NCBI RefSeq assembly: GCF_016888165.1
Contig: NZ_JACSWC010000438.1
Coordinates: 1 to 35,176 of the forward strand
Source: Halomicronema sp. CCY15110
Lineage (GTDB): Bacteria > Cyanobacteriota > Cyanobacteriia > Phormidesmidales > Phormidesmidaceae
Direction: 5' to 3'
Length of the DNA stretch: 35,176 nt
Below the pieces are notes generated by a model that ran no database searches, had not been told where the DNA came from, and saw only the letters and a list, made by a program, of their open reading frames with translations. Shown here piece by piece: positions 1 through 35,176 of the stretch; within the stretch, counting starts at the first letter, position 1, and every line of letters begins with the position of its first letter. Position numbers and translations under genes: made by a program.

Positions 1-221
1 ATGCTTCCTAAATCACCATTCAAGATGCTTCCTAAATCGCCGTTGAGGATGCTTCCTAAATCACCATTCAAGATGCTGCCTAAATTGCCGTTGAGGATGC
101 TTCCTAAATCACCATTCAAGATGCTTCCTAAATCGCCGTTCAAGATGCCATCTAAATCACCGTTCAAGATGCCATCTAAATCGCCATTCAAGATGCTATC
201 CAGGTCGCCGTTGAGGATGCT
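1..221 (-). repeat. 24-bp tandem coding repeat (9 full units plus a partial)
   Basis: Nine full 24-bp units and one partial unit encode SILNGDLG-type octapeptides on the minus strand. Units differ mainly at third codon positions (CTCAAC versus TTGAAT alternate), and a few carry GDLD or GNLG. The array continues beyond the window. Exact-length units suggest expansion by slippage or unequal crossing-over. Confidence 0.9.
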
Positions 222-443
222 TTCACCAGTCAAATCGCCGCCACCAGTTGTTGTCGTGGTCGGTTCAGGCAAATTGCTAGGAGATTCGCCTGCGTTCTCT
301 CCTGGGTTCTCTGGGGCATCTTCCGGGGCAACTAAGGTCTGCGCTTCGGCAACAGGCGCAGTGACGCCTACTCCGATCGCGAAGGCCATCGGCAAAGTGA
401 CTGAAACCCAGCCAATGCCCTTCATCCAACGTTGAATATTCAT
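1..443 (-). CDS. Secreted octapeptide-repeat protein (partial, 3' end outside window)
   Basis: Translating the minus strand from ATG 443 gives a signal peptide (start MNIQRWMKGIGW, hydrophobic stretch, probable cleavage after VAEA at residue 37), a Pro/Glu/Thr-rich linker, then tandem octapeptides of the type SILNGDLG. The frame stays open to position 1, so the C-terminus is missing. An AGGAGG ribosome site lies just upstream of the ATG. The opposite strand is also open here, but only because the DNA is a 24-bp repeat; the minus reading has a signal peptide, a ribosome site and a coherent repeat, so I prefer it. It follows the VirB4-like gene in the same direction with a 46-bp gap, so it may be a surface or envelope component of the transfer apparatus. 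No family recognised; the function is unknown. Confidence 0.75.
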   Translation of the reverse strand, partial: MNIQRWMKGIGWVSVTLPMAFAIGVGVTAPVAEAQTLVAPEDAPENPGENAGESPSNLPEPTTTTTGGGDLTGESILNGDLDSILNGDLDGILNGDLDGILNGDLGSILNGDLGSILNGNLGSILNGDLGSILNGDLGSILNGDLGS

Positions 444-489
444 CGAGCCCTCCTGAACTTTGCTTACTAAAACTGCTTATCAAAACTCT

Positions 490-3339
490 TTAAACACCTA
501 CCTTTGCTTGCTCAGCAGGAGCCTCAGCCAGCTCAGGTCGTAACTGATTAGCCTCCTGCTGATACTTCTCAGCCAGCTTCGCGATGCCAGCGCCGTTCTG
601 AATTGCCTGAGTGTAGTCCTCAGCAAATTCATAAGTCGCCCTGAGTTTGTTGCCCCGCAGTTGACCCAGCTTCATCGCCCGCACCTGCTGCTCGTCGGGG
701 TTATTGGCAACAGTGGCAATCTGCACGGCACCGGGATAGTACCGGGCATAGATGCTGTGGCCGTCGATATCCACTAGCCAGTTGGAATACAAGCCCGACC
801 GTTTGGGATAAAAGGCTTCTGAAGCGTTGCGAGCGATAATCGTGCGCTCATAGTTGAGCAGATTCACGAAACTGTCGATCGCAACCGCCTGGATGCGGCC
901 CACCATCTTGACGTTCATGTTCTGCATAATTTTGGGGCCAGATTCCGATTTCATGATGGTGTCCGGGTCTTGCGCGGAGAGGAACACCTCAATTCCCGCC
1001 TTGGCCCCGTTCGCACACAGCCGCCCAATCAGTTGCGCAATCGTCTGATACTCAAAGAGAATGGGCGACTCATCAATAAAGAAAATGGACTTGGGACTAC
1101 CCAGCGCCCGACGCAGCGCCGCCGAGTACGCACTTAAAGACAAAATTGCCGCTTCGTTCTCATTACTGAGGTTGCGCAGGGCAAAAACGAGCAGTTGCGC
1201 GTCAGTGGGGAACGAACTGGGCCGACCGATCGCTTTGCCAATTCTGGAATTTAGCCAGTAATTGAGCTGCAACTTGATTTGACCCAACGCCGCCTCAATT
1301 TCAGGCCCCGCCTTATGCTCTAAATCCAGATTTTCATGGGTGCAGAACCCGATGAAATCGTGCAGTGTCGGCGTGTTATCCCATGCCGCAGAACCATATC
1401 CGGCAGCTTCTGCGGCAGCATAGCGCTCTCGAATCGCTGAATCTTTGAAATAGCGATTGAGCGCCCGCCCCAACAAACTGCGGATTGTCTGCTCTAGGAG
1501 CACCTGCCCTTCAGTTGAGGGCAACACCATTGTGACTAGAGCTGACTCCAGGAACGCTTTATAGTCCTGAAAACGCTCCTCTTTTTGTTCAGCCGATAGC
1601 CCCGACAGGTTGGGCATCTCCATGAGGTTGTTACTCTCGCGCCCAATGTCAAAGTAGGCCGCGTTGGGTTCTAAGAACTTGGCATAGTCGGTAAAGGTGG
1701 AGGTACCGTCCGGTTTGGGATAATCCAAACAGACGATGGGATAGCCATGCGCCAAGAACTGCGACATCATCCCAGAGACCGCAACTGATTTCCCGGAGCG
1801 GGTCGTCCCAAAGACGGCAATGTTGCGGTGCTCTTTAACGAAGTCAATCCGAATTGGACTCCCGCCCTCATCGGCAATCAGCTCAAACCCCGTTTTGCTA
1901 AGCTGCCGCGTCTGGGTCAGCGGCATTAGGCCAGGGGCTTCGTTACTGAGGTAAGTCATCTGGCGGTTGTAGGGAGAGCCCAGCAGCTTTTCCCAGGCCA
2001 GCAAGGGATAGCATTGCAGCCAGTATTGCCAAGCCAGCTCTTTTTCGCGAGTCACCTTAGCGGGCTGAATGAAAGACTCTGCCAACTGCCGACAGGCTTC
2101 ATCCAGCTTCACCTTCGACTTACGATGCACCAAAAATACGGTCGCCACCTTGACCGGAATAGAGCCCTCAATAATTTGAGCCGTGGCATCAACCGTCTTC
2201 TGAGTTCGCAGCGATGCCGAAACGTCAATGCTTCTATTGTCGGCAGCACTGAGGGCGGCATTATTGCTCTGCTTAATCAACCGCTGCATTTGGGTTTTGA
2301 CCAGCGCGGCATTCGCCGCCGTCACCTGACAAATGATCTCGGTGTCGATGAAGCTAGGCCGACACATCACATCCCACAGATACCGGAGTTGCGATCGCAT
2401 GTTGGCAAACCCGGCTGGCTTGCTGGTGAGCGTCATGACGCCAACATGACGGTCTTTGACCTTCACCCAAGTTCTGTCAGCTTCGGGAACGCGGGATTGC
2501 CCCCCTTCTCCTTGCACCAGCAGAGACTTGACATCAATTTCGCTGGTGTAGCGCTCGTGGATATGCTTGCCATCAAAGACGATGGGATTGGGCACCGCAG
2601 GAGCATTGCCCACGTTAAAAACGCGGTATATGTTACGCCACAGAGCATCGGTGGATAGGGGTTTTATATCGAGCCCCATCTTGGCATCCAGCAAGGATTC
2701 GTACAGCAGGTACCGCTCAAAGACGTTGCGAAACATCTCCTCGAATCGCCGCCGCTCAACCTGCTCACCCTTCCCCTTAAAGCGCTCCCAGGCCGTGACG
2801 AGCTTTGCCAGCATTTTTTCAATCACATCGGCATCAGCATCAGTCGGATCGTCGCCCCCGATGGTGACGCTGCAATAGATATTGAGCTGCTTGACCCGCC
2901 GCACCCCTGATTGAGCCAGCTCTTTAACTCGCTTCTTTTCGCTCATTAAAATGAGCTTCAATTCTTGAGATGGAGCATTGGCGATGAGTTCGTCTAACTC
3001 TGCCTGCCGATCGCTGTCATCAGCAAAGCTGGTGAGGTGAAACGTCAACATGCTGCCCGAAAAGAGTTCCTTCAGCCCTGATTCAACCTTTTCGAGCGTC
3101 GGCAAAACTTGGTCAGGGCGCAGAGTGTCGTGGATGCCTTGGCAGGAAAAGCCGAACACTAAACGGTAGGCATTCCGGCGTGAGAGCAACGCCGCACCCA
3201 CATCACGCCCCTTAGTTTGGAACTGGACGAAGCCGCGCAGGGCGCAGAAGTCCTCAAACGCTTGGACTGTTTGTTGCTTCTGTCGATTTTTGGCAAACAG
3301 CTTAACTTTTTGCTTGCCCAGCTTCCTATCTTTGCTCAT
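490..3339 (-). CDS. virB4: VirB4/TraC-family conjugation ATPase
   Basis: A 949-residue protein. It has a Walker A motif GTTRSGKS at residues 511-518, a Walker B motif SIFFIDE at 751-757 and a following LSAQDPD segment typical of the additional-strand ATPases of conjugation systems. The N-terminal 450 residues match the usual VirB4 layout of a variable membrane-associated domain before the motor. VirB4 proteins power pilus assembly and substrate passage at the inner face of the cytoplasmic membrane. The gene starts 4 bp after the VirB3-like gene stops and is third in the order VirB2-like, VirB3-like, VirB4. A coupling protein (VirD4) is not in the window, and a TraG-like role cannot be excluded, but neighbours favour VirB4. 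The symbol is used in the family sense. Confidence 0.82.
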   Translation of the reverse strand: MSKDRKLGKQKVKLFAKNRQKQQTVQAFEDFCALRGFVQFQTKGRDVGAALLSRRNAYRLVFGFSCQGIHDTLRPDQVLPTLEKVESGLKELFSGSMLTFHLTSFADDSDRQAELDELIANAPSQELKLILMSEKKRVKELAQSGVRRVKQLNIYCSVTIGGDDPTDADADVIEKMLAKLVTAWERFKGKGEQVERRRFEEMFRNVFERYLLYESLLDAKMGLDIKPLSTDALWRNIYRVFNVGNAPAVPNPIVFDGKHIHERYTSEIDVKSLLVQGEGGQSRVPEADRTWVKVKDRHVGVMTLTSKPAGFANMRSQLRYLWDVMCRPSFIDTEIICQVTAANAALVKTQMQRLIKQSNNAALSAADNRSIDVSASLRTQKTVDATAQIIEGSIPVKVATVFLVHRKSKVKLDEACRQLAESFIQPAKVTREKELAWQYWLQCYPLLAWEKLLGSPYNRQMTYLSNEAPGLMPLTQTRQLSKTGFELIADEGGSPIRIDFVKEHRNIAVFGTTRSGKSVAVSGMMSQFLAHGYPIVCLDYPKPDGTSTFTDYAKFLEPNAAYFDIGRESNNLMEMPNLSGLSAEQKEERFQDYKAFLESALVTMVLPSTEGQVLLEQTIRSLLGRALNRYFKDSAIRERYAAAEAAGYGSAAWDNTPTLHDFIGFCTHENLDLEHKAGPEIEAALGQIKLQLNYWLNSRIGKAIGRPSSFPTDAQLLVFALRNLSNENEAAILSLSAYSAALRRALGSPKSIFFIDESPILFEYQTIAQLIGRLCANGAKAGIEVFLSAQDPDTIMKSESGPKIMQNMNVKMVGRIQAVAIDSFVNLLNYERTIIARNASEAFYPKRSGLYSNWLVDIDGHSIYARYYPGAVQIATVANNPDEQQVRAMKLGQLRGNKLRATYEFAEDYTQAIQNGAGIAKLAEKYQQEANQLRPELAEAPAEQAKVGV

Positions 3340-3343
3340 GGCT

Positions 3344-3742
3344 CTAAAAATCAGTTCTAATGCGCTTGGGGCGACGCGATCGCTTCTGCTTTCGGTTGCG
3401 TTTACGCTTTGCTTTTTTTGGGTCCCTAGACTGCCCAGGGTCTAGCGGGCTGGAGTAATGTAAGTTGCCGTACAGCCAATAGGGAGTTGAATGAAATTTC
3501 GATAGGAAGCGGCTCGCGTCGCTCCCTGTGAGAATCCACCAGGTCGCCATCCCCCAGCAAATACTCAGAATCGTGATGATCCAACTTAGGCCCAGGATGC
3601 GGTTGGCAACAATAACATTTGCCAACGCAATCACCGACCAGGGAATGAGTTGATCTGCCGGGATGGGGCCAAAACTCGGCTTTAGGTTCAGCGCCCCATT
3701 CACTTGAATGAAATCGTCTGGATTTCGTACCGCCATCATCAA
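3344..3742 (-). CDS. VirB3-like small membrane protein of the transfer system
   Basis: A 132-residue protein with two adjacent hydrophobic segments at about residues 34-72 and a very basic C-terminal tail of Lys/Arg blocks (about residues 110-130). Size, two membrane segments and position between a pilin-like gene and a VirB4-like gene are those of VirB3/TrbD proteins, which sit in the inner membrane and act with VirB4. Sequence similarity alone is not strong enough to prove this; the call rests mostly on gene order. The start with three consecutive ATG codons leaves the exact first residue uncertain by two positions. Confidence 0.6.
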   Translation of the reverse strand: MMMAVRNPDDFIQVNGALNLKPSFGPIPADQLIPWSVIALANVIVANRILGLSWIITILSICWGMATWWILTGSDASRFLSKFHSTPYWLYGNLHYSSPLDPGQSRDPKKAKRKRNRKQKRSRRPKRIRTDF

Positions 3743-3816
3743 AAGCCTGTACGTGGAAACTCAGTTATCGAGATGAAAAGGCCAACTCGATAACCGTGAC
3801 TGAAACGGCCAAAGAC

Positions 3817-4365
3817 CTATGCGCCAACAACCAGTCCAGTTAAAACATCTGCGACTACGACAGCCACCACCACAATCAGGGGAGCCTTTGCTAGCTGCTG
3901 CCAATCGTCATCGTTGCGTCCGGCGTTGATGACGCGAATCAGAGAAACGGCGATATATAAAAGGAACAATGCGCGGAGTACGCCAAATATGATGGGGACA
4001 GTTTCACCCGCCGCATCACCGAAAGTTGTTGTAAAGAACTCTTCTGCTGCACCAAAAAATTGGGCGTAAGCATTGCCGTTCAGCCCCCCCCACAATGCCA
4101 CCCCAAACAACAGCGCAGCGACTATCCGCATGTATTGGCGGCGGTCAACTTTGTCAGCTATCTGCTGAATCGTCGGATTCGACCGTCCTGCGTAACCGAT
4201 CGCCAGTTTCGCCGCACCCAAGAAACCAAGACCGATCATTAGAGCGGACGCACTTACCGTCAGGTACACGGCTGCAATTCCGCCCATCACGCAATAGGGC
4301 AGAAAACGACTCAGCCGATGCGAGACCTTGCTTTGCTGTAGATCGCCAGTAGTTACCAAATACAT
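3817..4365 (-). CDS. VirB2/TrbC-like conjugative pilin precursor
   Basis: A 182-residue protein with four hydrophobic segments (about 22-41, 42-60, 80-101, 124-145) and another at 161-181. A signal-peptidase site AYA|QF at residues 99-103 would release an 81-residue mature part with two membrane helices, the size and topology of VirB2/TrbC pilins. The long N-terminal part resembles the extended leaders of TrbC-like propilins. GGAGGA lies upstream of the ATG. It is the first gene of the VirB2-3-4 operon, and copy A of the shared box is 40 bp upstream. A plasmid signal peptidase is encoded 1.1 kb away. The pilin assignment is an inference from architecture and context. Confidence 0.62.
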   Translation of the reverse strand: MYLVTTGDLQQSKVSHRLSRFLPYCVMGGIAAVYLTVSASALMIGLGFLGAAKLAIGYAGRSNPTIQQIADKVDRRQYMRIVAALLFGVALWGGLNGNAYAQFFGAAEEFFTTTFGDAAGETVPIIFGVLRALFLLYIAVSLIRVINAGRNDDDWQQLAKAPLIVVVAVVVADVLTGLVVGA

Positions 4366-4405
4366 ATAAGTAATCCTCCATGCCTACAAGCAGACCGTAT
4401 CAAGC

Positions 4406-4426
4406 AGATGTCTCTGAGTTGTTACC
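4406..4426 (-). promoter_or_regulatory. Shared transfer box, copy A
   Basis: On the minus strand this reads GGTAACAACTCAGAGAC followed by ATCT. It ends 40 bp before the start of the VirB2-like gene and matches copies at 6289, 16560 and 28022. A TTGACA lies further upstream on the same strand (4451-4456). It is probably an operator or promoter element. Confidence 0.7.
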
Positions 4427-4589
4427 TTTCGATAGTTTTATGTAAACTTATGTCAAGTTGTGTCCGACCAAGATGAAGCGAAAGTTTTAGGATACGTAAA
4501 TTATTGCCTGCCAAACATGGAGGCAGAAGCAGTAAAATCACGTAGTTTAGTGCATTTATGCAACTCTTCTAGGAGCGGAAAGGATAACA

Positions 4590-5414
4590 ATGCGCATACT
4601 CTTGGTTGAACAAGGAAACGGTTTAACGGCTTTGAGGGAAACTTTCTTCTCTCGCGATCTGGAAATCAACCAGTGTGAACCATATCAGTCTATCCCGCTA
4701 ATACATAGGGATCAGCCAGATGTAGTCGTCATTGACACAGAGACGTTTATAGCTTTACCAGCTTTCTTTTCACGCCTAAAAGAACTATACATAACGCCAA
4801 CCACAGGAGGATATTATCCCGTCATGATTGGTGTAATTCCTCGACAGTCTAGGATCCATTCTGAGTCCCTTTATCTTGACCTTGGGTTTGATTTAGTCTT
4901 TCAAAAACCTATCGAAAGCCAGATCTTTTTTTCCCGACTTGCTGCGTTAGATCGCAGAATTGGGATTGGTAAAGCAACACTGATGTCATCGCACTTACTG
5001 ATTAATACAGAAACCCAGGACTGTTATATAAAAAGTGCTCATGGCACCCTCTTTAAAGAATTTCGGGTTAGCCCCGTTCAGTTTTCTATCTTGAGGCTAT
5101 TCATTCAGTCTCCGCGCAAGATATGGAGTCGTGATGAAATCGTGGCGAATCTAATCAGGGAGCCAGATGAGGTCGGCGATAGAGCGATCGACAAGACGGT
5201 TTGCCACTTGCGCAGGAAGCTAAAAAGTAACCTGAAAACAGAATGGAGGCTAGAACCAGGATATAAATATCCCTTCATCCAAACGCAAGACGGTGTTGGC
5301 TATTACTTCTTCGATGCCGTGTCGCTCCCTAGCGACGACATCAACCATTTGACCGACTCAAACATCTTGGACAACTATCATCGTCAGGCGACGCTCACGA
5401 TGACGAGCGTATAG
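4590..5414 (+). CDS. OmpR/PhoB-type transcription regulator with a degenerate receiver
   Basis: A 274-residue protein with an N-terminal receiver-like domain (about 1-120) and a C-terminal winged helix (about 135-240, with VSPVQFSILRLF, DKTVCHLRRKLK and VGYYF). In the receiver a possible phospho-acceptor is Asp49 (VVVIDTE) and the conserved Lys is Lys106 (FQKP), but the usual acidic pair after the first strand is replaced by Glu7-Gln8, so normal Mg-dependent phosphorylation is doubtful. It is divergent from the VirB2-3-4 operon and next to box A, so it is a candidate regulator of the transfer genes. No partner kinase is visible. A GGAGCGGAAAGGA stretch precedes the ATG. Confidence 0.8.
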   Translation: MRILLVEQGNGLTALRETFFSRDLEINQCEPYQSIPLIHRDQPDVVVIDTETFIALPAFFSRLKELYITPTTGGYYPVMIGVIPRQSRIHSESLYLDLGFDLVFQKPIESQIFFSRLAALDRRIGIGKATLMSSHLLINTETQDCYIKSAHGTLFKEFRVSPVQFSILRLFIQSPRKIWSRDEIVANLIREPDEVGDRAIDKTVCHLRRKLKSNLKTEWRLEPGYKYPFIQTQDGVGYYFFDAVSLPSDDINHLTDSNILDNYHRQATLTMTSV

Positions 5415-5439
5415 ATGTCTAGACCAGTTTAAAGTCGCC

Positions 5440-5949
5440 CTAAAAAATGAGGATAACTTGTCCCTCAATTTGGTCTGCTTCGATCGCTCCCAAAAAGCGC
5501 GAGTCATAGGATTTTTCCCGGTTATCACCCAGTACAAAATAATGATCAGCAGGCACCTTAACCATGGGATAGTCTTCAGTTGCAGCAGTAGCGTAGTCCT
5601 CTTCAATGACAACTCCGTTGACAACTAACTGACCCGATTCAATCGCTACGGTATCACCTGGAATAGCCACAACTCGCTTGATGAACCTTACAGCCTCACG
5701 ATCGCCCAGGCCGTAACGAAAACCTGTATCAAACTGTACAAGGTCACCTCGCTGAGGACTCTGGCTCAATTTATTGACCAACACTCGCTCATCCGCTTTG
5801 ATTGTGGGCTCCATTGAGGGAGTCGGCACCACATTGATCGGAAAGAGTTGCCGGAGCAGCAAGAATAGCACTACGCCGGGACCACCAATCCATACCGTAT
5901 CCATCCAGCTATCTCGAATGATGGCCTTGCCTTTTGAAAAGGTTGCCAT
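5440..5949 (-). CDS. lepB: Type I signal peptidase
   Basis: With the start at ATG 5949 (MATFSKGK) the protein has 169 residues. One membrane segment lies at about 19-38, the catalytic serine is Ser45 in PTPSMEPT, and the general-base lysine is Lys91 in FIKRVVAIPGD; GDNREKSYDSR follows at 141-151. All catalytic boxes are intact. Signal peptidases cleave leader peptides on the outer face of the cytoplasmic membrane. A plasmid copy near a pilin gene recalls TraF of RP4, which matures the TrbC pilin, although this protein looks like an ordinary cyanobacterial LepB. The longer start at 5985 would overlap the upstream gene; I chose 5949 because it follows that gene's stop by 4 bp. Confidence 0.88.
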   Translation of the reverse strand: MATFSKGKAIIRDSWMDTVWIGGPGVVLFLLLRQLFPINVVPTPSMEPTIKADERVLVNKLSQSPQRGDLVQFDTGFRYGLGDREAVRFIKRVVAIPGDTVAIESGQLVVNGVVIEEDYATAATEDYPMVKVPADHYFVLGDNREKSYDSRFLGAIEADQIEGQVILIF

Positions 5950-5953
5950 GGTG

Positions 5954-6247
5954 CTACCCCCGAATAGCTGACGCGAAATCCTCAACCTTTTGCTCCAGCG
6001 TCATCACCGTGAGTTCTAGAGCCTTTAATGATTCAAGCTGCGCCGCATTTAGGGATCTCTGGGATAAGACCTCGCAGAGTTCAGAAAGTTCTTCTGCATT
6101 TCCCAACAAGTCTTGAACGAGAACAGGGGTGGAATATTCAAAGCCATCTAACGGCGAACTATCCAGACCCATTTGCTTGGAAATGGCATTTAGTGCGGCC
6201 TCAATCTGGCTGATTCTGTGGTTATCGCAGTAGTGGCCCTTCATCAA
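5954..6247 (-). CDS. Small helical protein of unknown function, co-transcribed with signal peptidase
   Basis: A 97-residue protein, mostly predicted helix with heptad-like leucines in the C-terminal half (SELCEVLSQ to LEQKVEDF). No signal peptide or membrane segment. I do not recognise the family. It begins 41 bp downstream of box copy B and ends 4 bp before the signal peptidase start, so the two genes form an operon. GGAGG lies upstream of the ATG. A role in pilin processing or transfer control is possible only by association. Confidence 0.65.
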   Translation of the reverse strand: MMKGHYCDNHRISQIEAALNAISKQMGLDSSPLDGFEYSTPVLVQDLLGNAEELSELCEVLSQRSLNAAQLESLKALELTVMTLEQKVEDFASAIRG

Positions 6248-6288
6248 ACCCGCGCACCTCCGAGAACTACTTCATCAAGATATCGAGT

Positions 6289-6309
6289 AGATGTCTCTGA
6301 GTTGTTCCC
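6289..6309 (-). promoter_or_regulatory. Shared transfer box, copy B
   Basis: The minus strand reads GGGAACAACTCAGAGAC then ATCTACTCGATA; the core differs from copy A at one base. It lies 41 bp upstream of the gene starting at 6247, nearly the same spacing as copies A and C. Confidence 0.68.
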
Positions 6310-6347
6310 TTTTCTCCCTGAGAGCGAAAGATACCCCCCAGGGGGAT

Positions 6348-6376
6348 TTGACATGAGAAAATCCAAGTACTAGTTT
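6348..6376 (+). promoter_or_regulatory. Sigma70-type promoter for the XRE-like gene at 6403
   Basis: A perfect -35 TTGACA at 6348-6353 is followed by a 17-bp spacer and TAGTTT at 6371-6376. A CCCCC/GGGGG palindrome (6334-6345) lies directly upstream and could be an operator. No clear ribosome site precedes the ATG at 6403. Confidence 0.5.
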
Positions 6377-6402
6377 GAGAGATCAGGTTAAAAATAATAA
6401 TC

Positions 6403-6789
6403 ATGAACAATTTGATTATGAGAAAAGCTAATACAATCAGCTTGAGACATGCTCTTGAGTTAACTCTTAAAGAATTTCAAATTTCTCGCGCCTCAATTAC
6501 ACAGGCCAGTGGCATTTCTGAAAGCAGCTTATCCCGGTTCCTGGCAGGAAGTACCGATTTAGGGACAGAGCGTCTGCAAAAAGTGCTCAATGGACTGCCG
6601 ATAGAAGCCCAATCATTTTATTTTGCGCTACTCAATCCCGGAGGGAGAGACGGAAAAGGTCAAACGACACACAAAGAAACAATAACGCTTTTACAGAAGC
6701 ACCTTATAGCCTGTACTCAAGACGAGTACATGGATATACTCAGAGAGGTTATCCAATCGCGCCAAAAAATCGTGGCTAGACAGCCTTAA
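6403..6789 (+). CDS. XRE-like helix-turn-helix regulator (paralogue of the gene at 8657)
   Basis: A 128-residue protein. Residues about 14-65 form a helix-turn-helix of the lambda-repressor type (ITQASGISESSLSRFLAGSTDL). The C-terminal half is helical and ends LQKHLIACTQDEYMDILREVI. The same plan, including the LQ.AL..TLK start and a late Cys-Thr/Ser-Gln segment, is found in the gene at 8657-9091, so the two are distant paralogues. It is divergent from the signal-peptidase operon and adjacent to box B, so it may control it. Its stop codon lies only 11 bp from the coding end of tnpB, so the IS element inserted right behind it. Start 6403 or 6418 are both possible. Confidence 0.68.
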   Translation: MNNLIMRKANTISLRHALELTLKEFQISRASITQASGISESSLSRFLAGSTDLGTERLQKVLNGLPIEAQSFYFALLNPGGRDGKGQTTHKETITLLQKHLIACTQDEYMDILREVIQSRQKIVARQP

Positions 6790-6800
6790 CGAGTTATGAA

Positions 6801-8087
6801 CTACCCCGCCTTTTGAGAAGGCGGGGTTTCCCCTGCCTTCGAGCGAGATTTTTGGCGCTTCTTCGCCCCAAGTTGCTTCATGCTGTTGCAATCAGTAGAG
6901 CTTGGCGACTCTGCGCTTGACGTTAGGCCAAGTTCCTGGCCCCGTGCCCAGATCAAGTTGACCTGGGCAGCATTGACATCTCTATCCTCGACATGACCAC
7001 ATGCCGGGTTAGAGCAAACATGAACTCTATCCTTCAGCGTCTTAGGTGTCAGTTCCCAGCATTCCGCACATCGCTGTGATGGCTTGAGCGGCTGGGTGGG
7101 GGATTCAAGGTGAAACCCACCAGCCTCTGCTGACTTGTAATCCAGCATTGGCCCGACCATGCCAAAGCCAACAGACAGGATGGAACGGTTCAAGCCTGCT
7201 TTTTGCTTTTTCCGTTTTCCCTTTTTGGCTCTGGCAGTCATTCCCTTGACGTTGAGTTTTTCACCGGCAATCAGGCTATTACGGCGAACTGTATCGCTGG
7301 TGAGTTTGTGTAGCCAGTCCATTCGCTGGTTGGCTACCTTTCGCTTGATTCGACTGAGCCGCCGAATCGCTTTACGCCACCGACTGGAGGCTTTCACACC
7401 TTTCTTCCGGTCGGGCTTGCGCTTTCTGCGAAGACTTTTGGATGCGGCCTTTACCTGGGCATCTCCCTCTTTGATGAAGTCAGGCTTAGCAACCTTTTCC
7501 CCATCCGAGAACGTGACCGCATCCTTGCAACCCAAGTCATATCCGACTGCCCCAGGCCCAGTTTCTCGAACGGGCACACACTCTACCGTGATAGAGGCAT
7601 ACCACTTGTTCACGCTGCGTCGGTAGACAATCGTGCAAGTGGTTGGCAACCCCCAGGTTCGAGCCTTGCCGCGCATCCGAATCTTGCCCAGATTCGTAAT
7701 CTGTAGTTGACCATGCTTGCCATCGGTCAGGGCTTTCCAACTCTGCTTGTCAGGGAAGGTCCAGCCCGAATACTGGCGGATGGACTTGAACTTGGGGTAC
7801 TTACTCAGTCCCTTGAAAAATCGTTGAAACGCAAAATCGACTCGCTTCACTGTTGCCTGCAAGGCATGACTACCGAGTTCGTTGTACTCGGGCCAGCACT
7901 CTTTGAAGGCAGGCAACAGGTTTTGCTGGTCGATATAGCCAACGGTCTTCTTGCTGACTTTGTAAGTCGTGATTCGATGCTCCAGGCAGGCATTGTAGAG
8001 GTAGCAATGCAACCTCCGCCACTCAAACAGCGTTTGCTCTTGCTGCCTGGTGGGATAAAGCCTGAATGTGACACGACGAGTTACCAT
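6801..8087 (-). CDS. tnpB: TnpB, RNA-guided nuclease of IS605
   Basis: A 428-residue protein of typical length. The N-terminal segment starts MVTRRVTFRLYPT. The RuvC residues are present: Asp184 (GYDLGCKD), Glu276 (IAGEKLNVKGM) and Asp370 (DRDVNAA). A zinc ribbon has Cys340, Cys343, Cys358 and Cys363. Nothing essential is missing, so an active nuclease is plausible. TnpB proteins use an RNA made from the right end of the element to cut donor sites and help the element persist. The coding end runs into the right-end hairpin (final residues PPSQKAG), as is usual in this family. Confidence 0.93.
   Translation of the reverse strand: MVTRRVTFRLYPTRQQEQTLFEWRRLHCYLYNACLEHRITTYKVSKKTVGYIDQQNLLPAFKECWPEYNELGSHALQATVKRVDFAFQRFFKGLSKYPKFKSIRQYSGWTFPDKQSWKALTDGKHGQLQITNLGKIRMRGKARTWGLPTTCTIVYRRSVNKWYASITVECVPVRETGPGAVGYDLGCKDAVTFSDGEKVAKPDFIKEGDAQVKAASKSLRRKRKPDRKKGVKASSRWRKAIRRLSRIKRKVANQRMDWLHKLTSDTVRRNSLIAGEKLNVKGMTARAKKGKRKKQKAGLNRSILSVGFGMVGPMLDYKSAEAGGFHLESPTQPLKPSQRCAECWELTPKTLKDRVHVCSNPACGHVEDRDVNAAQVNLIWARGQELGLTSSAESPSSTDCNSMKQLGAKKRQKSRSKAGETPPSQKAG
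6804..6826 (-). ncRNA. Right-end hairpin and probable end of the TnpB guide (omega) RNA scaffold
   Basis: A perfect 9-bp stem, CCCCGCCTT with AAGGCGGGG, overlaps the last tnpB codons. In this family the omega RNA includes the tnpB 3' end and the right end, and the guide is taken from the flanking DNA, here below position 6790. The RNA limits cannot be set from sequence alone. Confidence 0.5.
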
Positions 8088-8116
8088 GTACTAATCATGC
8101 CTTAGTCGAACATGCT

Positions 8117-8533
8117 ATGCAAGAGTATAGAAAAGGTGCTCACAGTGTTTTTAGTATTGTGTCGCACACTTATTTTGTGACAGCTTACCGGAGAAAATGC
8201 CTAACCCCAGTCATGATTGGCCGGATTGCAGAAGTGACGGCCCGGATCTGCGTCATTAATGACTGCATCCAGCTTGAATGTGATGGTGAGGCCGACCAAG
8301 TTCATTTCATGCTGGACTTGCATCCTAAGATTGCACCATCCACGCTGTTGGGCAGCATGAAGGCGGCAAGCAGTCGAATCCTCCGAAAAGAGTTTGAGCC
8401 TGAGTTGCGCCCTCACTTCCGAAACTGGAAAAAGGGTCTGTGGGGCGACCAGCTTTATATTCGTTCCGCTGGCGGTGCTCCGCTCGAAACGTTGAAAGCG
8501 TACATCAATGCTCACTCTCGCGGCTCTAAGTAA
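8117..8533 (+). CDS. tnpA: TnpA, Y1 HUH transposase of IS605, with altered HUH motif
   Basis: A 138-residue protein of normal length for the Y1 transposases that move single-stranded IS200/IS605 DNA. The catalytic tyrosine is Tyr129 (LKAYINAH). The metal-binding motif, normally H-hydrophobic-H after an Asp, here reads D60-Q61-V62-H63, with Gln (CAA) for the first His. That may reduce or abolish activity, or be a tolerated variant. The rest of the fold, including the SAGGAP segment before the tyrosine helix, is intact. Divergent from tnpB. Confidence 0.88.
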   Translation: MQEYRKGAHSVFSIVSHTYFVTAYRRKCLTPVMIGRIAEVTARICVINDCIQLECDGEADQVHFMLDLHPKIAPSTLLGSMKAASSRILRKEFEPELRPHFRNWKKGLWGDQLYIRSAGGAPLETLKAYINAHSRGSK

Positions 8534-8546
8534 AGTGGCCGACTCA

Positions 8547-8603
8547 GGGGCATCGAACCCCTTCGTCTGCCCGCTATCCTGCCCCGCCCTATAGAGGACG
8601 GGG
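8547..8603. repeat. Left-end hairpins of the IS605 element
   Basis: Two hairpins follow tnpA: GGGG-CATCGAA-CCCC at 8547-8561 and CCCCGCCC/GGACGGGG (one mismatch) at 8582-8603. One of them should be the TnpA-recognised left-end hairpin. The first resembles a tRNA T-arm on the minus strand, but no tRNA surrounds it. Confidence 0.5.
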
Positions 8604-8656
8604 ATAGCCGCGATTTAGTTCTCTCTCCAACGGTCGTTTTTCTCTCACGACTCATC

Positions 8657-9091
8657 CTATTGATCCAATGCTAGGGTCGGGTTCTGTAAGGATGCCTCGT
8701 AAATAACTGCCAAGAGGTCAAGCTGCTCGGCTTGGCTACATCTATAGCAGTAACTAGCAACCAGCGCAAAGAAAGCATCTCGAACCGACCTTTGATCTTC
8801 AGTGTCTTCCTCAAAGCTGACATCCGCGCCTTGAAGCATGCCGTTTCCATTGAATAGGATCGACAAGAAGTAGTCATACTGTTCTCGGTCTAAGGCAAAC
8901 ACTAGCGCCTCGAAAGTAGAAAGGTTAATCGACCTACGAGAGTTCATGAACTCTGAAAGAGTACTCTCGCCAATTTGTGCCCTTGCAGCGAACTGGCCCG
9001 CAGTAGTGCCGATTTTATCTTTCAATGTGAACCTTAGCGCGGCCTGGAGACTGACTCGAAAGAGTTTGTCTCCACTATCACTACTGTCCAT
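8657..9091 (-). CDS. XRE-like helix-turn-helix regulator (paralogue of the gene at 6403)
   Basis: A 144-residue protein with a helix-turn-helix at about residues 30-70 (AGQFAARAQIGESTLSEFM) and a helical C-terminal half that ends near LDLLAVIYEASLQ. It shares length, domain plan and several motif positions with the gene at 6403-6789, but not close identity. It points towards the IS element. No clear ribosome site is seen before ATG 9091, and the start is not certain. Likely a DNA-binding regulator; the target is unknown. Confidence 0.65.
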   Translation of the reverse strand: MDSSDSGDKLFRVSLQAALRFTLKDKIGTTAGQFAARAQIGESTLSEFMNSRRSINLSTFEALVFALDREQYDYFLSILFNGNGMLQGADVSFEEDTEDQRSVRDAFFALVASYCYRCSQAEQLDLLAVIYEASLQNPTLALDQ

Positions 9092-9205
9092 AGGAAGCTT
9101 AGTGCCCTCTAAATCCTTCTACATAAGATAGGCGCAAGTGGGGGGCAATAGCAAACCCTCTTACTTCCCGAAAACGCGCATATTTGCCTACCCATCCCCC
9201 CGGCC

Positions 9206-9250
9206 TAGCCAGCGAGATCGATTAGATTTATTGATCGATCTCGCTGGCTA
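9206..9250. repeat. Perfect 17-bp inverted repeat (hairpin)
   Basis: The arm TAGCCAGCGAGATCGAT (9206-9222) pairs perfectly with 9234-9250 across an 11-nt loop. There is no T-run on either side, so an intrinsic terminator is unlikely. It could be a protein-binding site, a single-strand initiation site or a recombination site. Confidence 0.85.
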
Positions 9251-9343
9251 AGCGGTAACATACGGCTAAGAAGGATTCTAATACACGAAAAATTGCACGG
9301 AATAAGTGCAGCTGAGCGAGGAAAGCATGGACAGTACATAGCA

Positions 9344-9375
9344 AGATCCCCTGACGTTGAAACGTCAGGGGATCT
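9344..9375. repeat. Perfect 15-bp inverted repeat with 2-nt centre
   Basis: The arm AGATCCCCTGACGTT (9344-9358) and its complement (9361-9375) flank GA. The nearly continuous 32-bp palindrome could form a cruciform or bind a dimeric protein. It lies 186 bp before the primase-like gene. Confidence 0.85.
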
Positions 9376-9560
9376 AATAGGAAGGATGGTGGGCCGCCTT
9401 TCTTCCGAAGTAACTAAAGTTTGACTGAATTTAGTCTTGCTGACTGAATTGAGCCTCACTTAGCTGTTTTTATATTAGCAGCTAGGCAAATTTTGCAACA
9501 TATTTTTTGCGGAATCTCAGGAGGCTCAAGGTTCTAGTCAGCCTATAACCTTGACTCCTT

Positions 9561-11198
9561 ATGAACTGCCCTGGCGAAGAGAATGCTTCGTTGTTGCCTA
9601 GATCTGAAGACGGGCAACAACTCCTCAGTATTTTTGGCAATTATCTTTGGGAAACGCTGGAGTCCCCCAACGCGGCTCCAGCTCGATGGTGCACCTTAAA
9701 CTACGAACAGCGCCCACGATCGCTGTGGCGCGACTGGCTAGATCCTCACAAGCTAGTTGGCGTTAGGTTCGGCCATACGACTAAGTATGCGCTGATTGAT
9801 CTCGACACACTCGGTCGCTACTGCAACGCCGAGGCTGTTACGGCTATCAAGGATGCCTTGGAGACGATTGGCATTGCTCGCACGTTGCCTATTAGCTCCA
9901 GCGTTAGCGGCGGGCTGCATGTTTATATTCCTCTGCCTACAGAGGTTCCCACCTTTGATTTAGCCTGCGTTGTCGAACAATGCCTGATTGCTCAAGGGTT
10001 TGAGATTGAGAAGGGCCACCTCGAAATCTTCCCCAACACGAAGACTTACGGCGTTGACAAATTCATTGAGTACAACGGTCATCGGCTCCCACTCCAGCCG
10101 CAGTCAGGCTCCTGCCTGCTGGATGATGACCTCAATCCGATAGGCGATCGCCTCTCTGTGTTTTTCGCAAACTGGGATTGGGCTGCACAGGGACAGGACA
10201 TGGAGATGCTGCGGGCAGCACTACCGCATGGTCGTGAGGCGCGGAAGCAGGTATCTCGCAGGCGCAGGCTCTCAAAAACAGCGACCGCATGGAAAGCGGA
10301 TTTAGACGATGAGATTGCCCAGGGCTGGACCGGGCCAGGACAAACCAACCGATTAATCAAAGCGATTGCCGAGCGGGGGCGCGTTTTTGAAGGACTAGAT
10401 GGTTCAGACCTGGTGACTTACATCGTTGATGTCGCTACCAGTTCTCCCGGCTACGAGCAATACTGCGGCCATCAACCTGATATCTATAAACGCGCGAGGG
10501 AGTGGGCTCGATCGATCCCCAATCTCTATTGGCCCTACGGCACTAGGGAGAAGCCCAAGCCGCCGCCAGGAGGCAAAAACGCTGTAAGAGCCGCCGATGC
10601 CCGTCGCCGCATTGCTGAGGCGATCGCAAAAATTCGGGACAGCGAACCCATCACGACAATCCGCAACTTCGCCCACCGCATCGCCGAGGTTGCTTGCAGC
10701 AGCGTAAAAACGGTCTACAAGAACGCGGATCTCTGGCATCCCAATGAAGTGTCTGTAACAGCAGAGCCGATACAGGTTTCAGTCGAGGCGGCGATGGAAT
10801 TATCCGCTCCCAAACCTGAACCCGATCCACCAAACCCTGATAAACAGCAGGTGTTACACACCAGGGGGGGGATAATGAAGCGTGATCTTCTTGAGGTTGG
10901 TGCGGAAGAGAAAAATATTAACAACAGGGGGGTCCGGGGGGATTTTTGGGGTTTGCCACAACCGGAACCGGAACCTTCTAGCCAAGGCCCGCCCCCAGAT
11001 ATCCCATTTGATGAGTGCTATTCACTCGTTCAGCGAAAAATTCAACAGTTTAAGTGGCAAATTGAGGACTTGCGTGAATTTTTGCGGCCCCGCTTCGAGG
11101 GGCGATCTTCTTTGCGCGAACTGAACGAGTATGAACTCGTCAAGTTGCTCTACTTTTTGCAAATTCATGGGGGAGTCTGCACTCAGTGCAAAGCATGA
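9561..11198 (+). CDS. Archaeo-eukaryotic primase (AEP)-like replication protein, copy 1
   Basis: A 545-residue protein. The AEP-like core at about 65-190 has the acidic pair Asp80-Asp82 (ALIDLD), the SGGLHVY motif with His120, LEIFPN at 154-159 and HRLPLQ at 174-179. A helical domain (about 235-320, with GQTNRLIKAI) resembles primase C-terminal domains. A third region (about 340-400) looks like a DNA-binding helix-turn-helix ending KTVYKNADLWHP. Such proteins make primers for plasmid replication. The gene at 11208-12848 has the same order of domains and almost the same length. Between about residues 430 and 475 the coding DNA is rich in G-runs, suggesting an inserted low-complexity linker. 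No strong ribosome site precedes ATG 9561. Confidence 0.7.
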   Translation: MNCPGEENASLLPRSEDGQQLLSIFGNYLWETLESPNAAPARWCTLNYEQRPRSLWRDWLDPHKLVGVRFGHTTKYALIDLDTLGRYCNAEAVTAIKDALETIGIARTLPISSSVSGGLHVYIPLPTEVPTFDLACVVEQCLIAQGFEIEKGHLEIFPNTKTYGVDKFIEYNGHRLPLQPQSGSCLLDDDLNPIGDRLSVFFANWDWAAQGQDMEMLRAALPHGREARKQVSRRRRLSKTATAWKADLDDEIAQGWTGPGQTNRLIKAIAERGRVFEGLDGSDLVTYIVDVATSSPGYEQYCGHQPDIYKRAREWARSIPNLYWPYGTREKPKPPPGGKNAVRAADARRRIAEAIAKIRDSEPITTIRNFAHRIAEVACSSVKTVYKNADLWHPNEVSVTAEPIQVSVEAAMELSAPKPEPDPPNPDKQQVLHTRGGIMKRDLLEVGAEEKNINNRGVRGDFWGLPQPEPEPSSQGPPPDIPFDECYSLVQRKIQQFKWQIEDLREFLRPRFEGRSSLRELNEYELVKLLYFLQIHGGVCTQCKA

Positions 11199-11207
11199 TC
11201 GCCGCCA

Positions 11208-12848
11208 TCAAAGCGGCTCTCGGTTTTGCTCACTGGCGCTCTCACGGCAAAACCACTGCTCGGCCTCCCGAATCAGGATTGGATCCCCTGATCGCAGATA
11301 CTCCACCATCTTTTCTCGATAACTCTGGCGATCTTGTCGCGCTCTAGACTGCCAGTAAGCCTCTTTTTGCGATTTCGCCTGACGTTTTTGCTGCGCTTGT
11401 CGCGTTTTGAGGTCTAAAAATAGCTGTCGCCAGCCGACCACCCCATCCTCATTACGCACCTCCGATGCCGAAGCAGCCTCCTCAGGGTGCCTCAAACCCT
11501 TGCCCTGCAAAGGGTTACTATCATCGCCAGGTAATAAGCTTGTAGGGTGAGCAGCAGCGGCTGGCGTAGCCGTTGCCGCTGCTGCCGCCCCATTTAGAGG
11601 TTGGGGGGTCTGGGGGGTTTTCCACAGGTTCGGATGCCAAAGGGACTTGTACTTGTAGAGCGTGCTCCCACCAATGCCATACTCCAACAGTTTTTTGAAC
11701 CGAACAGTTGTTGTTTGAGGAAGGTTACCACTATTAAATAAGTCCAACATCGCTGTTTGGATTTTATGTTGGGCCGTTTGCGATCGCTGTTCGTTCCAGG
11801 TCGTTTCAATAACTGCACTATCTTTAGCATTTTGCTTAGACTTGTATTTGCCTTGCGACGTGCCGTAGGGAAAATAGTGGCTGTTTTCAACACATCTAGC
11901 CCACTCAGCGGCTCGCTGGTGAATTTCATGCTGATGCCCACACCATTCACGATATCCCGACAAAGATTGAGCGGTAGTGACAATCACCTCTATCAAGGCA
12001 TCCCCGCTTAGGGGCAAGCCTCCATGGATAACGTGATGAAAAACGTAAGCCCGCATTGTAATGCGGCCCAGCAGACGATTCGTTTGTCCTTTCCCTGTCC
12101 AACCGACGTCAATTTCAGCATTGAGATCATTGAGAAACTTATCCGCTCGTTTCGATACCCGATGGCGACAGCGACGCTGCTGCCGAAGTAGCTGGCCGAT
12201 AATCCCTGAGTCAATTGAATTACGCTGTTGGCACCGCTGCCACTGTTGAACAAACGTTTCCTGATGACCGCTAATGGGTTCCAATTCAGCATTAAGCAAA
12301 TAGGAGCCTGCTTGCAGGGGCAACCGATGGGCATTGAAGAGAGTCTGTGTGCCCTCAACCACGTAGAGCTTAGGATTAGGAAACACCTCCAATTGGCCGG
12401 GCTGGCACTTGAAACCCTGATTTTCTAGCAGGGTCGTGACCACGGCTGAAAGCTGCCAGGAGTTCTGAGGTGTCTCGAACGGAAAGTAAAGGTGCAGCCC
12501 TTGCGAATAGCTAGAGGTACAGACCATATAGCTGACAAGACCCAGAGGTTCTAAAGCATCGGCAATCCGCTTAATGGCTAACGGGTCTTGTTTTGGATGA
12601 TATGCACTGCCAATATCGATATCTAGCAGACAATATTGAGTCTCGGTGCCAAACCGCACTCCATAGAGGTAAGCCCCTTGCTGAATGAGGCGATCGCTGA
12701 GGGGATAGCGGCTCTCAGTTTGCCATTGAGGGCGATCTCCAAGATCAGGATGAGCGGCATAAATAAAATCATAGCGATGCGGAAATAGAGTGAGAAAGGT
12801 TTCTTTCTCCTCTATGTAAGCGAAAGAGGTAGTGCCTGCCGCTAAAAT
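11208..12848 (-). CDS. AEP-like primase, copy 2, probable ATT start
   Basis: Reading from GTG 12659 gives 483 residues, but the frame is open to a stop at 12867-12869 and the extra residues match copy 1: QGAYLYGVRFG aligns with HKLVGVRFG. A perfect AGGAGG (12855-12860) sits 6 bp before an ATT codon at 12848, giving 546 residues against 545 in copy 1. No ATG, GTG or TTG is found in that upstream stretch. Core motifs are Asp76-Asp78 (LLDID), SQGLHLY with His119, LEVFPN and HRLPLQ. The helical domain (GQTNRLLGRI) and the C-terminal helix-turn-helix (STLYKYKSLWHP) follow. It converges on copy 1 with a 9-bp gap. An ATT start would imply weak or regulated translation. Confidence 0.68.
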   Translation of the reverse strand: MLAAGTTSFAYIEEKETFLTLFPHRYDFIYAAHPDLGDRPQWQTESRYPLSDRLIQQGAYLYGVRFGTETQYCLLDIDIGSAYHPKQDPLAIKRIADALEPLGLVSYMVCTSSYSQGLHLYFPFETPQNSWQLSAVVTTLLENQGFKCQPGQLEVFPNPKLYVVEGTQTLFNAHRLPLQAGSYLLNAELEPISGHQETFVQQWQRCQQRNSIDSGIIGQLLRQQRRCRHRVSKRADKFLNDLNAEIDVGWTGKGQTNRLLGRITMRAYVFHHVIHGGLPLSGDALIEVIVTTAQSLSGYREWCGHQHEIHQRAAEWARCVENSHYFPYGTSQGKYKSKQNAKDSAVIETTWNEQRSQTAQHKIQTAMLDLFNSGNLPQTTTVRFKKLLEYGIGGSTLYKYKSLWHPNLWKTPQTPQPLNGAAAAATATPAAAAHPTSLLPGDDSNPLQGKGLRHPEEAASASEVRNEDGVVGWRQLFLDLKTRQAQQKRQAKSQKEAYWQSRARQDRQSYREKMVEYLRSGDPILIREAEQWFCRESASEQNREPL

Positions 12849-12854
12849 GGCACA

Positions 12855-12860
12855 CCTCCT
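12855..12860 (-). promoter_or_regulatory. Ribosome binding site that decides an ATT start
   Basis: AGGAGG on the minus strand is followed by TGTGCC and then ATT (12846-12848). The alternative GTG at 12659 has no such site and would remove the 63 N-terminal residues shared with the paralogue. Confidence 0.6.
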
Positions 12861-12869
12861 AAGCCGTCA

Positions 12870-13169
12870 TTGTGAACAAACCCAAGCTGCTCTAGTGAAT
12901 CGAATCTAGAGTTGCTAAAATTGTTAAGCACGATAAAATCGTCCACATCTGTGGATTGTGTAATTAAGTAAAGGCCCTATGCGAACTTTGGACGGTGAGC
13001 TAGGGTCTTTGCTTTTGGTCTTTTGTGAGCCAGTTGCCTTGAGCAACCGCGTAAGAACTACCCTGATTGCTTAAGACAGATTTTGAACCATAGGCATCAG
13101 TTCATCTGTTTTGATAGGCAGAGGTTAGCACTGGAATATAAGGGATTCAACCACTTAAAATTCTTAATA
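12870..13169. other. Gene-free region between primase copy 2 and the iterons
   Basis: No gene seen. A possible hairpin (AAGGCCCTA at 12971-12979 with TAGGGTCTT at 13001-13009, one G-T pair) is followed by TTTGCTTTTGG and might end a plus-strand transcript. It could also belong to a copy-control RNA, which cannot be decided from sequence. Confidence 0.4.
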
Positions 13170-13170
13170 C

Positions 13171-13593
13171 GGCAAAATGATAGGCAAGAGATACGGCAAA
13201 ATGATAGGCAATTCCCTACGCCAAATTGATAGGCGTAGACGCGCTATATACGGTAAAATGATAGGCAATTCCCTACGTCAAATTGATAGGCGTAGACGCG
13301 CTATATACGGCAAAATGATAGGCAATTCCCTACGCCAAATTGATAGGCAATTGGCCAAAACCTCTCGCCAGATACAAGTAAGCTGATGAGAGCATCCACT
13401 ATATACGGTAAAATGATAGGCAATTCCCTACGCCAAACTGATAGGCATTGACGCGCTACATACGGCAAAATGATAGGCAACTCCCTACGCCAAATTGATA
13501 GGCATTGACGCGCTACATACGACAAAATGATAGGCAACTCCCTACGCCAAATTGATAGGCAATTCCCTAAAAAACGTACGCTAAATTGATAGG
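13171..13593. repeat. Iteron array, probable vegetative replication origin
   Basis: TGATAGG occurs 14 times on the plus strand, at 13178, 13202, 13227, 13259, 13284, 13316, 13341, 13414, 13439, 13471, 13496, 13528, 13553 and 13587. Two iteron types alternate, CAAAATGATAGGCAA and CCAAATTGATAGGC, spaced 25 and 32 bp, so the array repeats with a 57-bp period. It is broken once, at 13348-13413. Such arrays bind the Rep protein encoded next door. An open frame of 69 codons inside it is a by-product of the repeats. Confidence 0.9.
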
Positions 13594-13661
13594 TGTTTTC
13601 TATTTTGAAAGAACGCCTTTATTATGAGGTTCATTAACCGAAGCTGTGGAAAGCATTTGTT

Positions 13662-14768
13662 ATGGGCAACTCAAGCACGCAACTTGATTTATTCGCAGTT
13701 GATAGCCAACTTGTTCGACTCTTGCCTCGTGCAGGCGCTTCGTTTCGTAATCCTGATGTTAATTTGCCCGTTCTCCGTGCAGATGCAGGTGGTTATTATT
13801 TAGAGATGAGGGTCGATGCTGATCCAGAGGAAATGAGTGAAGTTGGTCTGACGCGCCGGATTCCCTTGGAAAATCTTTCTAGAGAAGCATGGCAAGAGCT
13901 TAAAAAGCAGTACGACAACATAGACTTAGAAGCCTACTTAAGCAAAGGTATTAAAGGCTTAGAAAAAATTGAGGATATGCGGGTTCGACGGTTGACAGCA
14001 ACACTGCTTACCTTTCTAAATCCGCGACAAGTGGAATTAGTTCTTTATCTTTACAGAGCGGCCTCTGTTTGTGAGACTGGGCCAATAGCGAAATTTCGCT
14101 CGAATGATTTACTAGAAGTTATGGGCTATAGCCGCACTAAGGATGGTGGCTTTCATGCAAACATCAGATCCCAGCTTCATTGCGATCTAATGGCATTACA
14201 CAGAACGGAGCTAGTTTACGCTGAAGAAACTGAGACTGCTAATGGCATCGTCGCTGAAGTCACGATCAAAAACATTCTGCGTATTCAAAAATTTAAAGTT
14301 GACAATGTACAGCGTGATTTTGATACAGACAAAGCAGCTGATTATACCTACGGGTCAGCAGATGAATACTTAGTGAATTTGGAGTTCTTCCAAACACCAA
14401 CACCGGCTGGTGGTGATTATGTGCTTTTTGGCAATATTGACATGCAACAGCGAGTTGGAGGCAGCGCCAACAACAACTATGGAACAAAGCTACTTATATA
14501 TTTAGCTAGTCGACTAAAATGGGATTCTCCGAAAGACGGCCAGTATCTAACAATATCGAAACGTCATTTGTTCAAGAATTTGGACTTATTTGGAAGTAAT
14601 ACTTCTCGGAACAGCACTATTTTCTGGCGAACGGTTGATGAATTGAAGGAGAAAGGCTTCTTGCTAAATGCTTGTGAGATACCGGGCAAAAGGAAGAACA
14701 GTGTATTGATAGAGTTTCAGCTCAATACCGATAAGATTCGACTTAGCAGTAATAGCCACAATACATAA
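13662..14768 (+). CDS. Plasmid replication initiation protein (iteron-binding Rep)
   Basis: A 368-residue protein encoded 69 bp after the iteron array. The sequence suggests two winged-helix domains: a first with LTATLLTFLNPRQVELVLYLYRAA (about 111-135) and SNDLLEVMGYSRTKDGGFH, and a second with YGTKLLIYLASRLKW, LFKNLDLFGSNTSRNSTIFWRTVDELKEKGFLL (about 275-350). This plan is that of iteron-binding initiators of the RepA/TrfA type. The assignment rests on architecture and position; I do not recognise a named subfamily. It converges with the relaxase gene, and a long hairpin separates the two. No good ribosome site is seen before the ATG. Confidence 0.75.
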   Translation: MGNSSTQLDLFAVDSQLVRLLPRAGASFRNPDVNLPVLRADAGGYYLEMRVDADPEEMSEVGLTRRIPLENLSREAWQELKKQYDNIDLEAYLSKGIKGLEKIEDMRVRRLTATLLTFLNPRQVELVLYLYRAASVCETGPIAKFRSNDLLEVMGYSRTKDGGFHANIRSQLHCDLMALHRTELVYAEETETANGIVAEVTIKNILRIQKFKVDNVQRDFDTDKAADYTYGSADEYLVNLEFFQTPTPAGGDYVLFGNIDMQQRVGGSANNNYGTKLLIYLASRLKWDSPKDGQYLTISKRHLFKNLDLFGSNTSRNSTIFWRTVDELKEKGFLLNACEIPGKRKNSVLIEFQLNTDKIRLSSNSHNT

Positions 14769-14865
14769 AAATCTCTGCTCTATTCATGTTCTAGCCTTCG
14801 AGAAGGATGTTTACTCAACTACGTTTTCCTGATTCTCCGAAATTAATCATTTACGAAGAGCAAGC

Positions 14866-14906
14866 TTGACATACTCCCCCGTTTTCTAAACGGGGGAGTA
14901 TGTCAA
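14866..14906. terminator. 19-bp perfect inverted repeat between rep and relaxase genes
   Basis: Arms TTGACATACTCCCCCGTTT (14866-14884) and its complement (14888-14906) enclose TCT. It overlaps the relaxase stop codon and could stop transcription from both sides. CCCCCGTTT/AAACGGGGG hairpins are also common at IS200/IS605 ends, so it may be a transposon relic. Confidence 0.65.
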
Positions 14907-16120
14907 AGTTCCATATAGGGTTTCTTTAGCCGCCATTGCCACTTTTGTCGTTTTTGCTTCTCCTGAGTCAGATCATGAATTTGCCGATGCTGCTCAATTA
15001 GCTGTTGCTGCTGTGACTCCATCTGCGTCTGAATGACACTTTGGCAATAGTCTAGTTCTTCGCATTGCCCAAACCCTTGCCTCACCGCCTGGGCAGTATC
15101 GCCCTGCCTGATGATTTCTAATATCTCCTGTTCGGAATGTCCTGCGGAGATTGCGCCATTGGCGACTGTGCGATCTCGCTCTATCCCCGACTCCTGATTG
15201 GTCGATGGTTGGGCATAGTGCTCGTACAGCTCCCGCAGTTTCCGCTGGTACTCCTCATAGTCGGCCAGCTTCTGTTGGCACTCGGCAGAGCTCGCATTTG
15301 CCGTTTGCTGCAAGGTGCTGTCCTGGGCCGTGTCGTAATAAATTGAGTGATATTTCTGAAGACCTTCGAAGGAATAGGCGCGGCCCAATCGCCGTCCTGC
15401 AAAAGCAGAGCCGTCTATGCCGAAGCTGATACCCGTATAGCGATCGCCGCTGTGCCGGAGTTGAACGTCAATATCCTCGGCCTTGAGTCGTGTGACGAGC
15501 AGCGCCATCGTCGGTTTATCCGCTGTGGCTGCGTCAATCGCTGCCCACAACTTTTCCTTGGGCAACACCTCACCCGTTCGCGACTTTTGTCTTGACTCTC
15601 CAGTGGTGAGATTCTTGATGTGAATAGTCGGACGGTCGGGCATGGAAGCTAACCCAAATCGGTTCTCAAGCGATCGCTCAACCTTGCGGAGTCGCAACTT
15701 GCTGAAACTATCGTCAATCCATTCATTTGCCGTGTTGACCGTCGCCGCCACAATATGCCAGTGCTGCACCCCTCGCTTATGCTCTTGGTCGTGATGCTGC
15801 ACTGCAAAGTAGGCACAACGCTCATGACCCATTTCTGCAAGCAATCGTCGAGTGACAGCCGCCATCTGTTTCCGAGTCAACTCTTCTCCCGGCGTGAGAC
15901 TGACTGAGTAGTGAACCGCAATTTTCTCGACAGGTTTGCGCCTGGGAAGGGCTGCTTGCCACTCTAATTCTCGCGCTAGGTTTGCGGCTGTTTCGCCCAC
16001 CATGTTAGAAGCCAAAATAGCCTCTCCGGGCAAGCGCTGCGTGGAAGGTTGTTTTTCAGCATCTAGCACGTAAGCACAGAGCGCCTGAGCATCACTTGAC
16101 TTAGTAACTTTAATCCTCAT
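14903..16120 (-). CDS. MOB-family relaxase (HUH nickase)
   Basis: A 405-residue protein. The N-terminal relaxase domain has a candidate catalytic Tyr17 (LCAYVLD), the motif HYSVSLTPGEELT at 70-82, His110-Asp111 and the metal-binding HWH at 120-122 (VQHWHIVAATVN). These match the MOBP/Pfam Relaxase pattern. The C-terminal part is Gln-rich and helical. The enzyme nicks oriT and leads the strand into the recipient. MobC is encoded immediately upstream. The stop codon lies inside a 19-bp hairpin, so the tail may have been cut short by an insertion; some MOBP relaxases are longer. Start ATG 16120 is 44 bp after mobC. Confidence 0.88.
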   Translation of the reverse strand: MRIKVTKSSDAQALCAYVLDAEKQPSTQRLPGEAILASNMVGETAANLARELEWQAALPRRKPVEKIAVHYSVSLTPGEELTRKQMAAVTRRLLAEMGHERCAYFAVQHHDQEHKRGVQHWHIVAATVNTANEWIDDSFSKLRLRKVERSLENRFGLASMPDRPTIHIKNLTTGESRQKSRTGEVLPKEKLWAAIDAATADKPTMALLVTRLKAEDIDVQLRHSGDRYTGISFGIDGSAFAGRRLGRAYSFEGLQKYHSIYYDTAQDSTLQQTANASSAECQQKLADYEEYQRKLRELYEHYAQPSTNQESGIERDRTVANGAISAGHSEQEILEIIRQGDTAQAVRQGFGQCEELDYCQSVIQTQMESQQQQLIEQHRQIHDLTQEKQKRQKWQWRLKKPYMEL

Positions 16121-16164
16121 CGGAAAGCGTATGGTTGGATTTCTTTTAGGCAGGAATTAACCTC

Positions 16165-16530
16165 TTAAGCTAATCTATCGCCTCCGACCGCATCATGGAG
16201 CTGCTGCAAAATCTCCTGAACCGAGATACTTGTTTCCATTTGTGTCTGTCGTTGCAACTGCTTCATTGCATCGCGCAAAGCTGATAGTTGGCAGGTCAGC
16301 TTTGCGGATGCTTGACCTTCTGATTCTTCAATTAAAACTGATAGCGCTTCATTCAACGTCAGCGCAAACGCATGAAGCTGATGAAGAACCTGGCTGCTTG
16401 TACCTGATTCTTGAAGAATTAGATCTCGCGCATGTTGACGGCCATTGCCTCCGCTTAAAGCATCCAAGGTTTGCTTTTCATCTGGCGTAAGTCGTATAAC
16501 GACTCGCTCAGTTCGTTTTTGATCAGGCAT
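16165..16530 (-). CDS. mobC: MobC-like relaxosome accessory protein
   Basis: With the start at ATG 16530 (MPDQKRTE) the protein has 121 residues. Residues 4-35 (RTERVVIRLTPDEKQTLDALSGG) form a ribbon-helix-helix as in MobC/TraJ nicking accessory proteins; the rest is helical. Reading from 16578 would translate through the shared box, so the shorter start is preferred. It is followed by the relaxase, and the two probably share a transcript. MobC-type proteins bind oriT and help the relaxase open the DNA. Confidence 0.8.
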   Translation of the reverse strand: MPDQKRTERVVIRLTPDEKQTLDALSGGNGRQHARDLILQESGTSSQVLHQLHAFALTLNEALSVLIEESEGQASAKLTCQLSALRDAMKQLQRQTQMETSISVQEILQQLHDAVGGDRLA

Positions 16531-16620
16531 AACCAAAAAAAACTCAAAAAATCGTCGATGGTAACAACTCAGAGACATCTACTCAATAAGGTGACTGTAT
16601 CGACGTTCACCAATATCAAG
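16531..16620. other. Candidate origin of transfer (oriT) and divergent promoter region
   Basis: This is the only gap between the relaxase/MobC genes and the plus-strand traK/traL/traM-like genes. In RP4 the oriT lies in exactly this place. It contains box copy C (16560-16580) and A-rich tracts. I cannot identify a nic site. Confidence 0.45.
16560..16580 (+). promoter_or_regulatory. Shared transfer box, copy C
   Basis: GGTAACAACTCAGAGAC followed by ATCTACTCAATA, on the plus strand, 40 bp before ATG 16621. It is identical to copy A over 21 bp. An A-rich stretch just upstream resembles that of copy D. Confidence 0.7.
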
Positions 16621-17064
16621 ATGACCCCAACGCTTTACGACCCAACTCAAAGCCAAATAACGTACTTGACCGAGATGCTAGGCGTGTCTATTCAAAACAG
16701 TACACTGAACCCCTCTCAGCAGCGACTAGATAATCTATTCCAAATTGCCACTGACTTACTTGACCAGTCAGAGAGAATAGCGCCCAGCAGTCAAACCCTG
16801 TTGGCAGTTCATCTAATTGCCTGCGCCGATGATCTCGACAAAGACCATCTTGCTCTCTTAGCTCTCCCCAGTCGCCTCAAAGCGATCGCTGTGGCACTGC
16901 CTGCCCAAGCGCCCTTGCTCGAAGTAGGCGAAGCGCTGAAGCAGATAGAAAGCTTTCCACTATCTAGCAATCCTGCGGCCTGGTTAACTGCGATCGCGCA
17001 ACAGCTCTTGGCCGACCCCCCTTCCCTCCAGGCGCTTAAAGCTACTGGATTGTTCACAGCTTAA
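16621..17064 (+). CDS. Unknown 147-residue protein in the transfer region
   Basis: Start ATG 16621 (MTPTLYDPTQ). The protein is mainly helical, leucine- and alanine-rich, with no membrane segment or signal peptide. I do not recognise it. It lies directly behind box C and ahead of the traK/L/M-like genes in the same direction, so it may be a relaxosome or regulatory component. An earlier ATG at 16471 is in the mobC gene and is rejected. Confidence 0.65.
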   Translation: MTPTLYDPTQSQITYLTEMLGVSIQNSTLNPSQQRLDNLFQIATDLLDQSERIAPSSQTLLAVHLIACADDLDKDHLALLALPSRLKAIAVALPAQAPLLEVGEALKQIESFPLSSNPAAWLTAIAQQLLADPPSLQALKATGLFTA

Positions 17065-17683
17065 ATACAAATGGTGCCACTCTGCCACAACTTGCTATCG
17101 CGAAAAGTTGATCTTTGGAGGTGCGAAAGCAGGAGCAGCACTGGGGGCGATGCAGAGAGCACTGACCGGAGCACCATTAGAGCGACAAAAAGGGCCAAAA
17201 GTAGTGCGCTAACTAACGTATCTGTAGAGCGTCAGTCAGTGCGACAACCGGAGCGAAAGCAGGGGCAGTATCAGGTGTGGTGTTAGGCGCAGCAAACGGT
17301 GTTGTATTTGGAGTGCTATCAAATGCGGACATTAGTGATAAATAAAAGGCGCAAATCGGTGCAGTGGAGAGTGCTCAGAACGGTGCCAAACATGAGGCGG
17401 AAATTAATGGTGCTCAAAGGGCAGTATCAGGGGCACTTGACGGGGCAGCGTATAGAGCCAGAAATGAAACCACATCAAATGGGGATGATGGTGCGAAAAA
17501 TGGTGTTGCGTTTAGAGCGTCATCAAGTGTGAAAGTCGATCTCAAGAAAAGGGCGCTACCCAACGCGCAATTTAGCGCGTTGGAAAGTGATAAGAACCGG
17601 GCAAGGTTGAGAGCAATGGATAGTGCGTAGATCAGGGCGAAGTTAAGTGCGATGGCTGAGGCTGCTGTTTGGAGGAAATTGAA
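17065..17683 (+). pseudogene. Degenerate Ala/Gly-repeat region, probably a decayed gene
   Basis: No intact gene. Short plus-strand frames carry related Gly-Ala-rich pieces (GGAKAGAALGAMQRAL near 17118; TTGAKAGAVSGVVLGAANGV near 17240; AQNGAKHEAEINGAQRAVSGAL near 17375), broken by stops and frame changes. The spacing of GTGC, GCGC and GAGC every 12-15 bases suggests an imperfect repeat. A leader of the GCTANCGC family with a GGAGG lies at its 5' end (17088-17122), as for an expressed gene. The minus strand also has an open frame (17414-17716), but with simple Ala-Leu composition. Functional RNA or repeat DNA is an alternative. Confidence 0.4.
17088..17110 (+). promoter_or_regulatory. GCTANCGC leader hairpin, copy 9
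   Basis: CAACTT/AAGTTG stem (17088-17093, 17105-17110) with GCTATCGC in the loop, followed by GGAGG. It precedes the degenerate region, not an intact gene. Confidence 0.5.
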
Positions 17684-18271
17684 GTGACATCCGTTAAAGA
17701 TGTATTCAATCAACAATTAGAAGAAGAGAAGCAGGCACAAGTTGAATCATTCTCCCCACGGACAGTAAGAGATTTTATTCGGATCTGTCTTCCATACATT
17801 CGCAAAGAAGTTAAAAAAAAGACCTCATGGGACATCATTGCTAAAGCGATTAAAGCAGTGGCGGAAGAAAGTTACGACGTAAAAATTCGCATTGCACCAT
17901 CCACTGCAAAAAGAGCCTACTACGCACTGACTAGCAAGAAGAAAGGCAAACAATCAAAATCGCGATCGCGCTCCACCTCGACAACTTCCCAGCAATCCAA
18001 GCCTTCTGCTGAGGCCGCAGCACAAGTCCCATCTACAACATCAACACCAGAGCCAGCCCCAAGGCCGGAACCTGTAGCGCGATCGCCAGCGGCAGCAGAA
18101 CCCAAATCGGAAGCCGCAAAGCCAACTGCTGTTGATAAATCGCCTGCAGCAGACCAGCAGGTGACATCAACCCAAGATCTGCACCCTAATCGCTTTCGTG
18201 ACCGATTTAAGAAAGCCAAGAAGAGGAATCCCAAAACGACGACGGGATATGAAAACTGTAAATCTCTCTGA
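17684..18271 (+). CDS. TraK-like oriT-region DNA-binding protein
   Basis: I choose GTG 17684 because GGAGG lies 8 bp upstream; a TTG at 17669 would place that site inside the gene. The protein has 195 residues. About residues 25-90 are basic and helical (RTVRDFIRICLPYIRKEVKKKTSWDIIAKAI to STAKRAYYAL), the style of RP4 TraK or KfrA-type DNA binding. The rest is a Pro/Ala/Ser-rich linker and a basic tail (RFRDRFKKAKKRN). It precedes a ParA-like ATPase and a membrane protein, as traK precedes traL and traM. The TraK analogy is based on order and general likeness. Confidence 0.55.
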   Translation: MTSVKDVFNQQLEEEKQAQVESFSPRTVRDFIRICLPYIRKEVKKKTSWDIIAKAIKAVAEESYDVKIRIAPSTAKRAYYALTSKKKGKQSKSRSRSTSTTSQQSKPSAEAAAQVPSTTSTPEPAPRPEPVARSPAAAEPKSEAAKPTAVDKSPAADQQVTSTQDLHPNRFRDRFKKAKKRNPKTTTGYENCKSL

Positions 18272-18282
18272 GGAATGCACTC

Positions 18283-19065
18283 ATGGCTAACTCAACTCAA
18301 CAAAAACGTGCCGTCATGCTGGTTCCCGGCAAAGGTGGCACAGGCAAAACATTGTTCGCCCGAATGCTCTACTACGCCCTGGTCGAGGCCGGAGTCGATG
18401 TCATTGGATTTGACTCAGATACCGAAAACCCAGAGCTGGCTAACTATCACTCCCAGAAAAAGTATCAAGTCTACAAGGGCAACCTGCTGGAAATTGAAGG
18501 CTCTCACAAACTGCTGGAGATGTTGGACAAGAAAAAGCCTGATGTGGCCCTCATTGACATGCCAGCGGCCAGCGGCCACCAGACCCGCGATCGCATGGAA
18601 CACTTCAACCTCCTGGATCTAAGTGAAGACAAAGCAATGCCATATCGCTTCAGCTTTGTCTGCGTGTTGGATATTGGCCTGCCTGCGGTGCGCTCACTGC
18701 ATGATGTGATGACTTTTTGTGGCGATCGCGCTGACTATGTGGCTATCCGCAATCAATTCTGGGAAGACGGCAGCAAGTCAGACGACAGTAGTTTTGCCAT
18801 TTGGGAAGAGTCTGAGGCGTACAAATTGTTTGAATCGCTGAAAGGCATCGAGATTGCCATGCCTGCCTTAGACCGACTCACCTTTCAAGAGATGCACCCC
18901 AGCACTAACTTTTTCGATGCCGAGAAGCTACCAGTCGGCCACCGGCTCATCACTCAGTCATTCCTGCGGCGGGGGGTGGCTGAGTTAAATTTCGCAGCTC
19001 CTTACCTGGGCTTGTCTCCCAAGAATCTATCTGGTGTGCCCAAAGAGAGCGCAGGGGCAGCATGA
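18283..19065 (+). CDS. ParA/TraL-like P-loop ATPase
   Basis: A 260-residue protein with a deviant Walker A motif GKGGTGKT at residues 16-23, DSDTENPE near 45-52 and a Walker B-like strand DVALIDMPAA near 86-95. This is the ParA/MinD fold. In a partition locus one expects a ParB and parS, which are not visible. Here the gene lies in a relaxosome neighbourhood and overlaps a membrane-protein gene (ATGA), as in RP4 traL-traM, so a transfer role is favoured over partition. Both remain possible. Confidence 0.72.
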   Translation: MANSTQQKRAVMLVPGKGGTGKTLFARMLYYALVEAGVDVIGFDSDTENPELANYHSQKKYQVYKGNLLEIEGSHKLLEMLDKKKPDVALIDMPAASGHQTRDRMEHFNLLDLSEDKAMPYRFSFVCVLDIGLPAVRSLHDVMTFCGDRADYVAIRNQFWEDGSKSDDSSFAIWEESEAYKLFESLKGIEIAMPALDRLTFQEMHPSTNFFDAEKLPVGHRLITQSFLRRGVAELNFAAPYLGLSPKNLSGVPKESAGAA

Positions 19066-19880
19066 TGCAGAACATCAATGGTGATGGGCGCTCAGCTAAA
19101 GCGTCCGGTCAGAGCACCTCACCACCTCCATCTCAAGAAGACGATTCACTGATTCAGGCAGTGAGTGACGTAGCTCGCACCGTTGACCGACTGCAAATCA
19201 GTGTTGATCGACAAATCCGAGAACTGACGGAGCACGTCAACCGATGTGAGACTAATCATCAGGAGGATATGGGGCATTGGCGAACAGTAACGGAGGAGCT
19301 GAGCAATCTCCTCAAGGTCAAAGCACAGTCCACTCAAGAGGTGAGCAGCAGCTACATGCAACTCGCCGAACACTTAGCGAAGTTCGCCAGATACTTAACG
19401 ATGTCCGAGATGACCTTGAGCAGGGTCGAGCAGCCGTTGCTCAATTTCTTGAAAGTAGCGCCCAGTTTGGGCGAAGGTTCAGCGACAACCGAAGCGAGCC
19501 CGTGGCAGACGCAGGAGGTCTTACAGGCCCTCTCCGAAGCCAAGGCGAACAACCAACAAATGCAGTCGGAGTTGAAGCAAACCCTGCGCCAGATGCAGCG
19601 GGGCGCGATCGCCAGCCACCCAAAAAAAGAAACTTCGATTTGGACTGATTTGGCAAACTGGAAAGCCGCCCTGGTCTGGTTTGGCATGGGCTCAGTCTTT
19701 GTCGCGGGGATGATGTATGTCGTCTTTCGCGGCAGTGGCTTCCAGCAAGCGATGCGGGCAATGCAACTACAGAGCGGGACCGTCGATGCGCGTTTGGAGC
19801 GGATTGAAATCTGGTTGGGCATTGAGGGTGTCAGCAACGAAGACCTTGAATTTGAAGATCGGCCCATGCCTGAAGAGTAG
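19062..19880 (+). CDS. TraM-like coiled-coil membrane protein
   Basis: A 272-residue protein with long helical, coiled-coil regions at about 28-125 and 148-182, one membrane segment at about 202-222 and an acidic tail (EDLEFEDRPMPEE). The start overlaps the ATPase stop (ATGA), so translation is coupled. Position and topology match TraM/MobB-type proteins that link the relaxosome to the membrane. A 123-codon frame nested in the +1 phase (19277-19648) is noted separately. A strong terminator follows. Confidence 0.62.
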   Translation: MMQNINGDGRSAKASGQSTSPPPSQEDDSLIQAVSDVARTVDRLQISVDRQIRELTEHVNRCETNHQEDMGHWRTVTEELSNLLKVKAQSTQEVSSSYMQLAEHLAKFARYLTMSEMTLSRVEQPLLNFLKVAPSLGEGSATTEASPWQTQEVLQALSEAKANNQQMQSELKQTLRQMQRGAIASHPKKETSIWTDLANWKAALVWFGMGSVFVAGMMYVVFRGSGFQQAMRAMQLQSGTVDARLERIEIWLGIEGVSNEDLEFEDRPMPEE

Positions 19881-19902
19881 CTAGAGCTCTCAAAAAAATT
19901 GG

Positions 19903-19937
19903 AAGGCACGGCAGGAATTTTATTCCTGCCGTGTCTT
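19903..19937 (+). terminator. Intrinsic terminator after the traKLM-like operon
   Basis: A 16-bp stem (19903-19918 with 19922-19937, one G-T pair) around TTT, with CACGGCAGGAAT as the core of the left arm. It follows the stop at 19880 and A7 precedes the left arm, so it may act in both directions. Confidence 0.75.
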
Positions 19938-19940
19938 AGT

Positions 19941-20134
19941 TTTGCAACATCAGGGGCCTTGCAAAAACCCCCGCATTGCACCACCAAAGTCAGAGCCTTG
20001 CAAACGCTCTAACGTTGGTGGATTGGGCAGACTACAGGATTTTGCAGCATCCTGTACTGTTCCCCTACGCTGCCGACCTCTGCAAAAGCCGGTGAGCGCA
20101 GTTCTATTTCATCAGGGCGCTAGCCCATGCCCTG
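19941..20134 (+). other. Tandem hairpins showing TTGCAA-like loops
   Basis: Successive stems enclose a similar loop: GGGG/CCCC at 19953-19971 (CCTTGCAAAAA); AGAGC/GCTCT at 19992-20010 (CTTGCAAAC), itself inside CCACCAA/TTGGTGG; TACAGGAT/ATCCTGTA at 20033-20056 (TTTGCAGC). A fourth TGCAAAA follows at 20081. No gene is seen. It may be a structured RNA or a protein-binding array. Confidence 0.45.
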
Positions 20135-20767
20135 CTACAAAGCTTTCAGAATTTCAGGGTGAGCGCTCAGGGCAGCTTTGATGTCAGCATTTAGCATGTG
20201 CTTGCCTTCGCCCCTGGCATTGCGCCAAGGGATGTCGAAATGCGTGGCGATCGCTCGCAGTTTCTTGGTCGTTTTGACGTTGCTCTCCAAGATGGCCTGG
20301 ACAGCAGCAGGGATTTCAGGCTGAGCTAAGTCAGCATCAGCAACGGTCAGTTCTGCCACTGGCTCGACGACAGACTCAGAGACTGAAGTCGAGTCCCACT
20401 TGGCGTCACAGTAGGCGCGAAAATCGTAACCAGCGATGGCCGCGTAGAGTCCGGCCAGGACAATCAACCGGCAGGCTGACTGAGTCCATTGCTCAACGTC
20501 GGCGGCCCACTCCGCTTGGTAGCAGGCGCGAAACTGGCGGCCAGCTTTGATGCTGTATAAGCCAGCCAAGACGGCCAGCCAAAAGGTAACTTGGATGGCG
20601 ATGCTGGTGATAGTCCAGGCGTCACGGTAAATGCGCCGAGCCTTCTTCGAGGTCAGTGCTTTGTAGGTAGCGATCGCGATTGGGGACAGCGTTTTGTAGG
20701 TTGCTGCTGCTGTCTCCACAATGGTTTGCCCTGCGATCGCGTAGGGCTTAGAAAGTGTTGCAAACAT
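20135..20767 (-). CDS. Membrane protein with C-terminal PWRNARG-type domain
   Basis: Start ATG 20767 follows AAGGAGGAACCT. The protein has 210 residues. Two related membrane units occur at about 55-75 (LAVLAGLYSIKAGRQFRACY) and 97-120 (LIVLAGLYAAIAGYDFRAYC), which look like an internal duplication. The C-terminal 45 residues (KKLRAIATHFDIPWRNARG to DIKAALSAH) form a small helical domain of a type often seen in cyanobacteria and resembling Rho-N/SAP-like domains. Function unknown. Leader copy 6 lies in its 5' region. Confidence 0.7.
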   Translation of the reverse strand: MFATLSKPYAIAGQTIVETAAATYKTLSPIAIATYKALTSKKARRIYRDAWTITSIAIQVTFWLAVLAGLYSIKAGRQFRACYQAEWAADVEQWTQSACRLIVLAGLYAAIAGYDFRAYCDAKWDSTSVSESVVEPVAELTVADADLAQPEIPAAVQAILESNVKTTKKLRAIATHFDIPWRNARGEGKHMLNADIKAALSAHPEILKAL

Positions 20768-20837
20768 AGGTTCCTCCTTGTGAAGTGATGGTTGGCAATT
20801 TGTAGCGAGACAACCCCGGCAAGACTTGAAACGAAAA

Positions 20838-20887
20838 CCTGAAATGAAGCCGAGGTTGCTACACCGCCATCGCGCTAGCGCTTCAGG
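20838..20887 (-). promoter_or_regulatory. GCTANCGC leader, copy 6
   Basis: CCTGAA/TTCAGG arms enclose CGCTAGCGCGATG on the minus strand, about 110 bases before ATG 20767. It shares the 13-mer CGCTANCGCGATG with copies 7 and 8. Confidence 0.5.
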
Positions 20888-20925
20888 AAAAAGCAACAAT
20901 AGAGAGGTCGAGTCCATTACCCGAA

Positions 20926-21411
20926 ATGACTGAACCCACTCGATTTGTCTTGAACGGCCAGGAGCCAGTACCGTGCGACAGCCTTGAGGACTGGCAACGG
21001 TTCATGGGGGACATCGCAGGCCGAACAGTGGCTCAGAATGTGGTCGGCAAGTTTCATATCACAACGACCTTTGAGGGTGCCAATCTCGGCAGTTCAACAG
21101 AGCCAAAGTTTTTCTTGACGGTTGTTGCGGAAAGTGAAGACCCACCTTTCTTGAGTGAAACCTGGGAGCGGGCGGAGACAACCCATCAGGCAGTGATGCG
21201 CTGTGCAAAAGGTCTCAGCAACCTGACCCCGGAAAAAATCGCTGCTGGTCACAGGTTTGTTGGTTTTGGGGTGCAATCTGACAGACTTTGGTTCGTAATG
21301 GAGTCTGAAGAGAGCGCGATCTCAGCCCTCCCAGAGTCAGCTACTAACTGGCATCGGGAGGGCCACACAATCGTTTTTACGCCACCTGTCAGGAATCAGC
21401 AACAACCGTGA
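20926..21411 (+). CDS. Unknown 161-residue protein
   Basis: Soluble mixed alpha/beta composition with no recognised motif. It is divergent from the membrane protein gene and its 3' end overlaps the lipoprotein-like gene by 23 bp. It lies alone on the plus strand among minus-strand genes. Start ATG 20926 has no strong ribosome site. Codon usage resembles its neighbours. Confidence 0.55.
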   Translation: MTEPTRFVLNGQEPVPCDSLEDWQRFMGDIAGRTVAQNVVGKFHITTTFEGANLGSSTEPKFFLTVVAESEDPPFLSETWERAETTHQAVMRCAKGLSNLTPEKIAAGHRFVGFGVQSDRLWFVMESEESAISALPESATNWHREGHTIVFTPPVRNQQQP

Positions 21412-21715
21412 CGCATAGATTATCTCTGAGCGCGAACAAGGTTTCGGTTGCCTGATTAACTCGCCGGGTATACTGTCTTGCCAATTCCTCATTGTCGAAA
21501 CAAACCTGGAATTCGCCTTCTGTGGAATAGGTAACAAGGCCGTTGTACTCCTGAGCCAATTCAAGGGCTTCGGTAAGTTCATCAGCGCTGGATGCTTCGA
21601 CTTCTTCGGCATCAGGGACTTCCTGCATTGTTGGGGAAAGGTCGCAGCCATCGAAGCCGACAAGCCCGACTCCCAGTAACAATAGGACTGCTAGGGAGAT
21701 GATTCTTCTGAACAT
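21389..21715 (-). CDS. Putative small exported lipoprotein-like protein
   Basis: Start ATG 21715 (MFRRIISLAVLLLLGVG) follows CACAAGG. The 108-residue product has a hydrophobic leader and then FDGC, which is only a weak lipobox, followed by an acidic, mature helical part (ADELTEALELAQEY). It may be a lipoprotein or a normally cleaved secreted protein. Function unknown. Leader copy 7 precedes it. Confidence 0.6.
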   Translation of the reverse strand: MFRRIISLAVLLLLGVGLVGFDGCDLSPTMQEVPDAEEVEASSADELTEALELAQEYNGLVTYSTEGEFQVCFDNEELARQYTRRVNQATETLFALRDNLCVTVVADS

Positions 21716-21750
21716 AATGACAACTACCTTGTGAAACAACACAGCGGAGT

Positions 21751-21789
21751 GCTGCATTGCTACATCGCGGTAGCGTTCAAAAAAGCAGC
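21751..21789 (-). promoter_or_regulatory. GCTANCGC leader, copy 7
   Basis: GCTGC/GCAGC outer arms and a GCTAC/GTAGC inner stem hold CGCTACCGCGATG on the minus strand, about 50 bases before ATG 21715. Confidence 0.52.
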
Positions 21790-21829
21790 GATCGCCATCT
21801 CAAAGGACGGCGATCGCTTCAGGCCAAAT

Positions 21830-22168
21830 TCACAGTTCTCCAATGAGGTGGAACGTTGATACTTCTTTATGTTGTTCCATGAAAGCTACGATTGAGCTAA
21901 TCATGGCAACAAACAACTCATTTTTGGGGCGACGAAGCAGACGCAACCACGGGATAAAGAATTGGTCACTATCTAAGTAATTTTGCAGCAACAAAATATC
22001 GCTTCGATTTAATTCCAGTTGATCGTAGTGATCGTCTATCGGGCTCCATGCCCCAATTCCGAGTAGAGAGGATATTCGATACATCTCTGAGGCTTGAACC
22101 CCAAATTTATACTGGTAGACCAGTTCGGGGTCTCTTCCGGAGAGCCTGCAAGTGATTTGTCTGCCCAT
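21830..22168 (-). CDS. Unknown small protein downstream of the polymerase-like gene
   Basis: With ATG 22168 (MGRQITCRLSGRDPELVYQY) the product has 112 residues. A longer reading from TTG 22318 would translate through the 48-bp palindromic element and is less likely. The C-terminal half is hydrophobic-helical (PWLRLLRRPKNELFVAMISSIVAFM) but probably not a membrane segment. It is unrecognised. The palindrome between it and the large gene suggests it is a separate unit. Confidence 0.5.
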   Translation of the reverse strand: MGRQITCRLSGRDPELVYQYKFGVQASEMYRISSLLGIGAWSPIDDHYDQLELNRSDILLLQNYLDSDQFFIPWLRLLRRPKNELFVAMISSIVAFMEQHKEVSTFHLIGEL

Positions 22169-22260
22169 CGTTTTTTTCTGTAAGTTCAAATCCCCCCTGT
22201 GCCAACAGGCATAAGCTACGCCAAATGTAGTTTCGTTAGCCAGGGCAGGCTGCTCGAAAC

Positions 22261-22308
22261 TGTTAGGGAACAAAACAAGGCTAATATACCCTAAGTCATT
22301 CCCTAACA
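22261..22308. repeat. 48-bp nested palindromic element, copy 1
   Basis: TGTTAGGGAA with TTCCCTAACA as outer arms (extended by CGAAAC/GTTTCG in this copy to 16 bp) and a degenerate inner GGCTA/TACCC. It is the same length as copy 2 (30378-30425), and about three quarters of the bases are the same. It begins 11 bp beyond the stop of the polymerase-like gene. Confidence 0.75.
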
Positions 22309-22319
22309 GTTTCGGCAAA

Positions 22320-25300
22320 TCAGTAGGCCATCTCTGCTGATGCCCTGCGTGTTTGTCGTGGCTGGGGCGTTGGCTGCTGTGGCTGCTGCGCCGTCGCCAG
22401 CGTTTGTTTGCCCGCCGCGATCGCTGCTTGCATCTGTTGGCGATCGCGCTGGTTAATCATCAGTGCAGGGCTGCGGTAGTCCAAGGGGGGCTTTTCGCTG
22501 CTGCCTGTTTCCTGAGTGTAGAGGGCATTGAGTTGCTTGCCCTTTTCAATGATTTCAGCGGTTAAGGGTTCGTTGCCACGAGCGATCGCCACCGCGCACC
22601 ACTGCCTGAGTTCTTCGCGGGAGGGGGAATAGCCCTCATCAGCGCTGGGCTGAGCCTGGTCGGGTTGCTTCAGCTCGGTGGGATTGCCTTGGTCAGCGCT
22701 GGCCGCAGGAGATGCCTGATAGTCCCCTTGCGGCTCTGCGGCCACGGGCGTCACTTCACGGTCGCGGTTACGGTACTGCGTCAAATAGTCCACGCTCTCT
22801 GGTGCATCCATGCCGTTATCCACCAGGGCCGCTTGATATGCCGTTGCCTGTTGCAGCAGCCGTGGGTCAGGTTCACCAGTGCCGACGATTTCTTTTAACT
22901 GGATGCAGTCGTCTTGCCTACTTTGCTTCGGGGTCACTCGCGCGGTCCATTCACTCTCCTGCTGAGCCAGCTTGAGATAGCGCTTATCGACTCCAACGCT
23001 CATCATGAGTTCTGGATCAGCCTGGTCGGGCCGCACGGGAGCATCGAGGCGCATTGCATGGGTGCCGTGCTGCGTCGAGTGCAATGCCCATAGTTCTTCA
23101 GGATGTTGCTGGCTGCGTTCCTTGAACTGCGGGAGTACTTCCTCGAAGGGGCGATCAATGTCGAGCACCATCAGGTCAGGGAATCGGGCAAAACTGTGAT
23201 CTTGGTTTGTGAACTGAGTCGAGCTAACCTCAAGTTGACTCGCGCTGCTGGATGAGGCCATGAAACTGCCGTCCGGCTCAAACGTTGCCAGGGTATCTGC
23301 ATCGGGCACAGACATTAAATCAAGACGCTCGTTGAGCATGTCCCTCATCGGCTGGTCAACAAACTGAAAGCCCCCAACTGGCTCTCCCTCATATTTGAAC
23401 TGAATTGGTAGCGGCGCGACATCTCGCTCAAAGTCTTCTAATGCCAATTTATTGGGAAAGTCAATGGTAGCGATCGCTTGCACCACATTTGCTTGAGTTA
23501 AAAGCTCAGTGCGATGGGGTAAGCCTCGCTCCTCCGCTGCTTGAACGATCGCCAGTACCTCTGGATCGTCTGTCTGATAATCCCTCACGTCGTCGTTATT
23601 GACGAAGCGGTATAGGGAACGGTTAGCGTCGGTTGGCAGTATCGCGGTTTCGGCCTGGGCGACCTGCGGTTCTGGCTCTGGAGCCAGGTCGAGCACTTGC
23701 ATCGTAGCCGTCTTACCGGACTCAGCAATCTCGATATGCGCCTTGACTGTAGTGCCAATGGGCAGGTGCATCGAGCGAGCCGAAAGCGCCCCAAGCTGTT
23801 TTTCCTCACCCTCTGCCGTGACGATCGCTACCGATGGTGGGGTGCGCGTTTCACCATTCCGCTCGTAGCTGAACTCACTGAAACGGGCGGTGTATTCGCC
23901 GGGCGGGATCTGCCCTGCTTCATTGCTGTCGTACTGAATACCTGTCAGCGTAATTTCGGGGACAGACTCCAGGCGATCGACAATTTCAGGAGTAAATTTT
24001 TTCAGGGCCAGCCCCATGCCGTCACTTTCCCGCCACAGCTCTGAAAGATAAGCCTCGCGTTCCACTTTGGGAATCTCAGCGATCGCGGTATCAACCTCAC
24101 GGGTGGCCCGCTCCATCATTTCGTCGAGGTCATTTTGTCGGGCAAAGGGGGCCTGAATCTGAGCGCTCGGCTGCTTGATGACAAGGGTGCGCTTCGGCAG
24201 GCTTTGCAGGCGCTCGGTTAAATTGTGCTCACTGACGGACTCTGGCGCAACGGGGCCGAGAGTCGTGGTCGTGCGCTCACCGTTGCGGGCAGTGTAGGTC
24301 AAATCAGCCACCCACTGCTGTGACTTGCTCTGTTCGTTGCGCCTGACAGAGACTTCCCAATCTGGCTGGGGGCCGTTGGCCCTCCAGATGGGCAGGTCTC
24401 CATGTTCGTCTTGCAGCTTCTGAATGACGAGGCTTCTGCCACTGGGAGAGGTGAGCCGTAGAGTCGGCTGCTCGTCTTCCGGGCGCTTCTCCCGCAATCG
24501 GTCTTTGGCGGCCTGATAATTAGCGATGCGCTCATTGTAGGTGCGGGCGATCGCTAGGGCCTTCTCTTCCTGCTCCGGTGTGGCCGTCTTAGGAAACAAA
24601 TCGCGAAACGCCTCGTTCCGCAGCTCTGGCAGGTCAACATCTTTGTAGACGGCATTGACCGCCTCAACATTCCACCCAATCGGCTCTTGAGTGTTGGTGG
24701 GCATCGACCGACCATTGGTGTAGGCATTCGGGTCTTTCTGGTTTTGCCGGAGTTCGTGGTCTTTATAGGCCAGCCCTCGGATGAAACCGTGAAGGTCGTC
24801 GTCGATGCCTCTGGAGCTTTTGGCAGTATCGACAGCGGTTTGCAGGTTCACCGCATTGGGGCCGTCAACGGCATCGGAGAAGATCTTGGCAGCGTCTTGA
24901 AGTTTGCGCTGAATAAACTGTTGGCGTTGTGGAGGAGGAAATGAAGATAGTTTCCTAGAAGCGTTTACTATCTGCTCCATTCGTTCCCGAAATTGATAGG
25001 CCGGAAACCCCTGTACCTCCAACTGATAGTCACTGGGGATGTTCAGTTTTCCTTCGTCGGCCTGCTGTAGCTGCTTCGAGAATGACCTAGCAACCTGTCT
25101 GAGTAGTCCCTCCTGCTGCTCTTGAGGGGCGTATTGCATCTCCAGGGCAAAGCTCTGTAGGGTCATGCCAGCATTGGCAACTTTCCCCGTGGGATTATCG
25201 GTGGTGATTCCCCATGCCCGCCAAGTGGCTGAGGAATGGGATTCATTTGGATGCCAAGGGTGCTTAATTTTTTTCTGCTTGGCAACTTCAGGGGGTTTTT

Positions 25301-27038
25301 GATCCGGTGCGGTGCGATCAATAAACTCTTTGACCGCTACCGGGTATTCAGCGCGGGCAATGCGGCTTTCTCGACCCTGATCCATCTGCTCAATGAGTTG
25401 CCCGATCGCTGCCCGTCCTGCCTCGTACTGCTGCGCTGGGGGCAGGCTTTCGGCATCTGCTAACTGCTGCCGGAGCTGCTGCGGCAGGTCGGGTACGGTT
25501 GCCTCATAGCCGACAAAGTAGCCATTGGCATCTCGATCAAAGTCAGTGATGGCGATGTTCTTGGCTGTCCAGGGACTGAGGTAAGCGACTCCGTTTTTGG
25601 AAAATGCCTCTCTGTCCTGGGCTCTCAAGTCTTCGGTGTTATTGATGGCGATTGCTGCTGCCCCGACGTTCGGAAAGGGAGAACGGTAGTAGGCCACGAT
25701 CGCTCCGTGGGGCAAGTCTTTATTGCACACCTCCCACGGTTTCATTTGCGAGTGGTGCTGGGCCATCGCCGAGGGCACCGAAATGCCGCGCACAGCACTC
25801 TCTTGCCATTCGCCCTTGATGTCCCGTTCGAGGGCTTTATTGACCTTGCTGAACCCGGTGAGCTGCCCGTATTTATCGGCTTTGATAGTTTCGTATAACC
25901 ATTCAGATTTAGCTTTGGGGGCATCCTCGCCCATCTCATCAGGGGCTTGGGGGCGTTCCTGCTGCCGGTCTTTCCGCTCGACATAGCGCTGCTGGAGCTG
26001 AACCGGATCACCTGCGACCGCTGCTAGCTCTTCAACTTGAGCCTTGATGCGGGGATTAAACTCATGCAGCGTCGCCTCTGGGATGCAGCCTTTGACCTGT
26101 GGCCCCACTGCCTGTTGGCCATACTGTCCATCAGATTTGCGGTTGACCCAGAGCTGTGAAACCTCCTGAAGTCCTGGAGTCGATAAGCGCCCATCATCGC
26201 CTTTGATATCGTTCGTCGAGATGATGGCATCAACGCCCAGGCGATCGCACCAGCGACTAGCGCCCATCGTGCCTTTCATTAACCCCGGCAGGTCAGGGGT
26301 GGCCGCCCGAAACTGCGATACCGTGCGTCCGGCCAGCCCATTGATTTGTCTCTCAGCAGCAGCGGTGGCCGCATCGACTTGCTCCAGGTCTTGACCAATG
26401 GCGGTGATGTCTGGGTCTACGCCAGCTTTCTCGAAAGCTTTGGCAGTAATGGCATCGCGCTCCGCATCGGTGATGAGGTCTTTCATGATGCGATGAGGCA
26501 CCAGCATCGTGCCGTCGCCCATCTTGTCGTACAGGCTTTCAATCTCAGCCTGGGGGATCGGTTGGCCGCGCTTATCGAGTAGCTGGCCGTCACCGTGCGA
26601 TCGCTGTTCGTCATCGATCACCAGGATGCGGGCCTGCGGCATGGCGGCTGAAGCTATCCCATCAGAGGCGACCAGACTGCCGTAGGCCACAAAGTTGTGG
26701 GGAGAGTTGCGATCGCCCGCGTAAATCGGTTCAATGCCTCGCTCAGCATCGCCCTCAGTCATCAGTCGGGCGGTGTCTGGGTCGGTAAAGTACCCAGACC
26801 TACCGTTGGTGAAGACCAAGACCTTACCTTCATCTTCGAGTCGCTGGCGATCAGCCTCATTCACGCCATCGTAAAATTTGCCCGTGAAGAACTCGGCTTC
26901 GATGCCGTGCGTCTTTAGCCAGTGCTCCAGATAAGAGTTCTCAACCTCCTTGAACTGGCGCTTTTGGGTGCCGCCGATCGGTTCGTGGAGGTCTTGGCCT
27001 GTTTTTACGTCAATTTGTCCAATCTGAAAGCTAACCAT
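22320..27038 (-). CDS. Giant polymerase-like protein: possible double-psi-barrel RNA-polymerase core fused to an AEP-like domain
   Basis: A 1572-residue protein. About residues 130-310 carry ARILVIDDE, YDKMGDGTMLVP and SQFRAATPDLPGLMKGT with Lys255-Gly256. About 445-515 carry AYYRSP and ITDFDRDANGYFVGYE with Asp499, Asp501 and Asp503. This order (QxR..KG, then RxP, then DxDxD) is that of the two double-psi barrels of single-chain RNA polymerases related to QDE-1 and YonO. The Gly of the usual DbDGD is Arg. A central helical region and an OB-like part (about 1028-1118) follow. Residues about 1285-1385 have VLDID (Asp1293, Asp1295) and STQHGTH (His1327), an AEP-like pattern. It lies behind SSB and box D, so a conjugative or replicative priming role is plausible. 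Family assignment is by eye. Confidence 0.5.
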   Translation of the reverse strand: MVSFQIGQIDVKTGQDLHEPIGGTQKRQFKEVENSYLEHWLKTHGIEAEFFTGKFYDGVNEADRQRLEDEGKVLVFTNGRSGYFTDPDTARLMTEGDAERGIEPIYAGDRNSPHNFVAYGSLVASDGIASAAMPQARILVIDDEQRSHGDGQLLDKRGQPIPQAEIESLYDKMGDGTMLVPHRIMKDLITDAERDAITAKAFEKAGVDPDITAIGQDLEQVDAATAAAERQINGLAGRTVSQFRAATPDLPGLMKGTMGASRWCDRLGVDAIISTNDIKGDDGRLSTPGLQEVSQLWVNRKSDGQYGQQAVGPQVKGCIPEATLHEFNPRIKAQVEELAAVAGDPVQLQQRYVERKDRQQERPQAPDEMGEDAPKAKSEWLYETIKADKYGQLTGFSKVNKALERDIKGEWQESAVRGISVPSAMAQHHSQMKPWEVCNKDLPHGAIVAYYRSPFPNVGAAAIAINNTEDLRAQDREAFSKNGVAYLSPWTAKNIAITDFDRDANGYFVGYEATVPDLPQQLRQQLADAESLPPAQQYEAGRAAIGQLIEQMDQGRESRIARAEYPVAVKEFIDRTAPDQKPPEVAKQKKIKHPWHPNESHSSATWRAWGITTDNPTGKVANAGMTLQSFALEMQYAPQEQQEGLLRQVARSFSKQLQQADEGKLNIPSDYQLEVQGFPAYQFRERMEQIVNASRKLSSFPPPQRQQFIQRKLQDAAKIFSDAVDGPNAVNLQTAVDTAKSSRGIDDDLHGFIRGLAYKDHELRQNQKDPNAYTNGRSMPTNTQEPIGWNVEAVNAVYKDVDLPELRNEAFRDLFPKTATPEQEEKALAIARTYNERIANYQAAKDRLREKRPEDEQPTLRLTSPSGRSLVIQKLQDEHGDLPIWRANGPQPDWEVSVRRNEQSKSQQWVADLTYTARNGERTTTTLGPVAPESVSEHNLTERLQSLPKRTLVIKQPSAQIQAPFARQNDLDEMMERATREVDTAIAEIPKVEREAYLSELWRESDGMGLALKKFTPEIVDRLESVPEITLTGIQYDSNEAGQIPPGEYTARFSEFSYERNGETRTPPSVAIVTAEGEEKQLGALSARSMHLPIGTTVKAHIEIAESGKTATMQVLDLAPEPEPQVAQAETAILPTDANRSLYRFVNNDDVRDYQTDDPEVLAIVQAAEERGLPHRTELLTQANVVQAIATIDFPNKLALEDFERDVAPLPIQFKYEGEPVGGFQFVDQPMRDMLNERLDLMSVPDADTLATFEPDGSFMASSSSASQLEVSSTQFTNQDHSFARFPDLMVLDIDRPFEEVLPQFKERSQQHPEELWALHSTQHGTHAMRLDAPVRPDQADPELMMSVGVDKRYLKLAQQESEWTARVTPKQSRQDDCIQLKEIVGTGEPDPRLLQQATAYQAALVDNGMDAPESVDYLTQYRNRDREVTPVAAEPQGDYQASPAASADQGNPTELKQPDQAQPSADEGYSPSREELRQWCAVAIARGNEPLTAEIIEKGKQLNALYTQETGSSEKPPLDYRSPALMINQRDRQQMQAAIAAGKQTLATAQQPQQPTPQPRQTRRASAEMAY

Positions 27039-27082
27039 CTTTTTGGAGAGGTATTTATATGTCTACTCGTGGCCGCTGGTTT

Positions 27083-27391
27083 CTAGCCATTCGTCGGTGG
27101 TATGTATTTGAACGCTGGTGGCCGTTTGTGGCCGTTGGCTTCTAGCCATTTCTGTTCTTGCTGAAATTCAGCCCAGGCTTCTTCTGCTGTAAGCGTTATT
27201 GGCGAAAGGTCAATCTCTTCATCCTCCTCATCGCTATCTCGCAAAGGAGGCTCATCGTCATCGAGCACCCCCGCTTCGATTAGCTCGCTAATATCAGCCC
27301 CTCCAGACAGCAGGGATTCAACATCTTCATCGCTGCTGGCAAGCTCGGCTCGGTGCATATCGCGGTCAGAAAGGTTGTCTGATGCAGTCAT
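27083..27391 (-). CDS. Small acidic protein upstream of the polymerase-like gene
   Basis: Start ATG 27391 follows TAGGAGACAGATC. The product has 102 residues with a very acidic middle (DDDEPPLRDSDEEDEE) and a C-terminal segment AEEAWAEFQQEQKWLEANGHKRPP. No recognised domain. It ends 44 bp before the polymerase-like gene and may be its partner. A reading from 27538 would pass through the SSB terminator and is rejected. Confidence 0.68.
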   Translation of the reverse strand: MTASDNLSDRDMHRAELASSDEDVESLLSGGADISELIEAGVLDDDEPPLRDSDEEDEEIDLSPITLTAEEAWAEFQQEQKWLEANGHKRPPAFKYIPPTNG

Positions 27392-27464
27392 GATCTGTCT
27401 CCTAAATTGCTTGACTCCATTGTTAAACCAACTTTTCAGTTTTGCCTGGAAGCCCAGGCTGCAC

Positions 27465-27504
27465 AAAAAAGAATCCCCACCCTCAACCGAGGCTGAGAAT
27501 GGGG
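27465..27504 (-). terminator. Intrinsic terminator of the ssb gene
   Basis: On the minus strand CCCCATTCTCA pairs with TGAGGGTGGGG (two G-T pairs) around a GC-rich loop, followed by ATTCTTTTTT. Confidence 0.75.
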
Positions 27505-27512
27505 GGCAGAGC

Positions 27513-27887
27513 CTAGAACTCTTCGTCTTCGTAACCATCGTTGTCGTCGTTAGCCTGGTCGCCCGCCTTGGGCGTCAGGTTGTCAACGCGCAGCGCCTTG
27601 ACCATAAGGCGGGAGCGGTTCTCACCCGTCGCCTGGTCAGTCCAGCGGGCCTCTGTCAGAGAACCCATGACCGCCACATGCGATCCTTGGCGCAAGTAGT
27701 TTGCAACGTATTCCGCCGACTTTCCCCACACCTCTACCGGAATGCGATGCGTGGACTCCTGACGCTCGCCGTTCTTCATGTACCGCTCATTCAGGTACAC
27801 GAGCATTCGGGAGGTGCAAGCACCGGACTCGAAGTATTTAACTTCAGGGTCGCCGCCAAGGTGGCCAATAATCATTACGTTGTTCAT
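27513..27887 (-). CDS. ssb: Single-stranded DNA-binding protein
   Basis: A 124-residue OB-fold protein starting MNNVMIIGHLGGDPEVKYFESG, with RIPVEVWGKSAEYVANYLRQGSHVAVMGSL in the middle. These are standard SSB landmarks. The acidic tail ends DGYEDEEF, a variant of the usual D-D-x-P-F tip, so binding to host partner proteins may differ. Box D is 134 bp upstream. Plasmid SSBs are often made in the recipient during conjugation to protect the entering strand. Confidence 0.93.
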   Translation of the reverse strand: MNNVMIIGHLGGDPEVKYFESGACTSRMLVYLNERYMKNGERQESTHRIPVEVWGKSAEYVANYLRQGSHVAVMGSLTEARWTDQATGENRSRLMVKALRVDNLTPKAGDQANDDNDGYEDEEF

Positions 27888-28021
27888 CGTGATCGTTTCC
27901 TTGAAATTCAGCTTTCAGTTCTGCCAGGCGTTAGCCGTCTCTCTTTGTGGTTGCGTTTGTTATGTGACCCAAAACTTCAAGCCGATCGCGTAACTCCATT
28001 GCAGAAATCACCCTAGCGGGC

Positions 28022-28042
28022 AGATGTCTATAAGTTGTTACC
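28022..28042 (-). promoter_or_regulatory. Shared transfer box, copy D
   Basis: The minus strand reads GGTAACAACTTATAGAC then ATCT, differing from copy A at two bases. It points to ssb, 134 bp away, further than the other copies. An A-rich block with ACTCA precedes it, as in copy C. Confidence 0.6.
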
Positions 28043-28106
28043 GTTGAAGATTTCCTGAGTTTTTTTGTAATAAATCTGACCTTCGACAGACTCCTCATAC
28101 CTAGTC

Positions 28107-28119
28107 GCTAACGCGATGC
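28107..28119 (+). promoter_or_regulatory. GCTANCGC leader, copy 8
   Basis: CGCTAACGCGATG begins at 28106 and lies on the plus strand 44-55 bp before ATG 28162. It shares the 13-mer with copies 6 and 7. Confidence 0.45.
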
Positions 28120-28161
28120 GGGGACGCGGTGAAACCGTTTAACCCCTACGAGGAAAGAAAC

Positions 28162-29259
28162 ATGGCTCGACGAAATCAACGAACATCGACCCAGGACAAA
28201 ATCGCTGTGGCTAGAGCAAAGAAAGCCACAGCATTCCGCAAAAAGGCAACCAGCTTAGAGGCCAAAGCGGGGGACAAACTCCGCGATCGCGATATGGGCA
28301 CCCATCGCAAATTGGCTCAGGCCCTTACCGCCCGTAGAGAAGGGCATCGAATGGTGCAACTGAAAACGGCACTCTCCTATCTGGCTGATGGCCTTGAGGC
28401 CGATGCTTTGGACTATCCCTTATCAGCGCTGAGCAAAGTTGCTCAGGTGGAATACGCCGTGAGCGTTGCCGCCCGGTACGGTCTTGATGAGGCCGCGATC
28501 GCGCAGCGAGACATGAACGGTCGTTCGCTCTGGGATGTCCAAGGCATTGCGGCTGAATGCCGCCAACCCGAATCAAGTATCGGGATGCTGTACGGAGAGT
28601 TGGGCCTGAGTGCCCCGACTGAGATGGTGGCGCTGATTCATCGGCTCCACGACATCATCGAAGGTTCCGGCTGCATTGCTTGGGAGGCTGAGGAACTGCT
28701 GCGGCTGCGGGCAGAAGTCCGGTTAAAGAAAATTCCCGGCTTCATTCCCACTCCACCGGCTTTGGTGGACGAGCTGCTGCACTACCTGAACCTACAGGTA
28801 GGCGATCGCCTGCTCGAACCCGCTGCGGGTGATGGCGTGATTCTGGAACGGGTGCGAGAGTTCTTTCCTGACATGCCGCTGCACTGCTGCGAGATCAACC
28901 TGGATTTGAACCGCATCCTCCAATTAGCTGGCTTCGAGCCAGAATGCCGCGATTATTTCGACTGGGAACCCAGCGAGGGCCAGCGACCGAATAAGATTGC
29001 GGCTAATCCCCCATTCGAGGGCCTGGAAGATGCGGACTTCGTTTATCGCATGTGGGAACATCTAGCCCCCGGTGGCCGCCTTGCCACCATCACCAGCAAC
29101 TCATGGTCGTTCTCTTCTCGGAAGAAGGCGAATGAGTTTCGGGAATGGATGGGCCAAGTGCCACAAATCATCGTGGACAAGGAGAACTCCCGTGATGCCT
29201 TCAAGCCCAGCGGCTGCAACATCCTGACGCGATTGCTTGTGCTACAAAAGCCTCAGTAG
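28162..29259 (+). CDS. N6-adenine DNA methyltransferase, orphan
   Basis: Start ATG 28162 follows GAGGAAAG. A 365-residue protein with motif I LLEPAAGDG at 217-225 for AdoMet binding and motif IV NPPF at 282-285 for N6-adenine transfer. A basic helical N-terminal region (about 1-190) may bind DNA. No restriction enzyme is next to it. The plasmid may use it to protect its DNA in new hosts or to regulate genes. It is divergent from ssb. An upstream GTG at 28129 is in frame but lacks as good a ribosome site. Confidence 0.85.
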   Translation: MARRNQRTSTQDKIAVARAKKATAFRKKATSLEAKAGDKLRDRDMGTHRKLAQALTARREGHRMVQLKTALSYLADGLEADALDYPLSALSKVAQVEYAVSVAARYGLDEAAIAQRDMNGRSLWDVQGIAAECRQPESSIGMLYGELGLSAPTEMVALIHRLHDIIEGSGCIAWEAEELLRLRAEVRLKKIPGFIPTPPALVDELLHYLNLQVGDRLLEPAAGDGVILERVREFFPDMPLHCCEINLDLNRILQLAGFEPECRDYFDWEPSEGQRPNKIAANPPFEGLEDADFVYRMWEHLAPGGRLATITSNSWSFSSRKKANEFREWMGQVPQIIVDKENSRDAFKPSGCNILTRLLVLQKPQ

Positions 29260-29300
29260 ACCCGTGATGTTTAGCTCTGGAGGGGAAAACCTCTCCAGGG

Positions 29301-29960
29301 CTAAATTTCTTTCCAGAGATGGGTTGTGCTCCTCATGGATGTATTTTTCCCATGCGAGACGATGAGATGGTCGAGAATCGGGATGCCCATCACCTTGGAA
29401 GCAGCCAGTAGCTGCTCGGTCAGCTTAATGTCGTCTTTGCTGGCGCGAGTATCCGATGAGGGATGGTTGTGGGCCACAATCAGGCGCGTGGCTCCCGCCC
29501 GCATCGCCACCGCAAATACCTCTCTGGGATGCACCAAAGTCTCAGTCGAAGTGCCTGATGAAATCATCTCGCAAGATAGCAGGCGATGCTTGATATTCAG
29601 GCAGGCGATCGCGAATTTCTCGACGGGTTCCCAGGCGATGCAGTTAAAAACTGCTGCCGCTGCCTCTGGAGTATCGACAACCTCTCCGGGCTGAGTTTCT
29701 TCGACATAGAGTTGTCGTCCCAGCTCCAGGGCTGCTTGCAATTTCTCCAAACGCCTTTGGGTCAACCGTGGCAAGCTGCCAGAGTGAATCGCCACCCGCA
29801 GGCGATCGCGCAAATTTTGCGGCGAGACGGTCACAGCCTCTCCTGCGAGGTCGGCGAGAATGGCTGCGCCCAAGTCATGCCCCAGCAGGGTATCGATCAG
29901 GGCTGATAAGTTTGCGGTTTGTGCCGGTCGGTAGGGGCCAGCACAGTCTTTTGCATACAT
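29301..29960 (-). CDS. radC: RadC-like JAB-domain protein
   Basis: With ATG 29960 (MYAKDCAGPY) the product has 219 residues. The JAB/MPN motif is AHNHPSSD with His164, His166 and Asp170. Two HhH-like helices are expected in the N-terminal part. RadC-like proteins are common on plasmids and islands, and their biochemical role is not firmly known; an older DNA-repair role has been questioned. A start at 30098 would overlap leader copy 5 and the next gene. Convergent with the methyltransferase. Confidence 0.88.
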   Translation of the reverse strand: MYAKDCAGPYRPAQTANLSALIDTLLGHDLGAAILADLAGEAVTVSPQNLRDRLRVAIHSGSLPRLTQRRLEKLQAALELGRQLYVEETQPGEVVDTPEAAAAVFNCIAWEPVEKFAIACLNIKHRLLSCEMISSGTSTETLVHPREVFAVAMRAGATRLIVAHNHPSSDTRASKDDIKLTEQLLAASKVMGIPILDHLIVSHGKNTSMRSTTHLWKEI

Positions 29961-29980
29961 GGCTGTATTCCAATTAAGGT

Positions 29981-30013
29981 CAGCCCCTCGCGGCGATAGC
30001 AAAAAGAAGGCTG
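29981..30013 (-). promoter_or_regulatory. GCTANCGC leader, copy 5
   Basis: CAGCC/GGCTG arms enclose TTTTTGCTATCGCCGCGAG on the minus strand, 21-53 bases before the radC-like start. Confidence 0.52.
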
Positions 30014-30048
30014 GCATCCTTTCGGAGACCAGCAGGGAGGTCTGATAT

Positions 30049-30315
30049 TCAGAACTCGTCGGCAGCGCGGGAATGCTCAAGCGTATCCACGTAGCCAAAC
30101 GCGAAATGCCGTGTCGGTTTGTGATGGATCAGCTTTCCAGATTCGTCTTTGGGAAGCTCCTTGAGCTTGGTACAGTAGCCCGCCAAATAAGCATCATTGG
30201 CATACTGAGGCAGGGTGCCAAAGGCCGCATCGGTTGCGCCCAACGACCTCCATTCACACTGGGCTGCTTCATTAGCCTCGATGCGTTCTTGATCTATTTC
30301 GCAGTCGCAATACAT
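30049..30315 (-). CDS. Unknown 88-residue protein
   Basis: Starts MYCDCEIDQERIEANEAAQ, with a Cys-x-Cys pair at 3-5 and another Cys at 20. No recognised domain. It belongs to a run of small minus-strand genes each preceded by a GCTANCGC leader. The start codon directly follows a GCCGAACT/AGTTCGGC hairpin that partly covers the ribosome site, so translation may be controlled. Confidence 0.6.
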   Translation of the reverse strand: MYCDCEIDQERIEANEAAQCEWRSLGATDAAFGTLPQYANDAYLAGYCTKLKELPKDESGKLIHHKPTRHFAFGYVDTLEHSRAADEF

Positions 30316-30355
30316 GCCGAACTCCTAGTTAAAAGCAGTTCGGCGCGGCGATAGC
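30316..30355 (-). promoter_or_regulatory. GCTANCGC leader, copy 4, with start-adjacent hairpin
   Basis: The minus strand carries GCTATCGCCGC (30348-30355 core), then a perfect 8-bp stem GCCGAACT/AGTTCGGC (30316-30323, 30337-30344) that touches the ATG and includes part of AGGAG. Confidence 0.55.
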
Positions 30356-30377
30356 AGCTAGGCGATCGCTGCAAAAT

Positions 30378-30425
30378 GTTAGGGAATGACACAAGGGTAA
30401 TTTACCCGAAAACATTCCCTAACAC
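30378..30425. repeat. 48-bp nested palindromic element, copy 2
   Basis: Outer arms TGTTAGGGAATG/CATTCCCTAACA (12 bp) and an inner GGGTAA-T-TTACCC. It touches the stop codon of the gene at 30425-30715, mirroring copy 1. Confidence 0.75.
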
Positions 30426-30715
30426 TATCCTGAGTTCACCCCCCTCGGACGGCCCCACACGAACCGCAGCAGAGGGCAACAGCGGTTATCGTCCACCGCA
30501 TCTGGGGTGAGCCAAACCTCATTGTTTCGCACCACCAGATATTTGCAGCGAATGATGCAGTTCTCAGTGCCTCGCTCCAGAAAGCGATCGCTCAAGAATG
30601 GGTTATACGTGAGGTCGATGGGAGCATAGATAATGGGGTCTCCAACTCCAATCAATGTCCCCTGGCCCCAGGCGTGAACGGTTCGCCGCTGCTGGGTGAG
30701 TAAGCTGAAACTCAC
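30425..30715 (-). CDS. Unknown 96-residue protein
   Basis: Begins at GTG 30715 directly after an in-frame stop; no ATG is available. The product (HAWGQGTLIGVGDPIIYAPIDL to CKYLVVRNNEVWLTP) looks beta-rich. Not recognised. The ribosome site is poor, which lowers confidence in the start. The 3' end meets the 48-bp palindrome. Confidence 0.5.
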   Translation of the reverse strand: MSFSLLTQQRRTVHAWGQGTLIGVGDPIIYAPIDLTYNPFLSDRFLERGTENCIIRCKYLVVRNNEVWLTPDAVDDNRCCPLLRFVWGRPRGVNSG

Positions 30716-31127
30716 CTACTTTGCGTATTTTGGTGCTGGAACTCCTCTGTTTGCGGGATTCAAGCATGCAATTTGAATGTTAATCAGCTTATTCGCTGGC
30801 GAGTTGACTCGACCACGCGAAACCCGACCTCCTAAATCAAAAGTCTATCTTCACCTCCTCTTTATCTCGAAGTGCTGTAATTGTACGCGGCATTTAAGTG
30901 ATTGCCGCAAATTTGCCGCATTACTGATACATAGAGTTCGGCTACACGTAAATAGCCGCTGCGAGAGCCCCCGCCCCCTTATGTCCCAAAGTTGCTCTCA
31001 TCCCCCACCGCCCCAAGATTGACCGATAAGATCATGCTTAGCACGTTGCTCCCGCCTCCGAGCGGTGTTGCTGCCAGAGTGCAATCGTGTGAATGTAACT
31101 AACCCGATTAGGGGCAGGAAAATCAGG
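30716..31127. other. Gap without a recognised gene
   Basis: The DNA holds a few short open frames of low quality and a GCGGCA/TGCCGC-rich patch (30890-30925), but nothing I can identify as a gene, RNA or repeat. It includes the promoter regions of its two flanking genes, which are divergent. Confidence 0.5.
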
Positions 31128-32111
31128 ATGCGAAGACCTTATAAAATCGTCGCAATTGTAATAGCGTTGATCGCGGCAGCAGGCTTTTATCGCTATCGCT
31201 GGGGCGTTTTAGGGGGGGTGGGCATTGGCCCGCCGCAGAGTGCCTGTGAAAGTGTGGAAGCTTTGGAAACCTACCTAGATACGGGAGGAGAACCGTCGGC
31301 ATATCTGTGGCGAACACCGCTCATTATGTGTGCAGCAGAAGCTGGCAATAAGGAAGTAGTAGCTGAACTAATTGAGGTTGGCGCTGATGTTAATGCTCAA
31401 AAAACATCGCCAAAGATAATACCAGGATATTCTAGTGAGACAGGCTTGACTGCGTTGCACGTAGCCGCCAGAGACAATCGTCTAGAGATGGTGGATTTAT
31501 TGCTTGACAATGGAGCCAATGCTAATCTGAGCGGCCCTGCGAATGAGTCACCACTCAATTTAGCCATATCTTTCGGTAAGTCTGAAAGCTTGCGAATCTT
31601 TCTTGATTCAGAGACGGATAATTACAAGTTTGATTCTGGCAGCCTTTCAAGCGCAGCCCGTCAAGGCCATTTAGAAATTTTTGAAATTTTGATAGGGCAA
31701 GGATTTGAACTTGAGAACGAATACAAAAATTCATTACGAAGCGCTATTAGGAGCAACGAACTAAATGTTGTAAAGTTTTTGGTTGCTAATGATATAGAGA
31801 TATCCAGCAGTCTTCATTTTGCTATCCAAAGCAAGAGTCTCGAAATGTTGGAGTTCTTAATCAGTACTGGAAGCGACGTCAATGAAATAAGCACGGAGGG
31901 CGATGCCCCCCTGCATCTCACTGTGGCTAGAGAACTGACCGAAGCGACGAAGATATTAGTTGATAACGGAGCCGATATCAATCTTGAGAATGCTGAAGAC
32001 AAGACGCCACTAGATTTAGCCATTGCTCAAGGCGATCAAGAAATAGAAGAATTTTTGAGATCGCGAGGGGGCGTAGGTCACGGCAATCGGCACGTTTTCG
32101 ACGGCCTCTAA
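31128..32111 (+). CDS. Membrane-anchored ankyrin-repeat protein
   Basis: Start ATG 31128 (MRRPYKIVAIVIALIAAAGFY) gives a 327-residue protein with one N-terminal membrane anchor and then about seven ankyrin repeats (for example GLTALHVAARDNRLEMVDLLLDNGAN and DAPLHLTVARELTEATKILVDNGADI). The repeats would lie outside the cytoplasm or face it, depending on anchor orientation. Ankyrins bind other proteins. Base composition is richer in A/T than neighbouring genes, suggesting recent transfer. The last 15 or so residues appear to be read-through into the opposite-strand gene at 32016-32306. Confidence 0.78.
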   Translation: MRRPYKIVAIVIALIAAAGFYRYRWGVLGGVGIGPPQSACESVEALETYLDTGGEPSAYLWRTPLIMCAAEAGNKEVVAELIEVGADVNAQKTSPKIIPGYSSETGLTALHVAARDNRLEMVDLLLDNGANANLSGPANESPLNLAISFGKSESLRIFLDSETDNYKFDSGSLSSAARQGHLEIFEILIGQGFELENEYKNSLRSAIRSNELNVVKFLVANDIEISSSLHFAIQSKSLEMLEFLISTGSDVNEISTEGDAPLHLTVARELTEATKILVDNGADINLENAEDKTPLDLAIAQGDQEIEEFLRSRGGVGHGNRHVFDGL

Positions 32112-32306
32112 CTGCTCGTTGTCGAACCCCTCAACGAAACCGTTGGGGTTGGGGTCTGCGGCGACGCCTTTGGGCAGGTCGGCAAATCGCACTTGCGAAC
32201 TCACCTTGCCGCCCATCATCACCATTGCCAGTCGCCCATAGGCAAAGTGGCGAAGGTTGACCACCCGCACCAGCTGCCCGATTCTGAATCCAGTATGCTT
32301 AGGCAT
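32016..32306 (-). CDS. Small protein with an SH3-like N-terminus, 3' end overlapping the ankyrin gene
   Basis: A 96-residue reading. Residues 6-60 (FRIGQLVRVVNLRHFAYGRLAMVMM) look like a small beta-barrel. The final 18 residues are antisense to the ankyrin repeats and read as filler, so the original C-terminus was probably lost at a junction near 32060-32070. Leader copy 3 precedes it. Function unknown. Confidence 0.55.
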   Translation of the reverse strand: MPKHTGFRIGQLVRVVNLRHFAYGRLAMVMMGGKVSSQVRFADLPKGVAADPNPNGFVEGFDNEQLEAVENVPIAVTYAPSRSQKFFYFLIALSNG

Positions 32307-32316
32307 TAAAAAATCC

Positions 32317-32354
32317 TCATTCAGCAGGGCTCCCTGGCGATAGCGGCTGAATGA
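32317..32354 (-). promoter_or_regulatory. GCTANCGC leader hairpin, copy 3
   Basis: TCATTCAGC (32317-32325) pairs with GCTGAATGA (32346-32354); GCTATCGCC lies in the loop on the minus strand. It ends 10 bp before ATG 32306 and is nearly the same as copy 2. Confidence 0.65.
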
Positions 32355-32363
32355 TGGCGTCGG

Positions 32364-32579
32364 TTATTGCTCTAAGCTTTCGATCTGATCACTGCCGCAT
32401 TCTTCGCAGACAGTTTCCTCGCTGGTATTCCAGGTGTAGCCGCAGTCGAGGCATCGCACAGGGCCACTAAGGGGCTGTGCTTCTTCTTCCTGTCGCTCAT
32501 CCTCGTCTTCCTCTTCAGGCTCATCGTCCCAATGAGGCGGGTAGGCGAGCTTCCAGGCGTCATATCCGGGTAGGGACAT
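32364..32579 (-). CDS. Small zinc-ribbon protein with an acidic linker
   Basis: A 71-residue protein: MSLPGYDAWKLAYPPHW, an acidic stretch of Glu/Asp, then a CxxC...CxxC ribbon (CLDCGYTW and CEECGSD). Proteins with this GYDAWKLAYPP start and ribbon are, to my recollection, frequent in cyanobacteria and of unknown function. Leader copy 2 lies directly upstream. Confidence 0.78.
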   Translation of the reverse strand: MSLPGYDAWKLAYPPHWDDEPEEEDEDERQEEEAQPLSGPVRCLDCGYTWNTSEETVCEECGSDQIESLEQ

Positions 32580-32587
32580 TTAAAGAA

Positions 32588-32629
32588 CCTCATTCAGCAT
32601 GGCTACCCGGCGATAGCGGCTGAATGAGG
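32588..32629 (-). promoter_or_regulatory. GCTANCGC leader hairpin, copy 2
   Basis: A perfect 11-bp stem CCTCATTCAGC/GCTGAATGAGG with GCTATCGCC in the 20-nt loop; GCTA and TAGC in the loop could also pair. It ends 8 bp before ATG 32579. Confidence 0.68.
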
Positions 32630-32635
32630 AAATGC

Positions 32636-32791
32636 TTATTTCATGAATAGCTCGAAGGACATGATGGTGGTTGCATCCGAGTCAATGCCAGCCGCAATGT
32701 CGCCAGCATCGACCATATCGGCTGCGCGAACCAGCACCGTGCCCTTAACGGTCGTGGCATGTTTGTGGGAAATCACAACAAAATATTTCAT
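32636..32791 (-). CDS. 51-residue small protein, translationally coupled to the upstream gene
   Basis: Minus strand ATG 32791 to TAA 32636, starting MKYFVVISHKHATTVKG and ending MSFELFMK. GGAGGAGG lies upstream. Its ATGA overlaps the stop of the gene at 32788-33090, so translation is coupled. Alpha/beta-looking, not recognised. The antisense frame (32643-32861) has no ribosome site and is less likely. Confidence 0.65.
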   Translation of the reverse strand: MKYFVVISHKHATTVKGTVLVRAADMVDAGDIAAGIDSDATTIMSFELFMK

Positions 32792-33090
32792 TGTTCAGCC
32801 TCCTCCAAGAGAAACTGATAGAGTCGATCAGCCCCTTCCGCACGAGTTAGCCCTTGGTTAAAGTGAGCGCTGTAGTCCCACTCCATTCGGCTAGCCTCAT
32901 CAATAGCGCTATCGCCTATGCACTTCGCGACAATCTCATCGACCTGGGCGCACCATTCGTCAAACTCATCATCACCAGCTTGAGAGATGGCATTCTCCAG
33001 GATTGAGAGAAATGGCGCGAGGGGTAATTCTCGTCTGTGAGCACGGATGAGATCTCGTGCTGCTTCGATCACCTGGTAATCGCTATCCAT
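32788..33090 (-). CDS. Unknown acidic 100-residue protein
   Basis: Helical and acidic (DDEFDEWCAQVDEIVAK, DRLYQFLLEEAEQ). No recognised domain. First gene of a two-gene coupled unit with the 51-residue gene. Leader copy 1 is 34 bases upstream, and AAGGAATCC precedes the ATG. Confidence 0.62.
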   Translation of the reverse strand: MDSDYQVIEAARDLIRAHRRELPLAPFLSILENAISQAGDDEFDEWCAQVDEIVAKCIGDSAIDEASRMEWDYSAHFNQGLTRAEGADRLYQFLLEEAEQ

Positions 33091-33124
33091 CGCAGGATTC
33101 CTTTACGAACGTCCCAGCCGCAAA

Positions 33125-33132
33125 GCGATAGC
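33125..33132 (-). promoter_or_regulatory. GCTANCGC leader, copy 1
   Basis: GCTATCGC on the minus strand after a T-run (TTTTTTGGCTATCGC), 34 bases before ATG 33090. Hairpin arms are weak in this copy. Confidence 0.4.
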
Positions 33133-33322
33133 CAAAAAACGCCCTACCACTGCTGACAGGTCACTACATCTAAGAGATCCGACTGTGCGGCATCGATGCC
33201 CGTGAGAAAGACCAGCAGTTTGGTATCGAGTCCCGTGACCACCTACGATCGCTAATCGATCGGTGTGGTCTAACCCCAATGCCCTTAAACCTTGGGACTA
33301 TAGGCAGAAACAATGATGGGGC

Positions 33323-33649
33323 ATGGCTAAAATTCCCGACTGCGATCGCTGTCATCTCGATGCTCACAGTCCCTATCTGGTTTGCAGTGTCCATCCCACC
33401 GGGCCAGAGGGCGATAGTTGTGCTGACTTTGAGGCCGTGGACGTGAGACAGCCCATCGGCGGTGGTTATTATGACGGTGACTGGATACCGCAGCTGTTTC
33501 CAGTCACCCAGCCCGAGCAACAGCAAACGTTATTAGATGAGCACCCCCTGTTTACGGGGCGGTGTCCTGAGTGTGAGATGCTCATCCCTGCTAATCCGCC
33601 CCGGCACGAGTGGCACTGTGGTCACTGTGGTTGGCGACTTCAGGACTGA
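33323..33649 (+). CDS. Small cysteine-rich zinc-binding protein
   Basis: A 108-residue protein with an N-terminal CDRCHLDAHSPYLVC...C segment and a C-terminal ribbon (CPECEM and CGHCGW). About eight cysteines and two histidines suggest one or two zinc sites. This sort of small plus-strand gene is common in cyanobacterial genomes; its role is unknown. It is flanked by a region with no other gene (33133-33322). Confidence 0.72.
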   Translation: MAKIPDCDRCHLDAHSPYLVCSVHPTGPEGDSCADFEAVDVRQPIGGGYYDGDWIPQLFPVTQPEQQQTLLDEHPLFTGRCPECEMLIPANPPRHEWHCGHCGWRLQD

Positions 33650-33755
33650 GACATAATAAGCGTCTTAACCTGCCTCTACAGTTGGTTTAGGCGGCGGCTC
33701 ATCTTCTCCACTGATTCGGGTTCGGTCTTGACCAGGTAGGCCGCAATCGCCCCCC

Positions 33756-34319
33756 TCACCGTAATTTCTCCACCTTCCAAGCACTCTCAACTCCAGCCTT
33801 CCCAACTTTCACAAACCTAAATCCATAACGCTCTAGCTCCGAACCGTTCAATGTTTTCAGTCCTAGCAGTTGCGCTAACTCACCAGTGGGGAGTTGCCAT
33901 CCATTCGCGGCGATTTCCTCCAGTTGTCGATACCGAACCAGTGGGTCAGGTGGGGGCTGATTGGCCGCGATCAAACTGGCCAGCAAAGCTAACTCTGAGG
34001 GGATTGAACCAGTCGGAATAATGTTACTGTCCTGTGTCCTGTCTGACTGTCCTATAGGATTCATCGGACGAGTTTCAGGAGGAATATTGAGCACCATATC
34101 TGCAGCATCAGCAACAGTCTCTCCTTGCTGGCTGATGAGGACGTGTAGAGAGTCCATCAACTCTAGCAGTTGCCCACCCACATAGGCTTTCTTACCTCGC
34201 TTCTCAGGAACGAGAGTTGGGTCACGCTGCTTGAGCGCATCCAGGCGTGAGTAAACTTGCGATCGCGCCACATTGTAGCGATCTGGTAGTTCGGCAACAG
34301 GCAGTCCAATGTCAGTCAT
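33756..34319 (-). CDS. Helix-turn-helix DNA-binding protein
   Basis: Start ATG 34319 follows GGAGGGAG; 187 residues. The N-terminal part (VAELPDRYNVARSQVYSRLDALK) is a helix-turn-helix of the MerR/excisionase type. A linker follows, and the C-terminal part (QLEEIAANGWQLPTGELAQLLGLKTLNGSELERYGFRF) may be a second helix-turn-helix. TGTCCTG repeats lie inside its coding DNA and upstream, so it may bind them and control itself and the divergent gene at 34689. Confidence 0.7.
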   Translation of the reverse strand: MTDIGLPVAELPDRYNVARSQVYSRLDALKQRDPTLVPEKRGKKAYVGGQLLELMDSLHVLISQQGETVADAADMVLNIPPETRPMNPIGQSDRTQDSNIIPTGSIPSELALLASLIAANQPPPDPLVRYRQLEEIAANGWQLPTGELAQLLGLKTLNGSELERYGFRFVKVGKAGVESAWKVEKLR

Positions 34320-34593
34320 AACTCCCTCCAGCACACATCCAAAGGATACTCCTGACCTGTCTCTTGACCTGTCCTCTGTTTTGTACTGTCTTGTGTCCTG
34401 CTGATTGTGACCTGTCTTGTTTTATTTTCTTCCTCGACCTGTCTGATGTCCTGTACTGCCCTGGCCTCATTGAAAAACGAAGGTTTCCCCGTCTTTAGGA
34501 ATGACTTATGAATGAGTCCTGTAGCTGTCTTGCTCTGTTCGATTGTGAAACTGTCCTGTCTTCATTCCTGCGCATGTCCTATAATTTGTCCTG
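34029..34593. repeat. Cluster of GACCTGTC and TGTCCTG repeats
   Basis: GACCTGTC is at 34354, 34366, 34409 and 34436. GTCCTG variants occur repeatedly from 34029 (inside the gene at 33756) to about 34593, including copies flanking the TATAAT at 34580. Spacing is irregular, unlike the iterons. They look like operator sites for a regulator. Confidence 0.6.
34580..34585 (+). promoter_or_regulatory. Perfect -10 box within the repeat cluster
   Basis: TATAAT with GTCC before it and TTGTCCTG after it; no good -35 is seen at 17 bp, which would fit a promoter that needs an activator. It faces the gene at 34689. Confidence 0.35.
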
Positions 34594-34688
34594 TGCAGTT
34601 CTCGCGCACTCTCCGCACATTCCACCGCACAAGAGAGCGCACGAAACCGCACACCGTAAACCCTTGAAAACAAGGACTTTGGACAATT

Positions 34689-35176
34689 ATGATCATACCT
34701 GAGCACGATTTCAATACGGTTGAGAGTGCAGAACCCGCACAGGACGCGCACATTGCTGCACAGTTGCCGCACGAAGTTATTGATGCGGAATTGGTTGAGG
34801 ATTCTGGCATTGGTCATCCGGCTCCATATACCTCGACTGAGCTGGCGACTGAGTTAGAGATCGCAGAATCGACCCTCAGAACCCGATGGTTGCCGTGGAT
34901 TCAGAAGGTGGCCCCGGTCGAACTGCTGGTAGATGATTCCGGTTATAGCGAGCTGGCGCGATCGCTGTTCCGGGAGTTTTCCCAATTGTCTACAAAGAAA
35001 GCGGAGCGAGAACGCTGGGTCAGTGAAGCTAAACAACGCTACAGCCGGGAGTTCATGCCCGGTGGCGTGACGTCGGAAGGCGTGTCTGAGGAGTTGGGTG
35101 GTGCCCTCGCCTTACTCCGCGACCAGGGCAGCAAGTTACAGACTGCCGCCGATGAACAATTAGCCGAACTGCAAGC
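34689..35176 (+). CDS. Helix-turn-helix protein, partial (3' end outside window)
   Basis: ATG 34689 opens a frame that runs to the window end (162 codons). It starts MIIPEHDFNTVESAEPAQDA, an acidic tail-like part, then YTSTELATELEIAESTLRTRW (about 48-68), a helix-turn-helix, then a region rich in charged helices. Looks like a plasmid DNA-binding or regulatory protein. The ORF continues at the edge, so total length is unknown. Confidence 0.65.
   Translation, partial: MIIPEHDFNTVESAEPAQDAHIAAQLPHEVIDAELVEDSGIGHPAPYTSTELATELEIAESTLRTRWLPWIQKVAPVELLVDDSGYSELARSLFREFSQLSTKKAERERWVSEAKQRYSREFMPGGVTSEGVSEELGGALALLRDQGSKLQTAADEQLAELQ

Follow-up and report, generated by a model that had tools for sequence, protein, structure and literature searches.

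The stretch of DNA analysed here (the window; 35,176 nucleotides, positions 1-35176 of contig C377, in an assembly of 6.15 Mb and 443 contigs) looks like part of a plasmid, as it bears an iteron-like repeat array, a possible Rep gene, and genes for a relaxase, a ParA-like protein, a VirB4/TraC-like protein and an SSB. The array (13168-13569) lies before a 368-aa ORF which, given this position, may encode a putative Rep protein; the ORF itself had no Pfam match. The relaxase is of the MobA/VirD2 type (PF03432, 14903-16120), the ParA-like ATPase contains a CbiA domain, and the VirB4/TraC-like ATPase (490-3339) scores below the family cut-offs.

On the minus strand, at 22320-27038, lies an ORF of 1572 amino acids with an ATG start and no internal stops. 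Judging by the family alignment, it encodes a predicted single-chain, two-barrel RNA polymerase of the YonO/QDE-1 type, followed by a variable C-terminal module. A preliminary description of this DNA had given the ORF and a series of residues within it, and all of them are present, in the order and with the numbering given there: QFR (residues 242-244), LMKGT with K255-G256, AYYRSP (449-454), TDFDRD with D499, D501 and D503, and, towards the C-terminus, VLDID (1291-1295) and STQHGTH, the last residue of which is H1327.

Directly upstream of the polymerase gene, on the same strand, a small acidic ORF is found at 27083-27391, its internal ATG having been chosen by comparison with two related loci (L020 and L021). 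Across 16 loci, the window among them, a small ORF ends no more than about 45 bases from where the polymerase gene begins, or runs into it, at 13; with the limit set at about 90 bases the count is 14, and at the remaining two (L022 and L023) tblastn places a match to the window's small ORF just upstream. Read by eye, the sequences at 10 of these loci clearly show one and the same acidic protein, which might be a partner of the polymerase. Further upstream, again on the minus strand, lies the SSB gene, which the preliminary description had likewise placed ahead of the polymerase gene (27513-27887; PF00436, E 3.3e-24). A terminator-like hairpin (27475-27504) separates it from the small ORF, and thus the SSB and polymerase genes need not be co-transcribed; it needs to be mentioned that the terminator scan gave no excess over shuffled sequences (12 versus 13.0). 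Across 41 fetched stretches other than the window we counted an SSB gene of the window's type in six, RadC-like, relaxase and ParA genes in four each, and a VirB4-like gene in two; these are lower bounds, as proteins of the window were the sole queries and some of the stretches are short.

Conservation of the core and its links to known polymerases

Plasmid relatives match residues 3-1117 of the protein, with E values down to 2e-106, and we thus delimit a conserved polymerase core at residues 1-1120 (23679-27038, minus strand, as are all features of the protein named below). To align the family, 59 of 99 ORFs were kept, once truncated ORFs, overlapping stretches that had been fetched again and broken copies had been set aside, and were fitted onto a profile built from a first set of 31 rows. 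The 59 rows, window protein included, stand for 58 genes (L005 and L145 are one gene), and some of them are nearly identical (L163/L164, L133/L135/L136 and L157/L158).

Eleven positions are the same in every one of the 59 rows, namely K255, G256, T257, K279, G289, D388, P454, N466, D499, D501 and D503; Q242, R244 and G280 are kept in 58 and R452 in 50. Further downstream, K590, G618 and K740 are found in 58 of 58 rows, and Q733, D737 and S741 in 57 of 58. Most of these residues fall into a putative first-barrel motif, QFR...KGT (residues 242-257, 26268-26315; Q736 and K743 would be the QDE-1 equivalents), a second basic residue, K279 (26202-26204), spaced as in QDE-1, a second-barrel motif, RSP...N (452-466, 25641-25685), recognised in both the family alignment and the YonO profile alignment, and the predicted catalytic triad DFDRD (499-503, 25530-25544). 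Two more motifs follow, NPTGKVAN (615-622, 25173-25196), aligned with IGxxSN of YonO, and LQTAVDTAKSS (732-742, 24813-24845), aligned with its IDxAKT. Already in the first set the triad was present in 30 of 31 rows, the exception (L008) being a sequence that breaks before the triad and has DYDGD in its next ORF. The preliminary description had staked the polymerase reading on K255 and the three aspartates not varying freely among homologues, and each of them proved invariant. The polymerase-type motifs, invariant or nearly so across 59 rows, are conserved far beyond chance. One side branch of the family, a clade of ten rows mostly of about 890 amino acids, has DTDGD in nine of them.

Residue 502, between the second and the third aspartate, is Gly in 51 rows, Arg in five, the window protein among them, and Lys in three, and the rows with Arg or Lys fall, in a quick tree, inside the window protein's clade, beside relatives that keep Gly. 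As the corresponding position is Gly in all 22 YonO rows, the Arg in DFDRD speaks against the explanation that we favour.

With an E limit of 1, no family of Pfam, NCBIfam or the PHROGs matched the window protein itself; PDB sequences gave no match with a limit of 10, and the sole match of the 1120-aa core alone was a chance one (E 0.25). Family profiles or members, compared with PDB sequences, likewise gave nothing or chance matches. Its relation in sequence to YonO and to RNA-dependent RNA polymerases (RdRP) therefore runs via its relatives, with no direct match. Among 30 members scanned, three matched PF05183, the RdRP family, with a best E of 5.6e-5; of the 25 families shown, the best unrelated one reached 0.0062. 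In a second set the same family was matched by three of eight members, and one of these (L141; E 5.5e-6, 25.8 bits) lies above the curated cut-off of 23.8; its match and those of L140 (7e-5) and L033:18205 (5.9e-5) cover the DFDGD region. In the PHROGs, 13 of the 30 members matched phrog_34895, a family of unknown function (best E 9.2e-52), three matched phrog_4291, annotated as 'RNA-dependent RNA polymerase' (best E 1.4e-8), and three matched phrog_8308, the family of YonO itself (best E 0.0014). Weak matches to phrog_8308 came from L040 (1.8e-3), L012 (0.015) and L033:18205 (0.037). As the window protein has no phrog_8308 match at E up to 1, we do not place it in the YonO family proper.

A comparison of profiles was made with hhalign, using 22 YonO sequences from 22 of 78 loci. 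The 59-row alignment reached a score of 34.8 over 214 columns, as against at most 25.9 for 40 column shuffles and 20.5 for the reversed profile, and four motifs came out in register: RSP, DxDGD, NxxGxVAN with NIGEYSN, and AVDxAKS with IDFAKT. Hhalign's own figures for this alignment are a probability of just 4.9% and an E of 0.008. The earlier 31-row alignment had scored 31.0, none of six controls exceeding 27.9. Taken singly, the window protein's clade (23.6 versus 31.0) and the clade of L035 (25.7 versus 27.6) stay under their best controls, and two other clades exceed theirs (26.2 versus 20.1 and 22.9 versus 19.3).

An AlphaFold2 model of residues 1-1120, built on an alignment of 14 sequences, had a pLDDT of 60.7 and left the region of the second barrel (412-518) unfolded; Foldseek found no match for this low-confidence model at E below 0.001, the top E being 0.035. 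Strands at residues 240-258, 271-279 and 289-305 of the model are compatible with a first barrel and prove nothing.

The motifs invariant across the family, the relatives that match PF05183 and the four YonO motifs in register together bear out the type of core that the preliminary description had proposed. We conclude that the window protein is, very probably, a single-chain polymerase of the YonO/QDE-1 group, with two predicted double-psi beta-barrels.

Plasmid distribution, RNase H fusions and the proposed role of the enzyme

With the window protein as a query, tblastn found matches in 61 of 72,556 plasmid records of PLSDB (best E 2e-106), and the 60 that are listed are all cyanobacterial by genus name. 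By their mobility, 27 of the 61 plasmids are conjugative, 12 mobilizable and 22 non-mobilizable. The matching regions are annotated as 'hypothetical protein', not at all, or, once, as 'ribonuclease H'. Five plasmids of Nostoc sp. C052 (CP040273-CP040277) are matched, some over a short length only, as are three of Pseudanabaena galeata CCNP1313; some plasmids have two match sites, and on one Pseudanabaena plasmid two diverged members lie about 1.7 kb from each other (L033). One copy (LBWT_RS29955) lies on pLBX, a plasmid of the culture-collection strain Leptolyngbya boryana. In the species collection, 13 matching loci were located by means of six short peptide patterns. Across the phylum, the window protein matches 13 of 386 genomes, and a more distant member used as a query matches 30 of 292, each count including the query's own genome. 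A contig of 6.77 Mb (G091:C3), chromosomal by its size, carries some members. Within the host genome, the family profile matched the window and no second locus. Three family alignments retrieved 23, 51 and 66 stretches from viral contigs by pattern, none of them a relative, and phage records searched with two queries gave no relatives either.

In two members an RNase H domain is attached behind the core. It follows directly in L022 (PF00075, E 1.1e-27), and in L037, a protein of 2806 amino acids, it lies at residues 2181-2325 (E 4.5e-39) together with a weaker second copy. The two belong to different clades, L037 standing on a long branch. The domain was found in two of ten C-termini scanned and in two of the 59 rows, the latter with a profile built from those same two. 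Among the papers listed, no title or abstract evidently mentions a fusion of RNase H with a two-barrel polymerase.

The explanation that we find probable as a whole is that of a single-chain RNA polymerase of the YonO/QDE-1 group that serves its plasmid by making RNA on a DNA template. In such an enzyme, K255 and K279 would act on the incoming nucleotide, and D499, D501 and D503 would hold the metals. Its likely reaction, synthesis of RNA on DNA, is taken over from YonO. A housekeeping role on the plasmid seems to us fairly likely, because several plasmids of a single strain carry the gene, and because of its associations with SSB, relaxase and transfer genes and RNase H; the chromosomal members mean that such a role is not proven to be general. 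The enzyme might either transcribe the DNA of its plasmid or lay down RNA primers, perhaps during a single-stranded stage, and the RNase H behind the core of two relatives would remove RNA from RNA-DNA hybrids. Between these two jobs, we consider the chances of transcription about even.

If the balance tips towards priming, the enzyme would be mainly a primase, which would prime the single-stranded DNA of the plasmid with short stretches of RNA, at replication or after conjugative entry, for RNase H to remove. This is a possibility to be taken seriously, albeit one that we do not expect to prevail. On one hand, it is favoured by RNase H behind the core in members of two different clades, by SSB genes in six of the 41 stretches and in the window, by the relaxase and VirB4-like genes within the window, and by the several plasmids of one strain that each have a match. 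On the other hand, RNase H is present in just two of 59 rows, the window protein has no recognised primase or helicase domain, and YonO, the closest tested enzyme, is described as a processive transcriptase.

In another scenario, the protein is a two-barrel DNA polymerase like PolD, or belongs to a clade that lost its activity when Gly502 became Arg or Lys. PolD is described as having the same barrels, and eight of 59 rows have Arg or Lys at this position; yet all catalytic Asp and Lys residues are still present in 59 of 59 rows, and the family aligns with YonO, an RNA polymerase. We regard this scenario as improbable.

Returning to an RNA polymerase that works for the plasmid, one may go a step further. 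It is conceivable, though we hold it as a rather doubtful idea, that large cyanobacterial plasmids own a modular RNA-making engine built on the fold of RNA polymerases and RNA silencing and not on a primase fold, of which the RNase H-fused forms would both make and erase RNA-DNA hybrids; this would be a self-contained system of priming or single-strand transcription for replication and transfer.

The exchangeable C-terminal region

The family is modular behind residue 1120, and the C-terminal third is, to judge from the sequences, an exchangeable accessory region. In the window protein it holds a variable module at residues 1141-1415 or so (22794-23618, with approximate bounds), in which VLDID lies at 23154-23168 and STQHGTH at 23058-23078. 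The module with both motifs occurs in two of the 59 rows, the window protein and L020, which are 77% identical across the whole C-terminus. The core of L021 is 80% identical to that of the window protein, yet its module is a different one (GKP...AMRGYGRTHTTR). A module of the L021 type was also recognised by eye in L022, L024, L032, L033 and L038. A relative of the VLDID/STQHGTH module was also found at L042 (genome G389), which by its position in the contig fits the gene of L020. The module itself is real, and two genomes conserve it.

The preliminary description had seen in the last fifth of the protein a domain like the archaeo-eukaryotic primases (AEP). VLDID...STQHGTH fits a loose pattern of the AEP motifs, hhDh[DE]...[ST]..G.H. 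Shuffling the protein 2000 times gives the pattern 22 times, and two of 220 background ORFs contain it; about 1% of proteins would show it by chance, and the pair of motifs thus stands near chance level. One of these two background ORFs shares a relationship with a pair of AEP-like ORFs in the window. Residues 1140-1440 matched no Pfam family at E up to 10, and searches for relatives of the module found none beyond L020 and L042, one of them giving just E values of 2 and 4. A candidate relative of the C-terminus, L043 (E 3.8e-4), was set aside as a chance match, apparently, by eye, in a 687-aa ORF that resembles a membrane transporter. An hhalign comparison with three AEP-like ORFs was rejected too, as it aligned elsewhere and scored 18.2, with 21.0 for the best of 30 shuffles.

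These observations bear on the explanation proposed in the preliminary description, that of a protein with two engines, a two-barrel polymerase and a catalytic AEP domain at residues 1140-1400. The fit to the loose pattern, its retention in L020 and its presence in two more ORFs of the window are consistent with it; the restriction of the module to two of 59 rows, the lack of profile matches and further sequence relatives, the shuffle-level hhalign score and the poor C-terminal model (pLDDT 37.8, from an alignment of two sequences) argue against it, and we give it a slim chance. The DID residues and H1327, whose loss in homologues was to speak against an AEP domain, are retained in both copies that have the module, the window protein and L020, and these are the only distinct family proteins that show the pattern; the module itself is absent from the remaining rows, including L021. 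What this region shares with the AEPs is a short pattern, in a module that has no profile match and is not conserved across the family. The claim of an AEP domain in the last fifth of the protein is unproven and not supported, and we do not accept such a fusion. The undescribed fusion announced in the preliminary description thus has no firm fusion beneath it; RNase H fusions occur in two relatives instead. A polymerase core of the YonO/QDE-1 type with exchangeable C-termini is the reading that we retain.

Comparison with known systems

In the structure of QDE-1, the first barrel has Q736, K743 and K767 and the second D1007, D1009 and D1011 (PMC1750930). The window protein shares this order, Q-K-K followed by DxDxD, as well as the 24 residues between the two lysines (K743/K767 and K255/K279). 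Its relative L141 lies above the Pfam cut-off for the eukaryotic cellular RdRPs (PF05183) to which QDE-1 belongs; these are eukaryotic enzymes of RNA silencing, and the window protein itself does not match them. That the enzyme is a bacterial RdRP, an RNA-templated polymerase making dsRNA for defence or regulation of plasmid or host, is the least probable of the explanations considered and a very improbable one, since the best named Pfam match of the relatives to eukaryotic RdRP and the matches of three of 30 members to phrog_4291 are set against a strictly DNA-templated YonO, as described, against SSB and RNase H, which point toward DNA or hybrids, and against the absence of Dicer- or Argonaute-like genes from the annotation tables inspected, non-systematically, for them. 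CRISPR-associated genes were seen in two of those tables.

The DNA-templated polymerase that we favour would be closer to YonO, a proven DNA-dependent RNA polymerase of phage SPbeta, which is reported to use a DNA template and NTPs to make an RNA transcript and to be dead when its triad is mutated (PMC5467207). Both are single chains with the same order of motifs (KG, SxFK, RSP...N, DxDGD, IGxxSN and IDxAKS/T), the likeness at KG and SxFK being judged by eye, outside the region aligned by hhalign. They differ in that YonO is a phage protein of 839 amino acids in total with DxDGD, whereas the window protein belongs to a plasmid, has a core of about 1120 amino acids with DFDRD and extra C-terminal modules, and lacks a direct profile match. 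Phage phi14:2 gp66 and P23-45 gp64 and gp96 are also described as having both barrels in one chain, and gp96 as bearing an accessory fusion too, to a tape-measure protein. These are virion or phage enzymes, and we liken them to our protein by description, not by sequence.

What the family adds is a set of proteins, related to the polymerases of RNAi and to YonO, that reside on many cyanobacterial plasmids under the label of hypothetical proteins. Some of them may be forms showing how single-chain two-barrel polymerases diversified, the RNase H fusions point toward work on RNA-DNA hybrids, and copies in culture collections, such as that on pLBX, make a role as plasmid RNA polymerase directly testable. 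Two-barrel and AEP polymerases have been tabulated as separate families (PMC7281927). The class itself is already known, as the available accounts mention plasmid single-subunit RNA polymerases, YonO-like proteins in the main genomes of cyanobacteria (PMC5467207) and relatives of YonO in mobile elements (PMC7824862). We thus file the large cyanobacterial plasmid family described here, with its exchangeable C-termini including RNase H, as a variant of this known class.

Relatives of the polymerase gene and of its neighbours

On its 3' side, the polymerase gene of the window is followed by two small genes (window 20926-21757), which encode proteins of 161 and 122 aa. At L020, the locus of a close relative of the polymerase, each of these two proteins has several matches (three for the 161-aa protein and four for the 122-aa protein), which flank the polymerase on both sides, at 8264-9288 and 14830-17076. 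At the Pseudanabaena plasmid locus L033, the polymerase family is represented twice on one plasmid, by diverged members at 18205-20565 and 11983-16476 with about 1.7 kb between them, and these fall in different clades of the family tree.

A candidate origin and other features of the window

An iteron-like array, built of 57-bp higher-order repeats with units of the AAATTGATAGGC type, occupies window 13168-13569, and downstream of it a 368-aa ORF without a Pfam match is found on the forward strand (13662-14768). Together, the array and this ORF are perhaps a plasmid origin and its Rep.

Elsewhere in the window, the C-terminal part of a forward-strand ORF of 376 aa (28129-29259) matches the methyltransferase-named phrog_15406 (5.5e-36), as well as further very long phage protein families, and a TnpB/OrfB of the IS605 type (PF01385, PF07282) is located on the reverse strand at 6801-8087. 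A 24-bp tandem repeat of about nine copies lies within an open frame at the window start (1-222). Judged by eye, the 17080-17660 stretch apparently contains many repeated short motifs around GGTGC/AGTGCG.

Paired ORFs with AEP-like patterns

Two related, convergent ORFs, one of 545 aa (window 9561-11198, forward strand) and one of 483 aa (11208-12659, reverse strand), have no match in Pfam with an E-value of 0.01 or less, nor any in PHROGs with one of 0.1 or less. A relative of both is present on the Pseudanabaena plasmid (L033:8244-10028). The two window ORFs carry LIDLD/LLDIDIGS...SSSVSGGLH/TSSYSQGLH patterns, which resemble the motif of archaeo-eukaryotic primases (AEP).
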